Source: an uncultured Flavobacteriales bacterium | GTDB taxonomy: Bacteria; Bacteroidota; Bacteroidia; Flavobacteriales_E; Vicingaceae | Assembly (NCBI GenBank): GCA_905479995.1 | Contig: CAJQON010000036.1 | Span: 1 to 49,542, forward strand | Reading direction: 5' to 3' | Length of the DNA stretch: 49,542 nucleotides | Shown here: positions 1 through 49,542 of the stretch, one piece after another | Position numbering within the stretch: position 1 is the first letter of the stretch | How the letters are laid out: each line of letters starts with the position of its first letter | Position numbers and translations under genes: made by a program | Notes under the pieces: model-generated | The model's database searches: none | The model's input: the letters and a program-made list of their open reading frames with translations, nothing else | What the model was told of the DNA's origin: nothing

Positions 1-224
1 ATATTAGCAACTAATGCACGGTATAAACCATGTTTTGCTTTATGATCTTTTTGTTCAGTGTTTCTACTTAAAGTAATTACATTTTCTTCTACTTTAAAGG
101 TAATAGCAGTATCAACTTTTTGAGTTAATTCTCCTTTTGGCCCTTTAACAGTAACTACTCCGTTTTCTGCTTTAAATTCTACTCCCTGAGGAATATCTAT
201 TGGTGCATTTCCAACTCTTGACAT
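1..224 (-). CDS. rplF: 50S ribosomal protein L6, N-terminal part (runs off window)
   Basis: This encodes the first 74 residues of L6, a large-subunit protein that binds 23S rRNA near the factor-binding site. The reading begins MSRVGNAPIDIPQGVEF and continues with the usual alternating beta strands of the first L6 domain. The start is the ATG read from base 224. The C-terminal two thirds lie beyond base 1. It follows rpsH by 13 bases in the spc part of the ribosomal block, so co-transcription is likely. Identity is clear from both sequence and position. Confidence 0.95.
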   Translation of the reverse strand, partial: MSRVGNAPIDIPQGVEFKAENGVVTVKGPKGELTQKVDTAITFKVEENVITLSRNTEQKDHKAKHGLYRALVAN

Positions 225-237
225 AGCTTAATTCTTT

Positions 238-633
238 TTAATATACGTAACACAATACTTCTCCACCTACATTTTCATTTCTGGCTTCTTTGTCAGTCAT
301 TACTCCTTTAGATGTGGATACGATAGCGATACCTAATCCGTTAATTACTCTCGGCATTTCTGTCGATCCTGAATATTTTCTTAACCCAGGCTTACTTGCT
401 CTAGTTAATTTAGTAATTGCAGGCACTTTAGATGTTGCATGATATTTCAAGGCAATTTTAATGTTCCCTTGTACTTTGTCATCTTCAAACTTATAGTTTA
501 AGATGTAACCTTTATCAAACAAAATTTTGGTCATTTCCCTTTTAATGTTTGATGCAGGAATATCTACAATTCTGTGCTTAGCACTCACTGCATTCCTTAA
601 TCTAGTCAAATAATCTGCTATTGGATCCGTCAT
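238..633 (-). CDS. rpsH: 30S ribosomal protein S8
   Basis: S8 is a primary 16S rRNA-binding protein of the small subunit and, in enteric bacteria, the translational repressor of the spc operon. The 131-residue product has the normal length. It starts MTDPIADYLTRLRNA and ends in the conserved GGEVLCYVY region, which forms part of the RNA-binding C-terminal domain. It lies 28 bases after rpsN and 13 bases before rplF on the same strand, in the standard bacterial order. Whether it autoregulates here cannot be seen. Confidence 0.98.
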   Translation of the reverse strand: MTDPIADYLTRLRNAVSAKHRIVDIPASNIKREMTKILFDKGYILNYKFEDDKVQGNIKIALKYHATSKVPAITKLTRASKPGLRKYSGSTEMPRVINGLGIAIVSTSKGVMTDKEARNENVGGEVLCYVY

Positions 634-661
634 TTTTAATCCTTTTTTAAATAATATTTTT

Positions 662-931
662 TTACCAACTTGCTTTTGTAATTCCTGGAATCAATCCAGC
701 TGAAGCCATTTCTCTGAATGTAACACGAGAAAGACCAAATTGTCTCATATAACCTCTAGGTCTTCCAGTTAATTTACACCTGTTGTGCATTCTAACTTTA
801 GATGAGTCTTTTGGTAATTTCTGTAACGCATCCCAATCACCTGCAGCTTTTAATGCTGCTCTTTTTTCTGCGTATTGAGCTACTAATCGTTCTCTTTTAC
901 GCTCTCTAGCTTTCATTGATTCTTTAGCCAT
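662..931 (-). CDS. rpsN: 30S ribosomal protein S14 (zinc-independent type)
   Basis: S14 binds the 3' domain of 16S rRNA in the small-subunit head. The 89-residue protein begins with the basic segment [17 protein letters not shown] and contains the conserved [14 protein letters not shown] core. It lacks the two CxxC pairs of the short zinc-binding form, so this is the zinc-free version, somewhat shorter than the 101-residue E. coli protein. It sits between rplE (6 bases upstream) and rpsH, as in most spc operons. Confidence 0.97.
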
Positions 932-937
932 GTTGTC

Positions 938-1489
938 TTATTTTTTCTTAAATGGTAAACCAAATTCTGTTAATAATGCCATTGCTTCTTCATTTGTATT
1001 TGCTGTAGTAACAATGGTGATATCCATCCCGCTAATCTTCTTGATTTTATCAATATCGATTTCAGGAAATATAATTTGTTCTTTAATACCTAGTGTATAG
1101 TTACCAGATCCATCAAAACCTTTTGTTTCGATTCCTTTAAAATCTCTAGTTCTTGGTAATGCAACTGCAACTAATCTATCCAAAAAGTCATACATTTTTT
1201 CTCCTCTCAAAGTAACTCTCGATCCAATTGGCATTCCTTTTCTTAATTTGAAATTAGAAATATCCTTTTTAGAATAAGTGATGTTTGCTTTTTGACCAGA
1301 AATTGTAGTCATTTCCTCAACAGCTGATTCCACTAATCTTTTATCAGATACAGCTTCACCAACTCCTTGGTTTAAACAAATTTTTGTCAATTTTGGTACT
1401 TCCATTGTAGAAGTGTAACCAAATTTTTCTTTTAATGCAGGAGCAATTTCGTCCTGATATTGTGTTTTTAGTCTTGGTATATAACTCAT
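938..1489 (-). CDS. rplE: 50S ribosomal protein L5
   Basis: L5 binds 5S rRNA and contacts P-site tRNA in the large subunit. At 183 residues it is of normal length. Visible family signatures include [11 protein letters not shown] near the N-terminus, the [16 protein letters not shown] segment in the middle, and a C-terminus ending in FGLPFKKK. Its start codon overlaps the end of rplX by four bases (ATGA), indicating translational coupling inside the spc genes. Confidence 0.98.
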
Positions 1490-1812
1490 GATATTACCTC
1501 CCCTGATTTTTTAGCGTAACGAACTTTTTTTCCATTATCATCCACTTTTCTTCCTGTTTTAGTAGCCTCTCCTGATTTAGGATCGATTACCATTAAATTA
1601 GAAATATGAATTGGAGCTTCTTCTTTTACAATTCCACCATCTGGATTTGCAGCATTAGGTTTTGAATGTTTTGATATCATTTTGATATCAGCACCTTCAA
1701 CAATCGCTCTTTTCGTTTCTGGATATACTTTTCTAACAGTACCTTGAGCACCTTTCGATTCTCCTGCCATTACTTTAACAGTATCTCCTTTCTTTATGTG
1801 TAACTTAGCCAT
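1486..1812 (-). CDS. rplX: 50S ribosomal protein L24
   Basis: L24 is an early assembly protein of the large subunit. The 108-residue product opens [21 protein letters not shown], a KOW-type beta barrel that binds 23S rRNA, and continues with the conserved [14 protein letters not shown] segment. Length is close to the usual 104. It overlaps rplE by four bases and follows rplN by 19 bases. Confidence 0.97.
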
Positions 1813-1831
1813 AACTAATTTTTATCTTTCT

Positions 1832-2200
1832 TTAAAGTACTTCTGGAGCTAAAGAAACTATTTTCATAAACTCCTTTTCACGTAATTCACGTGCAACAGG
1901 CCCGAATATTCGAGTACCTCTCATTTCTCCGGTATCGTTTAATATTACTGCTGCGTTATCATCAAATCTGATATAAGAACCATCTGGTCTTCTTATCTCT
2001 TTTCTTGTTCTAACTACAACTGCTTTTACAACTGTACCTTTTTTAACATTGCCACTTGGCATTGAATGTTTTACAGAACAAACAATAGTATCACCAATTG
2101 AAGCGTATCTTTTTTTAGATCCACCCAATACTTTTATACAAAGTACTTCTTTGGCACCACTGTTATCTGCAACTTTTAATCTTGATTCTTGCTGTATCAT
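1832..2200 (-). CDS. rplN: 50S ribosomal protein L14
   Basis: L14 forms intersubunit bridges and binds 23S rRNA. The 122-residue protein starts [19 protein letters not shown], the family's hallmark N-terminus, and ends in the conserved [16 protein letters not shown]. It is placed two bases after rpsQ, in the normal order, and is almost certainly co-transcribed with its neighbours. Confidence 0.98.
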
Positions 2201-2202
2201 AA

Positions 2203-2460
2203 TTACTTAGCTCTTTCAATAATTTCAACTAGTCTCCAACATTTGTTCTTGCTCATTGGTTTTGTTTCCATGATTTTCACAGTGTCACCAATGTTACAAT
2301 CATTCTTCTCATCATGAGCCATAAATTTAGTTGTAGATTTTATGAATTTCCCATACATAGGGTGCTTCTCTCTACTTTCTACAGTCACAACAACCGACTT
2401 ATCCATCATGTTGCTAACTACTAAACCTATTCTTTCTTTTCTTAAATTTCTATTTTCCAT
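2203..2460 (-). CDS. rpsQ: 30S ribosomal protein S17
   Basis: S17 is a primary 16S rRNA-binding protein with an OB fold. The 85-residue product contains [18 protein letters not shown] near the N-terminus and the conserved D-x-x-N-x-G-D-T-V motif followed by the [15 protein letters not shown] segment. It is of normal length and lies between rpmC and rplN. Confidence 0.97.
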
Positions 2461-2471
2461 TTCAAGGATAT

Positions 2472-2669
2472 TTATTGTGCTTGAAGTTCTCTTTTTCTAA
2501 TTTCAGTATTCAATCTTGCAACTGTTCTTCTCACCGCTTTAATCTGTAATGGATTTTCAACTGGAGAAACTGCGTGACTCAACTTCATTTTTGATAACAC
2601 GTCTTTTTGCTCTTGCAATTTTTCAGTTAAATCATCAACTGAAAGATCTTTTATATCAACTTGTTTCAT
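2472..2669 (-). CDS. rpmC: 50S ribosomal protein L29
   Basis: L29 is a small helical protein at the nascent-chain exit of the large subunit, near where signal recognition particle and trigger factor bind. The 65-residue protein has the usual two-helix make-up, with [15 protein letters not shown] in the turn and a C-terminal helix containing [16 protein letters not shown]. It sits 10 bases after rplP. Confidence 0.96.
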
Positions 2670-2679
2670 AATCTCTTAA

Positions 2680-3102
2680 TTATTTTTCTTCGTAATCTCT
2701 ACGAACTACAAATTTAGTTTTAACTGGTAATTTCTGTGCAGCTAATCTTAGTGCTTCTTTTGCAGTTTCCATAGGAACTCCATCACATTCGAAAATTATT
2801 TTACCAGGTTTAACAATAGCAACCCATAATTCAGGAGCACCTTTACCTTTCCCCATTCTTACCTCTGCAGGTTTTTTGGTAACTGGCTTATCTGGAAATA
2901 CTCTAATCCAAACTTGTCCTTCCCTTTTCATAAATCTTGTTACTGCAATCCTTGCTGCCTCAATTTGCCTTGCAGTCATCCAGCATTCTTCAAGAGATTT
3001 TATAGCAAACGATCCAAATGCAATTTGAGAACCTCTCTCAGCGTTACCTTTCATACGCCCCTTTTGCATTTTTCTAAACTTCGTTCTTTTTGGTTGTAAC
3101 AT
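2680..3102 (-). CDS. rplP: 50S ribosomal protein L16
   Basis: L16 helps shape the A-site tRNA region of the large subunit. The 140-residue protein begins [19 protein letters not shown] and carries the conserved segments [20 protein letters not shown] and KTKFVVRR. The arginine-containing loop that is hydroxylated in some bacteria lies in the [12 protein letters not shown] stretch. It follows rpsC by 31 bases. Confidence 0.98.
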
Positions 3103-3133
3103 TGTCCTAAATTTTAATCTTCTATTGTCTTAA

Positions 3134-3865
3134 TTACTTTCTTTTGTTGTTTCCTCCAGGTCTTCTTCTTGGGGAATCAGAATTTTTTCCTTTTCCACCT
3201 TTACCTTTAGATTGGCCAACATTTGGAGATAAATCTCTCTTTCCATATACTTCACCTTTACAGATCCATACTTTTACTCCAATTCTTCCGTAAGTAGTAT
3301 GTGCTTCAGTTAAAGCATAATCAATATCAGCTCTAAATGTATGTAATGGTATTCTTCCGTCTTTATAACCTTCTGTTCTTGCCATTTCTGCTCCACCTAA
3401 TCTACCTGCACACTGAACTTTAATTCCTTCAGCTCCCATTCTCATTGAAGATGCTACAGCCATTTTTGCTGCTCTTCTAAAAGAGATTCTTCCTTCAATT
3501 TGTTTTGCAACACTATCAGCTACTAATTTAGCATCAAGCTCTGGTCTTTTTATTTCGAAGATATTAATCTGAACATCTTTCTTCGTAATTTTCTTAAGCT
3601 CTTCTCTTAACTTATCTACTTCTTGTCCACCTTTACCGATAATGATACCAGGTCGAGCACTGTTTACAGTAACTGTAATCAATTTTAACGTTCTTTCGAT
3701 GATAATTTTAGAAACACTTGCCTTGTGCAAACGTGCCATCAAGTATTTTCTAATTTTATAATCTTCAACTATCTTTTCAGAATAATCTCTACCACCGAAC
3801 CAGTTTGAATCCCATCCTTTGATGATTCCTAGTCTGTTTGAAATTGGATTTACTTTTTGTCCCAT
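3134..3865 (-). CDS. rpsC: 30S ribosomal protein S3
   Basis: S3 forms part of the mRNA entry channel and contributes to mRNA unwinding. The 243-residue product starts [15 protein letters not shown]. It has a KH-type RNA-binding segment ([20 protein letters not shown], about residues 73-92) and the conserved R-x-P-L-H-T core. The C-terminus is a lysine/glycine/arginine-rich tail, slightly longer than in E. coli. The start overlaps the last base of rplV. Confidence 0.98.
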
Positions 3866-4266
3866 TATGCTTCTACTTTTTTATCAACGATTAAGGTAAC
3901 ATGGTTAGATCTTTTTCTAACTCTATGCGCACGTCCTTGCGGAGCAGGCTGAATTCTCTTCAGCATTCTAGCGCTATCAACTTTAATTTCTTTCACAATT
4001 AAGTTACTATCTTCAGGTCTTGAACCTTCGTTTTTAGCTTCCCAATTTGCGATAGCAGATTTAAGTAATTTCTCTAATCTTCTAGCCGCATCTTGTGGAC
4101 TGAATTGTAATATGCTTAAAGCTTTAAACACATCTTCACCTCTAATAATTCCTGACACTTTTCGCATCTTTCTTGGAGATGTTGGGCAATCATTAAGTTT
4201 TGCAAAGCTTATTGACTTCTTTGCTTCCTTAGTTTGCTCAGCTCTATTTCTTTTTCTAGCACCCAT
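3865..4266 (-). CDS. rplV: 50S ribosomal protein L22
   Basis: L22 lines the peptide exit tunnel. The protein is 133 residues, about 20 longer than the E. coli form, because of a lysine-rich N-terminal extension before the conserved [11 protein letters not shown] segment. The extended hairpin end is preserved ([20 protein letters not shown]), the loop where macrolide-resistance changes occur in other bacteria. It lies between rpsS and rpsC. Confidence 0.96.
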
Positions 4267-4277
4267 GGTTAACTATT

Positions 4278-4559
4278 TTATCTTTTTCCTTTATTTTTTC
4301 TATCAGCACCGTGACCTCTGTAAGTTCTAGTTGGAGCAAATTCTCCTAACTTGTGACCTACCATATTTTCAGTTACGTAAACTGGAATAAATTTATTTCC
4401 GTTGTGAACAGCAATTGTCAATCCCACGAAATCTGGGGAAATCATTGATGCTCTAGACCAAGTTTTAATTACAGATTTTTTACCTGACGTTTGAGAATCA
4501 TCGACTCTTGCTTGCAGTTTGTAATGTATAAATGGTGGTTTTTTTAATGATCGACTCAT
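4278..4559 (-). CDS. rpsS: 30S ribosomal protein S19
   Basis: S19 sits in the head of the small subunit and contacts S13. The 93-residue product opens [15 protein letters not shown] and contains the conserved [20 protein letters not shown] and [17 protein letters not shown] segments. Length is normal. It follows rplB by three bases. Confidence 0.98.
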
Positions 4560-4562
4560 AGC

Positions 4563-5387
4563 TTATTTCTTTCTTCCTTCAATTATATACTTACTAGATG
4601 CCTTTTTCTTTGCTCTAGTTTTATAACCTTTAGCAGGTATTCCATTTCTTGATCTTGGGTGACCTCCAGAATTCTTTCCTTCACCTCCACCCATTGGGTG
4701 ATCAACTGGATTCATAACTACACCTCTAACTCTAGGTCTTCTTCCTAACCATCTAGATTTACCAGCTTTACCAGCTCTTTCTAACATGTGTTCTGAATTA
4801 GAAACAGTTCCAATAGTAGCTCTACATGTAGCTAAAATTAATCTTGTTTCTCCTGAAGGCAATTTGATTACTACGAACTTACCGTCCTTAGCAGTTAGTT
4901 GTGCATAAGCACCAGCACTACGAGCCATTTTTGCTCCTTGTTTTGGTCTTAATTCAACATTATGAATTACTGTACCTAATGGAATATCACCTAAAAACAT
5001 AGTGTTTCCTACTTCTGGTTCAGCATCTTTTCCTGAAAGTATTTCTTGTCCAACTTGTAAACCGTTTGGAGCAATAATATATCTTTTCTCACCATCCTTA
5101 TAAAAAATCAATGCAATTCTTGCAGTTCTTCCTGGATCGTACTGAATAGAGTTTACTACTCCTGGTATTCCGTCTTTATCTCTTTTGAAATCAACATCAC
5201 GGTTTTTTTGTTTATGACCACCACCAATGTAGCGCATTGTCATTTTTCCCGTGTTGTTTCTACCACCTGACTTGCTTCTACCTTTTACTAAACTCTTTTC
5301 AGGTTTAGCAGCGGTTACCGCTCCAAAATCACTAACGATCTTATGTCTTTGCCCAGGTGTGGTGGGCTTCAATTTTCTTACTGCCAT
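4563..5387 (-). CDS. rplB: 50S ribosomal protein L2
   Basis: L2 is a universally conserved large-subunit protein required for subunit association and peptidyl transferase assembly. The 274-residue protein has the N-terminal [10 protein letters not shown] segment, the OB-like RNA-binding domain, and the essential C-terminal loop [16 protein letters not shown], including the conserved histidine in VDHPMGG. The 57-base gap to the upstream rplW is longer than its neighbours' gaps but holds nothing I can identify. Confidence 0.98.
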
Positions 5388-5444
5388 TTTTGTTTATATC
5401 TTAAGAGGGTTGGAGCCCCCGTATAGTGAATAATATAGTTTTTA

Positions 5445-5735
5445 TTAGATGTTGCTATAGAAGTCGATAACGTCTCCTTCCGCAACAGTAATAATAGCTT
5501 TTTTAAATCTGTTTGTTCTCCCTTCAATCAATCCTGCTTTTGTAAATCTAGATTTAGATTTACCTGCATAAATCATAGTGTTTACTGACTCTACAGAAAC
5601 ACCGTATGCGCTTTCAACAGCTTTTTTGATTTGTATCTTGTTAGCCTTCGGATCAACAACAAAACCGTAACGGTTAAGTTTTTCTGTATGGTCCGTCATC
5701 TTTTCAGATACAACAGGTTTTATAATAATTCCCAT
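5445..5735 (-). CDS. rplW: 50S ribosomal protein L23
   Basis: L23 borders the peptide exit site and is the docking point for trigger factor. The 96-residue product begins MGIIIKPVVSEKMT and has the conserved segment YGFVVDPKANKIQIKKAVE followed by VNTMIYAGKSKSR. Length matches the family. It lies nine bases after rplD. Confidence 0.97.
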   Translation of the reverse strand: MGIIIKPVVSEKMTDHTEKLNRYGFVVDPKANKIQIKKAVESAYGVSVESVNTMIYAGKSKSRFTKAGLIEGRTNRFKKAIITVAEGDVIDFYSNI

Positions 5736-5744
5736 TTCTTTAAT

Positions 5745-6371
5745 TTACTTTAAAATTTTCTCGATCTTTTCAATTGAGCCTTCTACTAAAATAATACTTG
5801 ACGCATTCATTAAATCGTAAGTGTTTATTTCCGAAGCAGTTACTATTTTGGCTCCCTTTAAATTTCGGGTTGACAAATATACATTTTTATTTGACTCTGA
5901 AAGAACCAAAAGCGATTTTTTATTCAACGCCTCTAAATTAGTTAACAATTCAGTATACTTCTTTGTTCCAGGAGCATCAAATGTAAACTCTTCTAACACA
6001 GTGATAGCACCTTCTTTAGCCTTATAAGTTAAAGCAGATTTACGTGCTAATTGCTTTTGTTTAATGTTCAATTTAAAACCATAATCTCTTGGTCTTGGTC
6101 CAAATACACGACCTCCACCTTTAAATAATGGATTTTTAATATCACCAGCTCTGGCGGTACCTGTACCTTTTTGTTTTTTAATTTTTCTAGTACTTCCTTT
6201 TACTTCGCCTCTTTCTTTGGCTTTGTGAGTACCTTGTCTTTGATTAGCTAAGTATTGTTTTACATCTAAATAGATAGCATGATCACTTGGTTCTATTTCG
6301 TAGATAGCCTTATCCAAAGAAACTTTTTTCTTTGTGTCTTTTCCACTAATATTTTTTACAACTAATTCCAT
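5745..6371 (-). CDS. rplD: 50S ribosomal protein L4
   Basis: L4 binds 23S rRNA and extends a loop into the exit tunnel. In E. coli it also represses the S10 operon. The 208-residue product has the tunnel loop rich in basic residues and glycine (KKQKGTGTARAGDIKNPLFKG). It is of normal length and lies between rplC and rplW. Whether it autoregulates here is not known. Confidence 0.97.
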   Translation of the reverse strand: MELVVKNISGKDTKKKVSLDKAIYEIEPSDHAIYLDVKQYLANQRQGTHKAKERGEVKGSTRKIKKQKGTGTARAGDIKNPLFKGGGRVFGPRPRDYGFKLNIKQKQLARKSALTYKAKEGAITVLEEFTFDAPGTKKYTELLTNLEALNKKSLLVLSESNKNVYLSTRNLKGAKIVTASEINTYDLMNASSIILVEGSIEKIEKILK

Positions 6372-6386
6372 AATATTTCTCCTCAG

Positions 6387-7004
6387 TTATTTTTCAATTA
6401 ATACAAAAGAACCTTTCGCTCCAGGAATTGATCCTGATACTACGATTAAATTCTTATCTGAATAAATCTTAACAACTTTAAGGTTTTGTTGTTTAACCCT
6501 GTCTCCACCCATTCTTCCGGCCATTTTCATTCCCTTCATAACTTTTGAAGGTGTAGATCCTGCCCCTAAAGAACCTGGTGCTCTAAGTCTGTTGTGTTGA
6601 CCGTGAGTTGCATCTCCAACACCATGAAATCCATGACGTTTTACAACCCCTTGAAAACCTTTTCCTTTTGAAGTTCCAATTACATCAATCCAATCGCCTT
6701 CTTCAAACAATTCACATGTAATTACATCTCCTAAATTCTTTTCGTCTTCAAAGTCATTAAATTCAACTAATTTTCTTTTAGCTGAAGTGTTTGCTTTTTT
6801 AAAGTGTCCTTGCATTGCTTTTGGAGTATTCTTATCAGATTTATCTCCAAATGCTAGTTGAACAGCATTATAGCCATCGGTATCTTCCTTTTTGACTTGC
6901 GTTACTACGCAAGGACCAGCTTCTATCACTGTGCATGGAATATTTTTTCCCTCGGCACTGTAGACGCTAGTCATACCTATTTTTTTCCCAATCAATCCTG
7001 GCAT
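6387..7004 (-). CDS. rplC: 50S ribosomal protein L3
   Basis: L3 reaches the peptidyl transferase centre. The 205-residue product starts [16 protein letters not shown] and carries the highly conserved segment with [15 protein letters not shown], then [20 protein letters not shown]. The methylatable glutamine of E. coli L3 aligns near GQHNR. A 99-base gap separates it from rpsJ upstream, where a palindrome lies. Confidence 0.98.
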
Positions 7005-7103
7005 TTTATTACTTATTTAATTATTACTTATTTCTTTGTAAAGATTCCGAAACAAGTTCGGAATGTATTCGATTAATGTTTTTTTCAAAAAAACAAAATC
7101 TCA
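7005..7103. repeat. Intergenic spacer with a perfect 8-bp palindrome, dispersed-repeat type
   Basis: The rpsJ-rplC spacer holds the inverted repeat attccgaa (7044-7051) / ttcggaat (7057-7064) around a five-base loop. From memory, this is the core of a short repeat found between genes in many Bacteroidota genomes. An adjacent tttttttcaaaaaaac tract (7079-7094) is also self-complementary. Transcribed in the S10 direction, the element would form a hairpin in the leader of rplC. There is no long T-run right after it, so it is not an obvious terminator. Confidence 0.6.
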
Positions 7104-7409
7104 TCACACTTTAATTTCTACGTCAACACCACTTGGTAACTCAAGCTTCATTAAAGCGTCTACTGTCTTCGAAGAAGAACCATAGATGTCAATCAGTCTT
7201 TTGTAAGCACATAATTGAAATTGCTCTCTAGCTTTTTTGTTCACGTGAGGTGATCTTAATACTGTGAAAATTCTTTTATGAGTAGGCAATGGTATTGGAC
7301 CACTTACTACTGCACCTGTTCCCTTTACAGTTTTTACAATTTTCTCTGCTGATCTATCAACTAAGTTAAAATCGTAAGACTTCAGTTTTATTCTAATTTT
7401 TTGGCTCAT
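7104..7409 (-). CDS. rpsJ: 30S ribosomal protein S10
   Basis: S10 lies in the small-subunit head and, in enteric bacteria, also acts as NusE in transcription antitermination. The 101-residue product begins [20 protein letters not shown] and has the conserved [25 protein letters not shown] segment. It follows fusA by only 13 bases, so the S10 genes appear joined to the str genes with no intervening tuf. Confidence 0.98.
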
Positions 7410-7422
7410 CTTATTTTATTTA

Positions 7423-9528
7423 TTAAGCTTCTACTTTTCCTTTTGCTTTCTTAATTACCTCATCTGCAATATTTCTCGGTGCCGTAGCAAAGTGAGAAAA
7501 TTCCATTGTTGATGATGCTCTACCCGAAGACATAGTTCTTAAATCGGTAACGTATCCAAACATTTCAGACAATGGTACTTTAGCTTTTACAACCTTTGCT
7601 CCATTTCTATCATCCATTCCTTCTACTTGACCTCTTCTTCTGTTCAAATCCCCAACAATATCACCCATGTTTTCTTCTGGAGTTACACACTCCATTTTCA
7701 TTATTGGTTCTAATAATACTGGATTTGCTTGAGGCATTGCATTTCTATATGCCATCTTAGCAGCTATTTCAAAAGCAATTGCATCTGAATCGACTGCGTG
7801 AAAAGATCCATCTAATAATGTAATCTTAATACTATCAACAGGGAAACCTGCTAATACACCAGCTTTCATTGATTCTTTAAATCCTTTTTCAATTGAAGGG
7901 ATAAATTCTTTAGGAATATTACCACCTTTAATCTTATCAACGAATTCTAATCCTTCTTTTTCTGAATCTTCAACTGGTTCTAAGATGAAAGAGATGTCAG
8001 CAAACTTACCACGCCCACCAGATTGTTTCTTGTATACTTCTCTGTGCTCAACTGTTCCAGAAATTGCTTCTTTGTAAGCAACCTGAGGAGCTCCTTGATT
8101 ACACTCTACACTAAACTCTCTTTTTAAACGATCTAAGATAATTTCCAAGTGCAACTCACCCATACCACTTAATACTGTTTGACCAGAATCTTCATCAGTG
8201 TGAATAGTTAATGTTGGATCTTCTTCAGATAGTTTTGATAATCCAACTCCTAATTTATCAACATCGGCTTGAGTTTTTGGCTCAATCGCCACGCTAATTA
8301 CAGGGTCTGGGAAATCCATAGATTCTAATACGATAGGATTTTTTAAATCACATAACGTATCTCCAGTTCTAATATCTTTAAATCCAATTAATGCAGCAAT
8401 ATCACCACAACCTAAAGCAGGTACTTGGTTTTGCTTATCAGCATGCATTTGGAATATTCTTGAAATTCTTTCTTTTTTACCAGTTCTTGTGTTCAAAATA
8501 TATGAACCTGCATCTAAGTTACCAGAGTAAGCTCTAGTAAAACATAAACGACCTACGAAAGGATCTGTAGCAATTTTAAATGCTAATGCAGCAAATGGCT
8601 CATCAAAAGAAGGCTTTCTTGATTCTGGTAATTCAGTATCAGGATTAATTCCTTCAATTGCTTCAGTATCTACAGGAGATGGTAAAATTTCCATTACCAT
8701 ATCTAGCATTGCCTGAACACCTTTGTTTTTAAATGCAGATCCACACATCATTGGAATAACTTTTCCAGCAATAGTTGCCTCTCTTAATGCATCTAATATT
8801 TCTCTTTCTGTTAATGATTCTGAATCTTCAAAATACTTTTCCATTAAAGTATCGTCAAATTCAGCAACAGCTTCTAATAATTCTTCTCTTAATTGTTTTG
8901 CTTCGTCTAGAATGTCAGCAGGAATTTCAATTTCTTGAAAAGTCATTCCTTGATCTTCTTCACTCCACGTGATTCCTCTAAAGTTAATTAAATCAACTAC
9001 TCCTTTAAAATCATCTTCAGCACCAATGTTTAATTGTAATGGCAAGGCATGAGAACCTAACATTTCTTTTACTTGCTTACAAACATTTAAAAAGTCAGCA
9101 CCTTGTCTGTCCATTTTATTAACGAATCCAATTCTTGGAACGTTATAGTTATCAGCTAATCTCCAGTTAGTTTCTGATTGTGGCTCTACACCATCAACAG
9201 CACTAAATAAAAATACTAAACCATCTAATACCCTTAATGATCTATTTACTTCAACAGTAAAATCAACGTGGCCAGGAGTATCAATAATGTTTACATGATA
9301 ATCATTACCTCTATATGGCCAACTTAAAGTGGTAGCAGCAGAAGTAATTGTAATACCTCTTTCTTGCTCTTGCTCCATCCAATCCATTGTAGCAGCACCA
9401 TCGTGTACTTCTCCAATTTTGTGACTTACACCACCGTAATAAAGGATACGTTCTGTAGTTGTGGTTTTACCAGCATCAATGTGCGCAGCAATACCAATGT
9501 TTCTTGTGAATTTTAAATCTCTAGCCAT
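7423..9528 (-). CDS. fusA: Elongation factor G
   Basis: EF-G is the GTPase that drives translocation of tRNA and mRNA. The 701-residue product has the full five-domain length. The G1 P-loop is [13 protein letters not shown] (about residues 15-27), the switch-II region is DTPGHVDFT, and the NKMD nucleotide-binding motif follows. The fourth-domain tip and the C-terminal [19 protein letters not shown] segment are present. It sits between rpsG and rpsJ. Fusidic acid susceptibility cannot be read with confidence. Confidence 0.98.
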
Positions 9529-9549
9529 CTTTCTGAGTGTTATCCTTAT

Positions 9550-10020
9550 TTAAAATCTGAAATGAGAGAATGCTTTGTTTGCATCCGCCATTCTGTGAGT
9601 ATCTTCTTTTTTCTTAAACGCAGCACCTTCTTCTTTAAAACCAGCAACGATTTCTCCAGCTAATTTTTCGGCCATTGTTTTTTCGTTTCTTTTTCTAGCA
9701 GAACCAATCATCCACTTCATTCCCATTGAAACTTTTCTATCATCTCTAATTGGTTGAGGAATTTGAAATGTTGCTCCACCAATTCTTCTACTTCTTACTT
9801 CAACTCCTGGTGTTACATTTGTTAAGGACTTTTTAAATACATCCAAACAATCTTCTTCTTCAACTTTTTGATCAACAATTTCTAGTGCAGCATAAAAAAT
9901 ATTAAATGCTGTGCTCTTCTTACCGTCCAACATTAAGTTATTTACAAATCGTGTTACCAATTTGTCGTTAAACTTTGGGTCTGGAAGTAATACTCTCTTT
10001 TTTGCTCTTGATTTTCTCAT
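9550..10020 (-). CDS. rpsG: 30S ribosomal protein S7
   Basis: S7 nucleates assembly of the 3' domain of 16S rRNA. The 156-residue product starts [17 protein letters not shown], with the conserved [19 protein letters not shown] and [16 protein letters not shown] segments and a C-terminus ending in [14 protein letters not shown]. Length is normal. It is the second gene of the str part, 29 bases after rpsL. Confidence 0.98.
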
Positions 10021-10049
10021 CTTAAACTATATAGTAATACTAATTAATA

Positions 10050-10424
10050 TTATTTCTTTGGTCTTTTTGTACCGTATTTAGATCTCCTTTGAGTTCTACC
10101 ATCAACACCAGCAGTATCTAATGCACCCCTAACGATGTGATATCTAACACCTGGTAAATCCTTTACTCTACCACCCCTTACTAAAACAATCGAGTGTTCC
10201 TGTAAGTTATGTCCTTCTCCACCGATATAAGCATTTACTTCTTTACCGTTTGTTAATCTTACCCTAGCAACTTTTCTCATTGCTGAATTAGGTTTTTTAG
10301 GAGTAGTTGTATAAACTCTTACACATACTCCTCTTCTTTGTGGACAAGAATCTAAAGCTGCTGACTTACTTGTCTTAACAAGCTTTGTTCTTCCTTTTCT
10401 AACTAATTGTTGTATAGTTGGCAT
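10050..10424 (-). CDS. rpsL: 30S ribosomal protein S12
   Basis: S12 controls decoding accuracy at the A site. The 124-residue protein has the exact family length. The two loops where streptomycin-resistance changes map are wild type: [11 protein letters not shown] (lysine present) and [11 protein letters not shown] (lysine present). It is the first gene of the ribosomal block, with a strong promoter about 50 bases upstream. Confidence 0.99.
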
Positions 10425-10471
10425 ATCTTAATTATTATAAATACAGTATTTTCCCCTAAAAAAAGGGAGTG

Positions 10472-10501
10472 CAAAAATACAATTAATTTTGAATAAACCA
10501 A
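10472..10501 (-). promoter_or_regulatory. Bacteroidota-type promoter of the rpsL ribosomal block
   Basis: Read on the minus strand, TATTTTTG (10479 to 10472) fits the TAnnTTTG -7 element of the Bacteroidota primary sigma factor. A TTG (10501 to 10499) lies 19 bases upstream, in place for the -33 element. Transcription should start near 10466, giving a leader of about 40 bases before rpsL. Both boxes and the spacing agree, making this one of the best promoter candidates in the window. Confidence 0.7.
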
Positions 10502-10575
10502 CTCTAATAGTTTTTTTTTGAAAATGTTTTATAGTCAAGGACATACAACTTATTCACATATTTATTAACTATAAC

Positions 10576-10605
10576 AAAAAAAGGAGTGCAAAAGCACTCC
10601 TTTTT
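10576..10605 (-). terminator. Rho-independent terminator after the type IX-secreted protein gene
   Basis: The stem ggagtgc (10583-10589) pairs with gcactcc (10594-10600) around an aaaa loop. It is flanked by A7 on the left and T5 on the right, so both strands carry a U-run after the stem. It lies 20-50 bases beyond the stop of the minus-strand gene ending at 10626 and separates that operon from the rpsL promoter. Confidence 0.85.
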
Positions 10606-10625
10606 CAATTATAATAAGGTATTGT

Positions 10626-12638
10626 TTATCGTATTAAACTGACTGTTCCTTTCTTAAAAAACTCCGTTCCATCTATTCCAACAGCCTTTACAATTATAAA
10701 GTAAGTTCCATCGGGAACTTCCGAGCCAGAGAGCGTACGTCCATCCCAAAAGCCTTTTATCGTGTCGTAATTATACATTAACTGCCCCCATCTATTGTAT
10801 ATTTCACAATTTAAGGACTCTAAGTTTACAGATTGTACAAAGAAAAAGTCATTATTTCCATCTCCATTTGGCGTAAATACGTTTGGAATTACAATTCCTG
10901 ACGATTCATAAGTTTCAATATCTACATAAGCTGTATCCGAACAAATACCATCAGTTACAATTAACATTGTAGTATATGACCCAACCGCACCAAAGGTATT
11001 GCTCGGCTGAAATTGCGTACTTATATTACCATCTCCAAAATTCCAATTATAGCTAATTCCAGCACCAGTTGTACTTCCATTACCAAAAAACACACTTAAA
11101 GGTATAGGTCCTGAAAGTGGGTTTGCATTAATAATAGCTTGAACTCCGCCTACAATCACAACCACAGAATCCATGGCTGTTGGACAACTACCATCTTCAT
11201 TTACATAATAAGTGTAGGTTCCTGGAACAGGTACAGTTGGCGAAAATGGACTTCCTGTTCCTATAACTGTCGTTCCAGCACTATCACTATACCATGTAAT
11301 TGTACCATTACCACTACTTGTTGCAGTGAGCACAATTAGATCACCATAACATATAGGATTGGTAATTCCTGCAAGAATTGACAATGCTGGATCTACGGTT
11401 AAAGTGGTAATAACAATACTGTCACAAGTATTTGGCCCTACTAATGTATCATTAAATACACCTGCAGAATTTTGATATGAACCTCCTAACAATATACTAT
11501 CTCCTTGACATATGGAAACATTTACATTGTTTACAACTGGTATTACAATGGTTAATGTGGTCATTACAATACTATCACAAGTATTAAAACCAACAAGTGT
11601 ATCATTATAAATTCCATTTGAATTTTGATAAGCTCCTCCAAGTAAAGCACTATCGCCTTGACAAATTGAAACACTTAGGTTAGTAATTGTCGGAGGAAGA
11701 ATAGTTATAGTTGTTGTAGCAATAAAAACAGGACAAATTAAGGTTGAGTCTATTGTATAAGAAACAGTATAAGTACCAGGCGCACTATTAGCAGGAACTA
11801 CCGAGCCTGTCAATGTATCTATTGCTAAACCGGCAGGTGATGCAGAAAAGACTCCACCAATATCTCCACTAAATGTAATAGCATAAGTTGCAGTATCATC
11901 ATAACAATAATTACTCGAGTAAGATATTACTGCGGAAGGACAAGGAGAAACTACCGACAAAATCCAAGGGGAAAAAGTTGTTTGCCCCAGGTATGGCCCT
12001 GCTGTTCCAACACCTGCAACTACACCAGGATCACCCAATCCAACTGGAGCATCCCAACTCGTTCCGTTCCAATGCATAGCTCGTACGGTATCCAAAGGAG
12101 ATGCTGTAGTGTTTTCTGATCCTAAATAAGAAAAGGTTAAATCTGCCGAAACAGGCCCCGAAGTTTGAATGTCCCAAAAACGATCTACTGCATACAAAAT
12201 AGAATCTGCAGCACCAGTCATACTTGTTACAGCTCCAACATTAGTAGCTGCAGCATGTGGTAAATTTTGTTGATTGGTTACCCAAGTAGACATATCTATA
12301 TTACTACTTCCGACAGTTGTTTTATTAAATGTAAAGGGTATGTAGTCAATTAAAGCCCCACCAACACCAAAAGGAAAAACGTAGTTTCCTGTATTTGTTC
12401 CCGAAACCCACTTCACATAGTTGTGCTGGTTTTCTGAAGAGATATGTCCTCCTAAACGAGCAATACCAGAAGGGTCTGGCTCATTTACGACCAAATAAAC
12501 TGGCGTACCAGCTGTACCTCCATTTAACACCGTAACGCTTCCGTTAAGGATTAATGCGTTTTGTGCAACACCAAAACTACTAAGAGCAATAGCTCCAAAA
12601 AGAATTAGGCTTTGGACAATTTTTATATATCGGTTCAT
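10626..12638 (-). CDS. Secreted adhesin-like protein with PKD domain and type B type IX secretion C-terminal domain
   Basis: A large exported protein of 670 residues. A signal peptide (residues 1-25, hydrophobic LILFGAIALSSFGVAQ) is followed by an unrecognised N-terminal region. Two near-identical cysteine-containing repeats follow (about 320-363 and 371-414, each with SICQGDS and NDTLVG), then an Ig-like segment (about 419-497), a PKD domain (about 500-575, with NWNFGDG) and a C-terminal gliding-motility-associated domain (about 583-670, with PNVFTPNGDGNNDFF and NRWGQLMY). That last domain is the TIGR04131/CHU_C type that directs export through the type IX system. It lies 17 bases after the collagen-like gene and is probably co-transcribed. 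The function is likely surface adhesion or structure; no enzyme motif is visible. Confidence 0.85.
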   Translation of the reverse strand: MNRYIKIVQSLILFGAIALSSFGVAQNALILNGSVTVLNGGTAGTPVYLVVNEPDPSGIARLGGHISSENQHNYVKWVSGTNTGNYVFPFGVGGALIDYIPFTFNKTTVGSSNIDMSTWVTNQQNLPHAAATNVGAVTSMTGAADSILYAVDRFWDIQTSGPVSADLTFSYLGSENTTASPLDTVRAMHWNGTSWDAPVGLGDPGVVAGVGTAGPYLGQTTFSPWILSVVSPCPSAVISYSSNYCYDDTATYAITFSGDIGGVFSASPAGLAIDTLTGSVVPANSAPGTYTVSYTIDSTLICPVFIATTTITILPPTITNLSVSICQGDSALLGGAYQNSNGIYNDTLVGFNTCDSIVMTTLTIVIPVVNNVNVSICQGDSILLGGSYQNSAGVFNDTLVGPNTCDSIVITTLTVDPALSILAGITNPICYGDLIVLTATSSGNGTITWYSDSAGTTVIGTGSPFSPTVPVPGTYTYYVNEDGSCPTAMDSVVVIVGGVQAIINANPLSGPIPLSVFFGNGSTTGAGISYNWNFGDGNISTQFQPSNTFGAVGSYTTMLIVTDGICSDTAYVDIETYESSGIVIPNVFTPNGDGNNDFFFVQSVNLESLNCEIYNRWGQLMYNYDTIKGFWDGRTLSGSEVPDGTYFIIVKAVGIDGTEFFKKGTVSLIR
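11497..11681 (-). repeat. Tandem protein-level repeat inside the type IX-secreted protein
   Basis: Two adjacent copies of a roughly 44-residue unit share SICQGDS, LLGG, YQNS, NDTLVG and NTCDSIV, with a centre-to-centre distance of about 51 codons. Each copy holds two cysteines that could pair. The interval given covers the N-terminal part of both copies; the units extend to about base 11400. This kind of repeat is common in gliding-motility-associated secreted proteins. Confidence 0.7.
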
Positions 12639-12655
12639 ACTTTAAATGTATAGAC

Positions 12656-14878
12656 TTATTTATTTTTGAATTCGTAATCTAAACTATCCTTCTGCCCTTT
12701 ATCTTCAATTATTTTTGGAGCTTTATATTTCCTCATATTATTATATGAAGTTTTTGTAGCTAACTTTTTAGGTCCAGCTGGAAATCTTAAACTCTCGTAG
12801 TGAGAAACTACTTTCCCATTCACTTTATCATCGGCTCTATTGCCAATTACTTTATAGGTAAAGTTTACGTTTGATGCACCTCCAGCTAATTCTTTTACTT
12901 CAAAGCTGTTTCCGGTTTTATTTGTAACATAAACGCCATTGCAATCTCCTTCTAGTTGAACGAACACTCTTAACGCATGATCATTATTAACTACAATATT
13001 TTTAGCATAAATAGCATCTAGCGAAATTTTTGCTTTTCCGTTTACCAGTTGACCATGTCCATAATCTTCTAACAATGCCTCTGGTGCTTCTGGAGCAAAC
13101 ATAATTCTATCTTGCTCATTTTCATCTTTTACAATTGTTGAGACAGTTCCGTTACCAATTATTTTATAGTTAGTCCCTCCAATATAAGCCGCTACTCGCG
13201 ATACATAAACAGATGAAACTCCTAAACTGTCTTGAAAGTAACCTCCGGCAGAATTCTCAGTAGTTGAATCCGATCCTACTGCATATCCAGTTACACCGTA
13301 ATACGTACCAGACCCGGAAACCCCTGCTCCTACAGTTAAATAATAACCAAGAATATTGTTACCTGAAGATAGAAGTCCAGTACCTGAGGCATCAGCATTA
13401 GAAAACCTACCTCCCATACCAACAGGACTAGAAGAAAATCCACTAACACCTGAACCTGAAGACGTTGTACTACCATTACCGCCTTGCACTCCAAACCCAT
13501 CTCCAGATAAAAATCCGAAAACACCTCTTGAGTCCGCATTAGAACTATTAGAAAGACCTATAACCGCCATACCTGTACCCGCAGCACTTGTCTGAAAACC
13601 AAAAATTGCATCAGCATCTCCTCCAATTTGACCTTCGATAGCATAAGAACCAGCTAATCCACTACTATTTAAACCCATAACTCCTGTAGAAGCTGCAGAT
13701 CCAGTATTGGTAGCAATCCCTAAAACTCCTTGCCCTAAATCTGCTTCACCTCGCACTCCAGTTCCAAGACCTGTAGTATTGTAGGCTAAACCAAAAACAC
13801 CAGCTGGACCAGGATTTGGAGTTAAACCAAATACGCCAAAAGAGTTTAGAGCGTCACCAATAATTGCCGGTCCTGAACCTTCACTCCATCCAACCATAGC
13901 GTTATCATTATTATCGGCATAAGAAAACAAAGTAAATGCAGTTGAAGGTAACGCAGCAGGAGTAAGTCCAACCGCTACTTGCCCACCACTATACACTCTC
14001 ATTTCTTCTGCAGAATTTGTTCGCACCACAAAATCTTGTGCATCATTTGTACCGATGTAATTTGTTGCAGGAACAGTTCCTGTATTTCCAGTAGTTAACC
14101 AGCCTCCTAGCCCAGATGTGAACGTTGCTGGTTGATCTGTAAAAATGGAAATACTTCCGTCTGCATTGTAATTTGTTGAATCAATAACCCAAGATGGTCC
14201 TATTGGCCCGGTTGCTCCAGTGGCTCCAGCTGCTCCAGTAGCTCCTGCAGCTCCCGTAGCCCCAGTTAACCCTATTGGACCTTGAGGCCCTACACCTCCA
14301 GTTGCTCCTGTTGGTCCTGCCACACCTGCTGGACCGGCTGCACCTGTTGCTCCGGCAGCACCTGTCGGTCCTGCTGGTCCTACTGCCCCTACGGCTCCTG
14401 TTGTTCCAGTTGCGCCTGTCGGTCCTGCTGGCCCAATTGCTCCTGCTGCGCCTGCTGCTCCAGCGGCACCTGTCGGTCCTGCTGGCCCTACGGCTCCTGT
14501 TGTTCCAGTTGCGCCTGTCGGTCCTGCTGGCCCAATTGCTCCTGCTGCGCCTGCGGGACCTGTTGGTCCTGCTGGTCCTGCTGGTCCAATTGACTGAACC
14601 CATACAGTACCATCCCAATACCAATAACCTACAGCTCCTGCTGTCATAGCTATATTAGTATTGTACACCAACAAACTTGTTGCTGGTGCTGGCACAGTTA
14701 ATATATCTGTTGTTGAAGTTAAAGCTACCCTTGGTATTAATAGCCCTTTATTTGCGTAATCTATATCTAAGGCTGCAGATGGATCTGGGATTGCACCCGT
14801 TGTATTTATACCTACATTTTGAGCTCCGACAAAAACTGTCATAGAACCCAATAATATTGTAATCAGTACTTTTTTCAT
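12656..14878 (-). CDS. Collagen-like surface protein
   Basis: A 740-residue exported protein. After a signal peptide (residues 1-19, ending VGAQ), the N-terminal region starts NVGINTTG and mentions YWYWDG near residue 85, a pattern common in Bacteroidota cell-surface structural proteins. Residues about 98-227 form roughly 43 uninterrupted Gly-X-Y triplets rich in [12 protein letters not shown] and GTT: a bacterial collagen-like rod. The remaining two thirds is a glycine- and serine-rich beta-type region (VGVxG-like turns) and a C-terminal domain of about 120 residues ending in a basic tail. No sorting domain is obvious. Thr occupies many Y positions, the site glycosylated in Bacillus BclA, so this protein is a candidate acceptor for the nearby glycosylation genes (inference). 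The start is the ATG at 14878. Confidence 0.85.
14387..14554 (-). repeat. Two exact 69-bp direct repeats in the collagen-like gene
   Basis: Bases 14387-14455 and 14486-14554 are identical at nucleotide level, 99 bases (33 codons, 11 Gly-X-Y triplets) apart. Exact identity, including third codon positions, points to recent duplication or slippage. The rod length may therefore vary between strains. The frame is preserved. Confidence 0.9.
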
Positions 14879-14995
14879 TTTGATAGGTTTTTAGTAAATT
14901 GATTTCTCAATTTATTGATAGCATAGTTTAACATTTGTATGAATTTCACAAAAGATATATTGAAGCAACCCAAGGCTAAAATCATATGTAACAAT

Positions 14996-15003
14996 CAAAT
15001 TTA
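14996..15003 (-). promoter_or_regulatory. Possible promoter of the collagen-like/type IX gene pair
   Basis: On the minus strand TAAATTTG (15003 to 14996) matches TAnnTTTG exactly, about 118 bases before the collagen-like start codon. The nearest upstream TTG (15032 to 15030) is 26 bases away, longer than the usual 17-23, so support is partial. The rest of the 186-base spacer between 14879 and 15064 shows nothing else I recognise. Confidence 0.35.
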
Positions 15004-15064
15004 TAGATAAATAACGAGATATCAGCGATCAACAACACCAAATGCGCATTATTTTTAGAAAAAC

Positions 15065-17047
15065 TTACTTTCCTAACTTAGTCTTATAATAATTTACCTT
15101 TTCAGTTTTACCAAACCTGGCATAAAGTGTAATAAGGTGATTACATATTATTTGGTCTGTTGGATCTTCTTCAAATGCTTTTTCAAAATACATTAAAGAG
15201 TACCCAACTTTAGCAGGATCTTGAGCATACAAATTAGCTATATCGGTATATATAAATTTGGGCTCTTCAACTGATTTAGACAACTCTACCAAGGCAACAA
15301 TTCCTTGTTCAACTTTATTTGATTTTTTTAAATATTGATTCAATGAATTATACGAACTTAGATTGTTTGGGTCTATCTCAATTAATCTTATAAAATACGG
15401 AAAAGCTGAATCAGGCCTATTACTTCTCACATAACCCGAAGCAACATTTAATGTTGCCTCCAAATAATCAGAATTAAGCTCAAGTGCTTTTTTGCAATAA
15501 TAAATGCCTTTCTCATTATCACCTATTATCTGAATATAAGTAGATCCTAAGTTACTGTAACAAACCGTATAAGTAGAATCTATTTCTATGGCACGCTCAA
15601 AATGAAAAACAATGTCTTTAACGGCTTGCTGTTTCTCTGGAGTTAAGGGTGCATTAACATACTTACTATATAAGCTATTGGCAACTAATGAATGTGCTTT
15701 TGCAGATTCTGTCACGACATCAACATCTGTAACATAGGTAGTAAAATAATCATGCCATGCACTGTTTCTAGCAATGGTACGACCACCATACAAAACGCCA
15801 ATTATTAATATAGTAGCAATAAACGAGGTTGGTAATTTTACAACTGACTGTTCTTTTGAGGGAGCAATTTTAAATATTTTTAATAGTACAACAGCCATTA
15901 CGATACAAAACCCCAATGAAAAGGTATAAGTAAATCGCTCGGCCACAATACCAACAATAGGAAATAACACATTAGAGACTACCAACATTAACCCCAACCA
16001 CAATAATATTCCTAAGCCTATCGGTTTTCTTTTAATGTATTGAATAGAACCATAAACAGCCAATGGAATAAAAATTAAAATTGACAACCACACTTCCCAA
16101 TCTTTAAATGTGGCCATAGGGATTTGATTGTAACCATAATAGTAAGATAAATCAATAGGAAAAATGAGCATTTTTAAGTAAAACAATGAACAGTAAAACC
16201 CCACTGCAACTCTATCTATAAAGGTTCCCGAATACAATAGTGGGTTTTCAAAAAACTTAACTTCTCTAAAGGTGTCCTTTTCTACTAATACACCCAGTTT
16301 TACTAATTTAAATACCACAAAAGCCAACACTAATGTGCCAATTAATACCAATACTTTTTTATAATTATACCCTTTAAAGTAAAGCAATAAAGGTAAAATG
16401 GCAAAAATGGCTAAGCCATTCTTTTTAGATAAAATGGATAATACAGAAAATATTCCTGCAAACACTAAGTATTTAATTTTAGATTTTTGAGCAAAGTTAA
16501 AGTAGTGTTTTAATGACAGTGCCATGAAGAGCAATGTTAATATTTCATCTCTACTTTTAATGTTATCTACCACTTCTGTATGTAAGGGATGGAGCATAAA
16601 TATAAAAGTGATTAACATTGGGAAAATAACATGTGTTTGATTGAATAAAACCTTAAGTAGTTGAAAGATTAGTATACAAGTTATTCCATAGAGTAATACG
16701 TTAAAAAAGTGACTAATATTTGCCTGGGTTAGCTTGTCTTTCTTTTCTTTTTGTTGGATGGTTTGGAATGCTGGAAGTCGTTTAAAAAACTGCTTTTCTA
16801 TAGCAAAAGATGTTGTTGTAATGGGCCTATAGTCATAGGTCTGGTCCTTATCTTTTGCATACCTTGACTTAAAAATTTTAGGAATAGCTTTCATTCCTTT
16901 TTCTACCATACTATCGGTTCTGTCTACAACAATGTTATCATCTAACGAATACTCATTATTGATGCCATTACCATAAATTATAAAGGTAACAATGAGTATA
17001 AAAGCATATATTTTAGACTGTTTTAAAGTCGAAAAATTAATTTGCAT
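15065..17047 (-). CDS. TMTC-like membrane glycosyltransferase with C-terminal TPRs
   Basis: A polytopic membrane protein of 660 residues from the ATG at 17047. A TTG eight codons earlier overlaps the presumed promoter and is less likely. The first transmembrane segment (about 12-28) is followed by an external loop with the acidic pair D36-D37. A DUF1736/TMTC-type motif HPLHTEVV (153-160) with R165-D166-E167 comes next, then about eight to ten more membrane segments to about residue 410. The last 220 residues form tetratricopeptide repeats (for example YSNLGSTYIQIIGDNEKGI). Eukaryotic TMTC proteins are lipid-linked-mannose O-mannosyltransferases; bacterial relatives are little studied. I infer a GT-C enzyme that moves a sugar from a polyprenyl carrier to an extracytoplasmic protein or glycan. 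It diverges from the sulfotransferase gene at 17124. Confidence 0.75.
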   Translation of the reverse strand: MQINFSTLKQSKIYAFILIVTFIIYGNGINNEYSLDDNIVVDRTDSMVEKGMKAIPKIFKSRYAKDKDQTYDYRPITTTSFAIEKQFFKRLPAFQTIQQKEKKDKLTQANISHFFNVLLYGITCILIFQLLKVLFNQTHVIFPMLITFIFMLHPLHTEVVDNIKSRDEILTLLFMALSLKHYFNFAQKSKIKYLVFAGIFSVLSILSKKNGLAIFAILPLLLYFKGYNYKKVLVLIGTLVLAFVVFKLVKLGVLVEKDTFREVKFFENPLLYSGTFIDRVAVGFYCSLFYLKMLIFPIDLSYYYGYNQIPMATFKDWEVWLSILIFIPLAVYGSIQYIKRKPIGLGILLWLGLMLVVSNVLFPIVGIVAERFTYTFSLGFCIVMAVVLLKIFKIAPSKEQSVVKLPTSFIATILIIGVLYGGRTIARNSAWHDYFTTYVTDVDVVTESAKAHSLVANSLYSKYVNAPLTPEKQQAVKDIVFHFERAIEIDSTYTVCYSNLGSTYIQIIGDNEKGIYYCKKALELNSDYLEATLNVASGYVRSNRPDSAFPYFIRLIEIDPNNLSSYNSLNQYLKKSNKVEQGIVALVELSKSVEEPKFIYTDIANLYAQDPAKVGYSLMYFEKAFEEDPTDQIICNHLITLYARFGKTEKVNYYKTKLGK

Positions 17048-17068
17048 GGTTCCAAGTGGATTGTCTAA

Positions 17069-17076
17069 CAAAAGTA
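17069..17076 (-). promoter_or_regulatory. -7 element for the TMTC-like gene
   Basis: TACTTTTG on the minus strand (17076 to 17069) matches TAnnTTTG. Transcription would begin near 17062, downstream of the TTG codon at 17071, which supports the ATG at 17047 as the true start. No TTG -33 element is present at the right distance, so support is moderate. Confidence 0.4.
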
Positions 17077-17123
17077 TAAATTTACACTAACTATTAAGTT
17101 ATGATCCTAAAAATTCATACACA

Positions 17124-18140
17124 TTGAGTCGAAATTTAGCTGATATCTCCGTTTCTTTTATTGTTACTCGAGGAAGATCTGGCTCTACTATGCTTCAAAA
17201 TATGCTGGATGCTCATCCTAATATTTGCGCACCAAATGAGTCGGATTTTGTGCTGCATTTAAAGTCTAAATATGGCAATACCACAAAGTGGAATGAACGA
17301 ACGATTAATGGTTTTATTAAAGATTTAAATACCAACAGAAAGTATCGCCTTTTCTGGAAAGTTCCCCCCGAAACACTTCAATCCCTTTTTGATACATATG
17401 ATGTAGCTTCTTATGCGGATGCCTGCAAATTGGTTTATTTATCGTTTCAATCGCCATTTGAAAAACAAGAAATCTCTCAAATTGTAGATAAAAACCCTGT
17501 CAACTTTCATTTTTTAGATGAGTTGAAGTTGGTTTTCCCTAAAGCAAGTTTTATTCACTTGGTAAGAGATCCGAGAGCTGTTGTTGGATCAATAAAAAAG
17601 TCTTTTAACAAAACTAATATTCCTCGTATTGCTAACTCTTGGGTTAAGGCCAATGATTTAATAGAATTAGAAAAAAAAGGGTCAACTTCTATCGTTGTTA
17701 ATTATGAAGATTTAGTAAAAAACCCTGAAGGCTCTTTGAATTCAATTACAACATTTCTCGACCAAAAGTATTGCAAAGATATGTTAAAATCTTATGCTGA
17801 AATTGATAAAATACAGGCTACACATGGCAATTTTTCTTTAGACCACCATAAAAACCTGAGCCAACCAATTTCCACTTCTTTTGTTGCAAAATGGAAAACC
17901 CATCTTTCTGATTTAGAAATAAATCAAATAGGATTTATTACTTCAGAAGCAGCCCAAAAATATGGTTACGACATTGGGTTACCAGATTTAAGTGAAAACG
18001 AAATTAATGTGATTAAAAGAAAGACAGCAAAAAAGGTGTTTCGAAAAAAACGTGCATTCTTTTATAGCTTACCATTTCCGATTAAAACAGTTATACTGCA
18101 ACTTAGGAGCTTTTTTTCTGACAAAAAATACCAAAAATAA
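17124..18140 (+). CDS. Sulfotransferase family protein
   Basis: A predicted cytoplasmic PAPS-dependent sulfotransferase of 338 residues. The 5'-phosphosulfate loop is clear (FIVTRGRSGSTMLQNMLDAHP, about residues 12-32). The 3'-phosphate-binding segment is HLVRDPRAVVGSIKKSF (about 147-163). A basic C-terminal tail ends the protein. The start is a TTG; no in-frame ATG precedes the P-loop, and the ATG at 17101 is out of frame. It converges with the dioxygenase gene at 18142 with one base between the stops. The acceptor (sugar, lipid or peptide) cannot be told. It is the first of six sulfotransferase-like genes in 15 kb. Confidence 0.85.
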   Translation: MSRNLADISVSFIVTRGRSGSTMLQNMLDAHPNICAPNESDFVLHLKSKYGNTTKWNERTINGFIKDLNTNRKYRLFWKVPPETLQSLFDTYDVASYADACKLVYLSFQSPFEKQEISQIVDKNPVNFHFLDELKLVFPKASFIHLVRDPRAVVGSIKKSFNKTNIPRIANSWVKANDLIELEKKGSTSIVVNYEDLVKNPEGSLNSITTFLDQKYCKDMLKSYAEIDKIQATHGNFSLDHHKNLSQPISTSFVAKWKTHLSDLEINQIGFITSEAAQKYGYDIGLPDLSENEINVIKRKTAKKVFRKKRAFFYSLPFPIKTVILQLRSFFSDKKYQK

Positions 18141-18141
18141 T

Positions 18142-18879
18142 TTAGTGTAATCTTAGCCAAAGGTTAATGAAAATTGCATTGAATTTAATCCAGTTATTTC
18201 GAATAAGTTGCTTCGGCAATTTTCTTATCCAAGAAAATTTTATGGCCAAACGCTGCAGCAAAAGCTTACTTAAAACGGTGGAGCATACATAATGTTTATG
18301 ATTACGAAATTCCTTTTTCAAAACGTCAAAAATCAATACGACTCTTACCTTATCGGTTGTATTCCAAGCAGAATGCTTAACTGCATCTTCAAAAATTAAC
18401 ACTCCTCCTTCTTGCCAACTTCCCTGAACTTCACCTACTTGAATTCCGCAATTGGGTAATTTAGAAGGAACGGTTAAGCCCAAATGGCAGCGCACAATTG
18501 CATTGGTATCGCCAATGTGTGGTTTTATTTCAGCTCCCGGTTCTAAGATGCTAACAGACACAGAAACACAACCTTCTATTTGGTTGATTAATTGATAGGT
18601 TTTGCTGCAACGTTTAATATTGCCTGCATTTTTCTTTCCCCAGCTTAATAATGCAAACGATTTCCATGCTTTTGATTGGTCTATTAAGCGCTGATTAAAA
18701 TAAGGTTCGATGTTTTTGTCTTCGTCCAAATATTCTTGCACCTCATCTCGAATAATTTTCCAGTTATTCTCAATTTTTGGCACCCAATCAAAATTGTTTT
18801 TTGGATAAAAACTAGCCGAATCGCTCTCCAAAACTTCGTTTGAGAAAGAAAACCAAATTTTTGAACGGTTTTTAGCCAT
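18142..18879 (-). CDS. Aspartyl/asparaginyl beta-hydroxylase-like dioxygenase (copy A)
   Basis: A 245-residue Fe(II)/2-oxoglutarate oxygenase of the PF05118 family. Visible motifs are H121-x-G-D (in KPHIGDTNAIVRCHLGL), the NCGIQVGE segment, the W-Q-E-G-G turn, and the distal H169 in the AVKHSAWN stretch followed by R179. As in mammalian aspartyl hydroxylase, iron binding would rest on two histidines, with glycine instead of an acidic residue at the third position of HxG. The C-terminal about 50 residues are basic and hydrophobic. Bacterial members hydroxylate lipid A acyl chains (LpxO) or amino acids; the substrate here is unknown. A paralogue lies at 25796. Confidence 0.8.
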   Translation of the reverse strand: MAKNRSKIWFSFSNEVLESDSASFYPKNNFDWVPKIENNWKIIRDEVQEYLDEDKNIEPYFNQRLIDQSKAWKSFALLSWGKKNAGNIKRCSKTYQLINQIEGCVSVSVSILEPGAEIKPHIGDTNAIVRCHLGLTVPSKLPNCGIQVGEVQGSWQEGGVLIFEDAVKHSAWNTTDKVRVVLIFDVLKKEFRNHKHYVCSTVLSKLLLQRLAIKFSWIRKLPKQLIRNNWIKFNAIFINLWLRLH

Positions 18880-19014
18880 AGCGCATTAATGCATTGTTAA
18901 AAGCTAAAAATAATACGAATAAAATGATTTACAGTAAAATGATTTAATAAAGATTGCTGCACTAGCTTCCATTAGGTCTATAAATTCGTCTTTTAAAGTA
19001 AGTGAGCAAATTGT

Positions 19015-19022
19015 TATATTTA
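19015..19022 (+). promoter_or_regulatory. Weak -7-like element before the KASIII unit
   Basis: TATATTTA matches TAnnTTTG in seven of eight positions and ends 17 bases before the ATG at 19040. No TTG lies at the expected -33 distance. It is the best candidate in the 160-base spacer, where the two flanking genes diverge. Confidence 0.3.
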
Positions 19023-19039
19023 CAGCTATAAGTAAATCT

Positions 19040-20050
19040 ATGGAAGCATACATCGATTGCATTAGTGAGTTTTTCCCTGAAAAAACTTACTGCAATGAAG
19101 ATTTTTTTAATGAATTCCCCCAACTAAAAAGTAAAGAGGCTTCTTTATTAAAAATTGGGGTAAGCAATCGCCATGTTGTTGATCCAACCACTACTTCTTT
19201 GGATTTGGCGGTAAACGCTGCTCACAAATTATTTGAAGAGCACAAAGTTAATCCTGAAGATATTGATTTTGTTATTTTTTGTTCTTTAGAGTTTGATTAT
19301 GCATTGCCTTCTTCTGCAGCAGTTTTCCAAAATAAATTAGGACTATCAAACAATGTTGGAGCTATAGATATTGTTTCGAGTTGTACTGGATTTGTGCATG
19401 CTTTAAGTTTAGCAAAAGGAATGGTAGAAAGCAATGAACGAAAGAATGTACTCTTATTATTTCCATCTACACTTTCTAAAACTTTTCATAAAAACGATTA
19501 TAACTCCAAGTTTATTTTTGGAGATGGAGCAACAGCCGTTTTAATTAAAGAACGAAATGAACCCAGCATAGGGCAATTTGTTTTTGGAACAGATGGTGAT
19601 AGAGCTGACTATATTATTATAAAAGATGGTGGAGCACGAAACCCCATTAATGAATTGTCTTTTAAAGAAGATGAAAACGAATACGGCAATATAACTTGTA
19701 GAGCCAACTTTTTTATGAATGGTACTGGTGTATTTTTATTCGGGTTAAAAACCATACCCAAATTGGTGAATGATATTTTAACAAAAAACAATACAAAATT
19801 AGAGGATATCGACTTTTTTGTATTTCACCAAGCCAATGCTTTTTTATTGGAAGCTATCAGAAAAAAAATAGATGCTCCTCAAGAGAAATTTATTATTGCC
19901 ATGGATCAAACAGGAAACACTGTGGCCTCATCCATTCCCTTGGCATTAAACTCATTAATGAAAGAAGGGAAACTAAAAACTGGTCACAAGGTAATGTTTG
20001 CAGCTTTTGGCACAGGACTTACTTGGGGAGGAACCATTGTAAAGATTTAA
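19040..20050 (+). CDS. 3-oxoacyl-ACP synthase III-like ketosynthase (first copy)
   Basis: A 336-residue thiolase-fold condensing enzyme of the FabH/KASIII family. The active-site cysteine lies in SSCTGFVHAL (about residue 114), the histidine in FFVFHQANAF (about 261) and the asparagine in DQTGNTVASSIP (about 293), giving the Cys-His-Asn triad. KASIII enzymes join an acyl-CoA to malonyl-ACP or, in secondary pathways, transfer short acyl groups. It is followed after 39 bases by a carrier protein and then a second KASIII. The pair, ACP and reductase form one unit distinct from primary fatty acid synthesis. Likely role: making a short acyl-ACP for a glycan decoration (inference). Confidence 0.88.
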   Translation: MEAYIDCISEFFPEKTYCNEDFFNEFPQLKSKEASLLKIGVSNRHVVDPTTTSLDLAVNAAHKLFEEHKVNPEDIDFVIFCSLEFDYALPSSAAVFQNKLGLSNNVGAIDIVSSCTGFVHALSLAKGMVESNERKNVLLLFPSTLSKTFHKNDYNSKFIFGDGATAVLIKERNEPSIGQFVFGTDGDRADYIIIKDGGARNPINELSFKEDENEYGNITCRANFFMNGTGVFLFGLKTIPKLVNDILTKNNTKLEDIDFFVFHQANAFLLEAIRKKIDAPQEKFIIAMDQTGNTVASSIPLALNSLMKEGKLKTGHKVMFAAFGTGLTWGGTIVKI

Positions 20051-20089
20051 ATTGTTTGTATTTTTATAGCATATAAAAAAGGGTAGATT

Positions 20090-20320
20090 ATGGAATTAGA
20101 TGAATTTGTATTAAAAGTTGAAGCGGAAATTGAAGATTTAGAACCGGGCACTTTAACTGCGGACAAGGATTATAGAGAAATTGAACAATGGAGCTCTATG
20201 TACGCACTAATACTTATTGCAATGATAGACACCGAATTTGATGTTACCTTAACTGGCGAAGATTTAAAGAAAACTTTAACGTTAAGAGATTTACACACCA
20301 CTATTAAAAGTCGACTGTAA
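20090..20320 (+). CDS. Acyl carrier protein-like protein with a non-canonical prosthetic-group motif
   Basis: A 76-residue acidic helical protein placed between two ketosynthase genes. Size, acidity and the C-terminal LTLRDLHTTIKSRL helix fit an acyl carrier protein. The usual D-S-L at the start of helix II is replaced by EQWSSMYAL: the serine is kept (S36, or S35) but the preceding Asp is Ser and Trp stands two positions ahead. Serine would accept 4'-phosphopantetheine if a suitable transferase recognises it. The stop overlaps the next start (taATG). The family call rests on size, context and helix pattern. Confidence 0.75.
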   Translation: MELDEFVLKVEAEIEDLEPGTLTADKDYREIEQWSSMYALILIAMIDTEFDVTLTGEDLKKTLTLRDLHTTIKSRL

Positions 20321-21375
20321 TGTCTACTTTTTCGATTGAAAATGTAAAAATAGCCGGAATAGCTGCTTGCGTTCCAAAAAAGAGGGAATCTAATTTAGAT
20401 TACGACTGGATTTCTGAGCAAGAACAAAAGCTATTAATTAAAACAACTGGAATTAAGGAAAGAAGAATTGCAGAAAAAGGGGTTGCTACTTCTGATTTGT
20501 GTTTTAAATCTACTGAACAATTATTAAAGGAATTAGCTTGGAAAAAAGAAGAGATTGGTATTCTTATTTTCGTATCACAATCTAGAGATTACTTTTTGCC
20601 TGCAACAGCAATTATTTTGCAAGATAGGCTAGGATTACCTACATCAACTATAGCATTTGATGTTAGTTTAGGATGTTCAGGATATGTTTATGGCTTATCA
20701 ATTATTAGTAGTTTAATGAAAACAACCGGAACTAAAAAAGCACTGCTCTTAGCCGGAGACATTTCATCTACCTCACTAAACAAAAGAGACAAAAGCACTT
20801 ACCCTTTATTTGGCGATGCTGGCACAGCAACTGCCTTAGAACTTACCAATGAAGCTACAGTAATGAATTACGGCTTAAGTAGCGATGGCTCTGGAAAAGA
20901 TGCCATTATTATACCAGATGGCGGATTACGCAATCCAATTACACCAAAATCGTTTGAGGAACAAGAAATAGAAAAAGGAATTTGGCGGTGCGGAAGAGAT
21001 TTGAAGTTAGATGGCCTAGCTGTTTTTCATTTTTCTATTACCAAAATACATCCTCATATCAAACAATTAATGGCTTCACAAAATAAAGACGCTAGTAATA
21101 TAGATTACTTCGTTTTTCATCAAGCAAACAAATTAATTTTAGAAACCATTCGAAAAAAAATAAAAGCAGAACCTGAACAAGTGCCCTATTCTCTTTACAA
21201 CTATGGCAACACCAGCTCAGCCTCAATACCACTAACAGTGGTAACTGCTTTAAAAGATGAAGTAACTACCCAAAAGAAATCTGTTCTTTTTTGTGGTTTT
21301 GGTGTAGGATTGTCTTGGGGAAGTGTTATTTTAGACTTGGACAAAATAGTTTGCCCAGAATTAATTGAACTATAA
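20320..21375 (+). CDS. 3-oxoacyl-ACP synthase III-like ketosynthase (second copy)
   Basis: A 351-residue KASIII-family enzyme. It has the catalytic Cys in SLGCSGYVYG (about residue 124), His in YFVFHQANKL (about 270) and Asn in LYNYGNTSSASIP (about 301). It resembles the copy at 19040 over the whole length but is clearly divergent. It is the third gene of the unit and overlaps the carrier protein and the reductase genes by one base each. Two KASIII enzymes with one carrier suggest two roles, such as condensation and acyl transfer, or a heterodimer; the sequence does not decide this. Confidence 0.88.
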   Translation: MSTFSIENVKIAGIAACVPKKRESNLDYDWISEQEQKLLIKTTGIKERRIAEKGVATSDLCFKSTEQLLKELAWKKEEIGILIFVSQSRDYFLPATAIILQDRLGLPTSTIAFDVSLGCSGYVYGLSIISSLMKTTGTKKALLLAGDISSTSLNKRDKSTYPLFGDAGTATALELTNEATVMNYGLSSDGSGKDAIIIPDGGLRNPITPKSFEEQEIEKGIWRCGRDLKLDGLAVFHFSITKIHPHIKQLMASQNKDASNIDYFVFHQANKLILETIRKKIKAEPEQVPYSLYNYGNTSSASIPLTVVTALKDEVTTQKKSVLFCGFGVGLSWGSVILDLDKIVCPELIEL

Positions 21376-22124
21376 TGAACCCTTTTAGCCTATCAAATAA
21401 AACCATTTTGGTCACTGGAGCTTCTTCAGGTATTGGAAAACAGGTTGCTTTAAGCCTTACCAATATGGGGGCAAATGTGGTTATTACAGGCAGAAACGAA
21501 GAAAGATTAAACGAAGTATACCAAACACTAGAACAAGGAACGAACTTGCAAGTTAGTGCCGATTTAACCAACGAAACTGATAGAACAAACTTAGTGTCTC
21601 AACTTCCGCAACTGGATGGAGTAGTTAACAGTGCTGGAGTTGTAAACCCTTATCCTATTAAGTATATTACTCAGGCAAAAATAGACGAAACGCTCAACAT
21701 TAATTATGAAGTTCCACTGCTATTAATGGCAGCAATTACAAAAAGTAAAAAATTAAATAAAAAGGCTTCTGTGGTTTTTATGTCTTCTATATCTGGACAA
21801 CATCCGCACAAAGGTGGCTCACTTTATTCAGGATCAAAAGCCGCTATAGAATCGTTAAGCAAAGTTTTTGCATTGGAACATTATCATCTAGGAATCCGGT
21901 CCAATTGTATTTCGCCAGCAATGGTAAAAACAGAAATGTACGATGATGCCGAACAAGATATGACGAAACAAGCTATGGATGATCACGTTAGCCAATACCC
22001 CTTAGGAGTTGGAACACCTACAGATGTTGCCAACACTATCGTGTTTTTATTGTCGGATGCTTCAAAATGGATTACAGGAATTAATATACGATTAGACGGA
22101 GGTTATTTATTAGAGGGCAAATGA
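21375..22124 (+). CDS. Short-chain dehydrogenase/reductase, FabG-like
   Basis: A 249-residue NAD(P)H-dependent reductase. It has the Rossmann motif TGASSGIG near residue 15, the NSAG segment (a variant of NNAG), the catalytic Ser in MSSISGQ, Tyr and Lys in YSGSK (about 156-160), and the ending ITGINIRLDGGY. This pattern is the 3-oxoacyl-ACP reductase/sugar-ketone reductase class. Following KASIII-ACP-KASIII, reduction of a 3-oxoacyl-ACP to a 3-hydroxyacyl-ACP is the natural reading (inference). The stop overlaps the next start by four bases. Confidence 0.85.
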   Translation: MNPFSLSNKTILVTGASSGIGKQVALSLTNMGANVVITGRNEERLNEVYQTLEQGTNLQVSADLTNETDRTNLVSQLPQLDGVVNSAGVVNPYPIKYITQAKIDETLNINYEVPLLLMAAITKSKKLNKKASVVFMSSISGQHPHKGGSLYSGSKAAIESLSKVFALEHYHLGIRSNCISPAMVKTEMYDDAEQDMTKQAMDDHVSQYPLGVGTPTDVANTIVFLLSDASKWITGINIRLDGGYLLEGK

Positions 22125-23050
22125 ATATAACAACACCATACCTATCTATAGTTGTTCCTGTTTTTAACAGTGGCAAAAATTTAGCTGAATTGGTTAAACG
22201 GTTGCACGATACGTTAAAAAGCAAGGAGACGTTTGAACTTATCTTAGTTGATGACGGCAGTTCTGACGATAGTTGGAATACTATTGTAGGATTAAAATTG
22301 CAATATCCTGAAACACTAAAAGGCATAAAATTAAATCGAAATTATGGTCAACACAACGCCTTAATTTGTGGGTTTTCTAGTTCAATAGGTAGTTTTATTG
22401 TTACGATGGATGACGATTTACAGCATCCGCCTGAAGAAATTCTGAAATTGATTGCCAAGCAAAAAGAAACCAACGCTGATTTAGTTTATGGGTTACCAAT
22501 TAACCGACAACAACAAGCCGTTAAAAAGGCTGGCAGTTATTTTGTTCGAAAATCCTCTAAATATTTTGCTGAAAATCCGAATGGTGAAGGCTCTTCATAT
22601 AGAATGATAAGCAAAAATACCATTGATAAAATAGTACAAAACCACACCACAAATTTTATTTTTATTGACGAAGTGGTGCACTGGTACACTGCTCAAATTG
22701 CACTAGTAGATGTTGAACACCACGGCAGGAAACATGGAAAAACAGGTTATTCCATTTTTAAGTCGATAAAATTATACCTTAATATTTTTGTGAATTATTC
22801 GGCTAATCCACTAAAAATAATGATTTATGGAGGATTCATTTTTTCATTGATTTCATTTTTGTTTGCCATTAAAGTTATTTTTAGAAAAATATACATTGGC
22901 GCTCCGCTAGGTTACACTTCTATTATTGTGAGCGTACTATTTTCGGCAAGTATTATAATGCTTTGTTTAGGGGTTATTGGCAAATACATATTTAATTTAT
23001 ACAACCACCAACGTAATAAACCACTTTACGGAATAGACAAAACCATTTAG
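22121..23050 (+). CDS. Family 2 glycosyltransferase of the ArnC/GtrB type
   Basis: A 309-residue membrane-associated GT-A enzyme. Donor-binding motifs are VDDGSSDDSW (about residues 43-52) and DDDLQHPPEE (about 92-101). Two C-terminal transmembrane segments (about 228-250 and 265-287) end in a short cytoplasmic tail. This arrangement is typical of enzymes that put a sugar on undecaprenyl phosphate for use outside the membrane. It may supply the TMTC-like GT-C enzyme with a lipid-linked donor, though the two are 5 kb apart. It is translationally coupled to the reductase upstream and followed one base later by the GNAT gene. Confidence 0.85.
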   Translation: MNITTPYLSIVVPVFNSGKNLAELVKRLHDTLKSKETFELILVDDGSSDDSWNTIVGLKLQYPETLKGIKLNRNYGQHNALICGFSSSIGSFIVTMDDDLQHPPEEILKLIAKQKETNADLVYGLPINRQQQAVKKAGSYFVRKSSKYFAENPNGEGSSYRMISKNTIDKIVQNHTTNFIFIDEVVHWYTAQIALVDVEHHGRKHGKTGYSIFKSIKLYLNIFVNYSANPLKIMIYGGFIFSLISFLFAIKVIFRKIYIGAPLGYTSIIVSVLFSASIIMLCLGVIGKYIFNLYNHQRNKPLYGIDKTI

Positions 23051-23051
23051 C

Positions 23052-23705
23052 ATGAAGCTTACCGGATATGGCGTTGAACTTACTCGACTAACCCAAGAAG
23101 ACATCGAATTGGTTAGAGTTCATCGTAATTCTTTTGCTATAAATCAATATATGGAGTTTCGAGAAGAAATCTCTGAAGAGCAGCAGTTAAATTGGTTCAA
23201 ATCGATTGACAACCTTTACAACAACTACTTTATTATTAAGGTAAATCATCAAAAAATAGGCCTTATTTACGGAGCAAATATTGATTGGAACAAAAAAGAA
23301 ACCGGCAACGGAGGAATTTTTATTTGGGAAGAAAAATATTGGAATTCAAAAGCGTCTATTGGTGCCTCTTTCTTGTTAACGGAAACCTCAATTTTAATGG
23401 CTTTGAAAAAGACCTTCATAAAGGTTTTATCTACCAATAAAGAAGCCATTGCTTATAACAAAAGTTTGGGCTACCAATTAATTGAAAACCAAGAAGGTGT
23501 ATTGAATCAAAAATATGTATTGCTAACTTCAAACTATATAAAAAGAAGAGGCCTTTTAAGAGAAAAAATATTTGAACAAAACGAGTATACAACAATTTGT
23601 TTAACGTTAGATTCAAATACTGTTGTTGGAAAATTTTATATTGATTTAATCAAAAATTTACCTGAAGCAAATAAAAGACCTTACACCATCAAAATCAAGG
23701 ATTAA
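23052..23705 (+). CDS. GNAT-family N-acyltransferase
   Basis: A 217-residue protein whose first 165 residues fit the GNAT fold of the sugar-N-acetyltransferase type (PseH/RimJ-like): LTRLTQEDIELVRVHRNS, then a strand pattern with YFIIKVNHQKIGLIYGA, and the NKEAIAYNKSLGYQ segment near residue 131. The last about 45 residues form a C-terminal extension of unknown role. In glycan loci such enzymes acylate the 4-amino group of dideoxy sugars. The operon suggests the acyl donor could be the carrier protein made by the upstream unit. The 3' end overlaps the convergent JmjC gene by 11 bases. Confidence 0.7.
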   Translation: MKLTGYGVELTRLTQEDIELVRVHRNSFAINQYMEFREEISEEQQLNWFKSIDNLYNNYFIIKVNHQKIGLIYGANIDWNKKETGNGGIFIWEEKYWNSKASIGASFLLTETSILMALKKTFIKVLSTNKEAIAYNKSLGYQLIENQEGVLNQKYVLLTSNYIKRRGLLREKIFEQNEYTTICLTLDSNTVVGKFYIDLIKNLPEANKRPYTIKIKD

Positions 23706-24765
23706 CTGTTCTATTAATCTTTTCTAAATTCCTCTTTTTCTTCAATTCATCCAACATCCCTAACTCCATCATGTGCAACAGGTTTACATCATCGTAATTT
23801 CGCCATGTTTTCCAAATGGGTGGATTGTAGGCAAATAAATCTAGAAAAAAATACAGTGGCTTTGAACAAAAAGTTTGAAAAGGAGTAAAAAAGCGATAAC
23901 CAACACCAATACTATCTGTTGGATTTTTTACAGAATGCCACATATAAGGAGGGTTATATAAAATGTCTCCTGGCTTTAAATGAACAGAATATCCGTTAAT
24001 GTATTTAAACAAAGGATAATCTTCAAAATTCTTTTCAAAAGGATTAAAATCTCTATCATTTACTCTTACTGGAGCACTTCTATAAAAACTATTGGCAGGT
24101 GAAGGGTCTACAACACAAGTTGCCTCAACTGGATAAAGCACCCATTTTTTTTCTCCATAAACTTGTGTGAAAATATTTTCGGCACTAGCATTATGGATAG
24201 GCGTAAATCCGCCTTTACCACTTATAAAAACATGAAAAGCTTCTCCTAAACTAAATCGCCTACGTTGTTTTCTAAGCCACTTGTAATCAAAATCCAATAA
24301 ATGTTCTGGATGATTTTTCAGCAAAGGATAAAACCGATAATATTTCCCTTTACCACCTCTAATGTCATCCAACACTTCTCCTAATGTAGATTCTTCATAG
24401 CCTTTTAGGTAACCTTCCGACTCCATGAAAACAATTTTATCGTCTCCATGTTTTTCTTTAAAATAATTTAAAGACCAATCATTTACACAATCCCAATTTT
24501 TGGCTCCTCCTTCTATTATAACAGGAATACCTTTCTTCACATATTTTTTAAAAAAATCATGCGTTGAGATACTTGTAACTCTTTCAACAGGAGTTAGCTT
24601 ACCTTCTCCATTTTGACGAAGTTGCTTTTCCAATTTTTCATAAAAATTGGTTCTTCTTTTTCGTGTCCATTTAAAAAAAAGTTTTCGGGTTAAGAAATGA
24701 TCAAAAAACTGAAAACATCCATACCTAAACAACAGGCTAGAGGGTATGTTATTTAATTTTTTCAA
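23695..24765 (-). CDS. JmjC/cupin_8-type protein with an altered metal motif (HxA)
   Basis: A 356-residue protein of the FIH-like JmjC/cupin_8 family. The jelly-roll core is recognisable in the segment starting at H191 (PIHNASAENIFTQV, then GEKKWVLYPV) and in GDILYNPPYMWHSVKNP with distal H277. Where the family has His-x-Asp, this protein has H191-N192-A193, so the carboxylate ligand is missing while both histidines remain. Loss of that ligand occurs in Fe/2OG halogenases such as SyrB2, where halide takes the place, and also in inactive family members. The N-terminal region is basic. It is minus strand and three bases from the GT-like gene upstream. Confidence 0.75.
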   Translation of the reverse strand: MKKLNNIPSSLLFRYGCFQFFDHFLTRKLFFKWTRKRRTNFYEKLEKQLRQNGEGKLTPVERVTSISTHDFFKKYVKKGIPVIIEGGAKNWDCVNDWSLNYFKEKHGDDKIVFMESEGYLKGYEESTLGEVLDDIRGGKGKYYRFYPLLKNHPEHLLDFDYKWLRKQRRRFSLGEAFHVFISGKGGFTPIHNASAENIFTQVYGEKKWVLYPVEATCVVDPSPANSFYRSAPVRVNDRDFNPFEKNFEDYPLFKYINGYSVHLKPGDILYNPPYMWHSVKNPTDSIGVGYRFFTPFQTFCSKPLYFFLDLFAYNPPIWKTWRNYDDVNLLHMMELGMLDELKKKRNLEKINRTVNP

Positions 24766-24767
24766 AG

Positions 24768-25691
24768 TTATTCATCTAATTTAATCCACTGCTGTAACTT
24801 TTCTAAATAACCATAAACTGGTTTTTTAGTTTGAGCATATCGTTCTCCACCTTTCATATCCAATTTAAAAACAGTCGGATAATGTATAGTAGGATTCATT
24901 AACCATTTAAAATGTCGTTTAACAAAAGACAAACCAGAACCCGGTAAGTTTTTTAATTTTAAATGGCCATTTAACAACTTTAATGTTTTGAGGTATTCTG
25001 ATTTATTGTGTTTTACAAAATCCTTACCACCCCAATTTTTAATCAAATCGAAACCTACATGAAAGGTTAAGTGTTTATTGGTATAAAGTTTAAAATTATT
25101 TGCAAATGCTATTAAATTAAAAAGTATTACACTGTCTATAAATGGAATTCCTATACAGGTATTACCCAATTTAAATTGCGCTAATAATTCTCTTTTAAAA
25201 ACAAAACAATCATAACCCGTATGCATTTCTCCAACCTCAGCATAAATTGCCGAAAGGTCAGAAGAATCATTATACTTTTCCGAAACGCGCCTTCTGTTAA
25301 TCGCAAAAGCATCATTGCCTTTTGCTATAAATTGGTTAACCATTTCATAAAAATTCTCATGCAAACCAATGTCCATATTGGAATAAATAAGGTAATCGGA
25401 GCTGGAATTTTTACTAGCTTCAACCAGTATATCGTTTATTGTAGGTAGTTTTCTATTCTGCAAAGTTTTGTTGTAATCTAAAACAGATTTATCTACAACT
25501 GTTCGACTACCAATAAAGGGTGGCACAACACTCTCATCCTCTTTAAAATACACAGCAGCTATTTCTACTTCAACATTTTTGACGTAATTCTTAGCCTTCT
25601 CAATAGACTGAAAAGTTAGATTTTGCAAAGCCAAATGTTCTTTGGAACCGCTAAAAGGATTTATAATGTGTGTTATCTTAATTTTGCCCAT
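24768..25691 (-). CDS. Putative GT-A-fold glycosyltransferase
   Basis: A 307-residue protein without a firm family assignment. The first half reads like a nucleotide-sugar-binding Rossmann-like fold, with the segment SDYLIYSNMDIGLHENFY (about residues 100-117), in which NMD could act as a DxD-type metal motif, and YDCFVFKRELL further on. There is no signal peptide or membrane segment. It neighbours the JmjC gene and shares its strand; the two are probably co-transcribed. Glycosyltransferase is my best guess, supported by context. It could also be a nucleotidyl- or phosphotransferase with a similar fold. Confidence 0.55.
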   Translation of the reverse strand: MGKIKITHIINPFSGSKEHLALQNLTFQSIEKAKNYVKNVEVEIAAVYFKEDESVVPPFIGSRTVVDKSVLDYNKTLQNRKLPTINDILVEASKNSSSDYLIYSNMDIGLHENFYEMVNQFIAKGNDAFAINRRRVSEKYNDSSDLSAIYAEVGEMHTGYDCFVFKRELLAQFKLGNTCIGIPFIDSVILFNLIAFANNFKLYTNKHLTFHVGFDLIKNWGGKDFVKHNKSEYLKTLKLLNGHLKLKNLPGSGLSFVKRHFKWLMNPTIHYPTVFKLDMKGGERYAQTKKPVYGYLEKLQQWIKLDE

Positions 25692-25795
25692 CTTCGGTTT
25701 AAAAATAGTAAAATATACGGCAACGAAATGAATAGCGCTTAATTTTAAGATTAAAACTACTACATTTACTGTTGGTTCGAAACCCTACATTACAA

Positions 25796-26515
25796 ATGAA
25801 AGAACAGCTATCATCAATACAACCTTGGTTTTCCTATCACGGTCCTTACAAAAAGGAAACTCAATTTTATTATGATCCTTCTGATTTTGACTGGGTAAAA
25901 AATTTAGAAGCTAATTATTTGACGATTAAAGCAGAAATGGAAGCTTTTATTTCCAATAATAAAAACACGCTAGACCCCTATTTTAATGTTGACTTAATAC
26001 AAGGAAAGAACACCTGGAAAGTTGGAACCTTTTATTTTTGGGGAAAACGAAACGGTATTAATTGTGATCAAGTCCCTAAATTGGAAAAAATTCTAAGTCA
26101 AATACCTGGTTTTGTTTCTGCAGGCTTAAGTATTTTAGAACCCAATACTCAAATTAAGGAACACCATGGCGATACTGATGCTTCGGTAAGAGGCCATTTA
26201 CCGTTTGTGGTCCCTAGCCCCCTCCCTAATTGTGGTTTGCAAGTTGGAAAAAATCCAAAAAGTTGGGAGGAAGGAAAAGTGCTATTATTTAATGATGCGC
26301 AACGGCATAAAGCATGGAACAACACGAATGAACGAAGGTATTTGTTAATTTTTGATGTAATAAAACCTGAAAATTTATCGAATCAAAATGATATCTGCGC
26401 CAATGCAAACTCGTTAATAGCCTTGCAGCAATTGGAATATAAATACCCTATTGTAAAAAAGTTTCCTGGAAAATTAAGAGGGATAATTAGACGAAGATTA
26501 AAGCGTGTAATCTAG
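25796..26515 (+). CDS. Aspartyl/asparaginyl beta-hydroxylase-like dioxygenase (copy B)
   Basis: A 239-residue PF05118-family oxygenase, paralogue of the gene at 18142. Equivalent motifs are H123-H124-G-D (EHHGDTDASVRGHL), NCGLQVGKN, WEEGKVLLF, distal H171 (RHKAWNN) and R180/R181. The reading frame extends eight codons upstream to a TTG at 25772, but the ATG at 25796 gives a normal start. The 3' end overlaps the convergent sulfotransferase gene by 18 bases. The substrate is unknown; hydroxylation of an acyl chain, amino acid or glycan substituent is possible. Confidence 0.8.
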   Translation: MKEQLSSIQPWFSYHGPYKKETQFYYDPSDFDWVKNLEANYLTIKAEMEAFISNNKNTLDPYFNVDLIQGKNTWKVGTFYFWGKRNGINCDQVPKLEKILSQIPGFVSAGLSILEPNTQIKEHHGDTDASVRGHLPFVVPSPLPNCGLQVGKNPKSWEEGKVLLFNDAQRHKAWNNTNERRYLLIFDVIKPENLSNQNDICANANSLIALQQLEYKYPIVKKFPGKLRGIIRRRLKRVI

Positions 26516-27364
26516 CTTTTTTAAAATCTCATCAAAAGCTTCATTCAGTTTTTCAACCGTTTCTTCTTTAAGCTTCACTTTAAAATCTCCATGTGTAGAC
26601 TTTCTATGATGACTCCTTGGGTTTTCTTTTCGAGGCTCGTTATTTACGTTTTTCTTAATCTCATCCAACAAGTCATTTTCTACTTCTAAATCGCAATAAT
26701 CAGCTACTCCTTGAAGCCATTTTGGAGAGTCTTCAATTAAATCTTCAAACTTGGTGAAATAAACATTTTCAAGAGGTAATAATTTTTCAATATAGGTTTC
26801 GTAAACCAGTTTGAAACGAGGAACAATTTCTAACACGTATTCATCTATGGTTATTTCATTGACCCGCTTTCTTGCTTCAACTCCCTTGTTTTGGTGTATA
26901 GTATTAGTGTGTTTCATAGAGAAATAGTAAGAAACCAATACATCTCGAGGGTCTCTTAATAGCAATACAATCTTATACTTATCTAACTCAGGTACATTGA
27001 CAAATGTTCTTAAACAACCATAAAAATACCCAACAGGATTAAAAGCTCTTTTTAAAAAATCAGGCGCTAATAGTAAACCTTTTTTATTTGGAGCAACACT
27101 TGATAAGTAGGCTTCATAATTTAATCGTTTCAAATCATTCCGTCTCGCCAATCGCTTTAAATACCTCAAAGAAATAGACGACCCAGACTTATGCACAGAA
27201 AAAAACAACACTCCTTGTTGCCCCATTCTCGAGTCGAGTGCTTGGCCATTTACGATATGTTCTTCTAACTTTCCTTTCCACCTTTTTTTGGCCGAAGGAA
27301 CATTAATGTGTTTCATCCCCCACTTTGGAAAAAACCGATTGATATATGTTGAAATTATACCCAT
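26498..27364 (-). CDS. Sulfotransferase family protein
   Basis: A 288-residue predicted PAPS sulfotransferase. The phosphosulfate loop is FFSVHKSGSSISLRYL (about residues 54-69) and the 3'-phosphate segment is VLLLRDPRDVLVSYYF (about 132-147). A C-terminal PAPS-contacting region shows R-x-x-x-H-x-R-K (PRSHHRKS). It lies alone on the minus strand between two plus-strand genes. Acceptor unknown. Confidence 0.85.
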   Translation of the reverse strand: MGIISTYINRFFPKWGMKHINVPSAKKRWKGKLEEHIVNGQALDSRMGQQGVLFFSVHKSGSSISLRYLKRLARRNDLKRLNYEAYLSSVAPNKKGLLLAPDFLKRAFNPVGYFYGCLRTFVNVPELDKYKIVLLLRDPRDVLVSYYFSMKHTNTIHQNKGVEARKRVNEITIDEYVLEIVPRFKLVYETYIEKLLPLENVYFTKFEDLIEDSPKWLQGVADYCDLEVENDLLDEIKKNVNNEPRKENPRSHHRKSTHGDFKVKLKEETVEKLNEAFDEILKKLDYTL

Positions 27365-27480
27365 TGAATAGAATTACCTAAAAGTAAATAAAGCGATGGA
27401 AATTACTCGGAATTAGTAGAAAAAAATGAATATCTTTACCTGATAGCCATCTACTTAACGCGGTAAATTTTTAATTGAAA

Positions 27481-28293
27481 ATGTCCATCGATAAAAAAGC
27501 CATTTATATACACATTCCAAAAACAGGAGGTTCTACTTTACACGCTATAATTAGTAGAGTTTACAAGGATAAGGAACGTTTTCATGTTAAAAACAACAGA
27601 GAACTTCCACTATTTGATCAGTTATCTGATAGCGAAAAGTTAGACATTAAAATTCTAGAAGGACATATGGCTTTTGGACATCATGACAAATTTTTAACTC
27701 CAAATGAAGTGAATTATTTTTCGATGATGAGAGATCCTGTTAAACGAATTATCTCCAATTACAACCATATTATTACTAGACCACGACATGATTACCACAA
27801 AGAATTAGTTGACAACAATTACACGTTAAAACAATATGTAGAAAGTGGAGTTATAGCGAACACAGAAAATGCACAAGTAAGGCTGTTTGCAAACGCCATA
27901 AACCTTCCTCATGGAAAGTGTACCAAAGAAACACTCGAAACAGCAAAACAAAACGTTGAAAATCATTTTTCTGTTGTTGGAATTAATGAATGTTATGATG
28001 AGACATTGCTTTTAATTAAAAACTACTACAATTGGGCCACACCTTATTACGTCAGAAAAAATGTAGGTAATCGTGGCTCGAAACCTGCCGATTTAGATGA
28101 TGAAACTCTAGCAGCCATACAAAAATATAACGCCTTAGACATTGAATTGTACGCTTGGGTAAAAGAACGACTAGCACAACAAATTTTAGCTGAAGGTGAC
28201 AGCTTTCAAAAACAATTGAGCTCCTTTCAAAAAAAGAATAAGGTGGTTCAAAAGATTGTTCCAATTAAAAACAAATTATTTCATAATTCGTAG
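27481..28293 (+). CDS. Sulfotransferase of the heparan 2-O type (PF03567-like)
   Basis: A 270-residue protein from the ATG at 27481; a TTG two codons earlier is possible. It has the short P-loop IHIPKTGGSTLH (about residues 10-21) and FSMMRDPVKRIISNYNHI (about 79-96), the signatures of carbohydrate 2-O-sulfotransferases. It starts the large plus-strand unit that runs to 41493. A polysaccharide acceptor is plausible from the family. The spacing before the next gene is four bases if that gene starts at GTG 28298. Confidence 0.85.
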   Translation: MSIDKKAIYIHIPKTGGSTLHAIISRVYKDKERFHVKNNRELPLFDQLSDSEKLDIKILEGHMAFGHHDKFLTPNEVNYFSMMRDPVKRIISNYNHIITRPRHDYHKELVDNNYTLKQYVESGVIANTENAQVRLFANAINLPHGKCTKETLETAKQNVENHFSVVGINECYDETLLLIKNYYNWATPYYVRKNVGNRGSKPADLDDETLAAIQKYNALDIELYAWVKERLAQQILAEGDSFQKQLSSFQKKNKVVQKIVPIKNKLFHNS

Positions 28294-28297
28294 GTCG

Positions 28298-29038
28298 GTG
28301 AATACATTCCAACGAAAAATAGCAGCTATCAAATTAGGGTTAAAATCCATTCAACCAGATGATACTTTTGTTGTGTCTTATCCAAAATCGGGGAATACTT
28401 GGGTTCGTTTTATTCTATCCAATTTACTATCAGACCAAAATATTACCTTAAAAAATATTGATGAATATGTTCCTGATTGCTATAATTTTAAATCCATAAT
28501 TAATAAAACCTTATCCAAACGATTTATCAAAACGCACGATTGTCATTTAAGCAGTTTCCCAAAAAGCATCTATATTTATAGAGATTATCGCGATGTGCTC
28601 GTTTCTTATTATCACTATCAAGTTGGTTTAGGTGAATTTACTGGCAATCTTAGTTCCTTTATACGTCAAGAAAATTCTGGTTTTGGCTCATGGACCAACC
28701 ACATCAACTATGCATTAGCTTTTAAGCAAAAGCATCCCGCTAGAATTTTAATGCTATCCTACGAAGATTTACTGAAAAATACGAGTAGTAACATTGATAA
28801 AATTGCTCAGTTTTGCTCCATTCTTCCTTTAAAAAGTACTTCGGAAATCGAACAAATTTGTTCGTTTGATTCCTTAAAAGAAAATGAAGCCATCAACGGC
28901 AGAACATTCGATAAAAATGAAATTACCTTTTTTAGAAAAGGTACAATTGGACAATGGAGAAATGAACTTTCGGAGGAAGATCAAAATTGGTTAACGAACA
29001 AGTATAAAACTACTTTAAAACAACTCGGATATCTTTAG
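28298..29038 (+). CDS. Sulfotransferase (PF00685-type)
   Basis: A 246-residue sulfotransferase of the cytosolic sulfotransferase class. The P-loop is VVSYPKSGNTWVRF (about residues 24-37), the 3'-phosphate segment is YIYRDYRDVLVSYYHY (about 92-107), and a C-terminal GTIGQWRNELS matches the class motif R-K-G-x-x-G-x-W (here FRKGTIGQWRN). The open frame extends to a TTG at 28256, inside the preceding gene, but GTG at 28298, just after that gene's stop, is the better start. Substrate unknown. Confidence 0.87.
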   Translation: MNTFQRKIAAIKLGLKSIQPDDTFVVSYPKSGNTWVRFILSNLLSDQNITLKNIDEYVPDCYNFKSIINKTLSKRFIKTHDCHLSSFPKSIYIYRDYRDVLVSYYHYQVGLGEFTGNLSSFIRQENSGFGSWTNHINYALAFKQKHPARILMLSYEDLLKNTSSNIDKIAQFCSILPLKSTSEIEQICSFDSLKENEAINGRTFDKNEITFFRKGTIGQWRNELSEEDQNWLTNKYKTTLKQLGYL

Positions 29039-29039
29039 A

Positions 29040-29942
29040 ATGAAAGCGCCCAACTCGATATTCGCAGATATGTTCAATAAACTTACTTATAAAAGTACAG
29101 TAACTAACGCCAGTTTAAAACCCAATAAATGGGTCAACAAATTAGACATGGAACCGATTTGGATTTGCGGAATGTTTCGTTCTGGAACTAGCTTAACTAC
29201 TCAAATTGTAAGTGAACTAGGAATTGACATTGGTCCTGAAAACGACCTGTTGCAACCGAAAGGACATCGTGCAAAATTAAATCCTAATGGATTTTTTGAA
29301 AACTTTTTAATGATGGATTTTAGCTCACACACTTTTAACCTATTAGATGCTTGGGGAGATAATCCTCCAGCAATAGATGCAGTTAAAAAATTAGACATTC
29401 ACAACATCGATTACAAAAGCTTTGTTTACGACTCTATTGTGAATTTTCATGACGATAGAATTTCTAATGCCAACAAAAAGCGAATTCTTAAAACATACTA
29501 TCCTGGCAATATAGAACAGTATTTAAAAGATAATTTTAACCCACGTTTTGCCATAAAAAATCCACACTTTAGCCTTCTTTATCCTTTATTAAATAACATT
29601 TGTAAGAGAGGTGAGTTCTTGGTAGTTTTCCGAAACCCTACAGACACCATTAACTCCGCGAAACAAGTTACACCGAATGCTAACGAAGAACTGTATTGTA
29701 GTTACTACGAAGGTTTAATGAGTTTGGATAATGCATTCTTTTTCGATTTTGATGAGCTAAGAAATAACCCACAAAAATCAATCGAATTATTAGCTAAGCA
29801 CCTTAAAATTGAAAGCATAAATCCTGAAATCAATAAAATCGTTACACAAAAAACATCAACCGAATTGTTGTCTCCAGAAATTTCAGAAAAAGTTAAAAAT
29901 TTATACCTTAACCTCAAGTTAAAAGCAATTAACCGACCGTGA
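29040..29942 (+). CDS. Sulfotransferase family protein
   Basis: A 300-residue protein with the loop ICGMFRSGTSLTTQIVSELG (about residues 42-61) and the 3'-phosphate segment VVFRNPTDTINSAKQV (about 196-211), where the usual Asp after Arg is Asn. This resembles the sulfotransferase branch that modifies glycans and lipids (PF13469-like). It starts one base after the preceding stop and ends in the GTGA overlap with the next gene. Confidence 0.78.
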   Translation: MKAPNSIFADMFNKLTYKSTVTNASLKPNKWVNKLDMEPIWICGMFRSGTSLTTQIVSELGIDIGPENDLLQPKGHRAKLNPNGFFENFLMMDFSSHTFNLLDAWGDNPPAIDAVKKLDIHNIDYKSFVYDSIVNFHDDRISNANKKRILKTYYPGNIEQYLKDNFNPRFAIKNPHFSLLYPLLNNICKRGEFLVVFRNPTDTINSAKQVTPNANEELYCSYYEGLMSLDNAFFFDFDELRNNPQKSIELLAKHLKIESINPEINKIVTQKTSTELLSPEISEKVKNLYLNLKLKAINRP

Positions 29943-31135
29943 AAATTTTACACATTAACACATATAATACTGGTGGCGCAGCAATTTCTTGCTTAAGAAC
30001 GCATAAAGCGCTACTCGAAAACGGTATTAACTCTAAAGTTTTACTCCGAAATAAAACCAATACTAAAACAGAAGAGGTTTATGAAATTTGGGAAGAATTA
30101 AATGTTATTCAAAAAACAAACAAATTCATCCAACAAAAACAATGGAACAAAAAGCAAAGTGCTGTTAAAGAAAAGTGTTCAGAAATAGGAGAATTGTTTA
30201 GTGTTTTCGATTCTATTTGGGAGGTTTCCAATACCCAATTATTTAAAGAAGCCGACATTATTAACCTGCATTGGATTGCTGGATTTGTTAATCCTGCCAC
30301 ATTTTTTAAATCTATTGGTAATAAACCCGTTGTTTGGACATTGCATGATTTTGCTCCTTTTAATAACGGACTACATTACCCCAACGAAAACACCAGTATT
30401 TTTACCGAAGAAATAAATCACAATAAAGCCCTGATCTACCCAAATTTATTTGAAAATACCACAATTGTAGGTCCAAGTCAATATATCATAAACCACTCGC
30501 AAAAGAGTGAATGGTTTTCGAAACTAAATCATCAAAAGATTACTAATTGCTGCAATACAAAACAGTATAAATATCTAGTTAAAAGTGATGCTAGAAAAGA
30601 ACTTGGGTTTCAAAAAGAACAAAAAATTATTCTTTTTGTAGCTGAGCAGCTCAATTATAAAAGAAAGGGATATAAACTCTTAACTGAAGCGGTAAAACTG
30701 CTTAATGAAATTAATCTTCAAATTATTGTAGTCGGCAACGACTATGAAGAAGACAATACTTTTTCGGACAGTATTACTCATTTCCCTCACATAGATAGCG
30801 AGGCTCAACTGAATAAAATTTATGCTGCTGCAGATGTATTTATCGCTCCTTCTTTAGATGACAACTTACCCAATACCGTTATGGAATCTTTGTGTTCAGG
30901 CACACCGGTAGTTGCATTTAATATTGGCGGAATGCCTGAAATGATCAACTCAGAAAAAAATGGAATCTTAGTGGAAACAACTTCAGCAGCAGCATTATCG
31001 AAAGCAATTACCAAAAGCCTAAAGTTTAAATGGAATAATGAAGCTATTGCTTTGGCAGCTAAATTAACTTTTAGTGAAAGCAATTGCGCCAATGCTTACA
31101 TTAATGTTTATAAAGCATTATTAAATGATTGCTAA
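29939..31135 (+). CDS. Family 4 glycosyltransferase
   Basis: A 398-residue GT-B enzyme with a GTG start. The N-terminal domain begins MKILHINTYNTGGAAISCLRTHKAL, with the glycine-rich acceptor loop. The C-terminal donor domain has the conserved AADVFIAPSLDDNLPNTVMESLCSGTPVVAF stretch with the E-x7-E pair (two glutamates in the VMESLCSGTP and GGMPEM regions). It probably adds a sugar from a nucleotide donor to a lipid-linked intermediate. It is sandwiched between sulfotransferase genes, overlapping the previous by four and the next by 11 bases. Confidence 0.9.
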   Translation: MKILHINTYNTGGAAISCLRTHKALLENGINSKVLLRNKTNTKTEEVYEIWEELNVIQKTNKFIQQKQWNKKQSAVKEKCSEIGELFSVFDSIWEVSNTQLFKEADIINLHWIAGFVNPATFFKSIGNKPVVWTLHDFAPFNNGLHYPNENTSIFTEEINHNKALIYPNLFENTTIVGPSQYIINHSQKSEWFSKLNHQKITNCCNTKQYKYLVKSDARKELGFQKEQKIILFVAEQLNYKRKGYKLLTEAVKLLNEINLQIIVVGNDYEEDNTFSDSITHFPHIDSEAQLNKIYAAADVFIAPSLDDNLPNTVMESLCSGTPVVAFNIGGMPEMINSEKNGILVETTSAAALSKAITKSLKFKWNNEAIALAAKLTFSESNCANAYINVYKALLNDC

Positions 31136-32039
31136 ACGCTACATAAAAAGAGTTTCGTTGTTCTTTATTTTAATAAAGGATAGGTTATTTGGATCTAATA
31201 AAAAATTCGATCCAAATACAATTAATAATTTAATTTTAATTGTTGGTCCTTACCGAAACTTAACCACCTATTTTGCTTCAATACTTTCTATCCACCCAAA
31301 TATTTCAGTACTAAACCATGCGGGAATTCGAGTTTTTAAAAATGCCAACATTAACTTTTTACGCAATTATTCGCTCACCAAGTACCATAACTTTTTAAGG
31401 TTTTTTGATTACGCTATAAAATCTGGTCATCAAGGAATGAGAGGCGGAAGCATTCAATATTCGCATGCATTTAAATCGAATGAAAAATTACAACACCTAT
31501 TTCAACAAAAAAGTGAGCAGCAAAATTCCAGTTCTTCTTTCGTTTGGAAAGAATCGCAAATGGTAAGCAACCACTTTCTAGAAAACCCTACAGAATTTCA
31601 AAAAATTTTAGATCAGAATAAGGCCATTAAATTTCTATTCCCCATAAGACATCCGTTGGATTGTGTAAAATCTAATTTAGTTACTAATAAACATCAGTTT
31701 TTTAAATTAGGACATGACGCTGGAGTTGACAAGTTAATGGATGTAATTTTTGAAGAGTATCTATTTTTCCTTCAACTCAAGAAACAACACACACAGCGTG
31801 TGTTTTTTATATTTGAACACAAAATAAGCGAAACAACTATTACCAATTTGTGTAATTTTTGTAATGTAACCACTGATGATAGCTGGCTAAAAACAACCCT
31901 AGAGGAATATCGAATAAACAAACATTACGAGCACAGCTCTAGCGAATTAGAGACTACTACCACAAAAATTAAAAGTCTTTTTACAGATTACCCTAATTTT
32001 CAAAAAGAGTTATTACTATTAATGGAAAAATCGAATTAG
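31125..32039 (+). CDS. Divergent sulfotransferase-like protein
   Basis: A 304-residue protein that keeps the general sulfotransferase layout but with altered loops. LIVGPYRNLTTYFASILSIHP (about residues 36-56) corresponds to the phosphosulfate loop, where the usual R-S-G-T-T reads R-N-L-T-T. FLFPIRHPLDCVKSN (about 169-183) is the 3'-phosphate segment. PAPS binding may be weakened or the enzyme may use another donor. It overlaps both neighbours (11 bases and 1 base), so it is translated with them. Call rests on loop pattern and context. Confidence 0.6.
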   Translation: MIAKRYIKRVSLFFILIKDRLFGSNKKFDPNTINNLILIVGPYRNLTTYFASILSIHPNISVLNHAGIRVFKNANINFLRNYSLTKYHNFLRFFDYAIKSGHQGMRGGSIQYSHAFKSNEKLQHLFQQKSEQQNSSSSFVWKESQMVSNHFLENPTEFQKILDQNKAIKFLFPIRHPLDCVKSNLVTNKHQFFKLGHDAGVDKLMDVIFEEYLFFLQLKKQHTQRVFFIFEHKISETTITNLCNFCNVTTDDSWLKTTLEEYRINKHYEHSSSELETTTTKIKSLFTDYPNFQKELLLLMEKSN

Positions 32040-34522
32040 TGGAAACAACTTCAGCTAAAATATCACCTTCTAGCTTACCAAAATCAGTAGGTAAGTATTT
32101 GCTAATATTACTTCAGCTAGGGGCACTATTTTTTGTTGTTACTCAATTTAATATCCAGGAAGAAACCCGCTTACCCAAAATATTTCCTGTTATATTTATT
32201 GGATTTGCCATACACTATTGGTTGCCAACAAGAGTAAAAACACCGTTTTTTGTGTTATTATCATTTGCAGCCATTGTAGCTGTATTAGGAATAATAAATG
32301 GATCAATATTAATTGCAATAGGGCTTACCCTAATTGCGAGTTGCCACTTACCAATTAAGTACAACTACAAACTAGTTTTAATTGGGTTAATCGTTGCTAC
32401 TTTAATTCTTTTTCGAGCAAATGTTTTTGATATCAAACCTATTCCCTTGCTCATTCCATTTATAGGCACCATGTTTATGCTACGCCTCATTATTTATGTT
32501 TATGATTTAAAGTATGAAGACAATACAAAAGACATTTGGAAACGGATTTCCTATTTCTTTTTATTGCCTAACGTATGCTTCCCACTGTTTCCTTTGGTGG
32601 ACTTTAAAATATTAAAAACAACTTATTACAACCGTGACAAACACGAAATCTACAACATTGGTTTAAGGAGAATTTTTAGAGGAATTATTCACCTACTCGT
32701 TTACCGAATTTTATACTTACTAGTTGTTCCCGATACTAGTGAAATAGACGGATTGTATAGCATTTTACAATTTGTAATTTTTAGCTACACTTTAATTCTT
32801 AGACTTTCGGGGATGTACCACATATCGCTAGGGATACTGAGCTTATTTGGTTTTAACCTTCCAGAAATATTCAATAACTATTTCTTTGCATCAAGCTTTA
32901 ACAACATCTGGAAAAGAATAAACATTTATTGGCGTGAAGCACTTATGAAAGTATTCTATTATCCAATATACTTTAAAATCAGAAAAATCAATTCTACTTA
33001 TGCCGTTTCCATCACAATAATTATTGTGTTTTTTATCAACTGGGCCATGCACGGCTATCAGTGGTTTTGGGTAAGAGGAACCTTTCCATTAGAAGCCAAC
33101 GATTTTTTATTTTGGATGGTTTTTGGAACTGCTGTAATGATCAATTCTATTTACCTCAAAAAATATAGAACTCCTAAAAAAATAAACGCTGTCAATCATG
33201 TTTCTTTTAAAACGCGGTTTATTACTGTAATTAAACCCATAGGAATGTTTTGTTTCATGAGTTCTATTTGGCTCATGTGGTCTAGTTCGTCTTTACAAGA
33301 GTGGGCATACTTACTGCGATTCTTTTCTTCTGGAAGCACTACTGAATACTTAACGGTTGTTGGTGGGTTTATTGCTTTTTTAATCTTATTGATATTACTT
33401 AATTACTCCTACGGCAATGGGGTTTTAAGAAAATTGATTGATTTCTATACCAAGCATATTACCGTAACTACAGGAGTTCTAATTATATTATTATTAGCGA
33501 TATCCTTCCCACAATTAACAAAACAAGTCACTATAGAAAATGAACCGTTTATTTCCTTTTTACAAGAAAACAAATTGAGTTCTAAAGACAAAAAGACCAT
33601 GGAACGTGGCTATTATCAGAAGCTACTTACAAGTGACAATACCTCTTTAAAACTTTCTCAAACACAAGTCAACAAACCCAAAGATTGGTCTAACAATAAT
33701 GCCATAATAAGAACAAGTACCATTTTAAGAAAACAACTCAAACCCAACTTTAGTACTCCTTACAAAAATGCTTTATTAACAACCAATTCATGGGGAATGC
33801 GTGACCAACCCTACACCTTAGAAAAAGATTCCAACACTTATCGAATTGCATTATTGGGTGGCTCTTATGAAATGGGATCGGGAGTAAACAATGGCGAAAC
33901 TTTTGAAGCTCAAACCGAAATTTTACTCAATAATAAGTATAAAAATAACATTGAAATTTTAAATTTTGCCGTTGGAGGATACCATCTTATTGAAGGTGTG
34001 TTTAATGCTGAAAATGCATTCAGGTTTAACCCTAACGCACTAATTTATACCGCACATAGTAACGAATTTTATCGTTTACAAAATAGACTAATAGACTTAC
34101 TTACATCTGACATAAAAATTACAGACCCTTTTATTGCCAACATAAAAAAGCAAAGTGGAATAACTGTCGAAATGTGCTCATTGGAGAAACAAAACAGGGT
34201 AAAACCATTTATGTCTTCAATTATAAAATGGGGTTATGGTACTATTGCAAAAGAGTGTAAATTAAAAGGAATTACTCCTATTTGGCTTTATGTTCCAGCA
34301 TTAGGAGATACCGGAGATAATGACTTTGAGCAAGTTTTAAAAGAAGCAAAACTGGCAGGTTTTTTAATTGTTAATATAGAATCTCCTTACGAGAAATATA
34401 AAGTAAATGCATTAAAAGTTGCTCCTTGGGATTATCATCTCAATAAAAAAGGACACCAATTAATTGCAAATAAACTCTACAAAGAATTAATTTCACAAGA
34501 ACAAAATTTGAAACTTAAATAA
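32039..34522 (+). CDS. MBOAT membrane acyltransferase fused to an SGNH esterase/acyltransferase domain
   Basis: An 827-residue two-part protein with a GTG start overlapping the previous stop. The N-terminal about 490 residues hold about twelve hydrophobic segments and MBOAT signatures: the SFNNIWKRINIYWRE stretch (about 286-300), the YYPIYF turn, and the catalytic-type His338 in NWAMHGYQWFW. After the last membrane segment (about 481-495), the C-terminal part carries SGNH blocks: LLGGSYEMGSG with Ser609, NFAVGGYHL, HSNEFYRLQ, and D798-Y-H800 with the N-K-K-G-H tail. In D-alanylation, DltB (MBOAT) and DltD (SGNH) are separate proteins; here the equivalents are one chain. It is two bases before a carrier-protein gene. 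It probably moves an acyl group from the carrier across the membrane to a glycan (inference). Confidence 0.82.
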   Translation: METTSAKISPSSLPKSVGKYLLILLQLGALFFVVTQFNIQEETRLPKIFPVIFIGFAIHYWLPTRVKTPFFVLLSFAAIVAVLGIINGSILIAIGLTLIASCHLPIKYNYKLVLIGLIVATLILFRANVFDIKPIPLLIPFIGTMFMLRLIIYVYDLKYEDNTKDIWKRISYFFLLPNVCFPLFPLVDFKILKTTYYNRDKHEIYNIGLRRIFRGIIHLLVYRILYLLVVPDTSEIDGLYSILQFVIFSYTLILRLSGMYHISLGILSLFGFNLPEIFNNYFFASSFNNIWKRINIYWREALMKVFYYPIYFKIRKINSTYAVSITIIIVFFINWAMHGYQWFWVRGTFPLEANDFLFWMVFGTAVMINSIYLKKYRTPKKINAVNHVSFKTRFITVIKPIGMFCFMSSIWLMWSSSSLQEWAYLLRFFSSGSTTEYLTVVGGFIAFLILLILLNYSYGNGVLRKLIDFYTKHITVTTGVLIILLLAISFPQLTKQVTIENEPFISFLQENKLSSKDKKTMERGYYQKLLTSDNTSLKLSQTQVNKPKDWSNNNAIIRTSTILRKQLKPNFSTPYKNALLTTNSWGMRDQPYTLEKDSNTYRIALLGGSYEMGSGVNNGETFEAQTEILLNNKYKNNIEILNFAVGGYHLIEGVFNAENAFRFNPNALIYTAHSNEFYRLQNRLIDLLTSDIKITDPFIANIKKQSGITVEMCSLEKQNRVKPFMSSIIKWGYGTIAKECKLKGITPIWLYVPALGDTGDNDFEQVLKEAKLAGFLIVNIESPYEKYKVNALKVAPWDYHLNKKGHQLIANKLYKELISQEQNLKLK

Positions 34523-34524
34523 CC

Positions 34525-34770
34525 ATGGTTAACCAAGAAGAAATTAAAGCCATTCTATTAAATGGATATGTAGACGTTGATAATCCTAACGAATTATTAA
34601 ATGATACGCCACTAATTTCAAGCGGAATTTTAGACTCTATATCAATTTTACAATTGGTAGATGTATTGGAAAAAGAGTTTAGCATTGAATTTGAAGCTCA
34701 TGAAATTGATAGAGACAAATTTGATTCTATTGATTTAATTGTAGCATTAGTTAATTCTAAAAAGAAATAA
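34525..34770 (+). CDS. Acyl/peptidyl carrier protein of the Dlt/PltL type
   Basis: An 81-residue stand-alone carrier protein. The phosphopantetheine motif is GILDSISILQ with Ser38; the four-helix pattern and acidic composition are normal for DltC and PltL-like carriers. It lies between the MBOAT-SGNH gene (two bases) and the adenylating-enzyme gene (three bases), the arrangement expected if the adenylating enzyme loads it and the acyltransferase unloads it. It is quite different from the carrier at 20090. Confidence 0.88.
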   Translation: MVNQEEIKAILLNGYVDVDNPNELLNDTPLISSGILDSISILQLVDVLEKEFSIEFEAHEIDRDKFDSIDLIVALVNSKKK

Positions 34771-34773
34771 GCA

Positions 34774-36156
34774 GTGAATATTTACGACCTCGTATTTACT
34801 CATATCAACACCGAAAACCCCAACCTGGCTATATACGACAGTCAACTAATTTCTTATTCCTACAGCGACCTAGCAAAGAAAATAGCTCATATAGAAACAA
34901 CATTTAACAATATTGGTTTATCCAAAGGAAACATAGTCGTTTTACAAACAGAAAAATCGTTTAATGCATTGGCTCATTTATTATGCTGCATTAAAATGGG
35001 CATTATTTACGTACCAATTGCTGTTGATTCTCCCAGTGAAAGAACAAAAAAAATAATAGCTGCGTGTCAAGCCAACGCTGTTTTAAATGCTGACTATTCT
35101 TTAGAAAAAATAAACGATGCCAAAACCAATTTAAGTTCAGATGCCTATAGCATTTTATTTACTTCAGGTTCTACCGGAACTCCAAAAGGAGTGGTATGTT
35201 CGACTAAAGGCTTAATGGCTTTTATTAATTGGAGCTCTTCCGAATTTAACGTTACTGAAAAAGACCTTATTGCAGGCTATGCACCTTTTCATTTTGATAT
35301 TTCTACTTTCGATATTTTTGCAAGTATATCTAAAGGTGCGTCATTATGGTTAATAGATAAAACTTTGGGCGCCAACATCAGGTTAATTGGCCAACACCTC
35401 AAAACAATACAACCAACTGTTTGGTACACCACTCCTACCGTTTTTAACTTATTAAACGAATATGGGAAATTGCCCGAAAACTACTGCCCAAAAACAGTGC
35501 TTTTTGCTGGTGAAGTTTTTCCAATTAAACAATTAAATGCATTAAGACAGCAATGGCAAATTGCAAACTATTACAACCTTTACGGACCAACGGAAACCAA
35601 TGTTTGTACATATTTTAAATTGCCTCAACAAATTGAACAGAAGAGAACTATTCCTTATCCGATTGGAAAATCTTGTCCATATGTTACATTAAAAATTAAT
35701 GCAGCCAACGAACTTTTAGTTAGCGGAGAAACAGTATTGATTAACTACATCAACAACGCTGATTGCTTCGTTGAAGAAAATGGAATCAAGTGGTACAACA
35801 CAGGAGATTTGGTTAGCAAAGAAAACGACAACTTGCTGTACCAAGGCAGAACAGACAGAATGGTAAAACGCAGGGGTTACCGAATAGAATTAGGCGAAAT
35901 TGAAAATACACTCGCCCATCATGAAAACATTCAACAAGTTGCAGTAATTTGTGTTACAAAAAATGAGCTTCCTTACCTCATTCTTTTTTATTCTGGAACA
36001 AAAACAACGCCAACAACTCTTTTTACGTATTGCTCAAAAGCTTTGTTAAATTATATGATTCCTGATAAATTTATGTATCTTGAATCCTTCCCTATAAATG
36101 AAAATGGGAAAATAGACTACACACAACTAATCGATAATTTTAATCAACATGAATGA
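34774..36156 (+). CDS. Stand-alone adenylating enzyme, probably L-prolyl-AMP ligase
   Basis: A 460-residue ANL-family adenylating enzyme with a GTG start. Core motifs are ILFTSGSTGTPKG (127-139), NLYGPTE (268-274), YNTGD (341-345), the RTDRMVKRRGYRIELGEIE hinge (359-377) and NGKID with Lys446. Reading the ten specificity positions by alignment to GrsA gives D175, I176, F179, Y218, L243, A245, L269, V277, C278, K446. From memory, this nearly equals the code of prolyl ligases that start pyrrole pathways (PltF, RedM class, D-L-F/L-Y-L-A-L-V-C-K). It should activate L-proline with ATP and load Ser38 of the adjacent carrier. It overlaps the dehydrogenase gene by eight bases. Confidence 0.85.
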   Translation: MNIYDLVFTHINTENPNLAIYDSQLISYSYSDLAKKIAHIETTFNNIGLSKGNIVVLQTEKSFNALAHLLCCIKMGIIYVPIAVDSPSERTKKIIAACQANAVLNADYSLEKINDAKTNLSSDAYSILFTSGSTGTPKGVVCSTKGLMAFINWSSSEFNVTEKDLIAGYAPFHFDISTFDIFASISKGASLWLIDKTLGANIRLIGQHLKTIQPTVWYTTPTVFNLLNEYGKLPENYCPKTVLFAGEVFPIKQLNALRQQWQIANYYNLYGPTETNVCTYFKLPQQIEQKRTIPYPIGKSCPYVTLKINAANELLVSGETVLINYINNADCFVEENGIKWYNTGDLVSKENDNLLYQGRTDRMVKRRGYRIELGEIENTLAHHENIQQVAVICVTKNELPYLILFYSGTKTTPTTLFTYCSKALLNYMIPDKFMYLESFPINENGKIDYTQLIDNFNQHE

Positions 36157-37258
36157 TTACATCAATGGCATTAAATCTATAATTGATGAAATAGAAAAGT
36201 ATGACATCAATACTTTTTATGCTGAAAATAAATTTCCCGCAAAAGCATGGAAATATACTTTAGAGCATGTAATTAATCATCTTAATATTAACGACACAGC
36301 ATCTCTTGATGGAAACGCCATTTGCCAAGCCATGGAAGCCATTGGATATGCCTCTAAAGATGGAGGTTTAAATTTTGCAATAGGCGCGCAAACCCTTGCT
36401 GCTTCAATTCCATTGGCCATTTACGGAAGTGATGATCAGAAAGCAAAATACTTAAACACTATGCTAAATGGTGATACAATTTGTGCTAATGCAATAACAG
36501 AACCTGAAGCAGGTTCGGACATATTTTCGATGAGTACATCGGCCACCATACAAAATAATCAGTATCAATTAAACGGTATAAAAACTTTTTGCAGCAGCAT
36601 CAAAGAAGCCAACCTCGCTATTGTTTATGCTGTTACTGATAAAGATAAGGGTGCTCATGGCGGAATTTCCGCTTTTTTAGTTGAAAAATTGCAATTTAAA
36701 ACCGGACAAACCTATACCAAAATGGGTTTAAGAACTTGTTCTATTGGAGAATTAATTTTAGACAATGAGCTGATAAATTCAAACCAAATGCTCGGCAAAA
36801 CTGGTGCTGGATTTTCGGTATTTAACACTGCAATGGAATGGGAAAGAATTGGACTAAGTGCTATTTACGTTGGTACAATGCAACGTTTATTTGAGCAAGC
36901 ATTACACTATGCTAAAACTAGAAACCAAGGAGGAAAAGCAATCGGAAAACATCAAGCCATAGCCCACAAAATTGCCGAAATAAAAACCACTATAATAGCT
37001 TGTAGGTTAATGGTAAACAGTGCAGCTGCTAAGCTTGGAAATGACCGAACAGTTGGCGAAGACGCAGCCATGTGCAAATGGTACGTTAGTGAAGCTTATG
37101 TTAAAGTTTGTGAACAAGTAATGCAAATATTTGGCGGCAATGGCTATATGGAGGAATATGAAATAGAGCGCTGCTTAAGAGATGCGCATGCCAGTACAAT
37201 TTACTCTGGAACAACAGAAATACAAAAAAATATTATTGCCAAATGGAACGGCTTATAA
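36149..37258 (+). CDS. Acyl-CoA dehydrogenase-like flavoenzyme, probable prolyl-carrier dehydrogenase
   Basis: A 369-residue FAD enzyme of the acyl-CoA dehydrogenase fold. Visible are ITEPEAGSD (116-124, FAD contact), the C-terminal QIFGGNGYMEEYEIERCLRD region (326-345) and IYSGTTEIQ (351-359). The catalytic Glu of medium-chain enzymes aligns with Ser353. Instead, Glu232 in AMEWERIGL aligns with the base of isovaleryl-CoA dehydrogenase and its relatives, a class that includes the pyrrole-forming PltE-type enzymes. Beside the prolyl ligase and carrier, the expected reaction is four-electron oxidation of prolyl- to pyrrolyl-2-carboxyl-carrier protein. Confidence 0.85.
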   Translation: MNDYINGIKSIIDEIEKYDINTFYAENKFPAKAWKYTLEHVINHLNINDTASLDGNAICQAMEAIGYASKDGGLNFAIGAQTLAASIPLAIYGSDDQKAKYLNTMLNGDTICANAITEPEAGSDIFSMSTSATIQNNQYQLNGIKTFCSSIKEANLAIVYAVTDKDKGAHGGISAFLVEKLQFKTGQTYTKMGLRTCSIGELILDNELINSNQMLGKTGAGFSVFNTAMEWERIGLSAIYVGTMQRLFEQALHYAKTRNQGGKAIGKHQAIAHKIAEIKTTIIACRLMVNSAAAKLGNDRTVGEDAAMCKWYVSEAYVKVCEQVMQIFGGNGYMEEYEIERCLRDAHASTIYSGTTEIQKNIIAKWNGL

Positions 37259-37269
37259 GTTAAGGGTAT

Positions 37270-38667
37270 ATGAATGATTTTTACGATGTAATAATAATAG
37301 GAGGAGGCCCTGCAGGATCAGCAAGTGCTATTCATTTAAGAAAAGCTGGACTGAAGGTTATTCTTTTTGAAAAAGAAAAATTTCCGCGAGCGCATGTTGG
37401 CGAATCATTGGTTCCTTTTTGTTATGAACTATTCGATGAATTAGGCATTTTAGAAGAACTACAAAAAACGGCCGTAAGAAAGCCAGGCGTTCGGTTTATC
37501 AATAAAGATGGATCAAAATCTACCACTTATTGCTTTAAAAATATACTGGACGGACCTAACCAAATGTCCTTTCATGTACTAAGAGAAAAATTTGACAAGC
37601 AATTGTTAGATAGGGCTCAAAAACTAGGAACAGTTGTACATGAGCAACACAGAGTAACAAATGTAAATTTAGACAAAACGGACGAAGTTGAAGTGACTGT
37701 TTCCAATCCAAACAATGAAAAAAGTACTGTAAAAGGTAAGTTTTTAATTGATGCTACAGGACAAGATTCTTTCTTAGCCAAGAAATTAAAATCAAAAGAA
37801 AAACATAAAGATTTAGACCGAATTGCGTTTTTATCACATTGGAATTGCGACACGAGTAAAGAAGGTGTTAATGAAGGTTTATTGCAATTGCTTTACCTAT
37901 CCGACAGTAAAAAAGGATGGATGGGCATTCAGCCTGTTGATGTTAATCGCTTAAGCGTTGGGTTAATTTGCGACAATAATTATGTAAAGCAAGCAAAAGC
38001 AAAATATGCTGCAGATGGCATTGAAAATTGGAAGGAACAGTTTTATGTAGATCAGGTTTTATCCTCCCCTTTTACCAAAGATTTGTTGGCTAACGCCAAA
38101 ATGATAAATAAACTATTGGTTGTAGGTGATTACAGTTACAAAATCACTAAAAAATTTGGCTCAAACTATGCCTTAGTTGGAGATGCAGCAGGATTTTTAG
38201 ACCCCATTTTTGCTACCGGAGTATACTTGGCTTTAAACACAGCCAAAAATACGGCCAACGCAATTGTCCGTCAACTAACCGAAGGAAAAGACATTGGCCA
38301 AAAAGAGTTAGCAGCATCCTATACTCAATATGAAGGAGCATTAGAATTGTTAGAGAAATTTATCAATAATTTTTACAATCCTGAATTTGTAAACTTAGCC
38401 GAAATACAATCAGATGTTGATTCAGAAAACAATGAGAACCATACTAAATCTATGATTGCCTTCTCTATAGTGCACTTTTTAATGGGTGGAGATTTTTACA
38501 ATGAGCACAAAAAATATTTAGAGTACTTAGACTTTTTAAGTCAACCAAAACAATTGGCACGTTATTACCACTTGGTAATTAACCAACCCAAATACAAAGA
38601 AAATTCTTGCGACTATTTAATGGAAGATGTTTTTCCGATGTTAAATGATGCTAACTTAACAGAGTGA
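37270..38667 (+). CDS. FAD-dependent halogenase-like monooxygenase
   Basis: A 465-residue flavoprotein of the PltA/CmlS/Bmp2 halogenase group. It has the GxGxxG motif at GGGPAGSASA (11-20), PRAHVGESLVP (39-49), the putative catalytic Lys71, and the second FAD segment ALVGDAAGFLDPIFATGVYLAL. The W-x-W-x-I-P motif of this family reads GWMGIQPV (about 216-223 by position near 37915), so the second Trp is Gly and Ile is Gln. The enzyme may therefore halogenate, hydroxylate or oxidise the carrier-bound pyrrole. No flavin reductase is visible in the window. It is 11 bases after the dehydrogenase gene and overlaps the next by four. Confidence 0.8.
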   Translation: MNDFYDVIIIGGGPAGSASAIHLRKAGLKVILFEKEKFPRAHVGESLVPFCYELFDELGILEELQKTAVRKPGVRFINKDGSKSTTYCFKNILDGPNQMSFHVLREKFDKQLLDRAQKLGTVVHEQHRVTNVNLDKTDEVEVTVSNPNNEKSTVKGKFLIDATGQDSFLAKKLKSKEKHKDLDRIAFLSHWNCDTSKEGVNEGLLQLLYLSDSKKGWMGIQPVDVNRLSVGLICDNNYVKQAKAKYAADGIENWKEQFYVDQVLSSPFTKDLLANAKMINKLLVVGDYSYKITKKFGSNYALVGDAAGFLDPIFATGVYLALNTAKNTANAIVRQLTEGKDIGQKELAASYTQYEGALELLEKFINNFYNPEFVNLAEIQSDVDSENNENHTKSMIAFSIVHFLMGGDFYNEHKKYLEYLDFLSQPKQLARYYHLVINQPKYKENSCDYLMEDVFPMLNDANLTE

Positions 38668-39794
38668 TAAAGTTTAATATTCCATACTCAACCAGTAACC
38701 AAATTGATGCTTTAACTGAAGTTATCTCTTCCAATAAATTTTCTGGAGGTGGTCAGTTTGGTTCGCGAGTAAAAGAGTTATTATTAAAAGAATATCAATT
38801 TAAAAACACCTATCTCACTACTAGCTGTACTTCGGCCATTCAACTTTGCGCCATGTCTTTAAACCTACAACCTGGTGATGAAGTAATTATGCCATCATTC
38901 ACTTTTCCATCTACTCCTACTCCTTTTATACAAGCAGGTGCACAAATTGTTTTTGCCGATTGTGGAAGTGAATATCCAAACACCACACTATCATCTATAA
39001 AAGCAGTAACCACTGTAAATACCAAGGCAATTATGGTGGTTCATTATGGTGGATACAATGCTGAAATTGACTTAATAGCCAACTTCTGTAAACAAGAGAG
39101 TATTATATTAATTGAAGATGCTGCTCAAGCAATAGATGCTTGTCACAACGAAAAGCCTTTAGGCTCATTTGGCGATTTTAGTGTTTTTTCATTCCATGAA
39201 ACAAAAAACATAAACTGTGGTGAAGGTGGATTATTGGTGGTGAACAGTGAAGATTACATCGAACAAATAAACCAAATTTTTGAATACGGTACCAATAGAA
39301 CAGATTTTTTAAATGGCAACATTAACAGCTATGAATGGGTCGGTTTGGGATTGTCATTTGTGCTTTCAGAAATAAACTGTGCAATGCTTTACAGCCAATT
39401 ATTAATGGTAAAAAATGTTACCAAACATCGCAGGCTACTTTGGGAAACCTACTTTACAGAACTTAATGATTTAACCAAGAAACACCAATTAACGTTATCT
39501 GCTGTTCAAACACAAAACTCCAACTTTCATACCTTTTACATTGCATTACCCAACAAAAAAAGTACAGCAAGTTTCATAGCTTTTATGCAACAAAACAACA
39601 TACAGTGCACCACCCATTATTTTCCTTTACACGAAAGCAAATATGGTTTAACAAATTATAAATCTAACACACAACTAACCAATGCATCTTATTTTGGGTC
39701 ATGTTTGGTTAGATTACCCCTACATTTTAACTTAACACAAAACCAAGTATTAACCATTACTTCTCACGTAAAAGAATTTTTTGAATCTCACTAA
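38664..39794 (+). CDS. DegT-family sugar aminotransferase of the WecE/RffA type
   Basis: A 376-residue PLP enzyme with a GTG start. It closely resembles WecE/RffA (dTDP-4-amino-4,6-dideoxygalactose transaminase): IPYSTSNQIDALTEVISSNKFSGGG at the start, GDEVIMPSFTFPSTPTPF, and the PLP lysine in FSFHETKNINCGEGG. Reaction: glutamate-dependent amination of dTDP-4-keto-6-deoxyglucose. Its presence implies that a 4-amino-4,6-dideoxy sugar is part of the product. The upstream dTDP-sugar genes are not in this window. The end overlaps the ABC exporter start by 14 bases. Confidence 0.85.
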   Translation: MIKFNIPYSTSNQIDALTEVISSNKFSGGGQFGSRVKELLLKEYQFKNTYLTTSCTSAIQLCAMSLNLQPGDEVIMPSFTFPSTPTPFIQAGAQIVFADCGSEYPNTTLSSIKAVTTVNTKAIMVVHYGGYNAEIDLIANFCKQESIILIEDAAQAIDACHNEKPLGSFGDFSVFSFHETKNINCGEGGLLVVNSEDYIEQINQIFEYGTNRTDFLNGNINSYEWVGLGLSFVLSEINCAMLYSQLLMVKNVTKHRRLLWETYFTELNDLTKKHQLTLSAVQTQNSNFHTFYIALPNKKSTASFIAFMQQNNIQCTTHYFPLHESKYGLTNYKSNTQLTNASYFGSCLVRLPLHFNLTQNQVLTITSHVKEFFESH

Positions 39795-41493
39795 AGGCAT
39801 ATCACTAAAACAGCTTATTACCTACAATAAAAACTATGTATTGTTGGGTATTGTTTTGTTAATCATTAACAAAACTGCGGTTATGACAATGCCATATATG
39901 AGCAAACTTTTAATTGATGATGTAATTGTGAACAGTGATGATTTGTTACTCAAAAAAATCGTGTTAATTATTGCGCTGTCTTTAATCATACAGGCATTTA
40001 CCTCTTTCATCTTATTTCAATTACTTAATGTTAAAGCACAAAAAAGAATAGCCGAAATAAGAACGTTATTCTTTAAAAAAATCACCCAATTGCCCATTCC
40101 TTATTTTAACAACTCCAATTCTGGAGCATTGGTTTCTCGTACTTTAAATGATTTCGAAAGCATAAGAATTTTTATAGGAACAGGAATTGTTCAATTAATT
40201 GGTGCCTTCATTTCAATTTCATTTGCTCTTACGTTAATGCTTTATCTCAATACAGAATTAAGTCTTTACCTCATTACTCCTTTGTCTATATTCTGCTTTA
40301 TAATCTACTTTATTTACAAAACTCAAAAACCGGCATTTAAAGCAAAAAAAGTAGTTAGAGCAGATGTTGCAGCCAATTTAACAGAAGCTTTTAGAAACAT
40401 TAAAGTAATCAAAGGGTTTAATGGAAATGAATTTTCTACTCAACTGATGCAAGGAAAATTTTATGCCTTATTCCTTTCCATAAAATCTACTATTACTACC
40501 ACTAACCTTATTATTAGTTTAGGAATTCTCTTTATTGGTTTAACCACCATAATTGTTATTTGGTTTGGAGGAAACATGGCCATTAACCAACAAATTTCTA
40601 TTGGAGAACTTTCTACATTTACCATTTACTTGGCGTTTTTAATTGGTCCTATTTATCAAATAACTAAAGTTTTAACACAGTTTACCGATGCTTCAGCCAG
40701 TGTCGATAGAATTAATGAAACATTGCTTCAGCCAAACGAGCCTTCTAATGAGACAGGAAATAGTGCCAATACTGATGAAACAATTTCCTTCAATGACGTA
40801 AGCTTTACCTACGACTCAAAAGAAGTATTAACTAACGCTTCATTTGAATTAAAACCCAAAACAATCACAGCAATTGTTGGGAAATCTGGAGCAGGAAAAA
40901 CAACTCTAACCGACTTATTAGCGGCATTTTACCAGCCATCTTCAGGATCAATTACAATTGACAGTCAAAACCTTAACAACATAAATATTGAACAATATCG
41001 TGCTCAACTTGGCTTTGTTTTTCAGGAAACCTTCCTATTTAATGGCACCATAAAAGACAATATTTTATTGGCTAAACCAGAAGCTTCTGAACAAGAAATA
41101 AATTCGGCTATAGAACATGCCAACGTCAGTGAGTTTTTAAGCGATTTACCAAAAGGAATAAATACTATAATTGGTGAAGCGGGTGGCAAATTATCTGAAG
41201 GACAAAAACAGCGAATTGCAATTGCTCGAGCATTTTTAAAAAATCCAACCATTTTAATTTTAGATGAAGCAACTTCTAATTTAGATGCCCACAACGAAAA
41301 ACTAATTAACCAAAGCATAGAAAAGTTGATGGCCAACCGAACCATATTAGTTATAGCCCATAAACTAGAAACCATTACCAATGCCAATCAAATAATTGTG
41401 CTCGATAACGGAAAAATTATTGAACAAGGATCCCACAAAGAATTGATTGAAAACAAAGCGAATTACTACCAACTTTACCACGCTCATCATTAG
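39781..41493 (+). CDS. ABC exporter, MsbA type (fused membrane and ATPase domains)
   Basis: A 570-residue half-transporter with a TTG start. Six transmembrane segments (about residues 15-310) with the typical ABC-exporter coupling regions precede an ATPase domain. The ATPase has Walker A GKSGAGKTT (about 367), the LSEGQKQRIAIARA signature (about 471), Walker B ILILDEATS (about 491) and the H-loop IAHKLE. It would work as a homodimer and move a lipid or lipid-linked product across the inner membrane. As the last gene of the decoration unit, it may flip the finished glycolipid. An AT-rich inverted repeat follows the stop but lacks a GC stem. Confidence 0.88.
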   Translation: MNLTKGISLKQLITYNKNYVLLGIVLLIINKTAVMTMPYMSKLLIDDVIVNSDDLLLKKIVLIIALSLIIQAFTSFILFQLLNVKAQKRIAEIRTLFFKKITQLPIPYFNNSNSGALVSRTLNDFESIRIFIGTGIVQLIGAFISISFALTLMLYLNTELSLYLITPLSIFCFIIYFIYKTQKPAFKAKKVVRADVAANLTEAFRNIKVIKGFNGNEFSTQLMQGKFYALFLSIKSTITTTNLIISLGILFIGLTTIIVIWFGGNMAINQQISIGELSTFTIYLAFLIGPIYQITKVLTQFTDASASVDRINETLLQPNEPSNETGNSANTDETISFNDVSFTYDSKEVLTNASFELKPKTITAIVGKSGAGKTTLTDLLAAFYQPSSGSITIDSQNLNNINIEQYRAQLGFVFQETFLFNGTIKDNILLAKPEASEQEINSAIEHANVSEFLSDLPKGINTIIGEAGGKLSEGQKQRIAIARAFLKNPTILILDEATSNLDAHNEKLINQSIEKLMANRTILVIAHKLETITNANQIIVLDNGKIIEQGSHKELIENKANYYQLYHAHH

Positions 41494-41549
41494 TATTTTT
41501 ATTTATTCACAATTAAAAAAATACTTCGCTATAATCTTATTTTTGTTTA

Positions 41550-43871
41550 ATGAATTATTTAGATGAATTAAATGGCGCTCAAAGAGATGCAGTAGAAGCT
41601 ACAGAAGGCCCAGTTATGGTTATTGCTGGAGCCGGCTCTGGTAAAACACGTGTATTAACTTACCGAATTGCTCACCTCATTAACAAAGGAGTTGATCCAT
41701 TTAACATCCTATCCTTAACATTTACCAATAAAGCGGCTCAAGAAATGAAAGAGCGTATTGGAAAAATTGTTGGTTATAGCGAAGCAAAAAACATCTGGAT
41801 GGGAACCTTTCACTCTGTTTTTGCTCGAATTTTAAGAAGTGAAGCAGAGAAAATAGGCTACCCAAGCAACTTTACCATTTACGATTCTCAAGATTCTAAA
41901 AATTTAATAAAAGCCATTTTGAAAGAAGAAGGCTTAGATGAAAAAATATACAAGCCTGGCTTAGTACTCAACAGAATTTCTTCCGCAAAAAACAACTTAT
42001 TATCTTCTGCAGCATACAACAAAAACACCACCATTCAATCTGAAGATAGACAGTCGGCCAAGCCAAAAATTGGTGAAGTATACAAAATTTATGAAAGCCG
42101 TTGTTTTAAATCTGGCGCCATGGATTTTGATGATTTATTGTTTAAAACCAACGTTTTATTAAGAGATTTTCCTGACGTTTTAAACAAATACCAACATCGT
42201 TTTAAATACCTACTTGTAGATGAGTACCAGGATACGAATTTCTCGCAATACATTATCGTTAAAAAATTATGTGCCGCCTTCGAAAACGTTTGTGTAGTTG
42301 GTGATGATGCTCAAAGTATTTATGCTTTTAGGGGAGCAAACATCCAAAACATCTTAAACTTTAAAAATGATTATCCGGATGTAAGAACCTTTAAACTGGA
42401 ACAAAACTACCGCTCTACCCAAAACATTGTAAAAGCAGCCAATAGTGTTATTGCTCAAAACAAAGAGCAAATAGAAAAAAACGTTTTTACCGATAATGTT
42501 GATGGGAAAGCCATTAAAGTTCATCGTGCAGCAACCGACAATGAAGAAGGTAAAATGATTGCCAACCTTATTTTTGAAACACAATTACAGCAGCGCGCCA
42601 AATCGAAAGATTTTGCCATTTTATACCGAACCAATGCTCAATCTAGAGCAATGGAGGAAGCCTTAAGAAGAAAAAATATTCCCTATAAAATTTATGGCGG
42701 ACAGTCGTTTTATCAACGTAAAGAAGTAAAAGATTTAATTTCTTACTTCCGAATAATGATTAATCCCAATGACGAGGAAGCTTTAAAAAGAGTAATTAAT
42801 TATCCGGCCAGAGGAATTGGAAAAACAACTTTAGACAAATTGACTATTGCTGCTAACAATCACCAAAAAAGCATTTGGTTTGTTATCAACAACCTCAACA
42901 ACATTAATGTTGGAATAAACAGCGGTGCTCAATCTAAAATAACTGAGTTTGTTAGCATGATAGCAAGTTTTGCTACTCAAATCAACTCTAAAAATGCTTA
43001 CGACTTGGCCAATGAAGTTGCTACAACTTCGGGAGTATTAAAAGACCTTTATACCGACAGAACACCAGAAGGAATAAGTCGTTACGAAAACATTCAAGAA
43101 TTACTAAACGGTTTAAAGGAGTTTACAGAAACCGACAATGAGGAAGAAGAAGATGTAACACCAAGAGGATTACCAGAGTTTTTGCAAGACGTAGCATTAT
43201 TAACCAATGCCGATGGCGAAAAGGATGAAGACAGAGACAAAGTAACCCTAATGACTATTCACTCTGCAAAAGGACTAGAATTTCCTTACGTAAACATTGT
43301 TGGGTTAGAAGAAAACCTTTTTCCATCTCAACTATCCTTAGCATCTAGAGCAGAATTAGAAGAAGAAAGACGGTTATTTTATGTTGCCATTACAAGAGCA
43401 GAAAAAGAATTACACCTCTCTTTTTCTACCAGCCGTTACAAATGGGGAAACCTACAATACTGTGAACCAAGCAGGTTTATTGAAGAAATTGAAGAACAAT
43501 TTTTAGACTACACTTACACCAAAGGAAGTAGTGCAGAACCTACCGGTTCTTCAGCTGGATCTTCTAACAGCTATGGGAATAACTACGGATCTAAAACGAG
43601 TTACAGCAAACCGAACTCTTTTCCTAAAAAGAAAAATCCGCCACCAAAAGTAATTCACTCCACGCCAAAAAATCTTAAAAAAATTAGTGGAAATACCGGA
43701 GATGTAAGTGCAAATACCTTAAACTTATCGGAAGGAATGATGGTGAACCACCAAAAGTTTGGAAACGGAATAATTGAAGCCCTGGATAGCGGAAAAGCCA
43801 CTATAAATTTTCAAAACATAGGCAATAAACAACTGTTATTAAAGTTTGCCAAGCTAACAATAGTAAAATAA
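41550..43871 (+). CDS. pcrA: UvrD/PcrA-type DNA helicase
   Basis: A 773-residue superfamily 1A 3'-5' helicase involved in repair and clearing of DNA-protein complexes. Motif I is AGAGSGKTRVL (about residues 29-39), motif II DEYQDTN (about 225-231), QSIYAFRGAN follows, and motifs IV-VI include QNYRS, TIHSAKGLEFPYV and YVAITRAEKELH. The C-terminal region ends in a low-complexity S/N/K-rich linker and a Tudor-like tail (GMMVNHQKFGNGIIEAL), as in PcrA. It starts 56 bases after the exporter and is probably a separate unit. Confidence 0.92.
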   Translation: MNYLDELNGAQRDAVEATEGPVMVIAGAGSGKTRVLTYRIAHLINKGVDPFNILSLTFTNKAAQEMKERIGKIVGYSEAKNIWMGTFHSVFARILRSEAEKIGYPSNFTIYDSQDSKNLIKAILKEEGLDEKIYKPGLVLNRISSAKNNLLSSAAYNKNTTIQSEDRQSAKPKIGEVYKIYESRCFKSGAMDFDDLLFKTNVLLRDFPDVLNKYQHRFKYLLVDEYQDTNFSQYIIVKKLCAAFENVCVVGDDAQSIYAFRGANIQNILNFKNDYPDVRTFKLEQNYRSTQNIVKAANSVIAQNKEQIEKNVFTDNVDGKAIKVHRAATDNEEGKMIANLIFETQLQQRAKSKDFAILYRTNAQSRAMEEALRRKNIPYKIYGGQSFYQRKEVKDLISYFRIMINPNDEEALKRVINYPARGIGKTTLDKLTIAANNHQKSIWFVINNLNNINVGINSGAQSKITEFVSMIASFATQINSKNAYDLANEVATTSGVLKDLYTDRTPEGISRYENIQELLNGLKEFTETDNEEEEDVTPRGLPEFLQDVALLTNADGEKDEDRDKVTLMTIHSAKGLEFPYVNIVGLEENLFPSQLSLASRAELEEERRLFYVAITRAEKELHLSFSTSRYKWGNLQYCEPSRFIEEIEEQFLDYTYTKGSSAEPTGSSAGSSNSYGNNYGSKTSYSKPNSFPKKKNPPPKVIHSTPKNLKKISGNTGDVSANTLNLSEGMMVNHQKFGNGIIEALDSGKATINFQNIGNKQLLLKFAKLTIVK

Positions 43872-43913
43872 AATAGTTAGCTTTGAACATCATAACATAA
43901 TTACATCCTTTAA

Positions 43914-44573
43914 ATGGAAGCAGCAGAAAAAGATTACAATACCAGAAGACCCCAAATGGTAATCCCTGAATATGGTAGAAATATTCAAAAAATGATTGAC
44001 CATGCAATTAGCACTGAAGATAGAGACGAAAGAAACAAAATTGCCAATGCAATTATAAGTGTAATGGGACAATTAAATCCGCACTTAAGAGACATTGCAG
44101 ATTTTAAGCACAAGCTTTGGGACAACCTTTTTATTATTTCAGATTTTAAATTGGATGTGGATTCTCCATACCCAATTCCTGCAAAAGAAGAGATTATGCG
44201 TAAGCCAGAAAAAATGGCTTATCCATCAAAAAATATTCGATTTAAACATTATGGCAAAGCTGTTTCAGAATTAATTGAAAAAGCAATTGCCTACCCTGAA
44301 GGAGAAGAAAAAGAAGCATTGATTGGTGTAATTGCCAACTTAATGAAAAAGAATTACTTAACCTTTAGTCAGCCTTCAGTTGAAGATAGCTTAATCATTA
44401 AAGATTTAACAACCCTTTCACAAGGGAAACTAACCATAAGTCAAGACCTTAAAATTGTTGCTACCAATGAAATATTGGCCATGACTCAACAAAAAAGAAA
44501 GTCTAACAATAATAACAACGGACGTAACCACAAGCAAAACAAAAAACAACACTACAAAAAGCGAAGATATTAA
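43914..44573 (+). CDS. DUF4290 protein, Bacteroidota-specific
   Basis: A 219-residue soluble protein of the DUF4290 family, found mainly in Bacteroidota and commonly placed just before murA. Residues 1-190 are helical and mixed charge, with the conserved VIPEYGRNIQKMIDHA and NPHLRDI segments. The C-terminal 35 residues are Asn/Lys/Arg-rich (KRKSNNNNNGRNHKQNKKQ), a tail likely to bind nucleic acid or membrane surfaces. Function unknown. The last base overlaps the murA start. Confidence 0.85.
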   Translation: MEAAEKDYNTRRPQMVIPEYGRNIQKMIDHAISTEDRDERNKIANAIISVMGQLNPHLRDIADFKHKLWDNLFIISDFKLDVDSPYPIPAKEEIMRKPEKMAYPSKNIRFKHYGKAVSELIEKAIAYPEGEEKEALIGVIANLMKKNYLTFSQPSVEDSLIIKDLTTLSQGKLTISQDLKIVATNEILAMTQQKRKSNNNNNGRNHKQNKKQHYKKRRY

Positions 44574-45877
44574 TGGGAACATTTAAAATAAAAGGCGGAA
44601 ACAAGTTAAAAGGAGAACTAACTCCACAAGGAGCAAAAAACGAAGCACTACAAGTGGTGTGTGCCGTTTTATTAACTTCAGAAAAAGTTACACTAACCAA
44701 CCTCCCTTTTATTAGAGATGTAAACTTCTTAATTGACTTACTAGAAGCTTTAGGTGTGAATGTAGAACGAGCAGGAAACGGAACCGTTCATTTTCAAGCC
44801 AACAACGTTAACATTGACTATTTAAATTCTGAAGACTTTAAAGTAAGAGCAGAATCTTTACGTGGTTCCATTATGATTGTTGGTCCTTTATTGGCCAGAT
44901 TCAAAAAAGCTTACATGCCTAAACCTGGTGGAGATAAAATTGGCGCAAGACCATTAGATACTCACTTTTTAGGTTTCACAAAATTAGGTGCAACATACAC
45001 CTATGATCCTAGCACTTGTTTTTATTCTTTAGAAGCAAAAAACTTAGCTGGACAATACATTTTATTAGACGAACCTTCAGTTACAGGAACAGCCAATATT
45101 TTAATGACAGCTGTTTTAGCGAAAGGCAAAACAACAATTTACAATGCGGCTTGTGAGCCATACCTACAGCAACTTTGTTCGATGCTAAATAGCATGGGAG
45201 CAAAAATATCTGGCGTTGGTTCAAATTTATTAACCATAGAAGGAGTTGATGAATTAGGCGGTTGTCAACATCGATTATTACCTGATTTTATTGAAATAGG
45301 ATCGTTTATTGGTTTAGCTGCCATGACGCAATCTGAAATTACAATTAAAGATTGTAGAGTAGATATGTTAGGAAGGATTCCTGATACATTTAGACGATTA
45401 GGAATTAAATTGGAAATTAAAGGAGACGATATTCACATTCCATCTCAAAGTAATTATGAGATAAAAAGAATGATTGATGGTTCTATTCCAACAATATACG
45501 ATGCGGTTTGGCCAGGGTTTACTCCAGATTTATTGAGTATTGTACTAGTTACAGCCATTCAAGCAAAAGGAACCGTATTGATTCACCAAAAAATGTTCGA
45601 TAGCCGTTTATTCTTTATTGATAGACTAAAAGACATGGGCGCTCAAATCATTTTATGTGATCCGCACAGAGCAACCGTAATTGGAATGAATAACGAAACA
45701 AGCTTAAGGGGTACAACCATGTCTTCACCAGATATTAGAGCAGGAGTTTCTTTACTTATTGCAGCATTGTCTGCCGATGGCGAAAGTACCATTAACAACA
45801 TAGAACAAATAGACAGAGGATATCAATACATTGATGACCGACTAAATGCAATAGGAGCAGACATTACCCGTTTGTAA
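44573..45877 (+). CDS. murA: UDP-N-acetylglucosamine 1-carboxyvinyltransferase
   Basis: MurA adds enolpyruvate to UDP-GlcNAc, the first committed step of peptidoglycan synthesis. The 434-residue product has the two-domain EPT fold: LTPQGAKNEALQ at the start (Lys22-Asn23 region), RAESLRGSIMIVGPLLARF, and the PEP-loop PGGDKIGARPLDTH. The loop residue that is Cys115 in E. coli is Asp121 here. Enzymes with Asp at this site are active and insensitive to fosfomycin. Upstream DUF4290 overlaps by one base. Confidence 0.95.
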   Translation: MGTFKIKGGNKLKGELTPQGAKNEALQVVCAVLLTSEKVTLTNLPFIRDVNFLIDLLEALGVNVERAGNGTVHFQANNVNIDYLNSEDFKVRAESLRGSIMIVGPLLARFKKAYMPKPGGDKIGARPLDTHFLGFTKLGATYTYDPSTCFYSLEAKNLAGQYILLDEPSVTGTANILMTAVLAKGKTTIYNAACEPYLQQLCSMLNSMGAKISGVGSNLLTIEGVDELGGCQHRLLPDFIEIGSFIGLAAMTQSEITIKDCRVDMLGRIPDTFRRLGIKLEIKGDDIHIPSQSNYEIKRMIDGSIPTIYDAVWPGFTPDLLSIVLVTAIQAKGTVLIHQKMFDSRLFFIDRLKDMGAQIILCDPHRATVIGMNNETSLRGTTMSSPDIRAGVSLLIAALSADGESTINNIEQIDRGYQYIDDRLNAIGADITRL

Positions 45878-45951
45878 TTTAAAGGTATGTCAGGAAGCTT
45901 ACATTACTTTTGGCTCAAACATTATTAACTTTACTATATAAATTAAAAAAA

Positions 45952-46482
45952 ATGGAAACGATCAAAAAATTTAAAGCAAGTATAATTCTAGGCTTAATTA
46001 TTATAGTTACGGCTGGTTTTATGATAAAAGCTCCAGCTGGAATAGCAATTGGCACTAAAGCACCTGAGTTGGCTTACAACAATCCAAATGGTGAAGTAAT
46101 GAAATTATCTGATCTTAAAGGAAAAGTAGTTTTAATTGACTTTTGGGCTTCTTGGTGCAGACCATGTAGACATGAAAACCCAGTTGTTGTTGCTGCTTAC
46201 GAAAAATACAAAGACGCTAAGTTTACTAACGGAAAAGGCTTTACCGTTTTTAGTTATTCTTTAGATAAAAATCCTGCAGCTTGGAAAAATGCAATTGCAC
46301 AAGACAAACTAACTTGGCCGTACCATGTTAGCGACTTAAAAGGATGGACTTCGGAAGGATCACAAAAATATGGAGTATCCTCCATTCCAACCAATTATTT
46401 AATTGATGGAAAAGGAAATATTTTAGCTAAAAACTTGCGAGGTGCAGCTTTAGATGCCGCCATTGCCAAGTATGTAAAATAA
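45952..46482 (+). CDS. TlpA-like periplasmic thioredoxin
   Basis: A 176-residue exported thioredoxin-fold protein from the ATG at 45952; an in-frame TTG at 45910 gives an unlikely hydrophobic extension. The signal/anchor segment is about residues 8-28 (ASIILGLIIIVTAGF). The redox motif is WASWCRPCRHENP with C-R-P-C. The conserved cis-proline region follows in SSIPTNYLID, then GKGNILAKNLRG. Likely a thiol-disulfide reductase for cytochrome maturation or envelope redox balance. A strong terminator follows, and no gene downstream is coupled. Confidence 0.85.
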   Translation: METIKKFKASIILGLIIIVTAGFMIKAPAGIAIGTKAPELAYNNPNGEVMKLSDLKGKVVLIDFWASWCRPCRHENPVVVAAYEKYKDAKFTNGKGFTVFSYSLDKNPAAWKNAIAQDKLTWPYHVSDLKGWTSEGSQKYGVSSIPTNYLIDGKGNILAKNLRGAALDAAIAKYVK

Positions 46483-46502
46483 AAAATAACGCTCAATATA
46501 CT

Positions 46503-46534
46503 AAAGGCAGAAGTTTAAACTTCTGCCTTTTTTT
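46503..46534 (+). terminator. Rho-independent terminator after the TlpA-like gene
   Basis: The perfect palindrome aaaggcagaagttt / aaacttctgccttt (46503-46530) folds as a stem with a short tttaaa loop and is followed by four more T. It lies 20 bases after the stop at 46482 and before the grpE promoter. Confidence 0.88.
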
Positions 46535-46570
46535 CTGCCCAAAAACGAAAAGCAGTAAAAAAGCTGTCAA

Positions 46571-46604
46571 TTTGGCTTTAATTCGCTCAATGGTAGTATT
46601 TTTG
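46571..46604 (+). promoter_or_regulatory. Bacteroidota-type promoter of grpE-dnaJ
   Basis: TTTG (46571-46574) and TATTTTTG (46597-46604) match the -33 and -7 elements with a 22-base spacer. Transcription should begin near 46611, about 30 bases before the grpE ATG at 46641. This is one of the two clearest promoters in the window. No CIRCE-like inverted repeat was found near it. Confidence 0.7.
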
Positions 46605-46640
46605 CCAACTCTATTTTCGAGATCATAAAATACATTTACA

Positions 46641-47183
46641 ATGAGTACAGAAGAGAATTTAAACGAAGAAGAATTGGACCAACAACAAGAAGAGCAAGTT
46701 GAAACACCAATAGAGGAAACAATAGAATTGTCTCCAGAAGAAGAAGCCATTGCTAAGTACAATGAAATGAATGACAAATACCTGAGGCTATACTCTGATT
46801 TTGAGAACTTTAGAAAAAGGACACAAAAGGAAAAATTAGACTTGTATAAAACTGCAGGAGAAGAAGTAATTTCTGCAGTTTTACCTGCTATCGATGACTT
46901 GGAAAGAGCTCAAAAAGCAATGAAAGAATCGGACGACATTAAAGGTGTTAAGGATGGTGTAAAATTAGTTCACAACAAATTAGTTTCAGTGCTAAAACAA
47001 AAAGGTTTAGAAGAAATTAAATCGGCTGTAAACAAAGATTTTGACATTGAATTTCATGAAGCAATTACACAAATACCTGCTCCAAGTAAAAAACTTGTAG
47101 GGAAAGTAATTGACGAAGTTGAAAAAGGATATATATTGAATGGTAAAGTAATTCGCTTTACTAAAGTTGTTGTAGGAAAATAA
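46641..47183 (+). CDS. grpE: Co-chaperone GrpE
   Basis: GrpE is the nucleotide-exchange factor for DnaK. The 180-residue product has an acidic, Glu/Gln-rich N-terminal third, a long coiled-coil helix (YNEMNDKYLRLYSDFENFRKRTQKEK, about residues 40-66), and the C-terminal beta domain with FHEAITQIP and GKVIRFTKVVVGK. Length is normal. dnaJ follows after 109 bases containing a repeat; dnaK is not in the window. Confidence 0.95.
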   Translation: MSTEENLNEEELDQQQEEQVETPIEETIELSPEEEAIAKYNEMNDKYLRLYSDFENFRKRTQKEKLDLYKTAGEEVISAVLPAIDDLERAQKAMKESDDIKGVKDGVKLVHNKLVSVLKQKGLEEIKSAVNKDFDIEFHEAITQIPAPSKKLVGKVIDEVEKGYILNGKVIRFTKVVVGK

Positions 47184-47292
47184 GTATTTAGTAGAAAGTA
47201 CTGAGGAACAAGTAGAAAGTACCGTCAGTTCGAGTGATCCCATTTTTTTCGGGATTGTATCGAGAACTTGTTGAAAGTTAAGAACTAAAAAT
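47184..47292. repeat. Intergenic repeat element between grpE and dnaJ
   Basis: The spacer holds two direct copies of agtagaaagtac (47190-47201 and 47211-47222). They are followed by a hairpin region with gttcgag, the pair atccc / gggat around a T-run (about 47236-47255), and tatcgagaac. The phrase cgtcagttcgagtg ... gtatcgagaact resembles, from memory, a dispersed intergenic repeat common in Flavobacteriia. It can form a weak stem-loop in the grpE-dnaJ transcript. There is no coding potential. Confidence 0.6.
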
Positions 47293-48420
47293 ATGAGCAA
47301 AAGAGATTATTACGAAGTATTAGGAGTTAACAAAGGAGCATCTGAAGCTGAAATTAAAAAAGCCTATAGAAAAATGGCTATTAAATTTCATCCCGATAAA
47401 AACCCGGATGATGCTTCGGCTGAAGATAAATTTAAAGAAGCTGCAGAAGCTTACGAAATACTTAGTAGCCCTGAAAAGAAACAACGTTACGATCAATTCG
47501 GACATCAAGGAATGAGCGGAGCTGCCGGTGGTGGTTTCGGTGGTGGTGGCGGAATGAATATGGATGACATCTTTTCGCAATTCGGAGACATTTTCGGTGG
47601 CGGAGGCGGTGGTTTTGGAGGCTTCGGTGGTGGAGGCGGAAGAGCCAGACGTGTTCGCAAAGGAAGTAACCTAAGGGTTCGTGTAAAAATGACACTGGAA
47701 GATATTACCAATGGAGTTGAAAAGAAAATTAAAGTAACCAAGCTTGTTAATGCCGAAGGTGTTACCACTAAAACCTGTCCACAATGTGGTGGTAGTGGTC
47801 AAATATCTCGTATTGCCAATACTATTTTAGGTCAAATGCAAACCTCATCGCCATGTACAACTTGTGGTGGAGATGGAAAAATAATTGACAAAAAACCAGC
47901 AGATGCTAACTCTGATGGTTTAATTAAAAAAGAAGAAGTAATTACCATTGATATTCCTGGTGGAGTTGAGGATGGAATGCAACTTTCGGTTACTGGAAAA
48001 GGAAATGCTGGACCAAAAGATGGAATTGCTGGAGATTTAATTGTGGTGATTGAAGAAATTCCTCACGATACCATTAAACGTGATGGCACCAACTTATTGT
48101 ACGATTTATACCTTAATTTTGCCGATGCAGCTTTAGGAACTGACATAGAAATTCAGACGATAAATGGTAAGGTGAAAATTAAGATAGAAGCCGGTACTCA
48201 AAGCGGTAAAGTGCTTCGTTTAAAAGGAAAAGGTATTCCTAACATACAAGGTTATGGTACTGGAGACTTTTTGATTTATGTAAACATTTGGACACCTCAA
48301 AAGCTGAGTAAAGAAGAAAAAGCAACACTAGAAACATTAAAAGCTTCTGAGAATTTTAAACCAAATCCAAAAAGTACGGACAAAGGTTTCTTTGACAGAA
48401 TGAAAGATTATTTTAATTAA
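47293..48420 (+). CDS. dnaJ: Chaperone DnaJ with a reduced zinc domain
   Basis: DnaJ stimulates the ATPase of DnaK and hands over unfolded substrates. The 375-residue product has the J domain with HPD at 33-35, a Gly/Phe-rich region (about 72-117, mostly glycine) and the substrate-binding C-terminal domains. The zinc region keeps two C-x-x-C-G-G-x-G motifs (Cys162/165 and Cys188/191), while the outer pair normally completing four motifs is absent. One zinc site is therefore lost; I recall a similar reduction in other flavobacterial DnaJ proteins. It follows grpE. Confidence 0.95.
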
Positions 48421-48422
48421 AC

Positions 48423-48551
48423 TGTCATTCTGAACAATATTTTATTCACGATTTATCGGGATAATAAAATGAAGTGAAGAATCTGAATAGATTCTTCACT
48501 TTTGTTTTATAACGGAAATAAACTTCTAACAAAACTTCATTCAGAATGACA
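48423..48551. repeat. MITE-like palindromic element downstream of dnaJ
   Basis: A perfect 12-bp inverted repeat, tgtcattctgaa (48423-48434) and ttcagaatgaca (48540-48551), encloses 105 bases. Inside are a second perfect stem, gtgaagaatct / agattcttcac (48474-48484 and 48489-48499, loop gaat), and AT-rich pairs. The core phrase tcattctga...gaagaatct resembles a repeat widespread in Bacteroidota. The inner stem is followed by T-rich sequence and may end the dnaJ transcript. No transposase is encoded. Confidence 0.7.
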
Positions 48552-48574
48552 AGTAGAATAATTACCTTTAACTC

Positions 48575-49542
48575 GTGATTTACAAAAGCACCATAGATTT
48601 AATAAATGACCTTGAAAAGCATGGCCATTTAATTCGTATTAAGGAAGAGGTTGATCCTAATTTAGAAATGGCAGCCATACAATTGCGCATTTTTGAACAA
48701 GGTGGAAAGGCCGTTCTCTTCGAAAATATTAAGGGATGTGAATTTCAAGCGGTATCTAACCTTTATGGGACTTTAGATCGCAGCAAATTTATTTTTAGAG
48801 ACACATTTAAAAAAGTTCAACAAATGATTGAACTTAAAAATGACCCAATAAAAGCCATCAAATCACCTTTTAAAAATTTAAGTTTGGGCCTCTTAGGCTT
48901 AAAAGCACTACCAAAGAAAAAAAGTGGTTTACCTAGCAATTTTAAAGAAACAACCATAGATAAACTTCCATTGATTAAATGTAGGCCAGATGATGGTGGC
49001 GCGTTTATTACATTACCTCAAGTATATTCTGAAGATCCAACTAATGAAGGAGTAATGAATTCTAACTTAGGAATGTATCGTATCCAATTAAATGGAAACA
49101 ACTACAAACTAAATGAAGAAATTGGAGTGCACTACCAAATACACCGAGGAATTGGAGTGCACCAAACCAAAGCGAATAAGCTAGGAAAACCTTTAAAAGT
49201 TTCCATTTTTGTAGGTGGACCTCCAGCTCATACTCTAGCTGCTGTTATGCCTTTACCAGAAGGATTATCTGAACTAACTTTTGCTGGAGCTTTAGGGAAT
49301 AATAAATTTAAATACACTTATGTGGACGGGTATTGTATTGCAACTGAAGCAGACTTTGTAATTACTGGAGAAATTTATCCGAATGAAACTAAACCCGAAG
49401 GCCCTTTTGGCGATCATTTAGGGTATTACAGTTTAACCCACGAATTTCCTGTAATGAAAGTGCATAAGGTTTACCACAGAGAAAATGCCATTTGGCCTTT
49501 TACCGTGGTTGGAAGACCACCACAAGAAGACACTCAATTTGG
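48575..49542 (+). CDS. UbiD-family decarboxylase, N-terminal part (runs off window)
   Basis: The first 322 residues of a UbiD-type prenylated-FMN decarboxylase, probably the menaquinone-pathway member given the Bacteroidota context, though this is inferred. The start is GTG at 48575. Characteristic stretches are VDPNLEMAAIQLRIFEQGGKAVLFENI, MYRIQLNGNNYKLNEEIGVHYQIHRG (prFMN and metal-binding region) and ITGEIYPNETKPEGPFGDHLGYY, where the conserved Glu of the E-G-P-F-G-D-H motif is kept. The C-terminus is outside the window. It follows the palindromic element by 23 bases. Confidence 0.88.
   Translation, partial: MIYKSTIDLINDLEKHGHLIRIKEEVDPNLEMAAIQLRIFEQGGKAVLFENIKGCEFQAVSNLYGTLDRSKFIFRDTFKKVQQMIELKNDPIKAIKSPFKNLSLGLLGLKALPKKKSGLPSNFKETTIDKLPLIKCRPDDGGAFITLPQVYSEDPTNEGVMNSNLGMYRIQLNGNNYKLNEEIGVHYQIHRGIGVHQTKANKLGKPLKVSIFVGGPPAHTLAAVMPLPEGLSELTFAGALGNNKFKYTYVDGYCIATEADFVITGEIYPNETKPEGPFGDHLGYYSLTHEFPVMKVHKVYHRENAIWPFTVVGRPPQEDTQF

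Follow-up and report, generated by a model that had tools for sequence, protein, structure and literature searches.

What could a membrane acyltransferase, a carrier protein, an adenylating enzyme and two redox enzymes accomplish together when they are encoded side by side? The question is raised by five genes on the forward strand of the window, i.e., the whole stretch of 49,542 nucleotides that was analysed, from a bacterium that probably belongs to the Bacteroidota. The initial annotation had read them as five adjacent, coupled genes at 32039-38667, and all open reading frames were recovered at that place and on that strand, with families assigned according to Pfam and NCBIfam. The first gene (32039-34522, 827 aa) encodes an MBOAT-SGNH fusion, composed of a putative transmembrane acyltransferase half, a linker and a C-terminal SGNH domain. 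It is followed by a carrier protein (34525-34770, 81 aa; PF00550) with its phosphopantetheine serine, Ser38, in GILDSIS; a stand-alone adenylating (A) enzyme with a proline-type pocket (34774-36156, 460 aa; PF00501 and PF13193); an acyl-CoA-dehydrogenase-like enzyme (ACAD; 36149-37258, 369 aa), a candidate prolyl-carrier dehydrogenase with catalytic Glu232; and a type II FAD enzyme of the halogenase/monooxygenase superfamily (37270-38667, 465 aa; Trp_halogenase/FAD_binding_3), which contains Lys71, WMGIQP and FLDPIFATG. Gene by gene, the spacings are 2 bp, 3 bp (between carrier and A genes), an 8-bp overlap (A and ACAD genes) and 11 bp. The upstream neighbour ends at 32039, where the MBOAT-SGNH gene begins, and the last cassette gene overlaps the next one, which starts at 38664, by 4 bp.

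The reading we consider quite probable is a Dlt-like envelope acylation in which the acyl group is pyrrole-2-carboxyl and the acceptor an exported glycan, which it esterifies. From the genes and their order, the pocket and catalytic residues and the linkage among genomes, we infer the reactions, the product, the transfer route and the acceptor as follows. The A enzyme would activate L-proline and load the carrier, on which the ACAD would convert the bound proline into pyrrole-2-carboxyl by oxidation. Tailoring by the FAD enzyme may follow, and in the window oxygenation or a further oxidation is more likely than halogenation. At the membrane, the carrier would hand its acyl group to the MBOAT half, from which it would pass, perhaps via a linker tyrosine, to the serine of the SGNH half. 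The latter would then join it, as an ester, to a hydroxyl group of a sulfated glycan that is exported.

The transfer protein itself yields zero Pfam hits in the window, even at an E-value of 5, and its identity as an MBOAT rests on profile-profile comparison, Pfam having missed that half. Compared in this way with three Pfam-verified MBOATs, the half is matched by hhalign at 94.1% (E-value of 1.2e-7), and His338 aligns with the WHG histidine of the true MBOATs; the middle of the protein also gives weak matches to two of the three. In locus L069, a stand-alone true MBOAT (PF03062, 5.4e-30) occupies the equivalent gene position. The C-terminal part is matched by two GDSL-family proteins (L009 and L010), in support of its assignment as SGNH, and together these results bear out the fusion originally proposed. 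His338, Tyr525-Tyr526, Ser609 and His800 are conserved in all 15 aligned rows, the window's included. Asp798 is found in 11 of the 15, being replaced by Asn in L067, L089 and L092 and by Pro in L124, and the SGNH triad of the window is complete (Ser609, Asp798, His800). The invariant tyrosine pair of the linker differs in sequence from the FxYxxF shuttle motif described in the available part of PMC12148441. A structure model built from the window and two L026 pieces had a mean pLDDT of 38.2 and was discarded.

The initial annotation placed sugar-building and export genes in one unit with the cassette, and sulfotransferases and glycosyltransferases are found around it. Pfam identifies sulfotransferases at 26498-27364 (reverse strand) and, on the forward strand, at 27475-28293, 28256-29038 and 29040-29942, followed by a GT4 glycosyltransferase at 29939-31135 (forward). 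The forward-strand gene at 31125-32039 has no Pfam hit; a Pfam sulfotransferase of L067 matches it weakly (23%, 1e-4), and it is therefore called sulfotransferase-like. We presume the genes at 26498-32039 to be those of the acceptor glycan. Relatives of the window's sulfotransferases occur in 18 of 21 scanned stretches, a count made without a background control, and the loci linking the cassette to the MBOAT-SGNH bear sulfotransferases. Downstream, an MsbA-like ABC exporter (39781-41493, forward; PF00664 and PF00005) is retained close to the cassette in both same-genus loci (59% in L059 and 57% in L026). Between cassette and exporter lies a forward-strand gene for a WecE-like sugar aminotransferase of the dTDP-4-amino-4,6-dideoxygalactose type (38664-39794; NF008687, 395.7 bits, cut-off 375), which was dropped as a cassette member because it is absent at that place in L059 and L026. 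Further upstream, a forward-strand block at 19040-23705, also present in related loci, comprises KASIII, a small ACP-like ORF (20090-20320, labelled ACP by eye), a second KASIII, SDR, GT2 and a GNAT-like gene, the GNAT call being weak (17.6 bits, cut-off 24.3).

The search of other genomes for MBOAT-SGNH fusions beside Plt-like genes, suggested with the initial annotation, found the gene order of the cassette again in several Bacteroidota families. An MBOAT-SGNH of this kind is present in 13 of 395 genomes of the class, all 13 of which also encode the carrier, the A enzyme and the dehydrogenase, adjacent to it in nine. A first count in which the MBOAT-SGNH often stood without the cassette (7 of 13) was rejected, given five of these seven have ACP, A and ACAD genes adjacent and two have them elsewhere in the genome. 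A close ACAD was found in 6 of the 395 genomes, and all six are among the 13 (Fisher p of 3e-10, kinship ignored). In five of the 13 (L123-L127), the cassette ACAD scores no higher than the ordinary ACADs of the same genomes; hence their assignment rests on gene position and the catalytic glutamate. In total, 34 ACAD loci were found, from which L025, L026 and L027 were examined. The unit is patchy: of 14 genomes from the genus of the window, 3 have it. Correlations of between-gene distances (r of 0.77-0.94, over 12 loci chosen as complete) were set aside as evidence, because common descent yields the same pattern.

This distribution bears on the possibility that the pyrrole goes to a small molecule that diffuses or is linked to a lipid (antibiotic-like, or a sulfated glycolipid) and leaves through the ABC transporter, with the MBOAT-SGNH either acylating that molecule or working separately with acetyl-CoA. 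Among the 13 class genomes, 4 have the fusion apart from the cassette, and so do G470, G653 and G759, as would suit separate work, and the exporter and KASIII/SDR genes lie close by. Furthermore, pyrrole esters are known on the sugar of an antibiotic, clorobiocin (PMC11218499, in the part available), and acyl-CoA feeds the non-Dlt MBOAT/SGNH systems covered by the accessible text of PMC12148441. This alternative is nevertheless fairly unlikely: sulfotransferases, glycosyltransferases and an SGNH domain suggest an exported glycan, the MBOAT-SGNH and the ACP-A-ACAD genes co-occur without exception in the 13 genomes, and the NRPS condensation domain PF00668 was found in none of the nine searched of the 19 genomes that carry the cassette, the window's own included, while 4 of 14 controls were positive. 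The initial annotation had noted neither NRPS nor thioesterase in the window; as regards condensation domains, the first part of that claim extends to the nine genomes, whereas for the second the thioesterase profile PF00975 is uninformative, matching in all nine and likewise in 10 of 14 controls. The three PF00975 places of G000 are all off the window contig.

The step from proline to pyrrole-2-carboxyl would fall to the ACAD, the candidate dehydrogenase of the prolyl-carrier kind. Its best PDB relative is 4irn, a prolyl-ACP dehydrogenase (236.7 bits), and the profile search gave a best score of 467.5, against 413.9 for the runner-up. In 4irn (AnaB), the reaction may halt at a dehydroproline. 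The ACAD might likewise stop after two electrons, so that a dehydroproline (pyrroline-carboxyl) is moved, or the FAD enzyme might complete the aromatisation or alter the ring before transfer; an FAD enzyme does lie downstream of the ACAD in 15 of the 19 genomes with the cassette. We regard this as improbable. The NCBIfam models ranking first are PigA (295 bits) and RedW (267 bits), both under their cut-offs (500 and 650), and the PltA-class halogenase in L059 implies a pyrrole at least there. As for a required FAD enzyme, the search next to the cassettes of L125, L126 and L141 found none, and L124 runs into the contig end. Glu232, which aligns with the glutamate that is alanine in chain 6af6, is conserved in all 16 cassette ACADs, and a catalytic glutamate of this kind is needed in Bmp3, PltE and RedW, according to the part of PMC11177257 available. 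Kinship of the ACAD with prolyl-carrier dehydrogenases is supported by these results.

Whether the pyrrole would be halogenated depends on the FAD enzyme, described initially as halogenase-like. The superfamily kinship holds: GGGPAG (GxGxxG) is present, and Lys71, presumably at the position of the catalytic lysine of flavin-dependent halogenases, lines up with the RK/KK lysine of two PltA-like rows. A working halogenase in the window, on the other hand, is unsupported, because the enzyme lacks WxWxIP, reading WMGIQP at that position, and clusters with motif-less copies in a six-member clade (100/99, 16-row tree). The motif is associated with halogenation rather than hydroxylation in the accessible text of PMC10696468. 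It is retained in 8 of 14 core FAD rows, and the cassette of G021, of the same genus, carries a PltA-class halogenase (5dbj PltA, 467 bits; 5buk, 457; ChlB4, 457; next, 175). These relatives leave a slim chance that the window organism produces a halogenated pyrrole, which would otherwise be compatible with the glycan-ester reading; yet L127 and L059 each hold a motif-less copy alongside a motif-bearing one, as if the two had different jobs. For the window enzyme, a role as oxygenase or oxidase is more likely than one as halogenase, and the term halogenase-like holds for ancestry only.

The start of the pathway agrees with the prolyl-type activation claimed for the A enzyme. Its pocket consists of D175, I176, F179, Y218, L243, A245, L269, V277 and C278 (DIFYLALVC), compared with DLLYLALVC in PltF and DLMTLCTVA and DLMVFCTVA in the DltA references. 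Identity to PltF is 7 of 9 positions in the window and 7-9 of 9 across all 16 cassette enzymes compared, whereas the figure for the two DltA references is 2-4 of 9. The pocket fragment scores best with the L-proline ligases 6o6e (PltF, 91.6 bits) and 7thn (66.2), against 57.4 for DltA, and profile matches over a single A stretch rank likewise (6o6e, 390.6; 7thn, 361.7; tyrocidine synthase 1, 332.0; DltA, 328.4). LgrA, which tops whole-A searches (306 and 308 bits, profile search) because two of its domains are summed, was rejected as the nearest enzyme, and the name DltA was rejected on pocket residues. By those residues alone, the enzyme appears proline-specific, and the pocket does not fit D-alanine. 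The DS motif of the carrier is conserved in all 16 aligned cassette carriers. It is very improbable that proline itself, or another amino acid, is sent to the surface in Dlt fashion with the redox enzymes belonging elsewhere: DltA is the top NCBIfam model for the whole A enzyme (262 bits, cut-off 476) and DltC (31 bits, cut-off 68) is among the carrier hits, behind the ornithine-lipid ACP model (76 bits, cut-off 130), but the pocket resembles PltF, and the A and ACAD genes, overlapping in the window, recur together.

Pyrrole transfer to a glycan would combine parts of several known systems. With Dlt (DltABCD/X, D-alanylation of teichoic acid), the cassette shares an adenylating enzyme, carrier, MBOAT and SGNH as a linked unit, and differs in its proline-type pocket, the fusion of MBOAT and SGNH and the added ACAD and FAD enzymes; in Dlt, the carrier feeds the MBOAT (PMC12148441, in the part available). 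With type II pyrrolyl-carrier assembly (PltF/L/E/A, PigI/G/A, RedW, CloN4/N5/N3), it shares a proline-type A enzyme, a free carrier and an ACAD, as well as the PltA-class halogenase in G021. Here, however, a membrane acyltransferase stands where off-loading is expected, and no NRPS condensation domain was found in the nine genomes searched. Pyrrole transfer in clorobiocin formation is soluble and cytoplasmic. Both there and in our proposal, pyrrole-2-carboxyl derived from carrier-bound proline ends as a sugar ester, but clorobiocin is an antibiotic that receives it through the acyltransferase CloN7 together with a further carrier, CloN1 (available part of PMC11218499), whereas an MBOAT-SGNH would act here, probably on an external polymer. 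The MBOAT histidine, the SGNH serine and histidine and a glycan-type locus are shared with MBOAT/SGNH O-acetylation (PatA/PatB, AlgI/AlgX, WssH) and AT3-SGNH fusions (OatA, OafA/B). In those published systems, as far as the accessible parts of PMC12148441 and PMC9558356 describe them, MBOAT and SGNH are separate and acyl-CoA-fed, and the named fusions are AT3. Among the matches listed from the open-licence PMC literature, no description of pyrrole decoration of a surface glycan was found, nor any system of this design, in line with the novelty claimed at the outset.

On balance, the results favour a surface modification scattered among Bacteroidota, besides Dlt, in which pyrrolyl esters, some halogenated or oxygenated, would be placed on sulfated glycans by a carrier-fed, one-protein MBOAT-SGNH, with the ring chemistry performed on the carrier between loading and export. 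If true, this would unite envelope acylation (Dlt, Pat, Alg) with carrier-bound pyrrole chemistry (Plt, Bmp, Red), hitherto separate, and a structural polymer would be decorated by natural-product chemistry. It may then be relevant to how surfaces are recognised and to finding new acyltransferases, and it predicts that certain Bacteroidota bear a surface polymer with aromatic esters, halogenated in some species.

The five genes of the cassette, which encode an MBOAT-SGNH, a carrier protein (ACP), an adenylating (A) enzyme, an acyl-CoA-dehydrogenase-like enzyme (ACAD) and a FAD enzyme, lie on one strand at 32039-38667 (+), where the initial annotation had placed them, with junctions of 2 bp, 3 bp, -8 bp and 11 bp. 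The genome (3.10 Mb, 98.2% complete) is probably that of a Vicingaceae member (Bacteroidota). The best reading, which we consider likely, is that the A enzyme, carrier and ACAD would convert proline into a pyrrolyl-carrier, the pyrrolyl group would be tailored on the carrier, and the MBOAT-SGNH would move it onto an exported glycan. The nearest machine is Dlt, and the nearest chemical precedent is clorobiocin, which has a pyrrole ester on a sugar (PMC11218499, available part). No description of the cassette combination was found in open-licence PMC literature.

Whole-sequence models label the window A enzyme as DltA-like, an identity contradicted by the pocket. When a 136-aa pocket fragment was searched, 6o6e ranked first (91.6 bits), followed by 7thn (66.2 bits), another L-proline ligase that we take to be PigI, with DltA third (57.4 bits). 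The pocket was read by eye at nine positions, presumably mapping onto gramicidin-synthetase numbering. The window string is DIFYLALVC, and DLFYLALVC is present in 12 of the 16 tabulated cassette A enzymes; the reference pockets are DLLYLALVC (PltF), DLFYIAWVC (7thn), and DLMTLCTVA or DLMVFCTVA (DltA). The 16 cassette enzymes share 7-9 of nine positions with PltF, and six A enzymes from other contexts in the same table share 4-8; the exact PltF string occurs in L119 and L141. In the available part of PMC11253843, 6O6E is PltF with L-Pro and PltL. This agreement suggests a proline-type A enzyme, as initially annotated, against the whole-sequence result.

The top NCBIfam models for the window ACAD are PigA and RedW, both under cut-off. 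Against solved chains, the single sequence finds the prolyl-ACP dehydrogenase 4irn first (236.7 bits) and another prolyl-carrier dehydrogenase second (209.3 bits); with a 10-row profile, 4irn again leads (467.5 bits), followed by a chain deposited as butyryl-CoA dehydrogenase (413.9 bits). Glu232 aligns with a position occupied by Ala in chain 6af6 and by Glu in 5zw0. Every one of the 16 cassette ACADs keeps it, as do 20 of the 22 aligned rows overall; the exceptions (L120 and L121) have Asp. These values point to the prolyl-carrier-dehydrogenase-like enzyme originally proposed, but the ACADs of L123-L127 score 280-320 bits, not above other ACADs of the same genomes, which counts against close kinship there.

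No Pfam model matched the window MBOAT-SGNH up to E 5. A nine-row profile of the family aligned with three Pfam-verified MBOATs at a probability of 94.1% (E 1.2e-7, 312 columns). All 15 aligned rows keep His338, the linker pair Tyr525-Tyr526, Ser609 and His800, and 11 keep Asp798. As far as the available part of PMC12148441 goes, bacterial systems are of two kinds, those in which MBOAT and SGNH are separate paired proteins and the AT3-SGNH fusions; the paper also describes an acyl-Tyr shuttle and states that the carrier protein is missing from MBOAT/SGNH pathways except Dlt. A carrier-fed MBOAT-SGNH fusion would fall outside both kinds, and the linker tyrosines are a candidate acyl shuttle. 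Consistent with the earlier view that no NRPS off-loading is visible, the PF00668 condensation domain was found in none of the nine genomes searched (G000, G021, G023, G187, G216, G422, G369, G213 and G120; G023 is just 82% complete) out of 19 carrier genomes, with 4 of 14 controls positive. The thioesterase domain PF00975 was hit in 9 of 9 genomes and in 10 of 14 controls, too widely to discriminate.

The 19 carrier genomes leave out loci L025, L027, L115, L116 and L117. The complete order MBOAT-SGNH/ACP/A/ACAD/FAD is found in the window, its same-genus relatives L059 (in G021) and L026 (with a run of N within the MBOAT-SGNH gene), L066, L067, L089, L123, L127 (two FAD genes) and L070 (an insert). 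L125 and L126 have the order without FAD; in L124 the ACAD follows MBOAT-SGNH, ACP and A only after a gap; in L090/L092 two secreted-protein ORFs separate MBOAT-SGNH from the cassette; and in G445 MBOAT-SGNH/ACP/A and A/ACAD/FAD are apparently divided between two contig ends. A stand-alone MBOAT precedes the ACP in L069, with MBOAT-SGNH on a different contig, and L068, L119, L140 and L141 have no MBOAT adjoining the cassette, MBOAT-SGNH being elsewhere in those genomes. In one of them, G268, it reads as two ORFs.

In the order-level sample (46 genomes, all of one family), full-length MBOAT-SGNH occurs only in the window genome (G000), G021 and G023 (3 of 14 genomes of the window genus); the other 11 genomes matching at E 0.001 hold parts of it only. 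In the class sample, MBOAT-SGNH was found in 13 of 395 genomes at E 1e-60 and the ACAD in six at 1e-75, all six falling within the 13 (p 3e-10, kinship ignored). On inspection, all 13 have ACP-A-ACAD, adjoining in nine. In the phylum sample, the ACAD was found in 7 of 395 genomes at 1e-110. Four of these (G000, G759, G470 and G653) have MBOAT-SGNH, at a separate place from the cassette in G470 and G653; G653 has four copies, with tandem genes at L143 7782-13094 (-), and none in the stretches around its ACADs (L116, L117). MBOAT-SGNH was searched for and absent in G241, G622 and G607, where ACP-A-ACAD lies beside large ORFs matching the A profile, as NRPSs would (the A domain alone was examined). 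Separately, a 5.5-kb Planctomycetota contig (L025, 152-2806) holds only a PltA-like halogenase (WVWQIP) and a prolyl-dehydrogenase-like ACAD.

Among solved halogenase-superfamily chains, the window FAD enzyme matches 8zop (161 bits), CmlS (158), 5buk (149), which we take to be Mpy16, and PltA (142). Eight of 14 core FAD rows have WxWxIP (type I) and six, the window's among them, WxGxQP (type II), a single clade with support 100/99 in a 16-row tree. The available parts of PMC5945002 and PMC10696468 link WxWxIP to halogenation over monooxygenation. The halogenase-like label thus holds for superfamily membership and the retained Lys, but not for WxWxIP; because this motif is absent, oxygenation or oxidation is the likeliest activity of the window enzyme. 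In L059, a separate PltA-class pyrrole halogenase (7108-8484, -) immediately follows the type II enzyme, scoring 467 bits with PltA and 457 with 5buk and ChlB4 before a fall to 175. The tandem FAD enzymes of L127 (3641-6455, -), one with WxWxIP and one without, offer a natural comparison of the types.

Of the 19 carrier genomes, 15 have a core FAD gene after the ACAD. L125, L126 and L141 showed no such gene next to it (searched at the locus only), and the L124 cassette runs into a contig end. The gene right after the L125 ACAD is of the Asp/Asn beta-hydroxylase family (PF05118), which recurs in L126, L067 and the window (25772-26515), and L070 has a luciferase-like monooxygenase (10529-11548, -) inserted between A enzyme and ACAD. 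Given these absences, replacements and additions, the ring-tailoring genes are the variable part, and carrier, A enzyme and ACAD, usually with MBOAT-SGNH, the constant part.

Besides the hydroxylase-family gene, the window locus holds five Pfam-supported sulfotransferases (one at 17124-18140), GT4, GT2 and a weak GNAT match. Its block at 19040-23705 (KASIII, a small ACP-like ORF at 20090-20320, KASIII, SDR, GT2, GNAT-like) may produce a hydroxyacyl group destined for an amino sugar; other genomes, too, have relatives of these genes next to the cassette. A Cupin_8/JmjC-like protein is encoded at 23695-24765 (-), and a WecE-like sugar aminotransferase gene (38664-39794) shares 4 bp with the FAD gene but is missing there in L059 and L026. 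Relatives of the window genes were found for sulfotransferases in 18 (all but L068, L069 and L090), SDR in 10 and GNAT in 12 of 21 stretches scanned, counts that have no background rate and come from non-independent stretches (L026/L060 are one record; L068/L088, L069/L087 and L090/L092 share genomes). Since such relatives surround the cassettes, the gene content speaks for a sulfated glycan as the acceptor, one that may carry an N-acylated amino sugar. A UvrD helicase gene (window 41550-43871) also lies near the locus in L059, L026, L066, L067, L070, L088, L089, L092 and L123, and its recurrence in several families suggests that variable surface-glycan genes have long occupied the same site.
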